NCBI RefSeq assembly: GCF_004104055.1
Contig: NZ_QOVJ01000002.1
Span: forward strand, 186,001 to 250,000
DNA: 64,000 nucleotides
Source: Leeuwenhoekiella aestuarii
GTDB taxonomy: Bacteria; Bacteroidota; Bacteroidia; Flavobacteriales; Flavobacteriaceae
Reading direction: 5' to 3'
Below, in pieces: positions 1 to 64,000 of this stretch (position 1 is the stretch's first letter; each line of letters begins with the position of its first letter). The notes under the pieces are model-generated. The model ran no database searches, was not told where the DNA came from, and saw nothing but the letters and a program-made list of their open reading frames with translations. The position numbers and the translations under genes were made by a program.

Positions 1-48
1 TATCAATTTTGGTTAGTTGATTAGTTTTTTTGGATTTTTTGTTAGTTG

Positions 49-90
49 AGAATCACCTTGTTTTGGAGAAGGCAGGTGATTCTTTTTTTT
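49..90 (+). terminator. Rho-independent terminator of an upstream gene outside the window
   Basis: A perfect 10-bp inverted repeat, AGAATCACCT at 49-58 and AGGTGATTCT at 74-83, is followed by a run of eight T residues to 90. The T tract on the plus strand suggests it ends a gene that lies left of the window. No coding region is visible between 1 and 181. Confidence 0.7.
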
Positions 91-127
91 ATGCCTATTT
101 CTGAATTTTTCACAAAAACTGATATAA

Positions 128-156
128 AAAAAGCCTCTGTATTTACAGAGGCTTTT
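128..156. terminator. Bidirectional terminator after the anti-sigma gene
   Basis: The stem AAAAAGCCTCTGT (128-140) pairs perfectly with ACAGAGGCTTTTT (144-156) around a 3-nt loop. A-rich and T-rich arms make it usable on both strands. It lies 26 bp beyond the stop codon of the minus-strand anti-sigma gene. Confidence 0.75.
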
Positions 157-181
157 TCATTTATAAATTTTTTGTTTTGTC

Positions 182-988
182 TTAAGCATTATTCTCTACA
201 ACACCTAAGGTATATAATTGTTCCATTGTAGGAGTCTCACTACCACCTGCAGGTTCTAGCGTAATACCAAATGCTTGTGAATCATTAGGATTCTCTAAAG
301 CAAAGACCTTATTTGTATTATTTACAAAATCATCTAAAAGTCCCATACTCGTAGGAGTAAGCGGATCTAACTTTAAAGACCACACTTGATATACAAAACC
401 TTCCGGAGGCTCAGGCAATCCCATAGCATCTATATATGCTTTGTTAGATTCCTTATCCCAAAAGACATTAACATATGCTTCAGGAGCAACCTGCTGACCA
501 GCAAGAGGTACTTTAGTAACCTGTGGATCACGAATGACCGCAAGTATCTCTTTTGTTTCAGTCAATGCATCCTCAGAATATTGTAGTTTGCTTTCTAACT
601 TGGTGTTTTCGATCTCAACAACCTGTAATTCTTTACGAAGTGTATTTGTTCTATTTAACAAAACAAATATCCCGATTAAGAAAATTACCGAAGCAGCTAT
701 GCTGATGAATGACAGCAAGCGTGTTCTTTTTTGTGTTGCAGGGTTCAATTGTACCACACCAGTATTATTCTGAAGTTTTGCACGTATTGCGGTAAGCATT
801 TCTTCAGGATTATAGGGCGCAGCTGCTGTTGCCAGATTTTGAAGGGCAGCTTCAATCTGTTCTACTTCTTTTTCTACTTCAGGGTATTGTTTAAGTACCG
901 TGGAAACTTCTTCACTTTCTTTAGAAGTTAAGGCCCCGTACACATACATCTCAAGTATGCCAGATTCTATGTATTCTTGAATATCCAT
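182..988 (-). CDS. RskA-type anti-sigma factor, membrane anchored
   Basis: This is probably the antagonist of the ECF sigma factor encoded directly upstream. The 268-residue protein has a cytoplasmic N-terminal part (about 1-90), one hydrophobic membrane segment at about 91-111, a short charged helical stretch (about 112-145) that looks like a coiled coil, and a C-terminal domain of RskA type (about 150-265) with the usual pattern YVNVFWDKESNKAY...LPEPPEGFVYQVWSL. No zinc-binding HxxxCxxC motif is visible in the N-terminal part, as is common for this subgroup. The ATG follows the sigma factor stop codon with no spacer (tail to head at 988/989), so translation is probably coupled. Signal sensed is unknown. 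Confidence 0.85.
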   Translation of the reverse strand: MDIQEYIESGILEMYVYGALTSKESEEVSTVLKQYPEVEKEVEQIEAALQNLATAAAPYNPEEMLTAIRAKLQNNTGVVQLNPATQKRTRLLSFISIAASVIFLIGIFVLLNRTNTLRKELQVVEIENTKLESKLQYSEDALTETKEILAVIRDPQVTKVPLAGQQVAPEAYVNVFWDKESNKAYIDAMGLPEPPEGFVYQVWSLKLDPLTPTSMGLLDDFVNNTNKVFALENPNDSQAFGITLEPAGGSETPTMEQLYTLGVVENNA

Positions 989-1519
989 TTAATTTACCAA
1001 TATAGCTCTTAGTTTATTAATACAAAGTCTATTGCGCGTTTTAATAGTTCCTAGAGGCATATCTAATTCTTCAGAAGCTTCTTTTTGCGTGTATCCTTTA
1101 AAAAATAAAAGATTAATCACTTTTTTACAATCTTCTCCTAAAGCTTTGATATATTTTTTTATACCTATCGCATCAACTTTACTTGAAAAACTACTTTTGT
1201 TTTCAAGGATATCTACGAAATATTCTTGAGTAAGGTTTTTCTTTTGGTTCTTAAATGCTTTAGACCTAGTCTTATCTATTGCTGCATTACGAGCAATATT
1301 AAGGAGCCAGGTAAAGAATCTTCCTTTTTTAGAGGAATACGATTCACAGTTATCCCATACTTTAATAAAAACATCCTGTAGAACTTCTTCTGAAGCTTCA
1401 ACATCGTGGAGTACGCTGTTAATTACGCCAAAGATACTTTCTGAGTAGAGGCTATATAAGCGCTCAAAGGCTTTCTCGTCTTTTTGCTGAAGACGTAGAA
1501 TTAATTCATCTGGTTGCAT
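989..1519 (-). CDS. ECF-type RNA polymerase sigma factor
   Basis: A 176-residue sigma-70 family protein of the extracytoplasmic function class. Region 2 lies at about 8-90, with the helix DVEASEEVLQDVFIKVWDN and the promoter-melting stretch FFTWLLNIARNAAIDKTRS. Region 4 lies at about 125-172, with the helix-turn-helix GYTQKEASEELDMPLGTIKT. The gene is the first of a two-gene operon with the RskA-type anti-sigma factor. Length and layout are normal for the family. Targets are not evident; the fasciclin gene at 7.7 kb carries an ordinary Bacteroidota -7 box and so is not an obvious ECF target. Confidence 0.93.
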   Translation of the reverse strand: MQPDELILRLQQKDEKAFERLYSLYSESIFGVINSVLHDVEASEEVLQDVFIKVWDNCESYSSKKGRFFTWLLNIARNAAIDKTRSKAFKNQKKNLTQEYFVDILENKSSFSSKVDAIGIKKYIKALGEDCKKVINLLFFKGYTQKEASEELDMPLGTIKTRNRLCINKLRAILVN

Positions 1520-1562
1520 AGCAATCTGTTAGTTGTGCCTAAATGTATTAAATTAAAAGTGA

Positions 1563-1587
1563 AAAAGCAGCCCTATGAGCTGCTTTT
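1563..1587 (-). terminator. Terminator after the superoxide dismutase gene
   Basis: AAAAGCAGC (1563-1571) pairs with GCTGCTTTT (1579-1587) around a 7-nt loop. It lies about 30 bp beyond the stop of the minus-strand superoxide dismutase gene and upstream of the sigma factor gene. Confidence 0.65.
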
Positions 1588-1615
1588 AATAATTAGTTAA
1601 GAAGATGCTAATGTA

Positions 1616-2203
1616 TTATTCAATAATACCACCACAGCTTACACGTGGCCCTGCTGCACCGCTAGGTTGACTTGTAAAGTCATCTGCACCTTGATGCACA
1701 ATAAGTCCTTTACCTACAATATCTTTTATAGAATCATCACAGCTAATGCACCATTCATCTGTAGTGATAGTAATAGTACCATTACCGTTCTCATCTGCTT
1801 GAAAGTTCCCTATATCTCCTTTATGATATCCTTCTGGATCGCCCCATTTGCCGTGCTTCTCTTTGGTAGGGTTCCAGTGGCCACCTGCAGATGTACCATC
1901 GTCTGCAGAACAGTCTGCATTCTCGTGAATATGTATGGCATGCATTCCCGGTTCTAAACCTTCAAAAACAGCAGTCATAGAAACTTCACCATCTTCTTCT
2001 GTAAAAACAGCACTACCTTTTGCAGTACTACCACTTTTAGATTCAAGGTTTACCGTTATTTTTTTAACTACCGGAGCTTCTTCTTGCATATCTGCAGTTT
2101 CGGTGGTAGTTGTTTCGTCCATTTCTTTTTCTTTCTTATCATTCTTACAAGAGGTAAAACCTAGAGTAAGTGCAAGTGAAAAAAGTATTGCGTAATTTTT
2201 CAT
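1616..2203 (-). CDS. sodC: Cu/Zn superoxide dismutase, lipoprotein
   Basis: Converts superoxide to oxygen and peroxide outside the cytoplasm. The 195-residue protein has a lipoprotein signal ending in FTSC (Cys19) and an acidic, Thr-rich linker (about 22-45) before the catalytic domain. Metal ligands can be read in order: His91 and His93 (HIH, copper), His109 (AGGHWNP, bridging), His117, His127 and Asp130 (YHKGDIGN, zinc) and His170 (IVHQGADD, copper). Cys98 and Cys190 (RVSCGGI) fit the conserved disulfide. The active-site Arg is Arg187 (AGPRVSC). An extra CxxC pair at 152/155 is not a standard part of the fold. Monocistronic, with its own terminator. Confidence 0.93.
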   Translation of the reverse strand: MKNYAILFSLALTLGFTSCKNDKKEKEMDETTTTETADMQEEAPVVKKITVNLESKSGSTAKGSAVFTEEDGEVSMTAVFEGLEPGMHAIHIHENADCSADDGTSAGGHWNPTKEKHGKWGDPEGYHKGDIGNFQADENGNGTITITTDEWCISCDDSIKDIVGKGLIVHQGADDFTSQPSGAAGPRVSCGGIIE

Positions 2204-2288
2204 AATAGAATTTTGATTAGTTTACAGTACTAAATTAAGGGTTTGATTCAGCCCAACCAAAGAATTAAAGATAAGCTTAACATTAGGG

Positions 2289-3182
2289 TCAATTAGCACT
2301 AAAGCTTTTGGGTATTGCAATAGTGAGTTTAGAATTTGTCATTTTAGCTTTAATCAATTGCTTCTCACCTATAAATTCTCCATCAATCTGAAAAGCGATT
2401 GACTTTTTACTGCGTATGGTCACCTCTTTGCATTTAAAGACTTTTACAAAATCTGGATCTAAATGAGCATCGTCATAAAAGGTTTCAAGAATTCCTTTAA
2501 TGCTGAAATTTTTAAACACTAAAACCTCAAAATAACCATCATTCATTTTTCCGGTAGGGTTTATTTTAGCTCCGGTACCAAATTTGTTAGCATTAGCGAT
2601 AGCAACCAGCACACCTTCTTCGGTACAAGTTTCTTCGTTACATTCTATCTCTACTTCAAAAGGAAAATCATTATTAATAAGGGTCGGGAATGCTTGTATT
2701 AGATATCCCAGCTTACCACGTATTTCAGAATTTTCATAATTCTCTATCAACTGTGCATTAACCCCCAGATCTGCAATATGCAAACAGGTGTACCCATCTA
2801 TTTCAAGAAGGTCCATTTCAATATAATGATCACCTAATGCGATTTCCAGTTGTTGCTCTAGGGAGTCTGGAATATCAAAATTAGTAGCCAACCCGTTAGC
2901 AGAGCCAGATGGTAAAAGACCTATTTTTAAAGATTCGTTTTTAATAGCATCAGCCACTTCGCGAATAGTACCATCACCACCAGATATCAGAATACGATCT
3001 GGTCTTTTTTCAGCAATTAAATTTTGAATGGCTTTTTTGTCATTTTTACCGGTTGTCTCGTAGACAATACTCTCATCGTTATTTTGAGAAACGTTTTTTT
3101 TAAAAGCGTCAATAATAGGCTTTTTGTCTGTGCCACCTGCAATAGGATTAATGACAAGTAAAATGGTCTTTTGTGTTTTCAT
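2289..3182 (-). CDS. Diacylglycerol kinase/YegS family lipid kinase
   Basis: A 297-residue member of the DAGK catalytic family, expected to phosphorylate diacylglycerol or a related lipid alcohol at the inner membrane. Visible motifs are the N-terminal NPIAGG, the nucleotide-binding GGDGT at 68-72 and LPSGSANGLA at 90-99; the C-terminal beta-sandwich includes FQIDGEFIG. Length matches the family. It is divergent from an App1-type phosphatidate phosphatase 66 bp away, so the two may share a promoter region and act on the same lipid pool in opposite directions (inference). Confidence 0.88.
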   Translation of the reverse strand: MKTQKTILLVINPIAGGTDKKPIIDAFKKNVSQNNDESIVYETTGKNDKKAIQNLIAEKRPDRILISGGDGTIREVADAIKNESLKIGLLPSGSANGLATNFDIPDSLEQQLEIALGDHYIEMDLLEIDGYTCLHIADLGVNAQLIENYENSEIRGKLGYLIQAFPTLINNDFPFEVEIECNEETCTEEGVLVAIANANKFGTGAKINPTGKMNDGYFEVLVFKNFSIKGILETFYDDAHLDPDFVKVFKCKEVTIRSKKSIAFQIDGEFIGEKQLIKAKMTNSKLTIAIPKSFSAN

Positions 3183-3247
3183 TAAGTAGATTTCGATTTA
3201 AAATTAGCTATTTTGACCACAGAAGACCGTTAATAAAATACCAATAA

Positions 3248-4228
3248 GTGAAGCTGGATTTACAATTATACCGCGGATATGCCAACGATGAAGAACTAAT
3301 AGTTTTTGGTCATGTATTTAAATCCTGGGCACCAGATAAATATAAAACAGATCGCAAAGGATTCAAACATGCATTCTCTGTTTTGCATATGTTTAGAATT
3401 TCTCCTCTAAAAAATGTTGAAGTTCGGCTACGTTTTAAAGATATTGATATAACCACCAAAACGATGAATGATGGTTATTTTAGGTTTACGATACCATACG
3501 ATAATACTTTACAGAGTGGCTGGCACACTTATGAAGTGACGTGTAAACCAGAAGAAGTAGATTATGGTATTGTTGAGAAAGCTCAGTTTTTAAAACCTTT
3601 TGAAAGTAAAGTGAGTATTATCTCAGATATAGATGATACTTTTTTAATCTCGCATAGCGGAAACATTTTTAAGAAGCTTTATGTTATGCTGGCTCGAAAT
3701 GTAAATAACAGAAAGACCTTTGAAGATGTGGTAAAGCATTACCAGGCGTTGAGCAGTAGCGGACATAAAGAGAAAGGAGTGAGTAATTCTTTTTTTTACG
3801 TCTCAAGTAGTGAATGGAATTTATATAATTTTATTGTACAGTTCACTAATCTGCAAAAGTTACCTAAGGCTGTTATTAAACTGAAAGATATTAAGACCGG
3901 AATAACCGATTTTCTGGGAACCGGGGGAGGAAACCACGATCACAAATTTGTCAAAATAAAAGATATTATTTCATTTTACCCAAAGCAACGCTATGTGCTT
4001 CTTGGTGATGATTCACAACAAGATGCGTATATCTATGAGCGTATTTGTAAAATGTTTCCAAAGAATATTGAAGCTATTTACCTGCGTCAAACCAGTGGTT
4101 CTAAAAAAAATAAGATTCAGGCAGTACTTGATAATATTAATAAGATGAAAGTCGCAACCTGCTACTTTAAAAAAAGCACAGAAGCTATACAGCACTCTAA
4201 AGAAATAGGAGTGATAAAAGAACAGTAA
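3248..4228 (+). CDS. App1-family phosphatidate phosphatase (DUF2183)
   Basis: A 326-residue protein with the HAD-like phosphatase motif DIDDT at 127-131 (SIISDIDDTFLISHSGN), a second block SSSEWNLYNFI, and the acidic motif LLGDDSQQDAYIYERI near 255-270. These are the conserved blocks of App1/DUF2183 proteins, which dephosphorylate phosphatidic acid. The first about 110 residues form a beta-rich domain with ...KTMNDGYFRF. The start is GTG at 3248: an in-frame TAA lies immediately before it and no earlier start is possible. No signal peptide is seen, so it is probably cytoplasmic or peripheral on the inner membrane. Confidence 0.85.
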   Translation: MKLDLQLYRGYANDEELIVFGHVFKSWAPDKYKTDRKGFKHAFSVLHMFRISPLKNVEVRLRFKDIDITTKTMNDGYFRFTIPYDNTLQSGWHTYEVTCKPEEVDYGIVEKAQFLKPFESKVSIISDIDDTFLISHSGNIFKKLYVMLARNVNNRKTFEDVVKHYQALSSSGHKEKGVSNSFFYVSSSEWNLYNFIVQFTNLQKLPKAVIKLKDIKTGITDFLGTGGGNHDHKFVKIKDIISFYPKQRYVLLGDDSQQDAYIYERICKMFPKNIEAIYLRQTSGSKKNKIQAVLDNINKMKVATCYFKKSTEAIQHSKEIGVIKEQ

Positions 4229-4232
4229 ATAA

Positions 4233-4258
4233 AAACCCCGATCATTTGATCGGGGTTT
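4233..4258. terminator. Bidirectional terminator between convergent genes
   Basis: AAACCCCGATC (4233-4243) pairs with GATCGGGGTTT (4248-4258) around a 4-nt loop. It sits between the App1-type gene and the convergent VPS10-like gene. Confidence 0.75.
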
Positions 4259-4280
4259 GCTCTTCAATAAAATTGTTTAA

Positions 4281-7200
4281 CTATTTTATTTTAAAACTTT
4301 CTATTTTTTTAAAAGGAGAAATTTGCAACTGTTTCATTTGTGCTTCATACGCATTCCAGTCTTCTTTAAAGAATGTATTTACTTCGCTAAGTGCAACTTT
4401 CAATTCGTCTTCAGCTTGTTTGATTAGGGTATTTTCAGTAGATGTCAATCCGTTAGGTCTGCTTTGTACATAACTACTTGCAAGATAAATACGATTAAGA
4501 ACAGTAACCTCGGCATTACGCGTGATACCCTGTCGGTCATCTTCTTTACCTAAAAATAGCGCAATTTTCTCATCTATCTTCTTCACAATAGCTTCTGAAC
4601 TGTCAATCTGAATTTTATATTTTTCTTTGTCTAACTTTTTTAAATCTGAAATAAAATCCTCTGCAATGGTTTTACTTTCAACCAATTGTTTAACCGCATC
4701 TGCAGAAACTTGAGTCATGTCTTCTAAGTTTTTCTGAGCAGCATAAATTTCGTTGACACCACTTGCAGAAATATTCAAACGCGGATCACTTTTTACGCTT
4801 ATCACTTCTGAATCTTCAAGAGTACCGTAGCGCATTACAACTTTATAGTTTCCCGGTTTTACAGTTACGCCACCAGGCTCATAATCGTTGTCGCGAATGC
4901 GGCGCGAAGGCCTGTCAACCCCTTTTTCATCCAGAAACCATCTAAAGCTATACATCCCGGAAGAATCTGGCGTTTTAGTTTTTAAAGTTCTAATCAGACG
5001 ATCTCCATCATAAATATTGAGAAAAACACTATCCCATTTGATTGCTGACTCTTCTTTTTCTATGTCTTCAGCCTTATCATCAGATTCGATTCTTTCAACC
5101 TTTTTAGGATTGAACATATACTTTATAAAAGCACCCCGCTCCCGATTAGTACCGCCATAAGTTGCATCTCCACCAAAACGACTTCCGGTAGGTTGTTGTG
5201 AAGCATTTTGATACGCAACAGCAGGAGGAATTACTTCAAGAACAGTACCTTCTTCCATATTCATATTTGCACCTAGGTCTGTATTAGCTGCAAGCGCTCT
5301 AAGCGGTTTAATATCATCTAAAACCCATATAGAACGACCAAAAGTAGCAATTGCCAAATCATCTTCGCGCTCTTGAATTACTAAATCTTTAACGGGAACG
5401 GTAGGGAAACCATTTGTCCACTTCTCCCAGTTTGTACCGGCATCAATAGACACGTATAATCCATCATCTGTACCTAAAAACATAAGGTTAGGTTCTTCTT
5501 TATCTTCTAAAATGGCTAAAGAATAACTTTCTACATCATCTTCATCAACAATACTTTTCCAAGATTTCCCATAATCTGTAGTACGGTATACATAGGGTTT
5601 GTAGTCAAATCTCCGGTAATTGTTAGCCACTAAAAGAGCTTCTCCTTTATTCGACGCAGAAGCTTTGATCTGTGCAATCCAGCTTCCTTCAGGTAATCCT
5701 TTGATATTTTTAGAAACATCTGTCCAGTCTTCACCACCATTAATTGTATAGAATACCTTACCGTCATCAGAACCGGTCCAGATCATATTTTTTTGAACAG
5801 GACTGGGTTCAATAACCAATATTGTAGTGTGGTTTTCAGCACCTGTAGCATCCATTGTTAAACCACCGCTTTCGCTTTGCTTTTGTTTTTCAGGATCATT
5901 AGTAGTAAGATCTGGTGAAATAACCTCCCAAGTCAATCCTTTATCAGTTGATTTATGTACATATTGACTGCCAAAATATAAGGTGCTGTTATCAAACGGA
6001 TCAATGTTTATAGCTGCATTCCAGTTGAAGCGCAGTTCTACATCAGGATCAGGATGCGTAGGACGTACTGAATAGTTAGAACCGGTTATCCAGTCATACC
6101 TGCTCACATATCCTTGCTGACTCATAGACCAGCCATATTGTGAATCGTCACGGTCTGGAACTACATCAAAACCATCTCCAAATGAAATTTCTTGCCAGTA
6201 GGAGTTACGTATGCCTTGTGCACGCCAGATATATGCTGGTCCACGCCAGCTACCATTGTCTTGCATACCTCCATAAACATTGTATGGGAATTCATTATCT
6301 ACTGCAATGTGATAAAATTGCCCTACCGGAATGTTTTCTGCAAAGCGCCATGTGTTACCGCCATCGCGAGAGATGTTCAATCCACCGTCGTTTCCGTCAA
6401 TCATAAAATCTGGCTTTTCAGGGTGGATGTAAAATGAGTGGTGATCGGGATGAACCCCGTTGTCAACCCCGTAAGCCGGCATCAACTCTTCAAAACTTTT
6501 CCCGCCATCTTCAGAAATATTCACATAGGTAAATACACTATAAATGCGATTCTCGTTGTCTGGAGCTACATAAATTTCGGCATAATAAAAAGGGCGATTT
6601 CCTATTTCATTCATATCATCATTTACCAATTTCCAATTTTCACCCCCATCTTCAGAGCGGTAAAGTCCGTTCTTTTTAGCTTCAACATAAGCATAAACAA
6701 TGTTGGGTTTATTTGCAGCAATCGCAAGCCCCATTCTCCCTAAGTCACCTTCCGGCAAACCGTTTTTTGAGGTGATTTCTTTCCAAGTATCTCCACCATC
6801 ATAAGTAATGTATAAGCCAGAACCTTTACCACCACTTTTGAAGAACCAAGGATCTCTTTTGTGTTCCCACATCGCAGCGATAAGCTTATTGGGATTAGTT
6901 GGGTCCATCACAAGTTCTGCAGTACCCGTTTTTTTATTTACATAAAGTACTTTTTGCCACGTTTTTCCACCATCTTTTGTACGGTATACTCCGCGTTCCT
7001 CATGTTCTCCCCAAGGAGAACCTATTGCAGCGGCATAAACGATATCAGGATTTGAAGGATTTATACGCACTCTATAGATGTGACGTGTTTTTTCGAGCCC
7101 CATACATTTCCATGTTCTACCGCCATCTAGAGATTTATAAATACCAAAACCACCATTTAAACTGTTTCTGGGGTTTCCCTCACCGGTTCCTAACCAGATT

Positions 7201-7499
7201 ACAGAAGGGTTAGATTGCTGAATTGCTACAGAACCAATAGAAGCTGTTGCTTCGTTTTCAAAAACCGGTTTCCAAGTAACTCCACCGGATGTGGATTTCC
7301 ACAAACCACCTGATGCAGAACCTGCATAAATAATGTCTGGGTTATCTGTAACCACATCAATTGCTGTAATACGACCACTCATACCGGCAGGTCCCACATT
7401 ACGAGGTTGCATATCTTTTAAAAGTTCAAGGTTTAGTTTTTGAGCAATTGCTGAAATAGAAAAGCTCAATAAACAGAAGAGAAGTAAAATTTTTTTCAT
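4281..7499 (-). CDS. Secreted VPS10/sortilin-type beta-propeller protein
   Basis: A 1072-residue exported protein (signal peptide about 1-20, ending ...SAIAQ). Residues about 25-740 carry many BNR/sortilin-type repeats of the form SxDGGxTW (for example KSTSGGVTW, KSLDGGRTW, RTKDGGKTW, YTINGGEDW, RTTDYGKSW), which build one or two large propellers. The C-terminal third (about 760-1072) lacks these repeats and includes a segment like those that follow propellers in this flavobacterial family (GVTVKPGNYKVVMRYG). Often annotated as a glycosyl hydrolase because of the BNR repeats; no catalytic site is evident, so an enzymatic function is not claimed. Monocistronic, convergent with the App1-type gene. 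Confidence 0.85.
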   Translation of the reverse strand: MKKILLLFCLLSFSISAIAQKLNLELLKDMQPRNVGPAGMSGRITAIDVVTDNPDIIYAGSASGGLWKSTSGGVTWKPVFENEATASIGSVAIQQSNPSVIWLGTGEGNPRNSLNGGFGIYKSLDGGRTWKCMGLEKTRHIYRVRINPSNPDIVYAAAIGSPWGEHEERGVYRTKDGGKTWQKVLYVNKKTGTAELVMDPTNPNKLIAAMWEHKRDPWFFKSGGKGSGLYITYDGGDTWKEITSKNGLPEGDLGRMGLAIAANKPNIVYAYVEAKKNGLYRSEDGGENWKLVNDDMNEIGNRPFYYAEIYVAPDNENRIYSVFTYVNISEDGGKSFEELMPAYGVDNGVHPDHHSFYIHPEKPDFMIDGNDGGLNISRDGGNTWRFAENIPVGQFYHIAVDNEFPYNVYGGMQDNGSWRGPAYIWRAQGIRNSYWQEISFGDGFDVVPDRDDSQYGWSMSQQGYVSRYDWITGSNYSVRPTHPDPDVELRFNWNAAINIDPFDNSTLYFGSQYVHKSTDKGLTWEVISPDLTTNDPEKQKQSESGGLTMDATGAENHTTILVIEPSPVQKNMIWTGSDDGKVFYTINGGEDWTDVSKNIKGLPEGSWIAQIKASASNKGEALLVANNYRRFDYKPYVYRTTDYGKSWKSIVDEDDVESYSLAILEDKEEPNLMFLGTDDGLYVSIDAGTNWEKWTNGFPTVPVKDLVIQEREDDLAIATFGRSIWVLDDIKPLRALAANTDLGANMNMEEGTVLEVIPPAVAYQNASQQPTGSRFGGDATYGGTNRERGAFIKYMFNPKKVERIESDDKAEDIEKEESAIKWDSVFLNIYDGDRLIRTLKTKTPDSSGMYSFRWFLDEKGVDRPSRRIRDNDYEPGGVTVKPGNYKVVMRYGTLEDSEVISVKSDPRLNISASGVNEIYAAQKNLEDMTQVSADAVKQLVESKTIAEDFISDLKKLDKEKYKIQIDSSEAIVKKIDEKIALFLGKEDDRQGITRNAEVTVLNRIYLASSYVQSRPNGLTSTENTLIKQAEDELKVALSEVNTFFKEDWNAYEAQMKQLQISPFKKIESFKIK

Positions 7500-7625
7500 G
7501 AAAGAATGTACTAAAGTTTTGCTCTAAGTTAACGAAAACTTAAAAGCCTAAGCGCTCTGTGTATAATATTAGATAGATTAACATAATATATCGCTAATTA
7601 ACAAAAGCTTACGGTAGTCTTGTGA

Positions 7626-7653
7626 TTTGTTTAAGTCTTAGCTAATACCTTTG
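7626..7653 (+). promoter_or_regulatory. Bacteroidota-type promoter of the fasciclin gene
   Basis: TACCTTTG at 7646-7653 matches the Bacteroidota -7 consensus TAnnTTTG. Candidate -33 elements are TTTG at 7626-7629 and TTG at 7620-7622. The box lies about 30 bp before the ATG at 7684, which argues against the in-frame TTG at 7651 being the translation start. Confidence 0.55.
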
Positions 7654-7683
7654 AACGAAAGAAAAATCAAAAAAACAATAATT

Positions 7684-8286
7684 ATGAAAAAGTTAGTTTT
7701 AAGTATGGCGATGATTGCAACTATCGCATTTACATCTTGTAAGGATAATGAAAATTCTGAATCTGAAGACATGATGAATCAACAAGAAGAAGTTGCTATG
7801 GAAACAGAAACTTCTGCCGAAGCGACTATGCCAGAGCAAGAAACTATTGCAGCAATCGCAATGGGTAATGATGATTTTAGTACGCTGGTAACAGCAGTAA
7901 AGGCAGCTGACCTTGCAGAAACTTTAAAAAGTGAAGGACCATTTACTGTATTTGCTCCTACCAATGCAGCATTTGATAAACTACCAGAAGGAACTGTTGC
8001 AACTTTAACCGAAGCTGAAAATAAAGAGAAATTAGCAGATATTTTAAAGTACCACGTAGTTTCTGGTGAATATATGGCAGCAGATATAATAAAAGCTATT
8101 CAAGATAATGATGGTAGTTTTACTATCGCGACTGTTGAAGGTGAAGAATTGACTGCTACTTTAGATGGAGAAAAGGTAATCTTAACGGATGCAAATGGAA
8201 ATAGATCTACTGTAGTTATGACTGACGTAGATGCTTCTAATGGAGTAATTCATGCAATTGATGCAGTTGTAATGCCAAAATCTTAA
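7684..8286 (+). CDS. Fasciclin-domain lipoprotein
   Basis: A 200-residue lipoprotein: signal MKKLVLSMAMIATIAFTSC with the lipid-anchored Cys19, a Glu/Met-rich linker to about 55, then one fasciclin (FAS1) domain with both signature blocks, H1 (GPFTVFAPTNAAFDKLP) and H2 (VMTDVDASNGVIHAIDAVVMP), joined by ...LKYHVVSGEY. FAS1 domains mediate cell-surface adhesion; the ligand here is unknown. The frame is open upstream to a TTG at 7651, but that codon lies inside the -7 box, so ATG 7684 is chosen. The following hairpin makes the gene monocistronic. Confidence 0.9.
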   Translation: MKKLVLSMAMIATIAFTSCKDNENSESEDMMNQQEEVAMETETSAEATMPEQETIAAIAMGNDDFSTLVTAVKAADLAETLKSEGPFTVFAPTNAAFDKLPEGTVATLTEAENKEKLADILKYHVVSGEYMAADIIKAIQDNDGSFTIATVEGEELTATLDGEKVILTDANGNRSTVVMTDVDASNGVIHAIDAVVMPKS

Positions 8287-8311
8287 TTGTACACATATAT
8301 ATAATTTAAAG

Positions 8312-8337
8312 CCCTCCATTTTTGGAGGGTTTTTTTA
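8312..8337 (+). terminator. Terminator after the fasciclin gene
   Basis: CCCTCCA (8312-8318) pairs with TGGAGGG (8323-8329), followed by eight T residues. Confidence 0.8.
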
Positions 8338-8464
8338 TGCATAAATGAAAATGATTTTTTATTGAGAAGTCAGGTTTTGTAAGTTGTTACGTCCAAAAAT
8401 ACGATTCATATTTTTTACTACTTCCTAAGGTCAAAACTTCAAAATGCCGTAATTTTAATACACT

Positions 8465-9586
8465 ATGAAAAAGGAAACATTAAGAAAGGGATTTGTATTT
8501 AAAAGCTACGAAGCCCCAGAACAATCTCTGTTTGATCAACTTTTTGAAATCTTTAAAGAATTGATCACGCATACTTCTGGAGATTTTGATGAGGCAATGG
8601 ATTGGTTAAAGGAACTTGACAAAGAATACAAACTTACCAACGAAGACTATACCTTAGATGATTTTGTTCAGGAGCTTAAAGACAAGGGGTACATTCGAGA
8701 AGAGATAGAACCAGATGGTAACGGTGGTATGTCAATTACTGCAAAGACAGAACGTGCGATACGTCAGCGAGCGCTTGATCAAATTTTTGGGAAACTGAAA
8801 CGTGGCGGAGCCGGAAATCATAAAACCAATAGAGTAGGACGTGGTGACGAGCATACCGGTGAATATCGGGAGTATCGTTTTGGGGATGCTCTTGAACGGG
8901 TTTCAATGACCGAAAGTCTCAAAAATGCTCAGATCAATAATGGCATTGGTAATTTTGATTTGACGGAAAAAGATCTGGTGGTTGAAGAAACCCAGTTTAA
9001 AGCGCAGATGAGTACGGTTCTGATGATAGATATCAGTCACAGTATGATTCTATATGGTGAAGATCGAATAACTCCGGCAAAAAAAGTGGCGATGGCTTTA
9101 GCCGAATTGATCACTACCCGCTACCCAAAAGATACCTTAGACATTATTGTTTTTGGAAACGACAGTTGGCCTATAAAAATCAAAGATTTGCCGTATTTGC
9201 AAGTAGGACCGTACCACACCAATACAGTTGCCGGCTTACAATTAGCGATGGATATTCTTCGCCGTAAACGAAACACCAACAGACAGATTTTTATGATAAC
9301 TGATGGTAAGCCCAGCTGCGTTCGGGAACCAGATGGATTTTACTATAAAAACAGTGTAGGTCTAGACGATTATATTGTAAACAAATGTTACAGTATGGCA
9401 AGTCAGGCTCGTAAGGTCAAGATCCCGATAACAACATTTATGATCGCTCAAGATCCCTATTTAATGAAGTTTGTGCGTCAATTTACACAAGCTAATCAAG
9501 GGAAAGCATTTTACACCGGTCTGCAAGGTCTGGGTGAGATGATCTTTGAAGATTATGAGACAAACAGAAAGAAAAAAATACGCTAG
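8465..9586 (+). CDS. VWA-domain protein, partner of the downstream AAA ATPase
   Basis: A 373-residue cytoplasmic protein with no signal peptide. The C-terminal half (about 180-370) is a von Willebrand A domain with an intact metal-ion-dependent adhesion site: Asp189, Ser191 and Ser193 (DISHS), a Thr in HTNTVAGLQLA and Asp in ITDGKPS. The N-terminal half is helical and charged. MoxR- and ChlI-like ATPases commonly pair with such VWA proteins for metal insertion or complex assembly; the spacing of 29 bp to the ATPase gene supports this. The specific substrate is unknown. Confidence 0.8.
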   Translation: MKKETLRKGFVFKSYEAPEQSLFDQLFEIFKELITHTSGDFDEAMDWLKELDKEYKLTNEDYTLDDFVQELKDKGYIREEIEPDGNGGMSITAKTERAIRQRALDQIFGKLKRGGAGNHKTNRVGRGDEHTGEYREYRFGDALERVSMTESLKNAQINNGIGNFDLTEKDLVVEETQFKAQMSTVLMIDISHSMILYGEDRITPAKKVAMALAELITTRYPKDTLDIIVFGNDSWPIKIKDLPYLQVGPYHTNTVAGLQLAMDILRRKRNTNRQIFMITDGKPSCVREPDGFYYKNSVGLDDYIVNKCYSMASQARKVKIPITTFMIAQDPYLMKFVRQFTQANQGKAFYTGLQGLGEMIFEDYETNRKKKIR

Positions 9587-9615
9587 AAAAAAAATATTAA
9601 ATCGAAAAAGAAACT

Positions 9616-11079
9616 ATGAGTAAACCAGATTTTAAAACACTAGGTGAGCTAAAAAAATCAGATTATATAAGCCGAGGTATAAAAGATGAACTTCGTGCAA
9701 ATCTGGTAAACAATATAAAAGCAGGTAAAAATTCATTTGAAGGAATTCACGGATATGAGTATACGGTTATTCCAGAACTGGAAAGAGCCATTCTATCAAA
9801 GCATAACATCAATCTTTTAGGGTTACGCGGGCAGGCAAAAACTCGTTTGGCGCGTTTGATGGTTCAGTTGTTAGATGAGTGGATTCCTGTGGTTGAAGGT
9901 TCAGAATTAAATGATGATCCGTTGAAACCTTTATCGCGCTATGCACAAGAATTAATCGCCGAAAAAGGAGATGACACACCAATTGTATGGATGCATCGTG
10001 ATGAGCGTTTTGCTGAAAAACTCGCAACCCCAGATGTAACTGTAGCTGATTTGATAGGAGATGTTGACCCTATAAAAGCAGCCAATTTAAAATTGAGTTA
10101 TGCCGATGATAGAGTGCTGCATTTTGGGATGATTCCACGGGCGAATCGTTGCATTTTTGTAATCAATGAATTACCCGATTTACAAGCGCGTATTCAAGTA
10201 GCATTATTCAATATTTTACAAGAAGGTGATATACAGATTCGAGGTTTTAAATTGAGACTTCCGTTAGACCTTCAATTTGTCTTTACGGCAAACCCTGAAG
10301 ATTATACAAATAGAGGTAGTATTGTGACACCACTTAAAGATCGTATCGGCTCTCAAATTCTTACGCATTATCCAGAGAGTATTGAGATTGCTCGTGCTAT
10401 CACAGAGCAGGAAGCAAAGCGTGATGCACGTAATGAAGAACAAGTTTATGTGCCTTCTCTAGCAAAAGACCTTTTAGAACAAATAAGTTTTGAAGCTCGT
10501 GAGAGTGAATTTATTGATGTCAAAAGCGGGGTAAGTGCTCGTATGAGTATAACCGCTTTTGAAAACTTATTGAGCACAGCTGAACGTCGTTCTTTACTCG
10601 CAGGTGATGATAAGACTGCAGTACGTCTTGGTGATTTTATGGGAATGATCCCTGCGATTACTGGTAAAGTAGAATTGGTTTATGAAGGCGAGCAGGAGGG
10701 AGCAGCATCGGTTGCACATACGTTGATTGGCGATGCGATTCAGAGGTTATTTGTGACGTATTTTCCTGAAATTAAAAAGCTCGAAAAACAAAATGAGAAA
10801 AGTCCGTATGATGATATTGTAACCTGGTTTTTTGATCAGAGTGACTTTCAATTGCTAGATGATTTAACCGAAGATGAATATAAAAAGATGTTAGATTCGG
10901 TTACTCCATTAGAAAAGCTTGTGACTGAATATTTACCGGATTTAGAGCCTAAGGATAAATATTTTATGAAAGAATTTATTTTATGGGCTTTGGTAGAATT
11001 TCAGAAGTTAAGCAAATACCGTATGACCGATGGTATACGCTTTAAAGATCTATATGGGAGCTACATAAGCGGACTTTAA
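9616..11079 (+). CDS. MoxR/magnesium-chelatase-like AAA+ ATPase
   Basis: A 487-residue AAA+ protein of the MoxR/ChlI-like class. The P-loop region reads LLGLRGQAKTR (residues 67-77): the glycine usually found before the lysine is Ala74. The Walker B segment is CIFVINELPDL, with Asn184 where an Asp is expected and Glu185 kept. Following motifs are intact: the helix RIQVALFNILQEGDIQIRG and the sensor-1 segment FVFTANPEDYTNRG. A C-terminal helical region (about 300-487) is longer than in small MoxR proteins. It is the second gene of a two-gene operon with the VWA protein and probably remodels a protein complex with it. Confidence 0.82.
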   Translation: MSKPDFKTLGELKKSDYISRGIKDELRANLVNNIKAGKNSFEGIHGYEYTVIPELERAILSKHNINLLGLRGQAKTRLARLMVQLLDEWIPVVEGSELNDDPLKPLSRYAQELIAEKGDDTPIVWMHRDERFAEKLATPDVTVADLIGDVDPIKAANLKLSYADDRVLHFGMIPRANRCIFVINELPDLQARIQVALFNILQEGDIQIRGFKLRLPLDLQFVFTANPEDYTNRGSIVTPLKDRIGSQILTHYPESIEIARAITEQEAKRDARNEEQVYVPSLAKDLLEQISFEARESEFIDVKSGVSARMSITAFENLLSTAERRSLLAGDDKTAVRLGDFMGMIPAITGKVELVYEGEQEGAASVAHTLIGDAIQRLFVTYFPEIKKLEKQNEKSPYDDIVTWFFDQSDFQLLDDLTEDEYKKMLDSVTPLEKLVTEYLPDLEPKDKYFMKEFILWALVEFQKLSKYRMTDGIRFKDLYGSYISGL

Positions 11080-11103
11080 GTTTTGGTCTTAATAAAGAAA
11101 ATA

Positions 11104-11136
11104 AAAACCCCGTTAAGCAGCACTTAACGGGGTTTT
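11104..11136. terminator. Strong bidirectional terminator
   Basis: A 14-bp perfect stem, AAAACCCCGTTAAG (11104-11117) and CTTAACGGGGTTTT (11123-11136), with a 5-nt loop. It separates the convergent AAA ATPase and OmpA genes. Confidence 0.85.
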
Positions 11137-11155
11137 CTGATTTAGGGATTTGATT

Positions 11156-13027
11156 TTATTTTAGAATGGTAAATTCACTTCTTCGGTTAACATCTTGTTG
11201 CTCTTCGGTACAATTCATATCGTTACAATCATTTATAGGATCTGTTTCGCCATAACCTTTAGCTTGTAAGCGATTATGATCGATACCTTTAGAAATCAAG
11301 TACTCTACTGTTGATTGCGCTCTCTTTTCAGATAATTCTTTATTATATTTTTCAGAGCCACGCTGGTCAGTATGAGATGCAACTTCGATACTCATCTCAG
11401 TATATTTTTGCATTAGGTCTACAAGTTTATCTAGAATTACAGCAGCATCAGGACGTATATTTGATTTATCAAAATCAAAGTAGATCTTTTCAAGATTTAC
11501 CTGAGTTAATTGATTACGTTCGTTTACTGCTACTATATTTTCAGTGTCTGCATAAGCCGACATTTGTAGTTTAATGAGTGTCTTAGTATTCTGAGAATAT
11601 TCAATTTTAACCTCTTTTTCTACCGGAGCATAAAGCGCCTTACTTGCTTTAATCTTATAAAAACTATTAGGGCGAACCATAAATTTGAAGCTTCCATCCG
11701 CTTCAGTAGTCATTTTTTGAATAGTTCCCGTTTCAGGTCTGAATAAAGTTACCTCTGCGCCTGGTAAAGGCTCAAGAGTTTTCTTATCGTCTACATTACC
11801 CAAGATTTGGTAATCGAGATTAGGAAAGGTTTCAAAACTATAAAGCTTGTCTTTTCCTGTTCGGTTAGAAGAGATAAAGCCACTTGCCTGACGCTCTTTT
11901 ATGATCAGCGCAAAATCGTCTGCGTTAGAATTTATAGAACTTCCTAAGTTATATGCTTCCGCGAAAGCGTCACCTTCAGGATCACTACTATACAAGTCAA
12001 GTCCACCCAAACCTTCAACGCGGTTTGAAGCAAAATATAAATTGCCATTTTCTGAAACGTAAGGAAATTGTTCTAGTTTATCAGAGTTTATGTTTATACC
12101 TAAATTAACTGGAGAACCAAAGATGTTATCTCCCGTGATCTCAGCCTTGTAAATATCAAAACTTCCAAATCCACCAGGCATATCACTTGAGAAATAAAGG
12201 GTTTTCTCATCGGGGCTTAATGCAGGGTGAGCAACAGAATATTCATCAGAACTAATAGGCAACATCACAATGTTGTCCCATTTACCGGCAATTAATTCTG
12301 CGCTATAGAGCTGTAAAGGCGCGACTTTTGCACCATTTACTTTTGTAAATTTATCACTGGTACGTGTAAAGTACATTTTTTGACCATCTGCAGTAAACAC
12401 AGCACTACTTTCGTGTGTGTCTGTATTGATATTTCCGGGAAAAAGACCTTCATCAGTAATCGCTTCACCATTAGTTTTTGCGTAATATAGATCCAGATAA
12501 GGTTTTCCCGTCCAAGGGTAAATAGGTCGGGCGCCATTTCGGTTTGAAGCAAAAACAATTTGACGATCATAATAAGCAGCACCAAAATCATCGTAAGCAG
12601 AAGCAGCATCTATTACTTCAGGTAAAAAGAACTGAGAAACCTTCATATCGTGCTCTTCCATAGTTTTAAGAATATCTATGTTAGTACCGTTATAATTGGT
12701 CAAAATCTCATTAGCTCTGTGATAATCTTTATTACGTTTTAGTGCATCAGCATAGCGAAAATGTGCTTCAGGGGATCGCCCCTCATTTAATTCCCAGGCA
12801 ACGTCGTAAGCTTTTACAGCTTGAGTGGCATCACCAGTAAAATAATAGGCGTCAGCCAGATTTAAAGAAGCATCAGCATCTAATTCTGATTCATTTTCAT
12901 AAGCAGTTATCGCTTCGGCATAAGCCTGATTGGCAAAAAGTTTGTTAGCTTTTTCTAGTGTTTTGTTTTGAGCAAATCCTACCTGACAAGCGGCTAGCAG
13001 AATGAAGAGTAGCGTATAATTTTTCAT
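11156..13027 (-). CDS. OmpA-family outer-membrane protein with TPR and PD40 repeats
   Basis: A 623-residue exported protein (signal about 1-19, ending VGFAQ). Order of parts: TPR-like helical repeats (about 22-130), PD40/WD40-like propeller strands (about 140-400, for example SPDEKTLYFSSDMPGGFGSFDIYKA), a carboxypeptidase-regulatory-like beta domain (about 415-490, GAEVTLFRPETG), and a C-terminal OmpA peptidoglycan-binding domain (about 505-623) with IYFDFDKSNIRPDA and SHTDQRGSEKYNKELSEKRA. It is the last gene of a CHU_C - PorP/SprF - OmpA operon, the common layout for T9SS-exported adhesins and their outer-membrane partners. Likely role: anchoring this surface complex to peptidoglycan (inference). 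Confidence 0.88.
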   Translation of the reverse strand: MKNYTLLFILLAACQVGFAQNKTLEKANKLFANQAYAEAITAYENESELDADASLNLADAYYFTGDATQAVKAYDVAWELNEGRSPEAHFRYADALKRNKDYHRANEILTNYNGTNIDILKTMEEHDMKVSQFFLPEVIDAASAYDDFGAAYYDRQIVFASNRNGARPIYPWTGKPYLDLYYAKTNGEAITDEGLFPGNINTDTHESSAVFTADGQKMYFTRTSDKFTKVNGAKVAPLQLYSAELIAGKWDNIVMLPISSDEYSVAHPALSPDEKTLYFSSDMPGGFGSFDIYKAEITGDNIFGSPVNLGININSDKLEQFPYVSENGNLYFASNRVEGLGGLDLYSSDPEGDAFAEAYNLGSSINSNADDFALIIKERQASGFISSNRTGKDKLYSFETFPNLDYQILGNVDDKKTLEPLPGAEVTLFRPETGTIQKMTTEADGSFKFMVRPNSFYKIKASKALYAPVEKEVKIEYSQNTKTLIKLQMSAYADTENIVAVNERNQLTQVNLEKIYFDFDKSNIRPDAAVILDKLVDLMQKYTEMSIEVASHTDQRGSEKYNKELSEKRAQSTVEYLISKGIDHNRLQAKGYGETDPINDCNDMNCTEEQQDVNRRSEFTILK

Positions 13028-13044
13028 AGTCGTAGTAGTTTTGA

Positions 13045-13998
13045 TTAAAAGAAACGTGGTGATTTGCGATAAGAAGGTAATTTGCCAAAAATGTCAAAGT
13101 CAAAAAGAACCATGATCTCGTGGCTACCCTTGTTGTACTCACCAAGATTTGAAGTGGTATAATCATAAGCATAGCCTACGCGTACTCCCGGTGTAACTTC
13201 AAAATTTACCATACCGGTAACTGCGTCATCCAGACGGTAGCCTATACCTGCTTCAAAGCGTTGATAAAAACGCACGTTGGCATTTACATCTATACTTATC
13301 GGTGCACCGTTTACCCAGCGCGCCATAAACGAAGGTTTTACCTGAAAATCAGCTGAAGGTTCAAATACATAACCACCCGTTAAGAAGTAATGTGTGTTTT
13401 CACTTCCTAAACGTTGAACCCCGTCTTCATCTTCAATATGTGTAGAAGCCACAAGGTTAGGAGCAGAAAGCCCTACATAATAACGCTCAGAAAAATAGTA
13501 AGCACCTATACCAATTGTTGGATACGTCTGGTTGATATTCTGCGCAAAAGAAGGATCTGTTGCAGGAGCACCACTGCCCAGTTGTAATCGGCTAAAATCT
13601 GTGCTAAAAAAAGAAGCACCGGCTTTAAGACCTAACGAAAGGGTTGCATTTTCTTGAATAGGTAGTTTATATGCAAAATCTGCATTGATGTTAGTTTCCT
13701 GAACCACATCACCTATCTCATCGTGAACGAGATTTAAGCCTATTTCTACTTTTTCAGACATGGGTAAATGACCAAAGAATGTCGCTGTAGTAGGTGCACC
13801 ATCTATACCGACCCACTGGGAACGATAAAGAGCTCCTACTTTAGCTTTATTTACTGAAGAGTATGCAGGGTTGATAACACTCATGTTATACATATACTGG
13901 GTATACTCGGGATCTTGCTGAGCAAACAGACTTCCACATAAAAGGATGAATGTTGCAAATAATGTGAATCTTGAAGTTGTATTTATCATTGGGAGCAT
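13045..13998 (-). CDS. PorP/SprF-family type IX secretion outer-membrane protein
   Basis: A beta-barrel protein of about 317 residues with the family hallmarks QQDPEYTQYMYNMSVINPAYSS at its mature N terminus and GIGYRLDDAVTGMVNFEVTPGVRVGYAYDYTTSNLG near the C terminus. The frame is open upstream to 14049, overlapping the previous gene, but the signal peptide (INTTSRFTLFATFILLCGSLFAQ) requires a start at 13998 or 13989; 13998 lies 4 bp after the upstream stop and is preferred. PorP/SprF proteins serve the export or surface attachment of a CHU_C-type partner, here the adhesin encoded just upstream. Confidence 0.88.
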   Translation of the reverse strand: MLPMINTTSRFTLFATFILLCGSLFAQQDPEYTQYMYNMSVINPAYSSVNKAKVGALYRSQWVGIDGAPTTATFFGHLPMSEKVEIGLNLVHDEIGDVVQETNINADFAYKLPIQENATLSLGLKAGASFFSTDFSRLQLGSGAPATDPSFAQNINQTYPTIGIGAYYFSERYYVGLSAPNLVASTHIEDEDGVQRLGSENTHYFLTGGYVFEPSADFQVKPSFMARWVNGAPISIDVNANVRFYQRFEAGIGYRLDDAVTGMVNFEVTPGVRVGYAYDYTTSNLGEYNKGSHEIMVLFDFDIFGKLPSYRKSPRFF

Positions 13999-14002
13999 CC
14001 TT

Positions 14003-17000
14003 TTATCTGTTGAGGTAAACTTTACCTTGTTTTGGGCTGGTTTGCCCATCGTTATAATTTATAATGTAGAAATACACACCGTTAGGAAGCGTATTACCAC
14101 CTAAGCGGTTTTGATTGGCGTGACCATCCCAGAAACCGGTACTGCTGTCGCCTTTAAAAACAACCTTCCCGTAACGATTAAAGATCTCAATAGTATAATC
14201 TGGGTACACGATCTCCATGTTTTTCATTTCGAAAACATCATTGATGCCATCTCCGTTAGGAGAGAATCCGTCAGGGATAAATACCGAATCACAACCGCTT
14301 AGATCTACAGTAACTTCAAGTCTTTGGCTTCCTTCACAACCTGTTGCTGTATTTTGAGCTGCGATATAATAGGTTGTATTTGCTCTTAGTGGAGTAGAAG
14401 GGTTAACCACTGAAGTTCCTGTGGGAGAATCATAGGTAATTATGGTAAAAGAAGAGCTGATATTAGCCTCAAGGTCTGTAACTGTTGGATCATCATTGAT
14501 ACAGAAAACAGCTCCATCACTAGCGATACTTGGAACTGCAGGATCTTCTAATGTCAAATCGACAACTGTTACTGGTAAATTTGTAGCACTACACATTGTT
14601 GTGCTATTTTGAATGTCTAACAAATTAAACATTGTCAAACCTCCAGAAGTAAAAACTGAGCTTTCAAGAATAACATCTGCGCTGCCGCCGGTAAATTTGA
14701 CAGTTTTTGTGATTATTTCAGATTCGGTTGCACCACTAAGTTGATAATAAATCTCATAATCAATATCAGATAATACTGTTGCGCCAGAAAGCCTCACGGT
14801 AACTGATTCACCAAAACAAACATCATTCGCAGTACCTGTAATGCCTGTCGCATCAGGTAACGGGAAAATTTCAAAATCATCATTAACAGTTACAGGAACA
14901 GAAGAACAACCCGCATCACTATTAATTAAGGTCGCAGTAATGGTTGTTGTACCAGTTGCAGAAAGATTAATAGCAGGTATTTCAAATGACCCTTGACCAT
15001 TTGTGATTTCAACATCAGCTGTTAGGTCTTGTGCAGTATTAGAAACACTAAGATTGTAAGTAATGATGTAGTCGCCATCAGCAAGATTTGCTCCTGCTGT
15101 GATCGTTACAAAACCACTTTTTGCAAGACATATATCTGAAGCTAATAAATCACCATCTGCAAGTTCTGGTACATGATTTACTTCAAAAGAAGTTGAGGTT
15201 GCTGTTGTATTTGCACATGATGAACCTGGCTCTGCAATAGAATTTATAGTAATCGTAGTTGAACCAGTATTTGTTATTGTTTCGGCAGCGATAGTTAATG
15301 AAGCTTCACCAGCTATAAATTCAATACTTGCATTATCTGAAAATGTATTTTCACCGATTAATTCATAATTTATATCATAATTACCATCGCTCAGATCTGA
15401 ATTCGTAAAAAGTAATTCTGTGCTTTCACCAAAACAAATGGAGGCAACAGATAAAGTTGTATTTTCTAATGATGGCACTGGTAATACTTCAAAAGTTGTA
15501 GCGATAGGAAGCCCTGTCGCTGCACAACGCTGTGAAGCTGTAGCTAGACTAATAATAGTAATTGTAGTTGTACCCGCTTCAGCAAGTTGAGTTGCCGTTA
15601 AATCAAAAGTGGTTTTTCCACCTGTAAAAGTCACTTCAACATCAGTATCCTCAGCTGAAGGGTTTACATCACTTAAATTATAAGTTAGTATATAATCTCC
15701 ATCTTGAATCAAAGTAGGGTCTGTAGTAATAGTTACTGTATTTGCTGCATCTTCACAGGAGTCATCAATACTTACAACAGCACCAGTTGCATCTGGAGTT
15801 GCAATAATATTAAAAGAAGCAGTGGGATTGGCAAGATTATCTGCTTCACAAGTGCTAGCTGTGTTACTAACTGCGGTTAAGGTTAATGTAGAATTACCAT
15901 TAGCTAAAATAGCCTGAGGAAGATCAAAACTTCCGGTTCCATCAGTTATTGTTATCTTATCAGCAAGTTGATTTGTTGCTGTTATGCTACCGGAAATATC
16001 ATAGGTGAAATTATAAGTTCCATCCACAAGATTAGGCGTATCTGCGGTATCTGTAATGGTAACTTTAACCGTATCATCTTCACAGGTATCGAGAATACTT
16101 ATTGTCAGTGTTTGGGCATCTGGTTTTGGAGATACCGTAAATGCGGTAGCAATAGCTGCAGGGGTAGAGCAGCCTGTGCTGTTTTCAATAGCGTTTAACG
16201 TAATAGTGTAATCACCTGAACTTGCCAAATAAATAGCTAATAGTTGGATTTCTGCTATCCCATTAGTAACTGTGATATTCTCTGCATCATAGTCTTGGGT
16301 AGCTGTAGAACTGGCTAACGTGTATGAAAAAGTATATTCACCATCAGCAAGTTCAATTTCTGAAGTATTACGGGCATCAGAAATTGTTAGAGTTCCACGT
16401 TTACCAAAACATAAAGGCTGATCTACACTCAAAGCAGAATCACTAACATTTGGTAAAGCTACAATAGTTAGTGTATCACTTAAGTCGTCTAACTTTACAT
16501 CACAAGCATTTTGAGTATTGGGATCTATAATAGAAACCACTTGTATTGTCGCAATACCAGCTGCAGTTAAAAAATCAGGATCAATGTTGAAACTGCCAAC
16601 ACCTTCAGTCATAGTAAGTGTTACTGTTTGTGTACCTGAGTTTGGAGCAGGACTAACGCTATACGTTAACTCATAATCACCATTAGGAATATCAGCGATA
16701 TCACCTGTAATAGTAGCAACAGCATCTATAGGCAGTATATCTTCGCAAAAGATATCTTCATCAGGAGCAGTCAATTCTAAGGTGGCATTTGTAAAATCTA
16801 CAACTTCTTCAATAATTATTGCAACAGTTGTCTGACTGAAAGTACAAATAGGATTAACCGGTTGAACGGTATACGTAAATGTATATGTACCGGGGCCAAA
16901 AGTATCTCTGATGTTTTGAATATTTATAGTACTATCATTAAACCCGTTTATTTCATTGGTTTGATTTTCAGTCCAAACCCCTCCGTTATCTTCGCCAATG

Positions 17001-17707
17001 ATAGCATCTCTAAGATTAAATGCTGTAAAACCAACTAGATCATCGGTTTCACAAAATACAGTGTTAACAGTATTGTCTATAGAACCAGAATCTGGAGCCT
17101 CTATAACTTCTACCATAACTGTACTCATAGTAGAAGGACAAGAGCCTTGAGGCGCTACAGTATACGTAAAGGTATAATTACCAGGTCCTGCTTGCTGCGC
17201 ATTAAAAATTTGCCGGTTAAGTGCATTAGCTGGCCCAACAGTAATCGCCCAAGTTCCAAATAGAGTAGGGCTAGGACTAGAACCTACAAACTGAAAAAGG
17301 TTTACATCGTTTTCGGTCTCACAAGCCACACCATCGTCGTTATCACGACCTGCATAGCCTGCGAGAGTTACCGTTACAGTAGCCTGATTATCTGTACAGC
17401 CTGCAACGCCCTCTACAGTGTAGGTGTAATTAAAGGTACCACCTCTATTAATTAACCACGTATTTAATTCACCGGTTGTGGCATTAAGACCACCACTGTT
17501 GTTATCATCAGACCAGGTTCCACCCGTTACCGGTGAACCATTGAGGGCAGCAAAAAGGTCTATAAATTGGTCCGTTTCTTTATCACAGGAGTTGGTAGAA
17601 GCATCTTCTCCAGCACATTGTGCATATGATTTAGATGAAATTCCTGCAAGAAGTAAAAAGAAAAACAGGGGTACTGCTTTTCCAAACAAGGTAATTGTTT
17701 TACGCAT
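14003..17707 (-). CDS. Large modular surface protein with T9SS type B (CHU_C) sorting domain
   Basis: A 1234-residue secreted protein with a signal peptide (about 1-29, ending SYAQ). Residues about 30-310 hold three PKD/Ig-like units, each with a Cys-containing start. Residues about 312-1054 hold seven tandem modules of about 105 residues, each opening near a Cys (CFGES, CEDD, CLAKSG types), followed by DGDYxxTYxLS and TTITI. The last about 90 residues form the type B sorting domain (PDGFSPNGDGINDVFEMKN ... GVYFYIINYNDGQ ... GKVYLNR), used for gliding-motility-type adhesins. First gene of a three-gene operon with PorP/SprF and OmpA. The ligand is unknown; calling it SprB itself is not justified. 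Confidence 0.88.
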   Translation of the reverse strand: MRKTITLFGKAVPLFFFLLLAGISSKSYAQCAGEDASTNSCDKETDQFIDLFAALNGSPVTGGTWSDDNNSGGLNATTGELNTWLINRGGTFNYTYTVEGVAGCTDNQATVTVTLAGYAGRDNDDGVACETENDVNLFQFVGSSPSPTLFGTWAITVGPANALNRQIFNAQQAGPGNYTFTYTVAPQGSCPSTMSTVMVEVIEAPDSGSIDNTVNTVFCETDDLVGFTAFNLRDAIIGEDNGGVWTENQTNEINGFNDSTINIQNIRDTFGPGTYTFTYTVQPVNPICTFSQTTVAIIIEEVVDFTNATLELTAPDEDIFCEDILPIDAVATITGDIADIPNGDYELTYSVSPAPNSGTQTVTLTMTEGVGSFNIDPDFLTAAGIATIQVVSIIDPNTQNACDVKLDDLSDTLTIVALPNVSDSALSVDQPLCFGKRGTLTISDARNTSEIELADGEYTFSYTLASSTATQDYDAENITVTNGIAEIQLLAIYLASSGDYTITLNAIENSTGCSTPAAIATAFTVSPKPDAQTLTISILDTCEDDTVKVTITDTADTPNLVDGTYNFTYDISGSITATNQLADKITITDGTGSFDLPQAILANGNSTLTLTAVSNTASTCEADNLANPTASFNIIATPDATGAVVSIDDSCEDAANTVTITTDPTLIQDGDYILTYNLSDVNPSAEDTDVEVTFTGGKTTFDLTATQLAEAGTTTITIISLATASQRCAATGLPIATTFEVLPVPSLENTTLSVASICFGESTELLFTNSDLSDGNYDINYELIGENTFSDNASIEFIAGEASLTIAAETITNTGSTTITINSIAEPGSSCANTTATSTSFEVNHVPELADGDLLASDICLAKSGFVTITAGANLADGDYIITYNLSVSNTAQDLTADVEITNGQGSFEIPAINLSATGTTTITATLINSDAGCSSVPVTVNDDFEIFPLPDATGITGTANDVCFGESVTVRLSGATVLSDIDYEIYYQLSGATESEIITKTVKFTGGSADVILESSVFTSGGLTMFNLLDIQNSTTMCSATNLPVTVVDLTLEDPAVPSIASDGAVFCINDDPTVTDLEANISSSFTIITYDSPTGTSVVNPSTPLRANTTYYIAAQNTATGCEGSQRLEVTVDLSGCDSVFIPDGFSPNGDGINDVFEMKNMEIVYPDYTIEIFNRYGKVVFKGDSSTGFWDGHANQNRLGGNTLPNGVYFYIINYNDGQTSPKQGKVYLNR
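14545..16775 (-). repeat. Seven tandem Ig-like coding modules in the CHU_C adhesin
   Basis: About 2.2 kb encodes seven successive modules of about 105 residues. Recurring elements are a Cys at the start, DGxYxxTYxLS in the middle and a TTITIxSI strand near the end, closed by a (T)FEVxPxP linker. Divergence between modules is high at the DNA level, so recent duplication is not indicated. Confidence 0.75.
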
Positions 17708-17818
17708 AGGAGTTGGGTTAGTAAAAATTTAGTACAAGTATAACCGATTAATTGCATATTGTATCGATTAAATGTAGAAAATTTTATTAATCCCTCTCCT
17801 ATATTTTAAAATTAATAA

Positions 17819-18829
17819 TTATAATTCTTCCTTTTTTCCGTTTGGATATATAGCAAATCTTTCGGTTGCGGGAGAATGGGTATGCTCATTTGTAGACCAT
17901 GGCCACCCTCCAAATTGGTTTTCCTGAAAATTAGAGAATGCCTTTTCAATATCCTGTCTTGAATTTCCCACAAAAGGGCCGTGTTGAACAACAGGTTCAC
18001 CAATAGGTTTTCCTTCTAAAAGAAGTAATTGAGCGGGAGCAGAACCATTTTTCAGCGTCAAGACCTCGTTAACATCAGCTTTTATTTGGTGCATAGGAGG
18101 GATGTCAAAACCTTCAGCGACAATTGTATCACCTTCATAAAAATATAACGATCGGTTAGCTCCATCAATTCCTTTAGGAACTGTAAACTCTGCATTTGAC
18201 TCTAATGAGATTAGCCAGATGTTGACATCGTTATTAGGATTTGCTGCCCAAGAGTCAGGAGCAGGGTCTAATGCCTTGTGACCTTCAAAACTTCCTGCGA
18301 CAAGCTTAACTTTAATTTTATTTCCTTCTGAATCTTCTTTGGAAACAATAGGAATATTCTCGTGCCACATCATCCCGAAATAGGGTTCTACGCTTTTACT
18401 TTTCGCAGGTAAATTCAACCAAATTTGAAACAACAATAGTGGGTTTTCTTTTTCGGTATTTAACAAAGGAAACATCTCACTGTGTTGAACGCCTTTACCT
18501 GCAGTCATCCATTGTACATCACCTTTACCAAACCTGCCTGAAGCACCTAACGAATCAGAATGGTCAACAAAACCGCGCTCTGCGATTGTTACGGTTTCAA
18601 AGCCCACATGAGGATGTGCAGGAAAACCAGGCACTTTAGAGCCGTGGTACATTGCCCACCCGTCTTTTTTAGTAAAATCCTGACCAATATTACGATCGGC
18701 AAGAGAATCTACAGGGCCATATTTGCCATTTCCTTTAGGGAAATTATCATTATGAAAAGCACAAAATAAGAAGGGATCTTGTGTATCCCATTGCATTTGT
18801 AAGCGGGTGATTTTTTGTATTGCTGCCAT
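17819..18829 (-). CDS. Pirin-family bicupin protein
   Basis: A 336-residue cytoplasmic protein. The N-terminal cupin carries the four pirin iron ligands: His72 and His74 (FPAHPHVGFETVTI), His116 and Glu118 (GKGVQHSEMFP). The C-terminal cupin (about 180-300) is present but lacks an obvious metal site. Bacterial pirins act as redox-sensing or quercetinase-like proteins; the substrate here cannot be read. It is somewhat longer than the usual 230-290 residues, mainly through a longer C-terminal tail. Transcribed alone; downstream is the promoter region of the adhesin operon. Confidence 0.85.
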   Translation of the reverse strand: MAAIQKITRLQMQWDTQDPFLFCAFHNDNFPKGNGKYGPVDSLADRNIGQDFTKKDGWAMYHGSKVPGFPAHPHVGFETVTIAERGFVDHSDSLGASGRFGKGDVQWMTAGKGVQHSEMFPLLNTEKENPLLLFQIWLNLPAKSKSVEPYFGMMWHENIPIVSKEDSEGNKIKVKLVAGSFEGHKALDPAPDSWAANPNNDVNIWLISLESNAEFTVPKGIDGANRSLYFYEGDTIVAEGFDIPPMHQIKADVNEVLTLKNGSAPAQLLLLEGKPIGEPVVQHGPFVGNSRQDIEKAFSNFQENQFGGWPWSTNEHTHSPATERFAIYPNGKKEEL

Positions 18830-18989
18830 TGTAATTTACTTTAGATGGAATACGAAGATACGAGCGACAAGTGGAATTCTAAAAATTTAAAACCTCTACT
18901 TATAACATATTCATAAGAATTTAGCGATTATCAAATTTGTATTTTCACATCTGAATTAAAATCAGGTGAATCACCGAAAAACTAGCGTT

Positions 18990-19412
18990 ATGAATTTTTA
19001 TCAAAAAGAAATCCATTTAAAAGCAAGAAGCCGAGGCTTTCATTTAATTACTCCAGAAATTACCAGTCAGTTGGATGAATTGAGCAATATAAAGATTGGT
19101 CAATTACAGGTGTTTATCAAGCATACTTCAGCGAGTTTGACCATAAATGAGAACGCCGATCCTACCGTGCGTCAAGATTTTGAAAGCCATATGAATACAA
19201 TGGTTCCTGAGAACGCACCCTATTATATACATACGTATGAAGGTCCAGACGATATGCCGGCTCATATTAAAGCTTCATTAATGGGAGCATCAGTAACGAT
19301 ACCGGTAACCAACGGTCGCTTAAATCTGGGAACTTGGCAGGGTATTTACTTGTGCGAGCACCGCAATCACGGGGGATCACGTAAAGTAGTACTTACTTTA
19401 CTTGGTAACTAA
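18990..19412 (+). CDS. yjbQ: YjbQ/UPF0047 family protein (secondary thiamine-phosphate synthase type)
   Basis: A 140-residue protein with the complete family signature HTSASLTINENADPTVRQDF (45-64) and the C-terminal block GRLNLGTWQGIYLCEHRNHGGSRKVVLTLLG. Members have weak thiamine-phosphate synthase activity in vitro; the physiological role is unclear. The frame extends 8 codons upstream to a GTG, but ATG 18990 gives the usual family length (E. coli YjbQ is about 138 residues). The stop codon is the first triplet of a dispersed repeat described separately. Confidence 0.88.
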   Translation: MNFYQKEIHLKARSRGFHLITPEITSQLDELSNIKIGQLQVFIKHTSASLTINENADPTVRQDFESHMNTMVPENAPYYIHTYEGPDDMPAHIKASLMGASVTIPVTNGRLNLGTWQGIYLCEHRNHGGSRKVVLTLLGN

Positions 19413-19445
19413 ATTACCCTGAGGAAAGCCCATAGAGCATAATCT
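19408..19445 (+). repeat. Dispersed stop-codon repeat, copy 1 (after yjbQ)
   Basis: Reading from the yjbQ stop codon (TAA 19410-19412), the sequence TAAATTACCCTGAGG is followed by AAAGCC and ...GCAT. The same arrangement follows gnd and mscS. Confidence 0.5.
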
Positions 19446-19482
19446 GGAAACATCTCCTGAACTCGAGCCGAGCCTCATAGAT

Positions 19483-20313
19483 TTATAAAACTCGATTACC
19501 GAGTAAAGTATCTTTAGCTTCTATAAGTTGCTCAAGAATGTGTTCTACGCCATTTTCATTATTACTCTTAGTTTGATAATTAGCAGCTTTTGTGACATTA
19601 GGATGCGCATTTTGCATAGCAAAACTATAATCTGCTAGGCCTATCATCTCTAAGTCATTATTGTAATCACCAAAAACCATCGTTTCAGCTTTTGTAATAT
19701 TCAGACTGTCTTGTAAAATTTTAAGAGCGCGACCTTTATCAGTGTTCAGATGGCTGATGTCTAACCAGTTCTCACCACTGACTTTTACTTTAACCTGATC
19801 TTCTAATTTTTGAGCGATAGGATAAGTGGTCTCTTCTGAACCTCCAAAGCTATAAACCGCTATTTTAAAGAAATGGTCGTTGCTTATTTCAGTTAGATCT
19901 GGTACGCGTTTAAACTTGGTATAATATTCCTGAAAAATCTCAATAAAAGGCTCGTGGTCAGATTCTACATAGGCTTGCTCTTTTCCGCACAGTACAATGT
20001 GCGCATCTTCAATTTCACGCATTTGACGTATTAAATCGTGTACGACTTCTGCATCTACCGTACAGGTATCTAAAACTTCTGTTTTCTGAACAGTAATTCC
20101 ACCGTTTTCGGCAACTACCGTAATCTCATCTTTGATTAGGTCTAATTTGTCTATGATGCTGAAATATTGTCTTCCGCTGGCGGCAACAAATTGAATATTG
20201 TGTTTTTGAAGGTCTTTAAATAATTCAAAAAATCGTGGACTTACTTTTCCCTGATCATTAAGGAGTGTCCCGTCCATGTCTGTAACGACTAATTTTACTT
20301 GTGTCAAATCCAT
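19483..20313 (-). CDS. Cof-type HAD-superfamily phosphatase
   Basis: A 276-residue HAD-IIB hydrolase. Motif I is VVTDMDGTLL with nucleophile Asp12 and Asp14; motif II is FVAASGR; motif III has Lys in NTDKGRAL; motif IV is VFGDYNNDLEMI. These proteins remove phosphate from sugar phosphates, nucleotides or cofactors such as PLP and thiamine pyrophosphate; the exact substrate is not readable. Length and motif spacing are normal. No signal peptide. Convergent with yjbQ; monocistronic by appearance. Confidence 0.9.
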   Translation of the reverse strand: MDLTQVKLVVTDMDGTLLNDQGKVSPRFFELFKDLQKHNIQFVAASGRQYFSIIDKLDLIKDEITVVAENGGITVQKTEVLDTCTVDAEVVHDLIRQMREIEDAHIVLCGKEQAYVESDHEPFIEIFQEYYTKFKRVPDLTEISNDHFFKIAVYSFGGSEETTYPIAQKLEDQVKVKVSGENWLDISHLNTDKGRALKILQDSLNITKAETMVFGDYNNDLEMIGLADYSFAMQNAHPNVTKAANYQTKSNNENGVEHILEQLIEAKDTLLGNRVL

Positions 20314-20405
20314 ATTTGCAAAAATAACCCATAAATACTAGCTGTGTTTATGGGTTCTATTAATTCATTCTTAAATTACATTGAATTTTTGAGATTTCTA
20401 TTTTT

Positions 20406-21905
20406 TCAATATTTAGCTCCTTGATCGATACTTATACTTGCCTTTTCTATAAAATCACGTAAATCCTGATTTGCCGTTTTAAGATCTTCAGCACGCAGAT
20501 ACATCATATGACCACTGCGATATCCTTTAAAATCCATACGGTCTGTAAACTTCCCGTTGATGTTGATCTGACTCATAATATACTTAGCATTAAAATAGGT
20601 ACAAGCTCCATCATAATACCCAGACTGAACCATCAGATGCAGATTAGCGTTCATTCCCATAGCATCTCTTAAATCAGAACCAGTATGGTTATTAGAGCGA
20701 TCCCAAGGGTGAACATCACCAAACAAATCATAAGTTAGGTCAGTTTTAAAGCCTAACTCTTCGCGCATATAGTAATTGATGGCCGGCGTAAAACTATGAA
20801 GCCAGGAGGTTAATTCGCTGTTATAATCTGGAGAAGAACCTGCATCTGCGATGTCTAATCCTTTATAGCGTGAATCTAAACGACCAATAGTAAACCCTTC
20901 TTTGTCACGTAGAAGATCTTTCCAGAAATAATTAAATGGTACAGCAAGATTGTTTTGATTCACTGTCTTTTCTGAAAGACCAGAGTAGTATGCAATTTTT
21001 TTAACTGCAGCTTGTTTTTCAGTTGCAGAAGCATAACCTCCTTTTGCTAAAACAGGGAGTAACTCGTTAACAGCATATTCCTCAACTTCCGGAAGCATCT
21101 CAGTTAAATCTTTATTCTGAAGAGCAGGAGGTAGGGCGTTGTGATACCAGGCAGCAGCTGCAAAGTAAGGTAAACGGTTAGCGATCTCTACAGGACCTTC
21201 AAATTCAAATCCAATTTCGGTAGGAGATACCAGAACTACCCCATTTAAGTACATCCAGTTGCGTTGCTGTAAGGCTTTAGCTAAGCCTGAAACCCGCGTC
21301 GTGCCATAACTCTCACCTATTATAAACTTAGGAGAACGCCAGCGGTTGTGACGTGTTACAAAAGTGTTTACCCAATCAGCCAAATAAGCGATATCAGAAT
21401 TCACACCAAAAAATTGATCTCTTTTAGGAAGATTACCTTCTGAATCAGGGACCATTCTACTATAACCCGTATTCACCGGATTTACAAAAACAATATCTGC
21501 TACATCTAAAACAGAATTAGGATTGTCTTTGATGCCATAAGGCTGAACAGGAAATCCTTCATCTGTAATTTTTAAAATTCGGGGACCGGTATACGCAATA
21601 TGCATCCATACGGAAGCAGAACCGGGACCGCCATTAAAGCTTATAAGCAATGGTCTGGTTTGGTTATCTTTAATATCGGTTCTGGAATAATAGGTGTAAT
21701 TTAAAGTTGCTACGGGATAACCCATGTCGTCCCAAACCGGCTGAAAACCTAATTCTGCCTGATACGGGATTGTTTTGCCTTTTATTGCAACGCTATGATT
21801 AGAAATAATTGTCGTGTCAACCGGAACGCTAACTCTTTGAGCTGTAAGCGTGGTGAAAAAACCAAAAGCTAACAGGCTTTTAAAAAATGTAATTTTTAGA
21901 TTCAT
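20406..21905 (-). CDS. Exported serine carboxypeptidase, S10 family
   Basis: A 499-residue exported peptidase (signal about 1-22, ending LTAQ). The oxyanion-hole motif NGGPGSAS lies at 91-98; the nucleophile is Ser199 (IIGESYGTTR); the remaining triad members fit Asp432 (SGYYDGACTYFN) and His466 (RSGHMMYL). Expected to release C-terminal amino acids from peptides in the periplasm or outside. The same strand carries an amidohydrolase 113 bp upstream; each gene seems to have its own promoter. Confidence 0.9.
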   Translation of the reverse strand: MNLKITFFKSLLAFGFFTTLTAQRVSVPVDTTIISNHSVAIKGKTIPYQAELGFQPVWDDMGYPVATLNYTYYSRTDIKDNQTRPLLISFNGGPGSASVWMHIAYTGPRILKITDEGFPVQPYGIKDNPNSVLDVADIVFVNPVNTGYSRMVPDSEGNLPKRDQFFGVNSDIAYLADWVNTFVTRHNRWRSPKFIIGESYGTTRVSGLAKALQQRNWMYLNGVVLVSPTEIGFEFEGPVEIANRLPYFAAAAWYHNALPPALQNKDLTEMLPEVEEYAVNELLPVLAKGGYASATEKQAAVKKIAYYSGLSEKTVNQNNLAVPFNYFWKDLLRDKEGFTIGRLDSRYKGLDIADAGSSPDYNSELTSWLHSFTPAINYYMREELGFKTDLTYDLFGDVHPWDRSNNHTGSDLRDAMGMNANLHLMVQSGYYDGACTYFNAKYIMSQININGKFTDRMDFKGYRSGHMMYLRAEDLKTANQDLRDFIEKASISIDQGAKY

Positions 21906-22018
21906 TTAGTGAAAAGTTTAATTCTGAAAACTTAAAATTAATCAAACCTTAGTTTAATACGTTAAAATAGCTGGTCGAGATTTGATAATAAAAACTTCTA
22001 AAAAATCAAGAATAGATT

Positions 22019-23422
22019 TTAATAGGTGCTTGTTTTTAGAAGATTTTCTAAATCTTCAGAACTCAATGTTTTTCCACTTTTAACTACTATAAAAATATCC
22101 TGAGTGTTTTGAATATTTTCAAGCGGATTGGAATTGAGCAAAACTAAGTCTGCAGCTGCGCCACTTTTGATTTCCGGAAGTTGCTTTTGCAAAAATTTTG
22201 ACCCATTAGAAGCAGAAGTCTGTAAAGCTTGTAGTGGAGTTAAACCAGCATCTACTAAAGCTTTTAATTCTTTGTGAAGTGAAATTCCGGGATAGGTATA
22301 GGAGTTGAATGCACCACTGTCTGAACCAGCTAAAAGTTTCACATTATTTACAGCAAGTTCTCCAGCCAGTTTTACAAATGCCGAATCTAGATTTTTGCGC
22401 ATAATTATAAATTCTGGGGAAGCATTTTTAGCACTATTAATACGGCCGGCATAAGTTTTTTGAATTCTGGGTCCTATATACTTTAAGTATTCGTCAGTGG
22501 TGTGGTCGGTTTCATCAAGATGGCTTAAGGTGTGACCTATGTGTAAAGTAGGCACTACAAAAACATCATTTTCTTTAAGTTTAGAAAAAGTTTCTTGAGC
22601 CACCGAATCTGAATACGTTTTCATCACGCGGTCTAAGGAATTCCAGAAACCTGTTTCGTTATTTTTAACAGCTTCGGTGATTGCGATTTCTTCTATAGAA
22701 CATCCTTTTAAAACATAATATAAATGCTCAATAGCATCAATGCCTGCGTTTGTAGTTTCTTCAACCGTAACGCTATACGGCATATGACCGCTGGTAATCA
22801 TTCCACGTTTTTCTGCTTCAGCGATAACTTTTAAATAATTCTCGCCATTAATTTTGCTGTCATAGATCTTTACAAAATCTACATTCAATTGCGCTAAAGA
22901 GTCTAAAGCAGTATTGATTTCTTCATTATTAGAAACCTCAAGTGAACCAGCCCAAGTCGCTCCGGGACCATCTATCTTAGGCCCTGATGTGTAAATTGTA
23001 GGCCCCACCAGGTTACCATCTGTGATTTGTTTTTGCCATTCTTTTACAGCGGTTGTCAAATCACCGCCGGCATCGCGTACTGTTGTAATTCCGTTTGCAA
23101 TAAAGAGGTTGAGTAATTTTTTATTTTCTTCTGTGAGCTCTTTTCCACCTCTAAAATGAACGTGGTTATCCCAAAGCCCCGTCATTAGATATTTGCCGCT
23201 TCCATCGATTTGCTGTGCTGCAGAACTGGTTAAAAGGTCTTTGCTTTTTATAATGGAATGAATGGTATCTCCTGCGATGAATACCGATTGATCTTTAAGA
23301 ATTTCACCGGTTTCTAGATCTATGATATTCACATTGTGAATCGCTGCACTAAATTGCGGCGGTGGGTTTCCGCAGGAATTAAAAAGTAAAGCTGAAAGAA
23401 TAAGCGTGAAAATCAGTCGCAT
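22019..23422 (-). CDS. Amidohydrolase-family lipoprotein (imidazolonepropionase-like)
   Basis: A 467-residue lipoprotein (lipobox ...LLFNSC, Cys17). The metallo-dependent hydrolase fold shows HVH at 87-89, a candidate carbamylated Lys in VDFVKIYDSK, His in MITSGHMPYS and IEHLYYV, and the catalytic Asp in LLAGSDSG. The C-terminal strand block (GAAADLVLLNSNPLENI) is typical of the class that includes prolidase-like and imidazolonepropionase-like enzymes. Likely acts on a cyclic amide or a dipeptide in the periplasm; its neighbour on the same strand is a serine carboxypeptidase, which fits peptide catabolism. Substrate uncertain. Confidence 0.87.
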   Translation of the reverse strand: MRLIFTLILSALLFNSCGNPPPQFSAAIHNVNIIDLETGEILKDQSVFIAGDTIHSIIKSKDLLTSSAAQQIDGSGKYLMTGLWDNHVHFRGGKELTEENKKLLNLFIANGITTVRDAGGDLTTAVKEWQKQITDGNLVGPTIYTSGPKIDGPGATWAGSLEVSNNEEINTALDSLAQLNVDFVKIYDSKINGENYLKVIAEAEKRGMITSGHMPYSVTVEETTNAGIDAIEHLYYVLKGCSIEEIAITEAVKNNETGFWNSLDRVMKTYSDSVAQETFSKLKENDVFVVPTLHIGHTLSHLDETDHTTDEYLKYIGPRIQKTYAGRINSAKNASPEFIIMRKNLDSAFVKLAGELAVNNVKLLAGSDSGAFNSYTYPGISLHKELKALVDAGLTPLQALQTSASNGSKFLQKQLPEIKSGAAADLVLLNSNPLENIQNTQDIFIVVKSGKTLSSEDLENLLKTSTY

Positions 23423-23539
23423 TTGAGGGATTTTTAAATTTCTAGAAAATTACTGCAATCTATTCAATTAGGAAATCTATAAAAGCAAAAGAGCCCCATA
23501 ACAGGAGCCCTTATACTTTATATTTAAGAGGATAATTTT

Positions 23540-23567
23540 ATTGGCATTGCCCCAGAGGGTTTACTAT
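23540..23567 (-). repeat. Dispersed repeat, copy 2b (gnd/amidohydrolase gap)
   Basis: On the minus strand this reads AGTAAACCCTCTGGGGCAAT, a shorter and more divergent relative of the copies that begin at stop codons. It lies 36 bp beyond the better copy that starts at the gnd stop codon. Confidence 0.3.
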
Positions 23568-23602
23568 TCAGAAGCTTATCTCGAAATAGGAAATTTGTTT
23601 CT

Positions 23603-23641
23603 AACGAATTCCTCGTAAGCTTACCCTTAGGTAATTTACTT
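23603..23641 (-). repeat. Dispersed stop-codon repeat, copy 2a (after gnd)
   Basis: On the minus strand the gnd stop codon opens the sequence TAAATTACCTAAGGGTAAGC and the element ends with CGAGGAATTC. It aligns over about 39 nt with the copy after mscS, with one gap and roughly eight differences. Confidence 0.55.
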
Positions 23642-25048
23642 ACCCCATTCGGTATGAAAAACACCTTCACGATCTATGCGCTCGTAGGTATGAGAACCAA
23701 AGTTGTCACGCTGTGCCTGAATCAAGTTGAGCGGTAAATGACTTGAAGTATATGCTTCAAAATAATTTAATGCACTAGAAAGTCCGGGAACCGGAATACC
23801 GCTTTGAGCTGCATAAGCTACAGTTTCGCGAACAGAAGCTAACGTATCCTGAACTTTATCAACAAATGAAGGCGCTAACAACAAGTTAGGTAGTTCTTTA
23901 TCTGCGGTGTAGGCGTCAGAAATATCTTCTAATAAACCTGCACGTATGATACAACCTGCTCTCCATATTTTTGCAATTACAGACATATCTAAATCATATT
24001 CATACTCTTTAGAAGCATCAGCAAGCTGGTGTAAACCTTGTGCATAAGCTACGATAAACGCAAAATATAAAGACTCTTCTGCAAGCGCAATAATTTTATC
24101 TTTATCAATAGGTTGTGGTTCTGGGCGACTGTACAATTTATCAGCAACGATACGCTCGTCTTTTAATGCAGAAATCTCACGCATACTAACCGCAACGTCT
24201 ATTGTTGGGACTGGTATACCTAAATCCATTGCATTTTGAGAAGTCCATTTACCAGTACCTTTTTGTTTGGCTTTGTCTAATATTTTGTCAACTAATCTAC
24301 CATCACCCAAGTCATCTTCCTGTTTAAAGATTTCCGCAGTAATTTCAACTAAAAATGATTGCAAACGGCCTTTGTTCCAAAGATTATAAACCTGATGCAG
24401 TTCATCATTATCTAAGCCTACAGACTTTCTCAATAAGTCATAGATCTCTGATGTTAATTGCATCAAACCGTATTCAATACCATTATGAACCATCTTCACG
24501 TAATTTCCGGCAGATTTAGGGCCTAAGTGCGCTACACAAGGTTCACCGTTAAATTTAGCCGAAACAGCTTCAAAAATAGGTTTAATATGCGTGTAAGCTT
24601 CTGCATTACCGCCGGGCATAATACTAGGTCCTTTACGAGCACCTTCTGCACCGCCACTAACACCTGCACCAAAGAAATTGATACCTTTTTCTTTTAAATA
24701 AGATTCGCGACGGTCTGTGTCTGTGAAGAATGAGTTACCCCCATCTATTATAATATCACCTTTATCAAGATGTGGTAATAAAGTTTCTATTACTTGATCT
24801 ACAATTTTACCTGCAGGCACAAGCAGCATAATTTTTCGCGGAGCAGCAAGGGCATCTACAAAAGTTTCTATTTCGGTAGAAGCATCAACTTTTTCTAAAT
24901 TTCCACCTTCTTTCTTTAAAGCATCAACTTTTTCCTGATCTAGGTCATAGCCAAAAGCTTTAAAATCGTTGTCTGCGACGTTTAATATAAAGTTGCGTCC
25001 CATAACACCGAGACCTACCAGGCCAAAATCATAATTTTTATGCTCCAT
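23636..25048 (-). CDS. gnd: 6-Phosphogluconate dehydrogenase, decarboxylating
   Basis: Third step of the oxidative pentose phosphate pathway: 6-phosphogluconate to ribulose 5-phosphate with NADP reduction. The 470-residue protein has the dinucleotide site GLGVMGRN (12-19), the substrate motif GAGVSGGAEGARKGPSIMPGG, the catalytic region HNGIEYGLMQ with Lys in VKMVHNGIEY, and the C-terminal tail (HLPLNLIQAQRDNFGSHTYERID). Length is typical of the long, dimeric form. It is divergent from zwf-pgl, so all three oxidative-branch genes sit together. Confidence 0.96.
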   Translation of the reverse strand: MEHKNYDFGLVGLGVMGRNFILNVADNDFKAFGYDLDQEKVDALKKEGGNLEKVDASTEIETFVDALAAPRKIMLLVPAGKIVDQVIETLLPHLDKGDIIIDGGNSFFTDTDRRESYLKEKGINFFGAGVSGGAEGARKGPSIMPGGNAEAYTHIKPIFEAVSAKFNGEPCVAHLGPKSAGNYVKMVHNGIEYGLMQLTSEIYDLLRKSVGLDNDELHQVYNLWNKGRLQSFLVEITAEIFKQEDDLGDGRLVDKILDKAKQKGTGKWTSQNAMDLGIPVPTIDVAVSMREISALKDERIVADKLYSRPEPQPIDKDKIIALAEESLYFAFIVAYAQGLHQLADASKEYEYDLDMSVIAKIWRAGCIIRAGLLEDISDAYTADKELPNLLLAPSFVDKVQDTLASVRETVAYAAQSGIPVPGLSSALNYFEAYTSSHLPLNLIQAQRDNFGSHTYERIDREGVFHTEWGK

Positions 25049-25124
25049 AATAATGAGTTATTGTTCTTTTTAATTTGACACCATAATGTTTTTATAAAGC
25101 CTCCCGTGTGCCGTAAAGATGCCT

Positions 25125-25132
25125 TATTTTTG
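25125..25132 (+). promoter_or_regulatory. Candidate -7 box for zwf-pgl
   Basis: TATTTTTG fits TAnnTTTG and lies 120 bp before the zwf start. No clear -33 TTG is seen at the usual distance, so this is tentative. Confidence 0.3.
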
Positions 25133-25145
25133 TATTGGTTAAAGC

Positions 25146-25153
25146 CAAAATTA
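25146..25153 (-). promoter_or_regulatory. Candidate -7 box for gnd
   Basis: The minus strand reads TAATTTTG, matching TAnnTTTG, 98 bp before the gnd start. It faces the plus-strand box at 25125-25132, so the two transcripts would overlap at their 5' ends. No clear -33 element. Confidence 0.3.
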
Positions 25154-25252
25154 AATGATAACATTGACTTTTTACTGCTTTATTCTATAAACTCATGTTA
25201 TAATTGCAAATAACCAACTAACACACCATAAAACTGAAAATCATTATTTTTT

Positions 25253-26791
25253 ATGAATAATACATCTAACCAGCTATTGGTAATTTTTGGAGCGTCTGGA
25301 GATTTAACGGCTCGTAAACTTATCCCTGCTCTATACAATTTATATGAAGGCGGACATTTCCCTGAAAATTTTGCGGTTTTGGGAGCGAGTAGAAGTGACC
25401 TCACTGATGAAGAATTTAGAAAACGCGTAGTTTATGAGAGTCCGTTTTTAAAAGAGCAAGTAAAAAAGAAAGATAAAGACTTCATCAAGAAGTTTGCAGA
25501 TATGATGTTTTATTCAGATTTAGGAAGTGATTATGATTCTGAATATAGCAACTTGAATAAGCGTATTGAAGCGCTTAACAAAGAACATAAACTAGACGAG
25601 AATTATACCTTTTATCTTTCTACGCCACCTAGTTTGTATGAGCCTATTGCAAAAAATCTTTCAGATCAAGGGCTAACTAAAGGTTCTGGTACTGACAAAG
25701 CTTTTAGACGTATCGTTGTTGAAAAACCATTTGGTTATAGTCTGGAGACAGCAAAAGAGTTGAACATAGGCTTACAGAAGTATTTTAAGGAAAAGCAGAT
25801 CTACCGTATAGATCATTATTTAGGAAAAGAAACTGTACAGAACTTAATGGTTACCCGTTTCTCTAATTCTATTTTTGAGCCACTTTGGAATCGTAATTAC
25901 ATTCACCACGTGCAAATCACTAATGCCGAAACGGTAGGAGTAGAGAAGCGTGGCGGTTATTATGATAAGTCTGGAGCTTTACGCGATATGTTTCAGAGTC
26001 ACTTGTTACAGATTGTTTCGCTTATCGTTATGGAGCCACCTATAAGTGCAGAGGCTGATGAGATACACAACGAAAAGGTAAAAGCGTTGAAGTCAATAAG
26101 AATGATGACTAGTAAAGATGACCTTTTCAATAATACGATGAAGGGGCAATATGTAGCTTCTAGTATAGACGGAAAACGCGTAAAAGGCTATCGTGAAGAA
26201 GAAGGTGTAGACCCTGAATCTAAAACCGAAACCTATGCGGCTGTTAAGTTTTTTGTAGATAACTGGCGTTGGAAAGATGTACCATTCTATGTACGTACTG
26301 CTAAGCGTATGCCTACTAAAGTAACCGAAGTGGTTATTCACTTTAAAACACCACATCATCAGGTTTTTAAAGAGCAAGACGTTAATAATAAAGATAATAA
26401 ACTGGTTATACGTATTCAGCCAGATGAAGGTATCCTCATCAAATTTGGTGTTAAAGTACCCGGACAAGGCTTTAAAGTAGAACGTGCAAATATGGACTTT
26501 TACTACAGCAGCCTTGCAGATAAAAATATTATGGATGCTTACGAGCGTTTATTACTTGATGCTATGCAGGGAGATACTACTCTATATGCGCGAGCAGATG
26601 AAGTTGAAGCGGCCTGGGCATTTGTTGATCCTATTTTAGATTATTGGGCTAATGATAAAGATGTTCCTACTTACGGTTATCCTGCCGGAACCTGGGGACC
26701 TAAAAATTCTGATGATCTTATAGAAGATAGTAACGGCTGGAGAAATCCGGGAGAGCTATTGACAGACGAAACCGGTTTCTGTATTATTTAA
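25253..26791 (+). CDS. zwf: Glucose-6-phosphate 1-dehydrogenase
   Basis: First step of the oxidative pentose phosphate pathway. The 512-residue protein shows the NADP-binding motif GASGDLTARKL (13-23), EKPFG (157-161) and the active-site signature RIDHYLGKE (185-193), which holds the catalytic His and substrate-binding Lys. Length is normal. Followed by pgl after 30 bp in an operon and divergent from gnd with a 204-bp shared upstream region. Confidence 0.97.
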   Translation: MNNTSNQLLVIFGASGDLTARKLIPALYNLYEGGHFPENFAVLGASRSDLTDEEFRKRVVYESPFLKEQVKKKDKDFIKKFADMMFYSDLGSDYDSEYSNLNKRIEALNKEHKLDENYTFYLSTPPSLYEPIAKNLSDQGLTKGSGTDKAFRRIVVEKPFGYSLETAKELNIGLQKYFKEKQIYRIDHYLGKETVQNLMVTRFSNSIFEPLWNRNYIHHVQITNAETVGVEKRGGYYDKSGALRDMFQSHLLQIVSLIVMEPPISAEADEIHNEKVKALKSIRMMTSKDDLFNNTMKGQYVASSIDGKRVKGYREEEGVDPESKTETYAAVKFFVDNWRWKDVPFYVRTAKRMPTKVTEVVIHFKTPHHQVFKEQDVNNKDNKLVIRIQPDEGILIKFGVKVPGQGFKVERANMDFYYSSLADKNIMDAYERLLLDAMQGDTTLYARADEVEAAWAFVDPILDYWANDKDVPTYGYPAGTWGPKNSDDLIEDSNGWRNPGELLTDETGFCII

Positions 26792-26821
26792 ATTAATTTT
26801 TTAATTATAAAACTTCCATTG

Positions 26822-27532
26822 ATGGATTTACATATAAAAGAAACAAAGCAGTTAGTAGCTGAAGCGTTTTCTGAATTTTTTAAAGAAAAGTGTTCAACCG
26901 GTGATGATGTACATATCGCATTATCTGGCGGAAGCACTCCTAAAATAGTTTTTGATCATTTAGCTGCAGAATATGGAGCTGAAATTGATTGGTCAAAAGT
27001 TTTCTTGTATTGGGGCGATGAGCGTTGCGTACCACCTTCAGATTCAGAGAGTAATTATAAAATGACGGTAGAGCACCTCATTTCTAAAATTGATATTCCA
27101 GAAGAAAATATCTTCAGAATTCTAGGTGAAGATGATCCTGAAGAAGAAGCAAAGCGGTATTCTAACGTTCTTGATGAGCAATTGCCTAAAGCGAATGGAA
27201 TTCCCTGTTTTGACTTGGTAATGCTGGGTATGGGAGATGATGGCCATACTGTTTCTATTTTTCCTTACAACATAGAATTATGGGAAATGCCCGAGAATTG
27301 CCGTGTAGCAAAACATCCTGACAGCGGTCAACAACGTGTAACATTTACCGGTAAGATTGTAAATAATGCAAAGACGATTGCATTTTTAGTAACCGGCGCC
27401 GGTAAAACTGAAAAAGTGACCAGTATCATAAAAGAGCAAGAAGGGTATAAACAATATCCTGCAAGTTTAGTCTCTCCTAAACAAGGTGAATTGCACTGGT
27501 TTTTAGATCAGGACGCAGCAGCAGGATTGTAA
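26822..27532 (+). CDS. pgl: 6-Phosphogluconolactonase
   Basis: Hydrolyses 6-phosphogluconolactone between the Zwf and Gnd steps. The 236-residue protein has the family blocks ALSGGSTPKIVFDHL, WGDERCVPPSDSESNYKM and LGMGDDGHTVSIFP. A TTG immediately before the ATG is in frame; ATG 26822 is taken as the start. Second gene of the zwf-pgl operon; the next gene (CDF transporter) is convergent with only 14 bp between stop codons and no terminator hairpin visible. Confidence 0.95.
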   Translation: MDLHIKETKQLVAEAFSEFFKEKCSTGDDVHIALSGGSTPKIVFDHLAAEYGAEIDWSKVFLYWGDERCVPPSDSESNYKMTVEHLISKIDIPEENIFRILGEDDPEEEAKRYSNVLDEQLPKANGIPCFDLVMLGMGDDGHTVSIFPYNIELWEMPENCRVAKHPDSGQQRVTFTGKIVNNAKTIAFLVTGAGKTEKVTSIIKEQEGYKQYPASLVSPKQGELHWFLDQDAAAGL

Positions 27533-27546
27533 GAAATAATCTAGTA

Positions 27547-28428
27547 TTAAGGACAATTCCCAGGCTCAACATGAATTAAAATAAAGTTGAGGTTGGGAAT
27601 TTCTTCTTTAAGATGATCCTGTAAGCGGTGTGCTATCTCGTGACCTTCAGCAACTGTAATGCTTCCATCAACTATTGCGTGTAAATCCAGATGATAACTC
27701 ATTCCGGCTTTTCTGATGAATGCCTTTTCGGTATCGATAACTCCGGGAACTTCTAAAGCCTTTTCACGCACTGCTTCAATAACATCATCATAGCGGTTTT
27801 CATCCATTATTTCGCCTAAAGCAGGTCTAAAAATAAGGTACGCGTTATATAGAATTATTCCGGAAGCAAAAAGCGCAGCCCAGTCATCAGCCGTTTCAAA
27901 TCCTTTTCCAAAAATTATAGCAATAGAGATTCCTAAGAAAGCCATTATCGACGTAATAGCATCGCTGCGGTGATGCCAGGCATCAGCTTTAAGAGAAGAA
28001 CTGTTTGTCTCTTTACTGCGTTTTAAAACAATTCTGAAAGATATTTCTTTCCAGATAATTATTGTGGCAAGCACTGCAAGCGTCCAGGGTTTTGGAGTTT
28101 CCTGAGGTGTAATTAGAAGAATATTCTGCACACTTTCATATGCTATAAAAGTTGCTGAAGTAACTAAAAAAGCTACCACCATAAACGTGATGAGCGGCTC
28201 TATTTTACCATGCCCGTAAGGATGATTATCATCGGCAGGTCGCTCTGCATATTTGAGGCCGAAAAGCACTAATAAAGAAGCAAAAATATCTGCTGTAGAT
28301 TCTATAGCATCAGCAATAAGCGCATACGAGTTTCCAAAAATACCAGCTAAGCCTTTAGCAATAGCAAGTATAGTATTACCTACAATACTAAAATAAGTGG
28401 CACTAATTGCAGATTTGGTTTTGCTCAT
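27547..28428 (-). CDS. Cation diffusion facilitator (CDF) metal exporter
   Basis: A 293-residue inner-membrane transporter with about six hydrophobic segments in the first 205 residues and a cytoplasmic C-terminal domain (about 210-293, ending HRLQDHLKEEIPNLNFILIHVEP). Metal-site residues are visible in TM2 (ADAIESTAD, Asp40 and Asp47) and TM5 (WHHRSDAITS). Members exchange divalent metals such as zinc, iron or manganese for protons. The HHRSD signature fits the Fe/Zn group, but the metal cannot be fixed from sequence alone. Confidence 0.9.
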   Translation of the reverse strand: MSKTKSAISATYFSIVGNTILAIAKGLAGIFGNSYALIADAIESTADIFASLLVLFGLKYAERPADDNHPYGHGKIEPLITFMVVAFLVTSATFIAYESVQNILLITPQETPKPWTLAVLATIIIWKEISFRIVLKRSKETNSSSLKADAWHHRSDAITSIMAFLGISIAIIFGKGFETADDWAALFASGIILYNAYLIFRPALGEIMDENRYDDVIEAVREKALEVPGVIDTEKAFIRKAGMSYHLDLHAIVDGSITVAEGHEIAHRLQDHLKEEIPNLNFILIHVEPGNCP

Positions 28429-28530
28429 CGCTTTATTGTAGATTTAAGGGAGCGCAAAGTTCACACATTTAAGCGGCCTAAAAGAAAAAATAAGCGTTAA
28501 GATTTGAGTTTATTGGCACAATGCAATGCG

Positions 28531-28570
28531 TTGAATGCCTCCTAGGCTTTACCTCAAGGTAGTTTACTTA
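28531..28570 (-). repeat. Dispersed stop-codon repeat, copy 3 (after mscS)
   Basis: On the minus strand the mscS stop codon opens TAAACTACCTTGAGGTAAAG, followed by CCTAGGAGGCATTC. This is the cleanest copy in the window; it overlaps the last codons of the channel gene. Confidence 0.55.
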
Positions 28571-29670
28571 TCTCTTAGCAAATCTGACTTATCTGGTTCT
28601 TTTATAGATTTTTCGACTTTTTTACTATCCTCACGCTTTTGCATTTCAATACGAGTACGCGGTAAGCTATGCGGATAATTTTCTTGAATAAAGATCACGA
28701 GTTTCTCTCTTACGTGTACCCGTAGATCCCAAGCAGTAGGAGAGTCTATCGCACTCATTAAAGCACGGGTTTCAACCATTTCATTATTAGTATCTGTCAC
28801 CTGAAGCACGTTGACCTCACCATCCCATAAGTCTGTATTTTTTAGGATACGGGTAAGTTCTTCACGCAAGGCGTCAAAGGGAACATTATAATCTGTATAG
28901 ATAAAAACAGTTCCCAAAATATCTGAGGAGTTACGCGTCCAGTTTTGAAAGGGTTGTTCTATAAAATAAGTAGTTGGTAAAACGAGGCGGCGTTTATCCC
29001 AAATTTTTACAACAACGTAGGTTAGGTATATTTCTTCAATACGCCCCCATTCTCCTTCTACCACCACCACATCATCTAAACGGATGGGTTGTGTAAATGC
29101 AATCTGTATCCCCGCCATTAAAGTACCTAAGGCTTTCTGCGCAGCAAAACCAATTATAATCCCTGCAATACCTGCTGAGGTAAGCATGCTAACACCAATA
29201 GACCGAATACTATCAAAACTCATCAGCGCTATACTTACTGCAAAAAGTATGATTAGAAACATCAAAACACGTTCTAATACTGTGAATTGCGTGTAAATCT
29301 TACGAGCGTGTACATTATCTGAGGCGCTCATGTCGTATTTGGTTAAAATATTGCTCTTAAAAGCTTTGAGAATAACAATTAAAATCCAGGTTATACTTAA
29401 TATGAAAAGTAAGGTACTGGTATGAGAAAGTACTTCTTCATTTATAAACTCAAGTATCTTATCATTTGTTTTAAGAATACGGGTCACTAAAGCCAACATA
29501 AACAGTGCCAATGGAATTCGTATTCTTCCGGCAAAATTTACCGGTAGGATATTCTTTGGACTCTTACCTAATTTTCTAAAAAAATAAAAGATGAGACCAA
29601 AAATTACTACCCCCGCAAGGAGCGTAATGAGTAAGAATTTTGACGTGTGAGAGTCTAAGTAGTTAAGCAT
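28564..29670 (-). CDS. MscS-family small-conductance mechanosensitive channel
   Basis: A 368-residue inner-membrane protein with four predicted membrane segments: about 13-32, 50-65, 85-102 and 130-150, then the pore helix region SIGVSMLTSAGIAGIIIGFAAQKALGTLMAG, whose Gly/Ala packing is the MscS TM3 hallmark. The soluble beta domain begins with QPIRLDDVVVVEGEWGRIEEI and the alpha/beta domain follows to about 340. Expected to release solutes on hypo-osmotic shock. The charged C-terminal tail (from about 340) is short. Confidence 0.92.
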   Translation of the reverse strand: MLNYLDSHTSKFLLITLLAGVVIFGLIFYFFRKLGKSPKNILPVNFAGRIRIPLALFMLALVTRILKTNDKILEFINEEVLSHTSTLLFILSITWILIVILKAFKSNILTKYDMSASDNVHARKIYTQFTVLERVLMFLIILFAVSIALMSFDSIRSIGVSMLTSAGIAGIIIGFAAQKALGTLMAGIQIAFTQPIRLDDVVVVEGEWGRIEEIYLTYVVVKIWDKRRLVLPTTYFIEQPFQNWTRNSSDILGTVFIYTDYNVPFDALREELTRILKNTDLWDGEVNVLQVTDTNNEMVETRALMSAIDSPTAWDLRVHVREKLVIFIQENYPHSLPRTRIEMQKREDSKKVEKSIKEPDKSDLLRDK

Positions 29671-29787
29671 AATGCAGGTTTTCTATATTCATTTTTGAAT
29701 TTAAGCGGTAATCTGTCTAAATTAAGTTAAGATTATTTAAAACTTTTAATATCAGTCAACTACAACGTTGGTAAGTTTTAGATATAA

Positions 29788-29817
29788 AAAAAGCGCTGTT
29801 TTTATACAGCGCTTTTT
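29788..29817. terminator. Terminator after susD
   Basis: AAAAAGCGCTGT (29788-29799) pairs with ACAGCGCTTTTT (29806-29817) around a 6-nt loop. It lies 26 bp beyond the susD stop and closes the minus-strand susC-susD unit. Confidence 0.8.
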
Positions 29818-29842
29818 AGCTCAAATAGAAAGTTATTTACAA

Positions 29843-31480
29843 TTAACCAGTCGTATAACCCGGGTTTTGAGTTAATTCTGCTTCTTTATTCAACTGAATT
29901 TCTCTTAATGGGATAGGGAACAATTCGTGAAATTCTTGTAAACCTTCAATACGCATTGTTTGTGGTAATGGGATACTTTCATCTTGTACATTTAAGCGCG
30001 TTGCACGTTCTACAAGCATTTTAGTACGCATTAACGTCATTCTTCTATTTTCTTCTGCTAATAATTCACGTACGCGCTCATCAAGTATAAATTCAAGATC
30101 CATATCACCAGCACTTACTTGTGGAGCTTCGGCTCGAGTTCTAAGAATATTTATAGTTGTAGCTGCTCCTCCTGGATTATTTTGCATTACTTGTGCCTCT
30201 GCTTTAAGTAGATAGGTTTCACCAAGTCTCATTAGCATAAAGTCTTTCCACATACCAAAACCAAATACGTCAGCAGGGTCAAAATGTCCCCATTTTAACG
30301 TGTATGGTTGAATTCTTGCTAATGTGTCTATCCCTGTATAGGGTACTAGCTCCCCGTAGATATCAGAAAAATTAGGGTCTGGGTTATTATATCTAAAGCG
30401 TTTGTGAATGTTATATTTAGAATTACGCATATCTCCTTCATCATAAAGATCATATATTACCCAGTTATTGAGTCTTATACGCGCAATACCACGACCTCCT
30501 AATGAGTCTGCCGGGATCATTCCATTGACATTGTGGTAGCCTGCACCCCATATTCTACGTTGCTGAGGTGAACCACTAGACCCCCCACGTACATCTGCTG
30601 GATTTTCGTTTTCTAAAACCCAAAGAGCTTCGGTATTACCTTGAGAACGACGCTGGTTTCCTTTAAAGAACATATCAGAAAAGGGATCACCGGGTTCAGA
30701 AGCTTTTACTCCATAACGTTCGGTAACGAGTTGAAAAGCCTGGCTGTTAATAATAATATCTGCCTGATCTTCTGCAAGATCAGGTTGCCCTGTTCTCAAA
30801 TAAAATTCAGCAAATAATTGATTAGCAACATACTTATTAACGCGAGACTCAAATTGTGGAGCAGAGGTGGGTTCACCTAAATTTGCTGTAGCATACTGAA
30901 GATCAGTTTCAATTTGAGCATTGATTTCTTCCAGTGTATTACGGGTATAATCAAAGCGCGCCTCAGTTACCGGTTCTGTAATAAGTGGCACCCCTCCAAA
31001 AAGTGTTGCCAGATTGTTATAGGCATAGGCTCTAAAAAAGCGAGCTTCTGCATTTATAGCATTTTTCTCCTCATCAGAAAGTTCTTCTGATGTGTTAGCT
31101 TCAATACTTGCTATGATACTATTTGTATTTTCAACCATATTATACCATAATTCCCAACTTTGATAAGCGGCGCTATCATCTGTAGTAAGTTGATTGTATT
31201 TATAATATGGAACCTCAACACCATCTGGTGCTGTAGGCCAAGTAATATCTGTACCGGCTTGCCATACACAAAGCCAGCCTTGTTGACCACTACGTGTATA
31301 GAAGGTACTTAGCATTTGATATAAACCGATCAATTGTGCCTGGTATCCTAGTTCATCATTTAACGTTTCTGGAGTAAAGTCCGAACGTATTTCTTCTTCA
31401 AGAAAATCGTCACCACAAGAACTAAACACAAACAGGTTTATGCTGAGGAGTACGATTATAAGTTTAGATATATTTTTCAT
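29843..31480 (-). CDS. susD: SusD/RagB-family glycan-binding lipoprotein
   Basis: The surface lid of the SusCD glycan importer. From ATG 31480 the protein has 545 residues: lipoprotein signal MKNISKLIIVLLSINLFVFSSC followed directly by GDDFLEEE, an acidic stretch after the lipidated Cys that fits the Bacteroidota surface-export signal. TPR-like helices include NAEARFFRAYAYNNLATLFGGVPL, a conserved SusD block, and the C terminus ends NPGYTTG. An in-frame start at 31522 overlaps susC but would place 14 charged residues before the signal peptide, so it is rejected. The gap to susC is 28 bp. Confidence 0.93.
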   Translation of the reverse strand: MKNISKLIIVLLSINLFVFSSCGDDFLEEEIRSDFTPETLNDELGYQAQLIGLYQMLSTFYTRSGQQGWLCVWQAGTDITWPTAPDGVEVPYYKYNQLTTDDSAAYQSWELWYNMVENTNSIIASIEANTSEELSDEEKNAINAEARFFRAYAYNNLATLFGGVPLITEPVTEARFDYTRNTLEEINAQIETDLQYATANLGEPTSAPQFESRVNKYVANQLFAEFYLRTGQPDLAEDQADIIINSQAFQLVTERYGVKASEPGDPFSDMFFKGNQRRSQGNTEALWVLENENPADVRGGSSGSPQQRRIWGAGYHNVNGMIPADSLGGRGIARIRLNNWVIYDLYDEGDMRNSKYNIHKRFRYNNPDPNFSDIYGELVPYTGIDTLARIQPYTLKWGHFDPADVFGFGMWKDFMLMRLGETYLLKAEAQVMQNNPGGAATTINILRTRAEAPQVSAGDMDLEFILDERVRELLAEENRRMTLMRTKMLVERATRLNVQDESIPLPQTMRIEGLQEFHELFPIPLREIQLNKEAELTQNPGYTTG

Positions 31481-31508
31481 AAAGTTTATCTTTTTTCGTT
31501 TAGCGATT

Positions 31509-34493
31509 CTATAACGATACATTTAGTCCTATAGAAAATGTTCTTACCACAGGGTAATTATTGGTCCAATTTCCAGACCCTCTGTAAGACTGGTCACTTT
31601 CTGGATCCCAGCCTATCCAATCTGTCCAGGTATATAAATTTCTACCTGCCACGTAAAGCATTAAGTTTGTAAGACCAAACTTTTCGATTTTTTCAGCTGG
31701 AAATCTATAACTGAATCTAGCATCTTTAAGTCTTACATAACTCGCATCTCTAGGATAACCGTAACCCAACGTATTTCTATAAATAAGTGAAGGGAATTCA
31801 TTACTTTGATTTTCTGGTGTCCAATAACCTACCGCTGCAGGTGTATTTCTACGCGCTAATTCATCGCCATAATTGATATCAGGGTTTCCTTTTAACACTC
31901 CTTGAACGGTCTGAATAAAAAATGATAAATCAAAGTTTTTGTAAGTAAAAGTATTCGTAAGTCCACCGGTCCATTTAGGTAATGAAGTTCCTAAATAAAC
32001 ACGGTCATTTTCAGGTTCAATAACTCCATCACCATTTATATCTTCAAATTTTAAATCCCCAGGATTAGCATTAAATGAGCCCGTATCTTCACCTTCTTGC
32101 CAAACTCCTACCATATTATAGTCATAAATAGCCCCAAGCGATTTACCTATAAACCATCTACTTGGGATATCATCTTTCCCATCACCATACAAATCAATGA
32201 TTTCATTTTTATAGGTAGAGAAGTTAACGTTAGATTCCCATCTAAAATCACCAGTATCAATATTTGTAGAATTAATACTAAACTCAAAACCTCTGTTTTC
32301 TACAGCTCCAATATTTTCGATTATACTTGTTGTACCGGTTAGTGCAGGGATGCTTCTATTTAATAGTAAATCTTCAGTTCTTGATTTATAAGCTTCTAGA
32401 GAACCATTTATTCTATTATTCCACAACCCAAAATCAACACCTAAGTTACCAGATACTGTGGTTTCCCACTTTAAATTAGGATTTCCTAAACCTGCAATAA
32501 ATGTACCTGTGTACGATTGTCCTCCGAATGGATAAAGTAAAGTTCCTGCACGGGTTTGCGTTTGATTAATTCCAACCCCACGGTTACCTGTTTCTCCAAT
32601 TGAAAAACGTAGTTTTAAATTGTCAATAGCATCAGCATTTTCCATAAAGGTTTCTTTGTGAATATTCCAGCCTAAAGCAGCAGATGGGAATACACCATAT
32701 TTACTAGTGTTTGAACCAAAAGCGGAATAGCCATCTCGTCTTACGGTAACCGTAAATAAGTATTTACTATCATAGTTATAGTTTAGTCGTCCCATTTGTG
32801 AAACCAAAGTAGAACGACTACTGTATGAGCCGCCTGTAATTGTTTCTGCAGCTCCAATGTTATTAAATGATAATTGATCATTAACAAAACCAACACCAGT
32901 TAAAGACTCTCTAAAAAACTCATTTGCTTGTGCACTATATAAACCTGTAAGGTCAAAATTATGTTTACCAAAACTTTTTGAGTATTTTAAAATGTTTTCA
33001 ACAATCCAAACTTTTTCTTCATCACCACCAACGTTCGCTGTTCCTCTATTATCATTAGCCGCACGTCCAGTATAATTACGATATAGATAAGGATTAAAGG
33101 TATAGGAAGCATTTACACGATAAGAAAGTCCTTCGGCAAAAGCAGGTGTGATTTCTGCAAAAACATTCCCTGAAAGTGTACGCTCGCGCTCAACACGATC
33201 GGTTTTTAGGCCTAAAAGAGGATTTGCATATAAAAGCTCAGGGAGCATAGGATTAATGATCAATTCACCACTTTCATTATAAGGAACAGAATATGGACTC
33301 ATTGCTGTAGCTAATAATAAATTTGCACGTCCTCCATCAAAATTGTTATTAGCGAAAAATGCATTTAACCCTACTTTTAAGTAATCTGTAAGTTGTACAT
33401 CTATATTGGATCGTAATGTGAGTTTTTGATAATCATAGCCTTTTATTACGCCCTTTTGATCTAGGTAACCTCCAGAGATAAAATATTTGGTTTTTTCACT
33501 TCCTCCACGAATACTCAGATTATGTTCTTGTATGATACCACTTCTGGTAGCCACGTCAAACCAATCTGTTGTAATACCGGCATCATAATTGTCAATTTCG
33601 CTTTGATTTTCTAAGATGCGATCTTGAGTTGCTCCGGGATTATTTTGACTAAAAAAGTCTGCATATTTTTGAACATAAGCATCAGGACCTAATGGTTTTA
33701 AAACATTAGCAAATTCTTCAATAGCTCCATATGTACTATAGTTGATTACTGGGTCACCATTAACCCCGCGCTTTGTTTGAATTAAAATAACACCATTAGA
33801 TCCTCGTGTACCATAAATTGCTACTGCAGAGGCATCTTTTAAAATCTGAATAGATTTAATATCCCTCGTGTTTATATCATTTAAGGTACCTGTAAAAGGA
33901 ATACCATCCAAAACAATAAAGGGGCTTGTGCTACCGGTAATTGAGTTTATACCTCTTACTTGTATAGAACCTGTAGATCCTGGTACAGATGATCCTTGAC
34001 TTATATTAAGACCAGCCGTTGTACCTTGAATAGCTTGCGTAACATTTGTCACAGGTAAGTTCTCAAGTCTTTCTTCAGGAACAGAAGAAACAGACCCTGT
34101 TACATCAGACCTTTTCTGACTACCATACCCAACAACAACGATTTCGTCCAGAACTCCCATATTTTCTTCAAGAGAAGCGTCAAGAGTAGTTTGACCATTT
34201 ACAGGCAACTCAATCGTTTTCATTCCTACATAAGAGAAAACAAGAACGGCGTCTGAACCAACAGTAATTTCATAGTTTCCATCAAAATCTGTAGTAGTAC
34301 CATTAGAAGTTCCTTTTTCTATTACAGTAACTCCAGGTAGGGGCATATTATCTCCGGCTGTTGTAACCGTTCCGCTAATTGTTTGCTGTATTCCTGTTTT
34401 TTCACCAGCAAATCCATTAGAAGGAAAAGCAATAAGAGCAAACAAAAAGCTGCAAATCAAAATAGACTTAAAGCGTAAAATTTTTTGTCTCAT
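31509..34493 (-). CDS. susC: SusC/RagA-family TonB-dependent glycan transporter
   Basis: A 994-residue outer-membrane transporter: signal peptide (about 1-28), a carboxypeptidase-regulatory-like domain (about 38-115, ISGTVTTAGDNMPLPGVTVIEKG), the TonB-box region DEIVVVGYGSQKR, a plug domain (about 130-240, with SIQILKDASAVAIYGTRGSNGVILI) and a barrel to the C terminus. It imports oligosaccharides captured by SusD. Its promoter region carries both shared PUL motifs: the palindrome 38-60 bp and the C-run element about 100-125 bp before the ATG. Confidence 0.95.
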   Translation of the reverse strand: MRQKILRFKSILICSFLFALIAFPSNGFAGEKTGIQQTISGTVTTAGDNMPLPGVTVIEKGTSNGTTTDFDGNYEITVGSDAVLVFSYVGMKTIELPVNGQTTLDASLEENMGVLDEIVVVGYGSQKRSDVTGSVSSVPEERLENLPVTNVTQAIQGTTAGLNISQGSSVPGSTGSIQVRGINSITGSTSPFIVLDGIPFTGTLNDINTRDIKSIQILKDASAVAIYGTRGSNGVILIQTKRGVNGDPVINYSTYGAIEEFANVLKPLGPDAYVQKYADFFSQNNPGATQDRILENQSEIDNYDAGITTDWFDVATRSGIIQEHNLSIRGGSEKTKYFISGGYLDQKGVIKGYDYQKLTLRSNIDVQLTDYLKVGLNAFFANNNFDGGRANLLLATAMSPYSVPYNESGELIINPMLPELLYANPLLGLKTDRVERERTLSGNVFAEITPAFAEGLSYRVNASYTFNPYLYRNYTGRAANDNRGTANVGGDEEKVWIVENILKYSKSFGKHNFDLTGLYSAQANEFFRESLTGVGFVNDQLSFNNIGAAETITGGSYSSRSTLVSQMGRLNYNYDSKYLFTVTVRRDGYSAFGSNTSKYGVFPSAALGWNIHKETFMENADAIDNLKLRFSIGETGNRGVGINQTQTRAGTLLYPFGGQSYTGTFIAGLGNPNLKWETTVSGNLGVDFGLWNNRINGSLEAYKSRTEDLLLNRSIPALTGTTSIIENIGAVENRGFEFSINSTNIDTGDFRWESNVNFSTYKNEIIDLYGDGKDDIPSRWFIGKSLGAIYDYNMVGVWQEGEDTGSFNANPGDLKFEDINGDGVIEPENDRVYLGTSLPKWTGGLTNTFTYKNFDLSFFIQTVQGVLKGNPDINYGDELARRNTPAAVGYWTPENQSNEFPSLIYRNTLGYGYPRDASYVRLKDARFSYRFPAEKIEKFGLTNLMLYVAGRNLYTWTDWIGWDPESDQSYRGSGNWTNNYPVVRTFSIGLNVSL

Positions 34494-34530
34494 AAAATAA
34501 TTATTAGTTTAAAATTGAAACTTGTTTTCT

Positions 34531-34553
34531 ATAAATGTCAAAGGAACATTTAT
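34531..34553. promoter_or_regulatory. PUL palindrome, copy 1 (susC leader)
   Basis: ATAAATGT and ACATTTAT form a perfect 8-bp inverted repeat with a 7-nt spacer, ending 38 bp before the susC ATG. On the minus strand the spacer holds TTCCTTTG, one base away from a -7 box, so binding here could cover a promoter. Confidence 0.6.
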
Positions 34554-34591
34554 AATGCATTTCAATATTCACTATTTCTTAACATTGGGAG

Positions 34592-34618
34592 AGGGGGTAA
34601 ATCGATATTTATAGGGGG
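34592..34618 (-). promoter_or_regulatory. C-run direct repeat upstream of susC
   Basis: On the minus strand CCCCCTATAAAT (34618-34607) is followed by a second CCCCCT (34597-34592), 21 bp from the first. Two half sites two helical turns apart suit an AraC-type dimer such as the HTCS output domain. A 12-nt identical copy of the first half lies at 41455-41466. Confidence 0.45.
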
Positions 34619-34820
34619 GGTAGTCATTCAAATATTGGTAAAATAGCTTATGCCAGATATTTAAGGCGATGTCAGATATCAGTTTTTGTGATTTTTAATC
34701 GGAAAAGTTTCAACCTCGTTGTGTAGAATCGTAACAATTTTAGGGGCTCTATTGAGCAATTATCAGCTTTCACCTCAATAAAATTTCGTTTGATTAAAAA
34801 ACATCTGAATTTTTTCTATA

Positions 34821-34843
34821 ATAAATGTAAAAAGAACATTTAT
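34821..34843. promoter_or_regulatory. PUL palindrome, copy 2 (GH43 upstream)
   Basis: ATAAATGT-N7-ACATTTAT, with a spacer that differs from copy 1 at only two positions (AAAAAGA against CAAAGGA). It ends 181 bp before the GH43 ATG. Confidence 0.55.
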
Positions 34844-34925
34844 TTTTATTTTATTTGTAATTCTGATTTTCAACTTATTTACTCGATAATCGAGATTTAA
34901 ATGCTACGAGAATTGTCTTGTTCAG

Positions 34926-34964
34926 TTTAATGCTTCGCAGTTTTGCCTCGAAGTGGTTTACTAA
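34926..34964 (-). repeat. Dispersed repeat, copy 4 (GH43 upstream)
   Basis: The minus strand reads TAGTAAACCACTTCGAGGCA, then AAACTGCGAAGCATTAAAC. CTTCG and CGAAG can pair. It resembles the copies at the ends of gnd and mscS but is not attached to a stop codon. Confidence 0.4.
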
Positions 34965-35024
34965 AATCTTTATTAGCAAAATGAGAATCCTTAAGTACGA
35001 TATAATCTTCTAAACAACTTTAAA

Positions 35025-37193
35025 ATGTTAAAATCTAAATTGACACTAATTTTCAGTTTATTGTTTTCAGTTCTGTTTTTCTCCTGTGAGAAATCTGAAA
35101 ATAATGATGCTAAATCCGCTTATTTATTTGTGTATTTCACAGGTAATGGTGCTGGGGAAGAGGCTGTGCATTATGCACTAAGTAAAAATGGATATGATTA
35201 TTATGCTTTAAATAATGACAAACCTATTGTGCCTACAGACAGTATAAGTACAACAGGTGGTGTGCGAGACCCTCATATTTTAAGAGGAGAAGATGGCAAC
35301 TTTTATATGGTGCTTACCGATTTAAAAACACAAGATGGTTGGAATAATACAGGAATCATTTTAGCAAAATCAGCTGATTTAATTAATTGGGAAACCAGCA
35401 GAATTGATCTTGCTGATACGTTTTCTGAATTTGCAGATATAACCCGTGCTTGGGCTCCTCAAACAATCTACGATTCAGAAGCTGGTAAGTATATGATCTA
35501 CTTCTCTATTTTACAGCCCGGTGGTTACGACAAAGTATATTATACTTATGCAAGTAAAGATTTTACCGGTCTGGAGACAGTTCCTGAGCAGTTGTTTTAC
35601 AGTCCGGATGAAAAGTCTTGTATAGATGCTGATATCATTAAGAAAGATGATAAGTTTTATATGTTTTATAAGACTGAAGGCACAGCTACTAAGGGGATTC
35701 GGGTTGCGGTTTCTGATAGTTTGACGTCTGGTTATGTACCTGAAGAAGGGTACAAAGATCAAACAGATAGAGCGGTTGAAGGTTCGTCTGTTTTTAAAAT
35801 GATTGACAGCGATACGTATATTTTACTTTATGATATGTATATAGACGGTAAATATCAATTTGCAAAGAGTACAGATCTATTAAACTTTAAAGCATTAGGC
35901 GCAGACAAGATTTCGATGAATTTTCATCCACGTCACGGTACTATTATTCCTGTTACTCAAACAGAAGCAACTTCTTTATTAAAAGCATTTCCATCAGATA
36001 ATTTGCCATTGATCGTGGGGGCTAAAGGCACTGCGATTCGTAAACAAAATATAGTAGTTAACTCAGAAGAAGCATCAGTTTACTTACCCATTTATACAGA
36101 TAGTAGTTTGACTGATTTAGATCCAGAGTTGGTGACTTTTCCCGGTGTTTCAGTTGTAGAAAATGGTCCTAAAGATTTCTCTGTTGGAGCAAATACTTAT
36201 ACTCTCAGATTACCAGACGGAAATCAAAAAACGTATACAGTAGAAGCGGAGGTTGCAAATAATCCTGTTTTAGATGGTTTTTATGCAGATCCTGAGATTA
36301 TTTATTCCGAAAAGGAAAAGAAGTTTTACTTGTATCCCACAAGTGATGGTTTTGACGGTTGGAGCGGTACTTTTTTTAAAACTTTTTCTTCAGAAGATTT
36401 AGTTCATTGGAAGGATGAAGGAGTTATTGTAGACCTTCTTAAAGATGTTTCATGGGCAAACCGAAATGCATGGGCACCTTGTATAGCAGAAAAGAAAATT
36501 GATGGAGCATATAAATACTTCTATTACTTTTCTGCAGCACAAAATATAGGTTTAGCTACTGCAGACAATCCCGCAGGACCTTTTACTGACAGTGGTCAAG
36601 CTTTTGTAGGGGAGAAGCCAAATGCTATCAAGCGCGGTGGTGGCCAGATTATAGATCCTGATGTTTTTATAGATCCGCAGAGCGGAAAGGGCTATTTTTA
36701 TTGGGGGAATGGGTATATGGCTGGTGCTGAGCTTAATGAAGATATGATGTCGTATAAAGAGGAAACTTTAAAAGAGCTTACGCCAGATGGAACGTATAGA
36801 GAAGGAACCGAAGTTTTCTTTAGAAACGGTACGTATTATTTTATGTGGTCTGAAGATGATACAAGAAGTCCTAATTATCGCGTACGCTATGCAACGGCTG
36901 AAACACCGTTAGGGCCATTAACTATCCCGGAAGAGAACCTAGTGATCAAAAGAGATGATGACACAGAGATCTACGGAACGGGTCATAATTCAGTAATTAA
37001 CGTGCCGGGCACCGATGACTGGTATATCGTTTACCACCGTTTTACACGTCCAAGAGGGATTAAAATGGGTGGTCCGGCAGGATTTCACAGAGAGGTGTGT
37101 ATAGATAAGCTCACCTTTGGAGAAGATGGAAGCATACTAGAAGTAACACCTACTACTTCAGGTATTGCCCCAGTTACAATTTCAGCAAAATAA
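35025..37193 (+). CDS. Two-domain GH43-type glycoside hydrolase lipoprotein
   Basis: A 722-residue lipoprotein (lipobox LFFSC, Cys21) with two five-bladed GH43-like domains. The first (about 30-330) shows candidate catalytic residues Asp82 (GGVRDPHIL), Asp near 200 (CIDADIIKK) and Glu near 251 (AVEGSSVF). A short beta domain (about 340-415) resembles a cadherin/Ig-like insert. The second (about 415-715) shows FYADPEIIY, IIDPDVFID and YREGTEVFF. Both triads look complete. GH43 enzymes remove arabinose, xylose or galactose units; GH43 subfamilies 24 and 34 act on galactan or arabinogalactan, but the subfamily was not determined here. Divergent from susC. Confidence 0.88.
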   Translation: MLKSKLTLIFSLLFSVLFFSCEKSENNDAKSAYLFVYFTGNGAGEEAVHYALSKNGYDYYALNNDKPIVPTDSISTTGGVRDPHILRGEDGNFYMVLTDLKTQDGWNNTGIILAKSADLINWETSRIDLADTFSEFADITRAWAPQTIYDSEAGKYMIYFSILQPGGYDKVYYTYASKDFTGLETVPEQLFYSPDEKSCIDADIIKKDDKFYMFYKTEGTATKGIRVAVSDSLTSGYVPEEGYKDQTDRAVEGSSVFKMIDSDTYILLYDMYIDGKYQFAKSTDLLNFKALGADKISMNFHPRHGTIIPVTQTEATSLLKAFPSDNLPLIVGAKGTAIRKQNIVVNSEEASVYLPIYTDSSLTDLDPELVTFPGVSVVENGPKDFSVGANTYTLRLPDGNQKTYTVEAEVANNPVLDGFYADPEIIYSEKEKKFYLYPTSDGFDGWSGTFFKTFSSEDLVHWKDEGVIVDLLKDVSWANRNAWAPCIAEKKIDGAYKYFYYFSAAQNIGLATADNPAGPFTDSGQAFVGEKPNAIKRGGGQIIDPDVFIDPQSGKGYFYWGNGYMAGAELNEDMMSYKEETLKELTPDGTYREGTEVFFRNGTYYFMWSEDDTRSPNYRVRYATAETPLGPLTIPEENLVIKRDDDTEIYGTGHNSVINVPGTDDWYIVYHRFTRPRGIKMGGPAGFHREVCIDKLTFGEDGSILEVTPTTSGIAPVTISAK

Positions 37194-37247
37194 TCTCAAA
37201 TTTTAAAGGCTAAAACCTCTTTGAGCAAGTGCTCAACGAAGGTTAAT

Positions 37248-37280
37248 AAAAAAGGTTCGTTGTTAAAACGAACCTTTTTT
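37248..37280. terminator. Bidirectional terminator between GH43 and HTCS genes
   Basis: AAAAAAGGTTCGTT (37248-37261) pairs perfectly with AACGAACCTTTTTT (37267-37280) around a 5-nt loop. Confidence 0.85.
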
Positions 37281-37281
37281 A

Positions 37282-40200
37282 TTAACTAGGTTTGAATGCA
37301 GATGGCGGTTTACCATACTTTTCTTTAAAGATTTTTCTGAAATATTTTGCATCACCAAAACCAACTTCATAAGCCGCCTGCGAAATGGTAAATTTTTCTT
37401 TTTCGATCAAATATGCTGCGTGTTCAATTTTGATATTTCTAATATATTCATTGATGTTCTGGCCGGTAATTGCTTTGATTTTTCTGTAAAGTGAAGACCT
37501 GCTCATTCCTATTTTTTCTGAAACTACTTCCACAGTCTTAATGCCTTGTTGCATATTTTGGTGAACGATCTCATGAAATTCTGTTAAGAACTGTTTTTCA
37601 ATATCTAATAATTTCTTTTGTTCACTGTCAGTATCAGATAGGTCAGCGTTTGCAAAGCGACTTAGGAGTTTAGCCCGGCTCTCAATAAGATTGGCAACTC
37701 GTGCTTTAAGTACCTGCACATTAAAAGGTTTCAGCATATAATCATCTGCACCTTCAGAGTAACCGGTCTCTATCATCTCAAAGTTGCTTTTAGCAGACAA
37801 TAGGATTATGGGAATATGCGAGGTCTCTTTCTTATTCTTGATAAAGTTACAAAGGTCAATTCCGTTTTTGACTGGCATCATAATATCGCTGATAATTAAA
37901 TCAGGTATATAGCTTGTGGCTTTATCGATACCTTCTTCACCATCTTCTGCGTGTATGAGATCGTATTCCTGAGCTAGAGCGCTATCTAAAAATTCTAGAA
38001 TATCTGGGTTGTCATCGATGAGTAAAATAAGCTTACGTTTATTTTCAGGTGAAGCAAGAATATTCTGAACTTCATCTTTTTCAGGAGTTAACGTATTAGC
38101 ATTAATCTGCTGCTCAATAAGTCTTTTATTGTCTAACGGATAATTATTGTCGGTAAGATATTCATCCAGTAGTCTTTCATCTTTGGAGATTTGTAAAATA
38201 AATACACTTCCTTTTCCTTCTTTGCTGGTAACTTTTAAAACACCTTTGTGCAACTCAGCAAATCGTTTAGAAAGCGCAAGACCTATACCGCTTCCGTCTT
38301 TTTTAACTGAAGTGTTAGATTGATAATACCATTCAAATATGTGATCAAGATCCTGCGTTTTAATTCCACTTCCGTTATCGCTAACCTTAAAAATGAGATA
38401 GTCTTCATCTTGCCCGAGTTCTACATGAATTTTTTCGCCTTTAGGGCTGTATTTTATAGCGTTAGATATCAAGTTATTTACAATAACCTGAACCTTCTCC
38501 AGATCACAGTAAACCCGTAATGGAGTTTGAGGCATTGTGATCATCAATTCAAGTTCTTTTTTCTTTAAAAGCGGGTCGTAGCCTGCTAGCCAATTAGTCA
38601 AATTTTTAGAGAAATTGTATTTATTAATTTGCAGTTTACTCAAGCCTTCTTCACTTTTTCTAAACTCAAGCAGTTTGTTTATAAACTGCAAAAGATTGTC
38701 TGCATTACGCTTGATCAGTTTTAGATTTTTAAGGTGTTGCTTGTGTACCGTTTCTTGTAAAAGTGTTTCTAAAGGCGCAAGAATAAGTGTCAACGGTGTT
38801 TTGAGCTCATGAGAAAATCCCGTGTAAAACCGAATACGTTCTTCGTTTAGTTCGTGCTCGAGTCTGCGTTGTTTCTTTTCAAAGAGCAGTGAGTTTTTAA
38901 GATATATACGCTCAGAATAATATTTAAGCCCACTAATTATTAAAACGAAAAAGATCCCGAAATAGACAAAATAAGCTGGTAATGTCTTCCAGATAGGAGG
39001 GAGTACAGCGATTTGCAATTCTTTGTAAAGTGGTAAGTCTGCTAAGCTTTGTGCTTTGATTTTAAGCGTATAATCACCTGGCGGAATATTACTGAAATTG
39101 ATTCTGTTTGAATTTTTAAGATCTATCCAATGTTCATTAAAACCTTCAAGTATGTATGAATAGCTGGTGTTGTCAGCAAATGGAAAATTTAGGCTTGTAA
39201 ACTCTATTGAAAAAACGGTCTTATCTGAATCTAACGAGATAGAATCTTCATAGAGCATAGACTTCTGTAATACGGCGTCCTTATCTTCAGGGTTGATGGT
39301 TACAGATTCATTGAAAACCAATAAATCTTTAATAATTATTGCGCGTTCTTGTGTTTGAGAAGAAAGATCGTTAGGATTAAATGCATTGAGACCTTTATTG
39401 CTCCCAAAATACAACAGACCTGACCTTGATTTTAAAACTGCCCCGGGATTGTATTCGCTTTTTTGAATATTGTTCAGATTATTAAGACTAGTGACCTCTT
39501 GACTTTTTATATTGTACTTACTAACCCCTTTAAATGTTCCTAAACAGACCGTATTTGCATCAAAAGCTACAAGACTATTTATTGTATTGTTACTTAGACC
39601 ATCTTGTTCATCCAGATTAAGTGCTTCTGTCGCTCCGGGTTTAAACAATACAAGCCCTACGTGTTTAGTTCCGGCAAGAATATTACCATCAGGTAATACC
39701 AAAACACTAAAGATTACATTGCTCTTTAAGCCATTTAAGTTTAGCGCCTGATAATATGTACTATTATCGTTGGGTATATTGTAATTGATGATACCATCAC
39801 CATATGTACCGAGCCATAAATTACCTGATGCATCTTCTGCAATTGCCCGTACATCTATTTTGTTTAAAGATTCAATATATTCAAATTGATCTTTAGTTTC
39901 AGAATATCTAAAAAGTCCGCCACGATTAGTTCCAGCCCAGATTTCCCCTTTTTTAGTTTTGTAAAGGACGCGTACATCGTTACCATCTTTCTGAGTTCCT
40001 TGTAAATAATACTTCCACTTTTTAGTTTTCTTGTCGTAAACATTAACTCCTCCCAGATAGGTGCCAACCCATAGTTTCTCATTATCTATAATTATAGAAA
40101 AAACGTGGTCTGTTTTGAGTCCGTTTGCTTCGGTTAAAACATCATAATCAAACTTATTTGTTTTGGGGTCATAGCAATCAACACCGCCACCATCTGTACC

Positions 40201-41412
40201 CAGCCAGATTCGTGAATCCGTATCTTCTGCTAATGCATTTATTCTATTGTGGATTATATGTTCTGACCCGGTTAATGAATTGGTAATGATCTGTACCGGT
40301 TCTCCACGAGGGTTTACATAATTGATTCCACCATAAGTTCCCAACCACATATTGCCAGATCGGTCTTTTTTTATTGAAAAAATAGTAGCATTATAAACAC
40401 TTGTTCCATCTTCTTTAGGAAGGTATTTTTCTATTTTAAAGCGTGCATCAGCTTGAAAATTAGATTTTTCAATAATATTTAAACCCCCATCATATGTGCC
40501 AACCCATATCCTGCCAAATTCATCTTCTTCAAAACATGTAACATCATTCCCCGATAGTCCAGCATCTGAATTTTGCCGGGTAATAGTTAAAACTTTATTC
40601 ACTTTGGTGATTATTTTGACCCCTTCATTTGTACCTACCCACAGGTTTTGATCACTATCTACCAAGAGGCTGTTTACTCTAAAATCAGATTTGTTGTTGA
40701 GCGGTATGCGGGTTACTTGTTTTTTCTGAATATCAAGCTTGTTGAGCCCGGCATCTTGTGTTCCAATCCAAACAATAGAATCTTTTTGGATGGTTATAGC
40801 GCTGATTTTATTTGAAGATAAAGAATGACCATTTAATGGATCGTGTTCATATAGATCAATCTGTTTCTTGTTTTTCAGTACTCGCAAGCCTACACTATAA
40901 TCACCCATATAAAATTCTCCAGACTTACGGTAGGTTATGGTATTTACACTATTAGAAAGGACGATGTCTTGGGGTTTATAGCGCTCAAATGTATTCAGAT
41001 ACGGATTGTAAGCGTGCAATCCACCATCATTGCCTATAAGTAAATTTCCGGTTATAGTATCGAGTAAGATGTTTTGTAAATAGTTATCAGAAATAGCAGA
41101 ATTCTCCTTTCTGTACACTGTAAATTCATTACCGTCGTATCTGTTAATTCCGTCTGCAGTTCCTATCCAGATAAAGCCCAGTTCATCTTGCTCAATAACA
41201 CGAACCATATTGTTAGAAAGGCCATCTTCGGTGTCAAGTTTATAAAAGTTAAGTTTTTTGGGTTTTAGGATTTTATCAGAATTTTTTTGGGCAGATACTT
41301 CAAGAACAAAAAATATAGATATAAGACTTAGTGGTATAAATCCTTTGAATCTAAAAATCTGACTGATAAATTTTAAAAAATAAACAAATGGTTTTATCTG
41401 TATCTGACGCAT
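37282..41412 (-). CDS. Hybrid two-component system (HTCS) regulator of the PUL
   Basis: A 1376-residue inner-membrane sensor/regulator that joins histidine kinase and response regulator in one chain. Order: N-terminal hydrophobic signal/anchor (about 20-42), two periplasmic Reg_prop propellers (about 55-690, repeats of the form IWIGTADGINRYDG and LWVGTYLGGVNVYD), a Y_Y_Y domain (about 710-790), a membrane segment near 815-832, HisKA with the phosphoacceptor in GFSHELKTPL (about 869), HATPase (SDNGSGIKTQDL, GSGIGLALSK), a receiver (ILLIDDNP; phosphorylated Asp in LIISDIMMP, about 1174; Lys in YMLKPFN) and a C-terminal AraC-type DNA-binding domain (about 1280-1370). It lies between susC-susD/GH43 and the main enzyme operon. 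It should bind an oligosaccharide product in the periplasm and activate the locus. Confidence 0.96.
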   Translation of the reverse strand: MRQIQIKPFVYFLKFISQIFRFKGFIPLSLISIFFVLEVSAQKNSDKILKPKKLNFYKLDTEDGLSNNMVRVIEQDELGFIWIGTADGINRYDGNEFTVYRKENSAISDNYLQNILLDTITGNLLIGNDGGLHAYNPYLNTFERYKPQDIVLSNSVNTITYRKSGEFYMGDYSVGLRVLKNKKQIDLYEHDPLNGHSLSSNKISAITIQKDSIVWIGTQDAGLNKLDIQKKQVTRIPLNNKSDFRVNSLLVDSDQNLWVGTNEGVKIITKVNKVLTITRQNSDAGLSGNDVTCFEEDEFGRIWVGTYDGGLNIIEKSNFQADARFKIEKYLPKEDGTSVYNATIFSIKKDRSGNMWLGTYGGINYVNPRGEPVQIITNSLTGSEHIIHNRINALAEDTDSRIWLGTDGGGVDCYDPKTNKFDYDVLTEANGLKTDHVFSIIIDNEKLWVGTYLGGVNVYDKKTKKWKYYLQGTQKDGNDVRVLYKTKKGEIWAGTNRGGLFRYSETKDQFEYIESLNKIDVRAIAEDASGNLWLGTYGDGIINYNIPNDNSTYYQALNLNGLKSNVIFSVLVLPDGNILAGTKHVGLVLFKPGATEALNLDEQDGLSNNTINSLVAFDANTVCLGTFKGVSKYNIKSQEVTSLNNLNNIQKSEYNPGAVLKSRSGLLYFGSNKGLNAFNPNDLSSQTQERAIIIKDLLVFNESVTINPEDKDAVLQKSMLYEDSISLDSDKTVFSIEFTSLNFPFADNTSYSYILEGFNEHWIDLKNSNRINFSNIPPGDYTLKIKAQSLADLPLYKELQIAVLPPIWKTLPAYFVYFGIFFVLIISGLKYYSERIYLKNSLLFEKKQRRLEHELNEERIRFYTGFSHELKTPLTLILAPLETLLQETVHKQHLKNLKLIKRNADNLLQFINKLLEFRKSEEGLSKLQINKYNFSKNLTNWLAGYDPLLKKKELELMITMPQTPLRVYCDLEKVQVIVNNLISNAIKYSPKGEKIHVELGQDEDYLIFKVSDNGSGIKTQDLDHIFEWYYQSNTSVKKDGSGIGLALSKRFAELHKGVLKVTSKEGKGSVFILQISKDERLLDEYLTDNNYPLDNKRLIEQQINANTLTPEKDEVQNILASPENKRKLILLIDDNPDILEFLDSALAQEYDLIHAEDGEEGIDKATSYIPDLIISDIMMPVKNGIDLCNFIKNKKETSHIPIILLSAKSNFEMIETGYSEGADDYMLKPFNVQVLKARVANLIESRAKLLSRFANADLSDTDSEQKKLLDIEKQFLTEFHEIVHQNMQQGIKTVEVVSEKIGMSRSSLYRKIKAITGQNINEYIRNIKIEHAAYLIEKEKFTISQAAYEVGFGDAKYFRKIFKEKYGKPPSAFKPS

Positions 41413-41454
41413 AAAATTTAAAAATTATCATTTAATAAGGAGCTGAACGTTGTA

Positions 41455-41482
41455 CCCCCTATAAATTGTCAATTCATACCCT
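41455..41482 (+). promoter_or_regulatory. C-run element upstream of the BNR/GH2 operon
   Basis: CCCCCTATAAAT (41455-41466) is identical over 12 nt to the element upstream of susC and has the same orientation relative to the gene it precedes. A second CCCT half site lies at 41479-41482, 22 bp on. The element is 43 bp before the divergent HTCS start and 238-249 bp before the BNR gene. Confidence 0.45.
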
Positions 41483-41670
41483 GTTAGAGCATAAGTTTTT
41501 TAAGAGTATTGTAACAGCAATGTAATTTACTATTCCGATTTCGTAAAACGGTACTGTAATTCTTTTTATCGATATAACACCTCATTTCAATGGCCTTTGC
41601 TCGCTTATCGTTTTAAAAAGGTTATTTAACTAAAAGAACTAACTGAAGTTTCTAAATATATAAAAATATT

Positions 41671-41693
41671 ATAAATGTTTTTTATACATTTAT
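41671..41693. promoter_or_regulatory. PUL palindrome, copy 3 (BNR/GH2 operon leader)
   Basis: ATAAATGT-N7-ACATTTAT with the same arms and spacer length as the two copies near susC; here the spacer is TTTTTAT. It ends only 10 bp before the ATG at 41704, so it lies in the leader or over the start region. Confidence 0.6.
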
Positions 41694-41703
41694 AAATCTA
41701 ACT

Positions 41704-43035
41704 ATGAAATCAATTATTTTAAGATTATCTGCGCTATTTCTCTTGACAGTATTTTTACATAGCTGCACTTCAAGTAAAACAGTTACATCGATTCAAAAAA
41801 CTACAATAGGGCCGGGTTGGGCAAATAATTCTATCAATACGGTCATATTTCGTCAAAATGCCGTAACAACGCATGATAATGTTCAATTTGCAGCTTACTA
41901 CGATGCAAAATCCTATTTGACACTTGCCAAGAGAATACTTCCTGATGGAGAATGGGAGGTACATCAAACCCAATATACCGGAAATACTGCAGACGCGCAT
42001 AATGCGATAAGTATCGCTGTTGATGGCAAAGGCTATTTACACGTAAGTTGGGATCACCATAATAATCCGCTGCGGTATGCACGTAGTCTAAAACCTTTAG
42101 GTCTGGAGCTAGGCGAAAAACAAAAAATGTCTGGGATAGAGGAAGCAAGAGTAACGTATCCACAGTTTTATAATCTTGTTAATACTGAAAAATTACTGTA
42201 CTTATACCGGTCTGGTGAATCTGGAGAGGGAATATTAGTAGTTAATAAATACAATCCTCAAACTCAAGAATGGACACAACTTTATCAAAATCTAATAGAT
42301 GGAGAAGGGGAGCGCAATGCGTATTGGCAAGCTTATGTAGATAAGCAAGGAACAATACATCTTTCTTGGGTATGGCGTGAGACCTATGACGTATCTACAA
42401 ATCACGACATAGCTTATGCAAAATCTACAGATGAAGGAAAAACCTGGACGCGTTCTAATGGAGAAGCCTATCAATTACCTATCACGCAAGAAACAGCAGA
42501 GTATGCATGGAAAATTCCTCAAAATAGCAGTTTGATCAATCAAACTTCAATGACTACTGATGCTTTTGGAAATCCATATATCGCAAACTATTGGAATGTA
42601 GGTGGAAAAACCCAATATCAAATTGTTTATCTCGAAGATGGTATTTGGAAAAAAGAAAACTCAAACTTTCGAGACTCTGTTTTTAAGTTAGGTGGCGGAG
42701 GTACAAAAAAAATACCAATAAGCAGACCCGAAATATTTGTTCAAAATGAAGGAAATAAGAAGACGGTTTATTTGCTTTATAGAGATGACCTGCGGGGAAG
42801 TAAAATCACGATGGCCTATAAAAATTTAGCTTCTCAAAATGATTGGAAACTTTTAGATCTGACTGATATAAGTGTTGGAGACTGGGAACCCAATTTTGAT
42901 AAGCAGTTATTTAAACAAACCGGAAAAGTACACATATTTCAGCAAGAGGTTACTCAGGTTGATGGTGAAGGCTTGACCAACACCAAGGCGACGCCTGTTC
43001 AACTTTTAGAATTAGACACGTTACCCTTAAACTAA
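41704..43035 (+). CDS. BNR_4-type seven-bladed propeller lipoprotein, putative glycan lyase or hydrolase
   Basis: A 443-residue lipoprotein (lipobox FLHSC, Cys21). The core has the block HNAISIAVDGKGYLHVSWDHHNNPLRYARS, also QAYVDKQGTIHLSWVWRE and STDEGKTWTRS, which matches BNR_4 family proteins. Relatives include uronate lyases of PL24/PL25 and the rhamnosidase/glucuronate-linked family GH145, all propellers with catalytic His residues. The His pair in SWDHH and the preceding HNAIS are candidates for the active site. Which activity applies is not decided by sequence. First gene of the main enzyme operon; the GH105 enzyme downstream would use the unsaturated uronate made by a lyase. Confidence 0.72.
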   Translation: MKSIILRLSALFLLTVFLHSCTSSKTVTSIQKTTIGPGWANNSINTVIFRQNAVTTHDNVQFAAYYDAKSYLTLAKRILPDGEWEVHQTQYTGNTADAHNAISIAVDGKGYLHVSWDHHNNPLRYARSLKPLGLELGEKQKMSGIEEARVTYPQFYNLVNTEKLLYLYRSGESGEGILVVNKYNPQTQEWTQLYQNLIDGEGERNAYWQAYVDKQGTIHLSWVWRETYDVSTNHDIAYAKSTDEGKTWTRSNGEAYQLPITQETAEYAWKIPQNSSLINQTSMTTDAFGNPYIANYWNVGGKTQYQIVYLEDGIWKKENSNFRDSVFKLGGGGTKKIPISRPEIFVQNEGNKKTVYLLYRDDLRGSKITMAYKNLASQNDWKLLDLTDISVGDWEPNFDKQLFKQTGKVHIFQQEVTQVDGEGLTNTKATPVQLLELDTLPLN

Positions 43036-43065
43036 AAAAGCTTTTTAAAGACAATTAAATAATAG

Positions 43066-46173
<3,108 letters not shown>

Positions 46174-46183
46174 TCGTTTTTAG

Positions 46184-48145
46184 ATGAAAATTATAAGCTT
46201 AAAAAATATTGCTCAGGCATTTATTTTTATCACTGTACCATTGGTCTGGAGTCAAGCTTCGGTTGTTAAGGTGACCAGTCCAGATGAAGGTTTGGTTGTT
46301 CAACTTAAGCTAAAGGACAGTAAGGTTTTTTATTCTGTAGAACTTGATGGTGAATCTTTTTTGGAAGATTCACCATTAGGTTTAATGACTTCGAAAGGAG
46401 ATTTCACAAAAGGACTTACTTTTGAAAACTCAGATATAAAACGAATTTCTGATTCGTATACTTTGACAAACGCTAAAGTGAGTAAGGTGACTTATATAGC
46501 AAATGAGCTTGTAGCAAATTTCACCAATGCTAAGAAAGACACTTTAACAATAGTTTTTAGTTTACAAGATAACGATTTCGCTTTCTCATACAGGTTAATT
46601 GGTAAAGACCTGAATACTAAAGTTAAAATTTTATCTGAAGCTACAGGATTTAATTTACCAGATGATGCGACGTCTTTTATTACGCATCAAGCTTTACCGC
46701 TAACAGGTTGGGAAGAAACTAAACCATCTTACGAAGAAGAATATACTTTTGACGAAAAATTAGGAACACCGTCACAATATGGTGTAGGTTATACATTCCC
46801 TGCGTTGTTTAAAAATGCAGAGAAGGGATGGATTTTAATTTCTGAAACCGGAGTTGACGGCAGTTATCCCGGTTCGCGTCTTGGAGAATCTAATGCAGAC
46901 GGACTATTCCCAATACAATTTCCTCAGGAAGGTGAGAACAACGGGATAGGAGATACGTATGCAGCCATGGCAATGCCTGTTCAAACACCCTGGCGTACAA
47001 TTACATTGGGTAAGACGCTAAAACCTATAGTTGAAACAACTGTAGCATTTGATCTGGTTACACCAAAATATGAACCTACAGTAGATTATAAGACGGGTAG
47101 ATCTACCTGGAGCTGGATTGTATGGCAGGACGATAGCATAAACTACGAAGATCAATTGAAGTTCATTGAGCTCTCTGCAGCGCTTAATTTTGAGTATATC
47201 CTTATCGATAATTGGTGGGACGCGCGTATAGGGAGAGATAGAATGGAAGAATTGGTAGCTTATGCCCGTTCTAAAAATGTTTCGGTACTGTTGTGGTACA
47301 ACTCAAACGGCTATTGGAGCAATGCTCCGCAAACCCCACAGGATTTAATGAATACCGCTTATAAGCGCCAGCGCGAAATGGCCTGGATGCAAAAAATAGG
47401 CGTTAAAGGAATAAAGGTAGACTTCTTTGGAGGAGATAAGCAAATCACCATGCAGCTCTATGAAGATATTCTCAATGATGCTAATAATTACGGTTTAGGA
47501 GTGGTTTTTCACGGCTGTACCCTACCTCGCGGATGGGAACGTATGTATCCTAATTATATGTCTTCAGAAGCGGTGCTGGCTTCAGAAAATTTGATTTTCA
47601 CTCAGGATGCTTCAGATAAACACGCTTTTAAAAGTACTATCCTTCCGTTTGTAAGAAATGCAGTTGGTGCAATGGATTTTGGCCCGGTGTTTCTTAATAA
47701 ACGTCTTACTAAAGATCAAACAGGAGGATCTTTGCGCAAAACAACCGAAGCCTTTGAGTTAGCAACCGGCGTCCTGTATTTTTCGCCTATTCAGCACTTT
47801 GGCTTAACACCAAATAATCTGGTGGAGCAACCTGAATTTGTGCTTGATTTTTTGAGAACAGTTCCTGCGGTTTGGGATGAAACGCTTTACATAGGCGGAG
47901 AACCCGGAGATTATTCTGCAATTGCGAGAAGAAAAGATGATAAATGGTATTTGGCCATAACTAATGGAGAACAAAAGGATAAAACGTTAAAGCTTGAACT
48001 TCCTATGTTGAAAAACAAAGAAGTGACTCTTATTTATGACGCAAAAGATCGTTCTGCAGCAACTAAAACGGTAAAAATAAAAAAGAACGGAACATTTAAT
48101 ATCGATGTTTTGGGAGAAGGTGGTGCGCTACTTATCTCGCAATAA
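46184..48145 (+). CDS. GH97 alpha-glycoside hydrolase, probable retaining alpha-galactosidase
   Basis: A 653-residue exported enzyme (signal about 1-24, ending WSQA) with the N-terminal beta-sandwich (about 27-270) and TIM barrel (about 290-570) of GH97. The segment GVKGIKVDFFGGD (Asp near 411) has an Asp where the retaining alpha-galactosidase group of the family has its nucleophile; the inverting SusB-type alpha-glucosidases lack it. Glu residues in SSEAVLASENL (about 460-467) fit the acid/base. Starts 10 bp after the GH2 gene. Confidence 0.87.
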   Translation: MKIISLKNIAQAFIFITVPLVWSQASVVKVTSPDEGLVVQLKLKDSKVFYSVELDGESFLEDSPLGLMTSKGDFTKGLTFENSDIKRISDSYTLTNAKVSKVTYIANELVANFTNAKKDTLTIVFSLQDNDFAFSYRLIGKDLNTKVKILSEATGFNLPDDATSFITHQALPLTGWEETKPSYEEEYTFDEKLGTPSQYGVGYTFPALFKNAEKGWILISETGVDGSYPGSRLGESNADGLFPIQFPQEGENNGIGDTYAAMAMPVQTPWRTITLGKTLKPIVETTVAFDLVTPKYEPTVDYKTGRSTWSWIVWQDDSINYEDQLKFIELSAALNFEYILIDNWWDARIGRDRMEELVAYARSKNVSVLLWYNSNGYWSNAPQTPQDLMNTAYKRQREMAWMQKIGVKGIKVDFFGGDKQITMQLYEDILNDANNYGLGVVFHGCTLPRGWERMYPNYMSSEAVLASENLIFTQDASDKHAFKSTILPFVRNAVGAMDFGPVFLNKRLTKDQTGGSLRKTTEAFELATGVLYFSPIQHFGLTPNNLVEQPEFVLDFLRTVPAVWDETLYIGGEPGDYSAIARRKDDKWYLAITNGEQKDKTLKLELPMLKNKEVTLIYDAKDRSAATKTVKIKKNGTFNIDVLGEGGALLISQ

Positions 48146-48170
48146 TTAAGATTAAAACATTAATTGATAA

Positions 48171-51100
48171 ATGAAATCTTCAAACCACATACTATTCATT
48201 ATTCTAATATTTTCAGGGTTTCTGGTTGTGGGATGTAAAGAAAAGCAATCTTTATTTTTGGAGAGATCAATAGCAGATACAAGGTTAGATTTTGAAAATA
48301 TCCTAGTAGAAACTCCAGACTATAACGTTTTGACTTATGAATACTTTTACAATGGAGCAGGAGTAGGTGTAGGTGATTTAAATGGTGACGGCTTAGCTGA
48401 TGTGTATCTCTCAGGAAACCAAGTTGAAAATAAACTGTTTCTTAATAAAGGTGATTTTAAATTTCAAGATATCACCCAAAAAGCTGGAATTGAAGAAAAA
48501 GAGGGTTGGAAAACGGGTGTAAGTATAGTAGATGTTAATGGAGACGGACTATTAGATATTTATTTATCCTATTCGGGAAATGCTCCCGGAGAATCTGTTA
48601 CAACCCCTGTGCGTAAAGATTATCAAGGTCGTACAAATCAATTATTCATCAATACAGGCAACTCTTCTGAAGGTATTCCGGTTTTTGAAGAAAAGGCTCA
48701 GGAATATGGACTCTCGGCTGTTGGGACTTTCAGTACGCAGGCTTATTTTTTAGATTACGATCTAGATGGTGATTTGGATATGTTTCTTCTTAATCACGCC
48801 AATAAATTTTACAATACCTTATTTAATGTCGGTGTACTTAGAAAGAAACGCCATCCCTATTATGGCAATAAATTTTTCAAAAACAACAATAATCTTTTTG
48901 AAGAAGTTTCTGAGGAAACCGGGATTATAGGTTCAGGTGTAAATTTTGGGTTAAGTGCTGCTATAAGTGATCTCAATCAAGATGGCTACCCTGATATTTA
49001 TGTAACCAATGATTATGAGGAGCAAGATTTTTTATACTTAAATAACGGTGATGGAACTTTTAAGGAAGTAACGAAAACTGTGTTTAGTCACTTGTCTAAT
49101 TTTGGAATGGGTTCTGATATTGCAGACATCAACAACGACGGATTGCAAGATATTTTTGTGGCTGATATGTGGCCAGAAGATAATTATAGGCAAAAAGCGC
49201 TAAAAGGTCCCGATCAATACAATAGATATCAGCGTCTTATAGATAGTGGTTATCATTATCAGTATATGCGCAACACGTTACAATTGAACAGAGGACTTTC
49301 TCCTAAAGATTCAATTTTACGGTTTAGTGAGGTTGGGCAACTATTTGGTGTTTCAAATACAGACTGGAGTTGGGCACCTTTACTGGCAGATTATGACAAC
49401 GACGGTCGTAAAGATTTATTCATAACCAATGGTTTTTTAAGAGATTTCAGCAATCTCGATTTTCTGAATTATACTGTTAATAATGCTGTTCAAAAAGCAC
49501 AGGATAATCAACAAGCAATAGATTTACCGAAGCTTATAAGTGAGATGCCTGCAACCAAGGTAGCTAATTATGCTTATCAGAATACCGGAAGTCTACGATT
49601 TAAAGATGTTACACAAGAATGGGGTTTTTCGCAAAAAACGGTTTCTAATGCTGCTGCTTATGCAGATTTTGATAATGATGGAGATTTGGATCTTATTATA
49701 AATAATCTAAATCAGCCGGTTCTGGTTTATGAAAATACTGCTCAAAATGAAAAGAATAATTTCATAAAAATCAAACTTGAGGGGAATACTAAAAATACGC
49801 AAGCACTAGGGGCTAAAGTTTATGTCAATTTAGAGAATGGGACTTCTATTTTTCAGGAAGCGTATTACGGTAGAGGATATCAATCTTCAGTAGAATCCAT
49901 TATGACTATTGGTATAGGGGAAGCTGAGCGTATTAAAAACTTACAAGTCATTTGGCCTTCTAAGACGGTTACAGAATTAGATAATCTTGATGTTAACCAA
50001 ACGCTAACTCTTTCAGAGAATGATGCCAAGAATTCTTTAATATTTGAACTCATTCCGAAAGACCAATTGCTTACTGATATTACCCAAGATTCTCAGCTAA
50101 ATTTTAAGCATACTGAGAATGATTATGTCGATTTTAATAGCGAAAGTTTAATTCCCTATCAACTTTCAAAAATGGGAGGTAAGGCAAGTGTTGCTGATGT
50201 CAATGCAGACGGTAATGATGACGTTTACCTGGAAGGAGCACGAGGACAAACCGGTTTTTTATATTTAGGTACAGACACCGGAACTTTAGAAGAGCACAAT
50301 ATAAATCAGCCCTGGACAAGTACTTTAGATAGTTCGCAAGAAGATACTGCCTCTTTGTTTTTTGATGCAGATGGAGACCAGGATTTAGATTTATACATCG
50401 TAAGCGGCGGAAATGAGAAGTTTAATGGTGATGCCTATTATCAAGACCGTTTATATATCAATGACGGAAAGGGATCGTTTCGCAAAGCGGAAAATAGCCT
50501 CCCGGATATGAAGTTTAGTGGAGGTGTTATTACAGCTTCAGATTTTGATAAAGATGGAGACGTTGATCTTTTTGTAGGTGGGCGCTTGAACGCAAATAGT
50601 TATCCCCTTATTCCTCGAAGCACGATTTTGCTTAATGATGGTAAGGGAAATTTTTCAGCATTAAGAAATTTTGATCTTGAAAAAGTAGGAATGCTTACTG
50701 ACGCTGTCTGGGAAGATATTAATGCGGATTCCTGGCCAGATCTAGTACTTGTTGGTGAGTGGATGCCTGTCACAATTTTTATAAACACAAACGGAATACT
50801 TAAAGATCAAACAAAAGCTTATGGTTTAGCCGATTCAAATGGCTGGTGGTTAACCATAAAATCTCACGACATTGATGGTGATGGGGATACTGATTTTTTA
50901 TTGGGGAATCTAGGAGCAAATACCCCTTTTACGGCTTCGGTTACAGAACCTATGCGTTACTACGTTCAGGATATAGATAATAACGGTCGTATAGACCCTA
51001 TTTTGACGCATTATATCAATGGAGTAAGTTACCCCGTTCCTGGCAGAGATGAACTATTAGGGCAAGTCCCGGTTTTGAAGAAATACTATAAAACTTACGA

Positions 51101-51551
51101 AAGTTATGCTGCTACATCTACAGATGATTTACTGAAAACCGCAGCAATTAAACCGCGTTTTACATATCAAATTAATGAACTCAAATCCTCTTATTTAGAG
51201 AATACAGGTAAGGGAAAGTTTAAATTGAACGTTATGCCGGAAGAACTTCAGTTTTCTGCAATACAAGATTTTGTAGTAGCTGATTTTGATGCTGATGGTC
51301 AAAATGAAATATTAGCCGCTGGTAATCTTTTTCCGTTTCGGGTAAACATTGGGCGTCTTGATGCGTCTTTCGGTACAATCTTCACCTACGATTCAGGAAA
51401 AATTTTAACTGAAGGTTTCACAAATAAAACCTGGTTAGATGGTGATGTGAGATACCTGGCTGTGATGAACTTTAATTCGGGTGAAAAGCGCTTACTGGTA
51501 ATGCGTAATGATGATTTTGCGACTATGCATAAAATTAAAACTTCACGATAA
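48171..51551 (+). CDS. FG-GAP/VCBS repeat lipoprotein with ASPIC/UnbV-type domain
   Basis: A 1126-residue lipoprotein (lipobox LVVGC, Cys22). About fifteen calcium-binding loops of the form DxNxDGxxD can be read, for example GDLNGDGLADVYL, VDVNGDGLLDIYL, SDLNQDGYPDIYV, ADFDNDGDLDLII and HDIDGDGDTDFLL; between them (about 520-630) is an ASPIC/UnbV-like segment (NFIKIKLEGNTKNTQALGAKVYV). The fold is a repeat propeller. Such proteins often occur in Bacteroidota PULs with unproven roles, probably surface glycan binding. No catalytic residues are evident. Its stop codon overlaps the next start by one base (TAATG). Confidence 0.85.
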   Translation: MKSSNHILFIILIFSGFLVVGCKEKQSLFLERSIADTRLDFENILVETPDYNVLTYEYFYNGAGVGVGDLNGDGLADVYLSGNQVENKLFLNKGDFKFQDITQKAGIEEKEGWKTGVSIVDVNGDGLLDIYLSYSGNAPGESVTTPVRKDYQGRTNQLFINTGNSSEGIPVFEEKAQEYGLSAVGTFSTQAYFLDYDLDGDLDMFLLNHANKFYNTLFNVGVLRKKRHPYYGNKFFKNNNNLFEEVSEETGIIGSGVNFGLSAAISDLNQDGYPDIYVTNDYEEQDFLYLNNGDGTFKEVTKTVFSHLSNFGMGSDIADINNDGLQDIFVADMWPEDNYRQKALKGPDQYNRYQRLIDSGYHYQYMRNTLQLNRGLSPKDSILRFSEVGQLFGVSNTDWSWAPLLADYDNDGRKDLFITNGFLRDFSNLDFLNYTVNNAVQKAQDNQQAIDLPKLISEMPATKVANYAYQNTGSLRFKDVTQEWGFSQKTVSNAAAYADFDNDGDLDLIINNLNQPVLVYENTAQNEKNNFIKIKLEGNTKNTQALGAKVYVNLENGTSIFQEAYYGRGYQSSVESIMTIGIGEAERIKNLQVIWPSKTVTELDNLDVNQTLTLSENDAKNSLIFELIPKDQLLTDITQDSQLNFKHTENDYVDFNSESLIPYQLSKMGGKASVADVNADGNDDVYLEGARGQTGFLYLGTDTGTLEEHNINQPWTSTLDSSQEDTASLFFDADGDQDLDLYIVSGGNEKFNGDAYYQDRLYINDGKGSFRKAENSLPDMKFSGGVITASDFDKDGDVDLFVGGRLNANSYPLIPRSTILLNDGKGNFSALRNFDLEKVGMLTDAVWEDINADSWPDLVLVGEWMPVTIFINTNGILKDQTKAYGLADSNGWWLTIKSHDIDGDGDTDFLLGNLGANTPFTASVTEPMRYYVQDIDNNGRIDPILTHYINGVSYPVPGRDELLGQVPVLKKYYKTYESYAATSTDDLLKTAAIKPRFTYQINELKSSYLENTGKGKFKLNVMPEELQFSAIQDFVVADFDADGQNEILAAGNLFPFRVNIGRLDASFGTIFTYDSGKILTEGFTNKTWLDGDVRYLAVMNFNSGEKRLLVMRNDDFATMHKIKTSR

Positions 51552-52441
51552 TGCTTGAGAGATTTACAACATATCTGATTACTTGTTTTTTTGTTTCAAT
51601 AGCGCTCAGTTCGTGTGGTATTAAACCGAAGGGAAATAAGGAAGCTAAAATCTCAATACCTCAGGGTTATGAATTGATCTGGCATGATGAGTTTGATACC
51701 GGTACTAAGCCGGATTCGGATTCCTGGTCGTATGAGCACGGTTTTGTACGCAATAATGAATTGCAATGGTATCAGGAGGAAAATGCTGCTGTTGATAACG
51801 GCAATCTGGTCATTACCGGGAGACGTGAAGAGGTTGCTAACCCGGATTATAATGCAGTTAGTGGCGATTGGAGAAGAAGCCGAAAAGAAGCTCAGTATAC
51901 TTCATCAAGCATCAATACAAGGGGGAAATTCCAATTTCAATACGGTATTGTAGAAGTACGGGCTAAAATTGATACCGCAAGCGGAATGTGGCCTGCGATC
52001 TGGACGTTAGGCGTTGAAAAAGGCTGGCCATCAAATGGCGAGATCGATATGATGGAATATTACCAAGTTGACGGGAAACCGCATATTTTGGCGAATGCCG
52101 CCTGGGGTCCTAGTTGGCAGAATGTTTCGTGGGACAGTGCTAAAATTCCGTTTACTGAGTTTTTAAAGAAAGACCCGCAATGGCCAGAAAAATTCCACAT
52201 CTGGAAAATGGAATGGACGCCTGATTTCATCAAATTGTATCTCGATGACGAACTCCTAAACGAGATCGATTTAGCCAAAACTAAAAATTCAGATGGCTCT
52301 AATGGCTTTCAACAACCGCATTATATTTTACTCAATCTGGCGATTGGTTCCAATGGAGGTGACCCGTCACAAACGCAATTCCCCAAAGAATACCTCGTAG
52401 ACTATGTACGGGTTTTTCAGAAAACAGAAAATCAATTATGA
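51551..52441 (+). CDS. GH16 endo-glycanase lipoprotein
   Basis: A 296-residue lipoprotein (lipobox ALSSC, Cys22). The catalytic motif is GEIDMME (about 162-168), the ExDxxE form with a beta-bulge, found in laminarinase-type and in endo-beta-1,3-galactanase-type GH16, and not the ExDxE form of lichenases and agarases. The beta-sandwich blocks ELIWHDEFDT, NGNLVITGRREE, FQFQYGIVEVRAKI and KMEWTPDFIKLYLDDELL are all present. After the catalytic motif the sequence PHILANAAWG replaces the HGALHGPGY seen in laminarinases. Overlaps the previous gene by 1 bp and the next by 4 bp. Confidence 0.9.
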   Translation: MLERFTTYLITCFFVSIALSSCGIKPKGNKEAKISIPQGYELIWHDEFDTGTKPDSDSWSYEHGFVRNNELQWYQEENAAVDNGNLVITGRREEVANPDYNAVSGDWRRSRKEAQYTSSSINTRGKFQFQYGIVEVRAKIDTASGMWPAIWTLGVEKGWPSNGEIDMMEYYQVDGKPHILANAAWGPSWQNVSWDSAKIPFTEFLKKDPQWPEKFHIWKMEWTPDFIKLYLDDELLNEIDLAKTKNSDGSNGFQQPHYILLNLAIGSNGGDPSQTQFPKEYLVDYVRVFQKTENQL

Positions 52442-53625
52442 AATACGCTTTGAAACACAAATCATTCAAAACACAGGCGATTTATCTTTTCGTCTCAACC
52501 CTAATGTTGACCTCGTGCGGGGCTTCAAAATCCGGTAATTCGGCTGTAAAAGATGCTTCGCTTCCAAAGCCTGATCAGGTTTTAGCTAGTATTGATAAAG
52601 TAAACACGCATTGGCAGGAAACGCATCCCGAGCCTGCGTCTGCTTTTTGGCATCCGGCAGCGTATCATACGGGTAATATAGAAGCTTATAAAGTTACCGG
52701 TACCAAAGACTTCTTAGATTATTCTACCGCCTGGGCAGAACATAACGATTGGAAAGGTGCCAAATCTGATGATAAATCAACCTGGAAATATAATTATGGA
52801 GAAACGGATGATCACGTACTTTTTGGCGACTGGCAGATCGCATTTCAGACCTATATTGATTTGTATACGTTAGAAGGTTCTAAAGATCCTTCAAAAATCG
52901 CTCGTGCCCGTGAGGTAATGGAATACCAGATGAGCACGCCAAAAAATGAGTATTGGTGGTGGGCAGATGGTTTGTATATGGTCATGCCGGTAATGACCAA
53001 ACTATACGAGGTGACCGGTAATGAGCAGTATTTAGACAAGCTCAACGAGTACCTAACCTATGCAGACAGCATCATGCTTGATGAAGAAACAGGATTGTAT
53101 TTCCGCGATGCGAAATACGTCTATCCCAAACATAAAAGTCTGAATGGTAAAAAGGATTTCTGGGCACGTGGTGACGGTTGGGTTTTTGCAGGTTTAGCTA
53201 AGGTGATTCAAGATTTGCCGGCAGATGCTACGCATAGGCGTGAGTATATTGATCGTTTCAAGAAAATGGCAGTAACTCTTAAAGAAGCTCAGCAGCCGGA
53301 AGGATACTGGACACGAAGTATTCTTGATCCGGAGCATGCACCGGGACCTGAAACCAGCGGTACGGCTTTCTTTACCTATGGCTACTTATGGGGTGTTAAT
53401 AACGGTATCCTTGACGCCAAAACTTATCTGCCGGTTGTAGAAAAAAGCTGGAAGTATCTTTCTGTTGTTGCCTTGCAGGAAAATGGAGCTTTGGGCTATG
53501 TACAGCCTATCGGTGAAAGAGCTATTCCCGGGCAGGTTGTTGATGTCAATTCTACTGCCGACTTTGGAGTGGGAGCCTTTCTCCTTGCGGCTTCTGAAAT
53601 GTATCGATTGGTAAAAACGAACTAA
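52438..53625 (+). CDS. GH105 unsaturated uronyl hydrolase lipoprotein
   Basis: A 395-residue lipoprotein (lipobox LMLTSC) with an (alpha/alpha)6 fold. The motif YWWWADGLYMVMPVM (Asp near 175) carries the family's catalytic Asp, and WARGDGWVFAGLAKV is the conserved C-terminal block. GH105 enzymes hydrolyse an unsaturated uronic acid from oligosaccharides made by polysaccharide lyases, which implies a lyase in this pathway. The start overlaps the GH16 stop by four bases (ATGA), so translation is coupled. The gene begins in the GC-rich part of the operon. Confidence 0.9.
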   Translation: MKYALKHKSFKTQAIYLFVSTLMLTSCGASKSGNSAVKDASLPKPDQVLASIDKVNTHWQETHPEPASAFWHPAAYHTGNIEAYKVTGTKDFLDYSTAWAEHNDWKGAKSDDKSTWKYNYGETDDHVLFGDWQIAFQTYIDLYTLEGSKDPSKIARAREVMEYQMSTPKNEYWWWADGLYMVMPVMTKLYEVTGNEQYLDKLNEYLTYADSIMLDEETGLYFRDAKYVYPKHKSLNGKKDFWARGDGWVFAGLAKVIQDLPADATHRREYIDRFKKMAVTLKEAQQPEGYWTRSILDPEHAPGPETSGTAFFTYGYLWGVNNGILDAKTYLPVVEKSWKYLSVVALQENGALGYVQPIGERAIPGQVVDVNSTADFGVGAFLLAASEMYRLVKTN

Positions 53626-53631
53626 AAGCAG

Positions 53632-55671
53632 ATGATGATTTTACAAAAAAACAGTATTCTTTCAAGTTTATTTATAGGGTTACTCAGTTTATCTGTCTTA
53701 ACAGCGCAGGAAATCAAACCTGCAAAAAAAGTAGATGGTGAGATGCCCTTATTTCAGGTAGAGAACCCCGATTTTAAAACGAGTCCGTATACCGGTATGA
53801 CCAAAAAACATTGGGAAGATGCCGCACGGTATTTATTGGCTGGTGCCTTTAGTTATATCGACAATCTGGACGATCCTATGAAATTCCCAAAGCTTCCCGG
53901 AAAAAGCTACCCGCATAACATCGGTCGGGTTCCTACCGAAAAGCTGGAAGGTCTCGTACGCACCTTATTTGTAGCGGCTCCGCTTCTCAAAAAGGAACCC
54001 GATCTTACCTTAAACGGGATCAAAGTAGCTGAGTATTATCAACATCAATTACCCAAACTGGCTGATCCGGAAAGTGAAGCCTATATAAAACCTCGTGGAA
54101 ATGGTGGTCCCAGTCAGAATCTGGTTGAATATGGTGCGCTGGCGATTTCCCTGTTCATTTCTCCCGAAACGCTATGGGATCCGTTGAGTCAGAAAGATAA
54201 AGATGCTCTAGCTGCTTCGATGCTGAGTTATGGCGACGGACCTACCGTGCCTTCAAACTGGAAGTTCTTCAACATTTTTGTACTCAGTTTTTTTGATGCG
54301 CAGGGTTACGAAGTAAACAAACCCTTATTAGAAGAATACCTGCAAAAATCCCTGGATCACTATCGCGGTCAGGGCTGGTATAATGACAATCCGGCTTACG
54401 ATTACTACAGTATGTGGGCTTTTCAGGTGTACGGGCCTATGTGGGCTTCGGTTTATGGTGATACGCATTACCCGGAGATTGCAAAAGCCTTTAAAACTAA
54501 TTTTCAGGATTTGGTGTATCATTATCCCTACATGTTTTCAGAAGATGGGGAGATGGTTATGTGGGGCCGCAGCATCAGTTACCGCATCGGGGCTATCAGT
54601 CCGTTTCCCTTTACCGGAACCCTTCAGGACGACACGATTAATTTTGGTTGGTTGCGCCGCATCTCTTCAGGTACATTGCTTCAGTTTTTACAGAATAGAG
54701 ACTTTTTGTTAGATCGTATTCCGACTTTAGGTTTTTTCGGGCATTTTGAGCCTGCCGTACAGGTGTACAGTGCCCGCGGAAGTGTATTCTGGATGGGGAA
54801 AGCCTTTCTGGGACTTTTGGTTCCTGATGATAATCCGTTTTGGACCGCAACCGAAAATCTAGGTCCCTGGGATACCACCTTTGAAAAAGACAAGGTGTAC
54901 AATAAATTTCAGGCGGCATCTAATATTCTAATCACCGATTATCCCGATATTGGCGCTGCCGAAATACGCGCCTGGTGTCACGAGAAAAAAGCAGACGACT
55001 GGCAGGGCTTTCGCAGTAGCGAAAACTATAACAAACTATCATACAATTCCGCTTTTCCGTGGCAGGCAGATGGGGAAGATGGCGAAATCTCCATGAACTA
55101 TGTATTTAAAAATGCCAAAAACGAATGGGAACCCTGGCGCTTGTACACCTTTAAAAGCTATGAAAACGGCGTGTATCGTAGGGATGCAGTACTGGAAACG
55201 AACGATAAAGTGACAATGCAGTTGGCCGATATTCCGTTGCCTAATGGAATACTCCGCGTTGATCGTCAGACGAGTCAGGTGCCAGTTGAGATGCGTTTTG
55301 GGCATTATGCATTGCCGAAATTGGAAGGAAAAGAGCTGAAGCAATCCAGGCATAAAGTTGGAGATACCGAAGCCTATATTATTGATAACGGCGAGTACCA
55401 ACTTGCTTTAGTACCGCTTCAGGGTTGGGATAAAACCGAGTTTGTATCAGCAGAGGGCTTAAATCCGGTTTCTGAAGAAAGCAAAACCATCAATGTTTCC
55501 GCAAGCTTTTCGCCGCAGGCTGCAACCAACATCTACGCCACGCTGATGCTTTGGAAAAAATCAGGAGAAACCTTTACAGAAGCAGAATTGATGCCGGTTA
55601 CTTTAAAAAATACTTCCACCGGTGGTGAAGTTACTTTGGCAGATGGTTCAATCAAAACCATTCAATTTTAA
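53632..55671 (+). CDS. DUF2264 family protein (GH154-like)
   Basis: A 679-residue exported protein (signal about 1-24, ending LTAQ; two Met codons open the frame). The N-terminal half (about 40-410) has the DUF2264 blocks MTKKHWEDAARYLLAG, GNGGPSQNLVEYGALAISL and PSNWKFFNIF; the C-terminal half is beta-rich. Some DUF2264 proteins have been classified as GH154 beta-glucuronidases acting on arabinogalactan; that assignment is from memory and the active site was not verified here. It is 6 bp downstream of GH105, and may remove glucuronate from the same backbone. Confidence 0.78.
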   Translation: MMILQKNSILSSLFIGLLSLSVLTAQEIKPAKKVDGEMPLFQVENPDFKTSPYTGMTKKHWEDAARYLLAGAFSYIDNLDDPMKFPKLPGKSYPHNIGRVPTEKLEGLVRTLFVAAPLLKKEPDLTLNGIKVAEYYQHQLPKLADPESEAYIKPRGNGGPSQNLVEYGALAISLFISPETLWDPLSQKDKDALAASMLSYGDGPTVPSNWKFFNIFVLSFFDAQGYEVNKPLLEEYLQKSLDHYRGQGWYNDNPAYDYYSMWAFQVYGPMWASVYGDTHYPEIAKAFKTNFQDLVYHYPYMFSEDGEMVMWGRSISYRIGAISPFPFTGTLQDDTINFGWLRRISSGTLLQFLQNRDFLLDRIPTLGFFGHFEPAVQVYSARGSVFWMGKAFLGLLVPDDNPFWTATENLGPWDTTFEKDKVYNKFQAASNILITDYPDIGAAEIRAWCHEKKADDWQGFRSSENYNKLSYNSAFPWQADGEDGEISMNYVFKNAKNEWEPWRLYTFKSYENGVYRRDAVLETNDKVTMQLADIPLPNGILRVDRQTSQVPVEMRFGHYALPKLEGKELKQSRHKVGDTEAYIIDNGEYQLALVPLQGWDKTEFVSAEGLNPVSEESKTINVSASFSPQAATNIYATLMLWKKSGETFTEAELMPVTLKNTSTGGEVTLADGSIKTIQF

Positions 55672-59094
<3,423 letters not shown>

Positions 59095-59113
59095 TTTTAT
59101 AACATCGAACTGT

Positions 59114-59146
59114 TAGTATGCATCAAAAAAAATCTAAAACATACTA
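59114..59146 (+). repeat. Inverted repeat before the MG2/plug-like gene
   Basis: TAGTATG (59114-59120) and CATACTA (59140-59146) flank a 19-nt A-rich spacer; the right arm overlaps the first base of the ATG at 59146. It could be an operator or an mRNA hairpin that hides the start, or be accidental. Confidence 0.3.
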
Positions 59147-61890
59147 TGCAGGAATATCTACAAAATTATAAGTGTAAACCCATTAGAACACTTTTGGGTT
59201 TTCTATTAGTTCTTGTCCCTTTCTTTAGTTTTTACGCTCAAGAAGAGACCGCTCGAGAGGCTTTGGCAGAAAAAGTATACCTGCAGTTAGATAAACAAAC
59301 CTATGCTCAGGGTGAAACCCTTTGGTTTAAGGCTTTAGTAACTCAGGCAAAAGACAATAAACCTTCTCCTCTTAGTGCTGTACTCCACGTAGAGCTTGTT
59401 GACGTTAATGATAAGATCATAGTCGAAAAGCAAATCCAAATAAAGAATGGAGTAGGTGATAATTTTATTGATCTTGAAAAAATCTATCCTGAGGGAAATT
59501 ATCAGTTAAGAGCATATACACAATGGAATAGAAATTTTGGAGAATGGTTTATGTTTAAAACATATATTTCCATTATTGAGTATAGCAAGCAACAAACTGA
59601 AGATATATTTAATGTTATTAATCCGGAACAAGTAGCTGCTGGAGAAAACTTGAAGTTGGTTTTAAATCCAAAGCGTTTAGACAGTAGTGTGACAGATAAA
59701 GTAAACTTAAGTATAGCTTTAGATGGAAAGATTAATACATACACCGTAAAAAAAAACGAGGCTGGGATATTTTTGTTTGAAGAGAAACTACCGGTTACAG
59801 CTAATTGGGCCAAATTACTATTAGAAACGGAAAGTGGCCAGAGAAGTGTTAAGTATTTCAACTGGGCAAAGCCAGATATTGATTTGCAATTCTTCCCTGA
59901 AGGAGGACATCTAATTGCTGGAATGAATAATCAACTGGGCTTTAAAGCCATTGATCAAATGGGAAAAGGTATAGCCTTGAGCGGAGAAGTTCTAGATGAA
60001 GAAGGGGGTATCGTAGCTAAGTTTAAAAGCAACAAACTTGGGATGGGACGTTTCTTTCTTATTCCGAAAAGCTCTACATCTTATACTGCAAGAATAACCA
60101 AAGTTGAATCTTCTTTTGATACTAAGATCCTGTTTAATTTACCTCAGGTAGAAACACAGGGGACTAAACTCAGTTTAAATAGCCTTAGAGGTAATCTCCT
60201 TTTGAGCACAGAATCAACTAAAATACATAATGATACTGTTTATGTTGAGGTATCAAGCAGAGGTATTTCTATAGGAAGAATACCTCAAATTTTATCTAAT
60301 GGGAAGGCGACAACCCCGGTTACTCAGCATACACTTCCTAATGGGATTATTGCATTCAAGCTACTCAATAAAAAAAATGAACCGTTGGCCGAACGTTTGT
60401 TTTACAATGAGAATAATCAAAGTTTAATACCGGTTAATCTTTCTTTAGATAAAGCAGTTTTTGAGACTCAGGAGCAAGCAAAGCTTAACATTGATTTAGG
60501 TGAAAAATCTCGGGATACAATAGCTTCTGCTTCGCTTTTAGTTGTTGCAAATCGAAAAGAATCTCCTGAATTGAATTTGAAAGAAAATATAGAGTCCTAT
60601 TTATTGCTAAGTTCAGAATTAAAAGGAAAGATAGAAAACCCAACTTGGTATTTTAGCGATAAGAATAAAAATCGGCTAGCAGACCTAGAAGCCTTAATGC
60701 TTACACAAGGTTGGAGTAAATATAATTTTAGCACAAATTCTTCTGATGACTTTGATTATGAGCCGGAGTTAAGTCTCAATGTGGCAGGAGATGTTGCTGC
60801 ATTATTTTCTAAAGAAAAGATGAAAGAAAATGTGTTTGTAAGCTTAATGACTTTTGCTGAAGGTCAACAAATCTTTGAACAACAAACTGACAGTTTGGGA
60901 CGTTTTTATTTTTCATTACCACCCTATACCGGCACTAAAATTCGTGCTGTATTACAAACCAAAAACGAAGCAGGTAGACAGCGTGATTATACACTTAATT
61001 TGGCTCAACAAGATCAACCTGAAGTTGAATTTCCAAATCATTTTAAAAGTTCTTTTATCGATAGGGAAACTGCAAAAAAGGTTTTAGAAAACGCACAGGT
61101 TATATATAAAGAAAATCTTTATGAATACGACTCCAGCATTACTGCTCTCGATACGGTTATGATAGATAATTATGAGATGACACCTAAGCGCAAAGAAGTA
61201 GCTGATCTTTATGGCAAACCAGATACTGTAGTAAGTGGAGAAAAAATACGCGAGAATGAACCGGAGTGGTCTTTTGGGCTTTATAGTATACTTAGACAGA
61301 AATTTGGTGATGAATTAAAATTCTACAGAGTTTCAGATGATACGGGTAATTATTTAAAAGCTTACGTATTTGTTAATGAAGAAACATTGGTTTTAGTAGA
61401 TGGTAGCCCAATACGGGATTATGAATATTTTTTATTGCAGACACTTCCTACAAGTGATATTAAAAGTGTTGAATTAATAAAGAATACAGCATCTAATTAC
61501 AGTCAGCTTTATCTTGCAAGTCATCCTTTCTTAAGTGCTAGTGCTCCCATACCTATATCGGGAAGTATTCTGTCTATTTATACCATAGGTGGCGGTGGTA
61601 TCTTAACCGCGTATAAGGCAAAGGGTATTTTGAAAACGACAATTCCTGTTTTCTCTAGAAAAAAAGAATTTTATGAGCCTAAGTATAAACTTGATAATGC
61701 TGCAGTAGAACTAAAAGAAGACAATAGAGAAACCATTGTATGGCGACCTAACCTTAATTTAAATACAGGTGGGAAAACGATTTTAAGCTTTTACAATCGG
61801 GATCTTAAGGGTGATTTTTCAATTATAGTAGAAGTACTATCTAAGGATGGAAAAATAGGTTTTGAAAAATTAAGATATCAAGTCGAATAA
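59146..61890 (+). CDS. MG2-like exported envelope protein with a TonB-plug-like segment
   Basis: A 914-residue exported protein (signal about 1-31, ending FYAQ). The N-terminal region (about 35-145) is like the macroglobulin MG2 domain of flavobacterial envelope proteins (AEKVYLQLDKQTYAQGETLWFKALV). The middle (about 150-620) is beta-rich. A segment near 735-825 (LVLVDGSPIRDYEYFLLQTLPTSDIKSVELIKN) resembles a TonB-dependent receptor plug but no barrel follows. Function unknown; assembly or transport at the outer membrane is possible. It is separated from the PUL by 51 bp and its base composition is again AT-rich, so it may not belong to the PUL. Confidence 0.65.
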   Translation: MQEYLQNYKCKPIRTLLGFLLVLVPFFSFYAQEETAREALAEKVYLQLDKQTYAQGETLWFKALVTQAKDNKPSPLSAVLHVELVDVNDKIIVEKQIQIKNGVGDNFIDLEKIYPEGNYQLRAYTQWNRNFGEWFMFKTYISIIEYSKQQTEDIFNVINPEQVAAGENLKLVLNPKRLDSSVTDKVNLSIALDGKINTYTVKKNEAGIFLFEEKLPVTANWAKLLLETESGQRSVKYFNWAKPDIDLQFFPEGGHLIAGMNNQLGFKAIDQMGKGIALSGEVLDEEGGIVAKFKSNKLGMGRFFLIPKSSTSYTARITKVESSFDTKILFNLPQVETQGTKLSLNSLRGNLLLSTESTKIHNDTVYVEVSSRGISIGRIPQILSNGKATTPVTQHTLPNGIIAFKLLNKKNEPLAERLFYNENNQSLIPVNLSLDKAVFETQEQAKLNIDLGEKSRDTIASASLLVVANRKESPELNLKENIESYLLLSSELKGKIENPTWYFSDKNKNRLADLEALMLTQGWSKYNFSTNSSDDFDYEPELSLNVAGDVAALFSKEKMKENVFVSLMTFAEGQQIFEQQTDSLGRFYFSLPPYTGTKIRAVLQTKNEAGRQRDYTLNLAQQDQPEVEFPNHFKSSFIDRETAKKVLENAQVIYKENLYEYDSSITALDTVMIDNYEMTPKRKEVADLYGKPDTVVSGEKIRENEPEWSFGLYSILRQKFGDELKFYRVSDDTGNYLKAYVFVNEETLVLVDGSPIRDYEYFLLQTLPTSDIKSVELIKNTASNYSQLYLASHPFLSASAPIPISGSILSIYTIGGGGILTAYKAKGILKTTIPVFSRKKEFYEPKYKLDNAAVELKEDNRETIVWRPNLNLNTGGKTILSFYNRDLKGDFSIIVEVLSKDGKIGFEKLRYQVE

Positions 61891-61927
61891 ATAAGCCCGA
61901 TTTTCTAATATAGAAAATCAGGCTTAT
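61891..61927. terminator. Bidirectional terminator
   Basis: ATAAGCC-C-GATTTTCTA (61891-61907) pairs with TAGAAAATC-A-GGCTTAT (61911-61927) around a 3-nt loop, with one C/A mismatch. Lies between convergent genes. Confidence 0.65.
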
Positions 61928-61950
61928 TTAATCTTTTTCGGTTTCTTAGT

Positions 61951-62688
61951 TTAAGGCAAATCTTCGCCTTTTGAAGCGATCCAGATTTTGTACCATTGTT
62001 GCAAACTTAAATCAATTTTAAGCGCATCTACAGCACTTTTGATGCGGTCGATGTGTTGTGAGCCTACGATTGGCAGAATACCCACCGGGTGCTTCAGTAA
62101 CCACGCGTACATCACCTGATCGATGGCTTCAACGCCTAGTTCTGCCGCGACCTCTTTCAGTACCGAATGTAGGCGGTACTCTCGCTGACTTTCGGGTTTG
62201 AAGATTTTTCCGCCGGCTAGGGGAGACCAGGCCATAGGCTTGATTTTATGTTTTTGGAAAAATTCAATGTTCTCATTTTCCCAATGCTCAAGGCAGGCAA
62301 CAGAGAGTTCTACCTGATTGGTAGCCAAAGGCATATCCAGATACGACTGAAGGCTGTCAAACTGCATCGGTGTAAAGTTTGAAACCCCAAAGTTGACCAC
62401 TTTTCCGCTTTGCTTTAAATGATCAAAAGCTTTGGCAACCTCTTCCGGATTGAAAAATGGTGCCGGGCGATGGAGTAATAATAAGTCTAGACGGTCTGTC
62501 CCCAGATTCTTCAAAGAAGCTTCAGCCTGTTTGATGATGTACTCGGTGCTGTACTCGTAAATTTTTACGTCCAGTTCCGGATTAAAATCGGTTGACAGTC
62601 GGATGCCGCATTTACTGATGAGTTGCATCTGTTCGCGCAATTCAGGCATCAACGCTAAGGCCCGGCCAAAGAATTCCTCACAGGTATA
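61951..62688 (-). pseudogene. Aldo/keto reductase, 5' end removed by an insertion sequence
   Basis: The remaining about 246 codons encode an aldo/keto reductase of the YdhF type: KNLGTDRLDLLLLHRPAPF, VVNFGVSNFTPMQFDSL, VELSVACLEHWEN, and the C-terminal cofactor region PIVGSQHIDRI. The protein begins at YTCEEFFGRAL, at or just before the usual DxYG-type active-site region, so about 50 N-terminal residues, including the catalytic Asp and Tyr region, are missing. The frame continues into the IS by only five codons, to a TTG at 62701-62703. The gene is probably inactive. GC content is high (34 of 60 in one counted line). Confidence 0.82.
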
Positions 62689-64000
62689 GTGCCTGTTGCA
62701 CAAGTTAGCAAAAAGCTAACATACAGTTTACCTTTGATTTGCAATTGAGTTGTAATTTCATGGTATGCAAGGAAAGAAAGTATATCAGGAGCAGCTCTTC
62801 AATAGTTTCCGGCTGAGTGAACGGGTTCCACAACACAATTTCTACCGCCGATTGAAAGAAGCCTTACATCTGGATTTTCTCTATGAACTTACGTGCGGCT
62901 TTTATGGCAGCAGTGGGCAAAAGAGTATAGATCCGGTGGTGTTTTTTAAACTCTGTCTGGTCGGGTATTTAGAAAACATCATCAGCGATCGCAAGCTTAT
63001 TGATCATTGCAGTATGCGGCTTGATATCCTGTATTTTATAGGCTATGATATTGATGAAGAATTACCGTGGCATTCAACCATAAGCCGCACGCGACAATTG
63101 TTTCCGGAAGAAGTTTTTGAGTCTGTTTTTACTAAAGTGTTCACCCTTTGTGTAGAAGCGGGGATGGTCATTGGCCATACCCAGGCTATTGACAGCGCTC
63201 CTGTAAAAGCCAACGCTTCGATGGACACTCTGGAACTTAAAGTTCCAGAAGAAGAACTGGAGTCTCACCTGCGTAGGGTTCGTCACATCAGTACGATGGA
63301 CAAAGAGCAGCCGTTTCGTAAGAGTAAAGGTGATAAATCAGACAAAGGTCAACGCAGCATAACTGCCAATGAGCAGGAACTAAAGTCAATCTCTACCCGC
63401 AATAAGCGTTGGAGTAAAGATCAGGACCAGCGACCTGGAGCAGGCAATAAGGGAAGTAAGTATACCAGTAATAAAACGCACTACAGTCCCACAGACCCTG
63501 ACGCCCGTATTAGTGTAAAACCGGGCAAGGCCAGAAAACTCAATTACCTGAGCCAGCTAAGTGTAGATACGGGTCATCATGTAATCACCGACATTAAAGC
63601 CTACCACGCAGATGGTAAAGATAACCAGCAACTACCTGATATCGTTAAGCGTGTAAAACGCCGCCTGTGGCAGCAAGGACTGTACTGGGAGAATTGTGTA
63701 GCCGATACGGGCTATAGCTCCGGAGAGAATTATGCTTTTTTAGAGCGTCAGGGAATCAAAAGTTTTATACCGCCTCACGGGACTTTTAAAGGCGGGCCTG
63801 ATGGCTTTGAGTATGTTGAAAACAAAGATCATTACCTGTGTCCACAGGGTAAGATCATCCCATTCACCAAGGAGTTTAACGATTACCGAACCGGCACCCG
63901 CAAGAAAGAATACCGTGGCCGCAAGTACGTGTGCATTGACTGTCCTATACGCAGCAGCTGTCTGGGAAAAAGCGCACAGGAAAAGAAGTTCAGCGTTACC
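62689..64000 (+). mobile_element. IS1182-like insertion sequence, left end (cut by the window)
   Basis: The element begins at about 62686-62691, where the reductase reading frame breaks off, and runs past the end of the window. Its left end includes GTGCCTGTTGCAC, and a hairpin GTTAGC-AAAAA-GCTAAC (62704-62720) close to the edge. The transposase frame starts at 62765. The right end, the inverted repeat and a target duplication cannot be seen, so the exact boundary is inferred from the reductase break. Confidence 0.75.
62765..64000 (+). CDS. IS1182-family DDE transposase, partial (open at window end)
   Basis: From ATG 62765 the frame runs without a stop to base 64000, giving 412 complete codons; the C terminus is outside. 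The N-terminal part (about 1-110) has the DUF772-like block DPVVFFKLCLVGYLENIISDRKL. The first catalytic Asp fits QAIDSAPVKANAS, the second VADTGYSSGENY; the third acidic residue is expected further on. A CxxC pair near the end (CIDCPIRSSC) is typical of the IS1182 type. No frameshift or early stop is seen, so the gene could be active. Confidence 0.88.
   Translation, partial: MQGKKVYQEQLFNSFRLSERVPQHNFYRRLKEALHLDFLYELTCGFYGSSGQKSIDPVVFFKLCLVGYLENIISDRKLIDHCSMRLDILYFIGYDIDEELPWHSTISRTRQLFPEEVFESVFTKVFTLCVEAGMVIGHTQAIDSAPVKANASMDTLELKVPEEELESHLRRVRHISTMDKEQPFRKSKGDKSDKGQRSITANEQELKSISTRNKRWSKDQDQRPGAGNKGSKYTSNKTHYSPTDPDARISVKPGKARKLNYLSQLSVDTGHHVITDIKAYHADGKDNQQLPDIVKRVKRRLWQQGLYWENCVADTGYSSGENYAFLERQGIKSFIPPHGTFKGGPDGFEYVENKDHYLCPQGKIIPFTKEFNDYRTGTRKKEYRGRKYVCIDCPIRSSCLGKSAQEKKFSVT

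Follow-up and report, generated by a model that had tools for sequence, protein, structure and literature searches.

The locus

The window, the whole 64-kb stretch of Leeuwenhoekiella aestuarii DNA analysed here, contains a glycan-degradation locus in which a hybrid two-component system (HTCS) gene stands between a susCD pair and a GH43 gene on one side and an operon led by a gene for a BNR_4 protein on the other (Table 1). The SHIP motif of the HTCS is intact, and the protein is presumed to be a separate activator of the locus. The BNR_4 protein matches the solved structures 4irt, 5muk, 5mum and 5mvh with E values of 8e-130 or better and, more weakly, L-rhamnose-α-1,4-D-glucuronate lyases (E 4e-37 or better); it is referred to below as GH145-like. 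These lyase-type matches, together with the GH43, GH16 and uronyl hydrolase genes, suggest an arabinogalactan-type substrate. Because their spacings differ (20 to 22 bp), the G-rich direct repeats in the two intergenic gaps are a weak lead only.

Table 1. Genes and candidate regulatory elements of the locus, in window coordinates.
Feature	Coordinates	Strand or position	Basis and remarks
Predicted AraR-type operator 1	34531..34553	37 bp before susC (minus strand; ATG 34493)	exact palindrome, matrix 17.1
Predicted AraR-type operator 2	34821..34843	181 bp before GH43 gene (ATG 35025)	exact palindrome, matrix 21.7
Predicted AraR-type operator 3	41671..41693	10 bp before BNR_4 gene (ATG 41704)	exact palindrome, matrix 23.1
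SusD-like lipoprotein	29843..31522	-	Pfam; overlaps susC end, presumably same operon
SusC-like TonB-dependent receptor, predicted target	31509..34493	-	Pfam
Candidate HTCS-type G-rich direct repeat, susC-GH43 gap	34592..34622	+	AGGGGG 21 bp apart; weak lead
GH43-family protein, predicted target	35025..37193	+	Pfam; best solved relative 3qz4, E 5e-112
Hybrid two-component system (HTCS)	37282..41412	-	Pfam: Reg_prop, Y_Y_Y, HisKA, HATPase, receiver, AraC-type HTH
Candidate G-rich direct repeat, HTCS-BNR_4 gap	41453..41482	-	AGGG 22 bp apart; weak lead
BNR_4 protein, GH145-like, first gene of operon, predicted target	41704..43035	+	Pfam
GH2, beta-galactosidase-like	43066..46173	+	Pfam
GH97	46184..48145	+	Pfam
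FG-GAP / UnbV_ASPIC repeat protein	48171..51551	+	Pfam
GH16	51551..52441	+	Pfam
GH88-family protein, unsaturated uronyl hydrolase type	52438..53625	+	Pfam
DUF2264 protein	53632..55671	+	Pfam
Second GH2	55936..59094	+	Pfam

A repeated palindrome and its conservation

A 23-bp inverted repeat with 8-bp arms and a 7-bp spacer, ATAAATGT-N7-ACATTTAT, occurs exactly three times in the 64 kb and nowhere else, in agreement with the initial annotation, which had described three copies with identical arms and a 7-nt spacer and had noticed no other. Its half-sites in the window read ATGT-N7-ACAT, with outer bases ATAA...TTAT. A scan that tolerates up to three mismatches adds just two sites, each with three mismatches. 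The contention that this recurrence is far beyond chance holds: 0.8e-4 to 1.4e-4 exact copies are expected per 64 kb under Markov models of order 1 to order 3, this is the sole arm/spacer pair present three times in the window among 8-bp inverted repeats with spacers of 0-20, and pairs with complex arms occur at most once each in 60 order-2 simulations. The distances of 38 and 10 bp given earlier between two of the copies and their start codons are essentially right, the measured values being 37 and 10 bp.

The whole genome holds four exact copies, all before glycan-degradation genes or operons; the scatter over many unrelated loci that the initial annotation had named as refuting its reading is not seen. 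The fourth copy lies on another contig (C1:1114349-1114371), 51 bp before a lipoprotein gene that is followed by a GH43 gene; the lipoprotein has a weak GH32-N match only (E 1.2e-5), and a search for a solved relative of it found none. The reversed pattern of the R-degenerate 23-mer, used as a control, has 0 matches in the same genome. With up to three mismatches the genome yields 110 matches against 105 for the reversed control, so only exact or near-exact copies are informative.

All four sites are kept in Leeuwenhoekiella polynyae (G144), the one other member of the genus among the genomes sampled. Their 16 arm bases are unchanged throughout, while three of the spacers differ (e.g. CAAAGGA to CAATATG) and the fourth, which adjoins a near-identical gene, is identical; the mean column identity of two intergenic alignments with this congener is 74% and 68%. 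Conservation upstream of susC, on which the earlier reading had been made to depend, is thus seen, and it extends to the GH43 and BNR_4 genes.

The palindrome and core promoters

Bacteroidetes promoters have a consensus with -7 and -33 elements. At araB, where five of seven known sites were examined (own genome, G143, G049, G196 and G117), a perfect TAnnTTTG begins 36-37 bp after the site start, and the araB sites would therefore cover the -33 region. A -7-like TTTATTTG with five of the six consensus bases lies 6 bp downstream of the GH43 operator 2 (+29), and another, TACATTTA (also 5/6), lies inside operator 3 before the GH145-like gene; both are present in G144, and operator 3 would overlie its -7 box. 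A consistent -7 box was sought at susC and none was found. The positions of the sites on core promoters fit a repressor and resolve the worry that the distance to the start codons is too short for an activator.

Distribution of the motif

The relaxed form AARTGT-N7-ACAYTT has 14 exact places in the L. aestuarii genome. Besides the four exact palindromes, these comprise two sites at the ara cluster, single sites at a GH43, a GH97, a GH39 and a GH31 gene, three on contig C10 close to genes of uronate/pectin type, and one within a coding frame. The GH97 place adjoins a Reg_prop, HTCS-like gene. One mismatch raises the count to 89, against 115 in the control, and exact or matrix-scored sites alone mean much because one-mismatch matches are no commoner than chance matches of the control.

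The same geometry marks the promoters of araR-like genes. In the 400 bp upstream of 30 fetched araR-like loci N7 sites number 34, nine other spacings together give 6, and 25 of the 30 carry an N7 site; the misses include L047, a wrong-frame extraction whose row in the tree discussed below is meaningless. Among the best 80 of 170 araR loci, two of which have less than 400 bp of upstream sequence, RTGT-N7-ACAY lies no more than 400 bp upstream in 73. N7 sites number 95 in this set, against 38 over eleven other spacings between 2 and 13 (14 at spacing 5, 11 at spacing 9 and 2 at N6), and a 400-bp control stretch within each of the 80 araR genes gives 0. The exact ATAAATGT-N7-ACATTTAT palindrome itself is found in genome G154, 57 bp before the araR gene.

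Across 199 Flavobacteriaceae genomes the R-degenerate 23-mer is present in 18, at 36 places, and its reversed control at 5 places. Thirteen of the 18 genomes belong to the 25 whose AraR-like protein reaches 64% identity or more (Fisher p 4e-10), a cut chosen after the gap between 64% and 57% had been seen. In those 13 genomes, 27 of 28 places adjoin araB, araR, transketolase, SusC, GH or GH-like, or symporter genes, where neighbours were assigned by Pfam for representatives and by eye for the others. Eight are of the window type (own genome and G144), six lie at araB, four at araR, three at transketolase and two at GH97 genes; GH43, a sodium:solute symporter, SusC/esterase, GH51/alpha-galactosidase and a Pfam-less protein account for one each. 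Some of the araB and transketolase copies, and the SusC starts, were named by eye without an HMM and are presumed to be what they are called. The other five genomes contribute 8 places, two of them in coding frames, one more than 600 bp from any gene, one abutting small unrelated genes and four (in G061 and G115) close to GH31, transketolase and two further genes.

A matrix trained on 86 sites in araR promoters of genera other than Leeuwenhoekiella has exactly three matches of at least 12 bits in the window (23.1, 21.7 and 17.1), which are the three palindromes, a test not fully blind in that the training sites were chosen by their RTGT-N7-ACAY core. The same matrix gives 15.3 at araM and 19.0 at BT0365 in Bacteroides thetaiotaomicron. 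GH145 loci of other genera (15 stretches from 14 genomes) contain seven N7 sites with at least 5/8 flank bases, all intergenic, against five sites at other spacings, two of them intergenic; this sample is biased, one stretch having been fetched for its exact site and another including an araR gene. Within these stretches, a well-flanked N7 site is present in only 5 of the 14 genomes with a GH145-like gene, and some of the sites are not before an obvious target.

An AraR-like regulator

Three NrtR winged-helix proteins are encoded in the genome, on contigs C3, C9 and C22. The C3 protein has a Nudix domain and a winged helix (PF00293, PF21906 and PF19368, all above cut-off) and matches the structure of B. 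thetaiotaomicron AraR (BtAraR, BT0354; 5bs6) with an E value of 1.4e-70. Its gene is divergent to a GH51-type gene of an arabinofuranosidase-type cluster, after which come genes for FGGY kinase (araB), class II aldolase (araD), SSF symporter, araA and aldose epimerase (mutarotase); sites lie before GH51/araR (C3:350377) and before araB (C3:358497). The arabinose hydrogen-bonding residues R34, R86 and H131 of BtAraR are kept, as are six of the seven hydrophobic ligand residues (Y5, F36, G47, G48, F49 and F129; V92 is T). The C9 paralogue also keeps R34, R86 and H131 and is without F36, G48 and F129.

Of the DNA contacts of BtAraR, the C3 protein retains K179, R180 and N181 and carries K184N, K204R and R205K, so that it lacks three of the six residues described as invariant in AraR orthologues. 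These changes count against strict BtAraR orthology and not against membership of the NrtR family. BtAraR itself is matched slightly better by the C9 paralogue (257.7 bits) than by the C3 protein (240.8 bits), and in the tree a 98/99 branch separates it, together with C9 and C22, from the C3 clade, so that strict orthology to BtAraR is not supported. The name AraR-like is used here because the tree does not group the C3 protein with BtAraR and the assignment comes from gene context and operators. Both paralogues share their domains with the NrtR-family sugar regulators of Bacteroidetes, XylR (BT0791) among them, but differ from the C3 protein in recognition-helix residues (R180P in C22, K179P in C9), and the C9 protein has an AAACGT-N7-ACGTTT motif of its own. 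The C22 paralogue adjoins an FGGY kinase gene and a xylose-isomerase-like gene.

Interpretation and alternatives

We consider it highly probable that the three palindromes are operators of the AraR-like NrtR-family repressor encoded on C3, which would form a two-signal gate with the HTCS. From the sequence we infer protein binding, repression, induction by L-arabinose and co-control by the HTCS. When L-arabinose is absent, a dimer would bind each site, one subunit to each RTGT half with 7 bp between the halves, and would block the core promoters that the sites overlap, those of susCD, of the GH43 gene and of the operon led by the GH145-like gene. Cytoplasmic L-arabinose would release the repressor, while the HTCS, as a separate activator, would sense a periplasmic sugar. 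The repressor-operator reading of the initial annotation is thereby favoured, with an AraR-like NrtR-family regulator as its predicted owner in place of the LacI- or GntR-type protein suggested there.

It is improbable that another cytoplasmic regulator, such as a uronate-responsive LacI or GntR protein, owns the palindrome. Arabinogalactan can also carry glucuronate, the ATGT/ATGT class seen in the window accounts for only 3 of 94 araR-promoter sites, and the three C10 sites near uronate-type genes, presumably kduI-like and oxidoreductase genes as named by eye and not by HMM, share the 19-bp core AAATGT-N7-ACATTT. Yet the C10 sites have TTAA or TAAA as their first bases and TTAA as their last, unlike the window sites, HMM searches identified no regulator gene in the C10 stretches, and the palindrome stands before araR in G154. 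The araR matrix scores the C10 look-alikes at 14.8-18.9, a range that overlaps the 17.1-23.1 of the window sites, so it does not separate the two cleanly and gives no clean exclusion. A Crp-like global Bacteroides motif, TATGTTnTAnAACATA, is likewise palindromic and AT-rich and stands upstream of sugar genes with ATGT and ACAT as its halves, but these are 6 bp apart (PMC3878776) and not 7; it is rejected on this spacing, and upstream of araR N6 pairs are rare (2, against 95 N7 pairs).

Binding of the palindrome by the HTCS, whose gene the three copies flank, is very unlikely. The 16 HTCS motifs reconstructed in Bacteroides regulate the same kind of locus and consist of direct repeats spaced by about 21 bp, not palindromes (PMC3878776), whereas the arms of the element here are inverted, with 7 bp between them. 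An exact copy lies on another contig, other genera have the motif at their araR and araB genes, and the G-rich direct repeats at 34592 and 41453 are distinct from it, a weak point. On motif geometry and the off-locus copies the HTCS is rejected as the likely owner, and the earlier view of an element separate from the HTCS site is supported. A hairpin formed by the 5' leader of the mRNA, the other branch proposed in the initial annotation, is scarcely credible. Single-strand folds reach -5 to -7 kcal/mol (z -1.5 to -2.9) and two copies are near start codons, but Rfam gives no match over 34300-42000, and in the 94 araR-promoter sites the sense-strand stem has an A-C mismatch in 20 and a G-U pair at a variable position in 38. 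The araB site, moreover, lies upstream of its -7 box and is probably not transcribed. The Rfam null and the stem mismatches in relatives speak against the hairpin.

Relation to known AraR regulons

AraR was reported in 2015 from 17 Bacteroides and 15 Prevotella species, with BtAraR site oligonucleotides of the form GTGT-N7-ACAC (AGTGT-AAAAAAG-ACACT and AGTGT-TACTTTT-ACACC) and with AraR sites overlapping HTCS-controlled loci in B. thetaiotaomicron (PMC4666351). The system described here resembles the BtAraR regulon in its Nudix and winged-helix NrtR-family protein, its RTGT-N7-ACAY operators, the linkage of the regulator gene to araB, araD, araA and arabinofuranosidase genes and the sites before SusC and GH genes in loci with their own HTCS. 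It differs in that the flavobacterial branch falls outside the BtAraR group and has altered DNA contacts, the half-sites here are ATGT and not GTGT, araR is apart from araB and divergent to the GH51 operon, and the target locus is rich in GH145, GH43 and GH2 genes. A literature search, mostly over openly available papers, found no paper on an NrtR-type AraR regulon in flavobacteria.

In B. thetaiotaomicron, AraR is an L-arabinose-released repressor beside the HTCS BT0366 (PMC5061871). There, loss of araR leaves arabinan-locus mRNA unchanged during growth on glucose or arabinose, with its timing following a shift as the sole difference, and raises an arabinogalactan susC about 1.5-fold (PMC5061871). 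The effect of AraR-like control on the present locus may thus be modest. In a Maribacter proteome, the arabinose operon is highest on arabinose and is also present on arabinogalactan and galactose (PMC11036162).

Control by an HTCS together with AraR is therefore already known from B. thetaiotaomicron, and the case here most likely extends it to a new clade, with altered contact residues and ATGT half-sites. A tentative extension, to which we give rather low confidence, is that the flavobacterial AraR-like branch, with its changed recognition helix, reads both ATGT and GTGT; ATGT/ATGT sites might then be a separate affinity class reserved for polysaccharide loci, and the arabinogalactan-type locus might open at an arabinose level different from that of the ara genes.

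The analysis provides a sequence-derived, named and testable regulator candidate for a marine glycan locus, and RTGT-N7-ACAY is usable to map AraR-type regulons across Flavobacteriaceae. It suggests that the two-signal scheme of gut Bacteroides, an HTCS activator with a monosaccharide-sensing repressor, may operate in marine flavobacteria too, where AraR-like operators would couple a locus for complex-sugar degradation to the arabinose supply of the cell.

NrtR paralogues and look-alike sites

The NrtR-family paralogue on contig C9 of Leeuwenhoekiella aestuarii has its start codon 12 bp downstream of the sole exact copy of AAACGT-N7-ACGTTT in the genome. This palindrome shares the 7-bp geometry of the AraR-type sites but differs in its half-site, and the recognition helix of the paralogue carries K179P (BtAraR numbering). 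Another NrtR-family gene, on the short contig C22, is divergent to FGGY kinase and xylose-isomerase-like genes, and the set is probably an XylR-type unit. The look-alike sites on contig C10 neighbour kduI-like and other uronate/pectin-type genes, as named by eye.

Sites and genes in L. aestuarii and a relative
Feature	Sequence or content	Position
Look-alike sites	AAATGT-N7-ACATTT, TTTAA ends	C10:45581, 49638, 70700
Paralogue palindrome	AAACGT-N7-ACGTTT	C9:102263-102281
NrtR-family gene set		C22:59-3703
Candidate HTCS sites	G-rich direct repeats	window 34592-34622, 41453-41482
FG-GAP/UnbV_ASPIC gene		window 48171-51551
Dehydrogenase/lactonase genes		window 23636-27532
SusC/araR-like locus (L131)		G040, 8278-11900

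The glycan-degradation locus

G-rich direct repeats in the two divergent intergenic regions of the locus are candidate sites for the hybrid two-component system (HTCS), and the susC/GH43 region of Leeuwenhoekiella polynyae has one as well. The glycan operon also encodes a large FG-GAP/UnbV_ASPIC protein, an unusual neighbour for glycoside hydrolases. A few kilobases from the locus lie genes for 6-phosphogluconate dehydrogenase, glucose-6-phosphate dehydrogenase, and phosphogluconolactonase.

Presumed arabinose-regulon loci in relatives

In a genome of another genus (G040), a SusC gene adjoins an araR-like gene, which lies ~1.4 kb from a GH145-like gene, and an N7 site is located ~40 bp upstream of susC. 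Palindromes precede transketolase genes in G134, G061, G196, and G117 (L094, L102, L099, and L100, respectively; L099 and L102 assigned by eye). Through these genes, the pentose phosphate pathway is connected with the presumed arabinose regulon.
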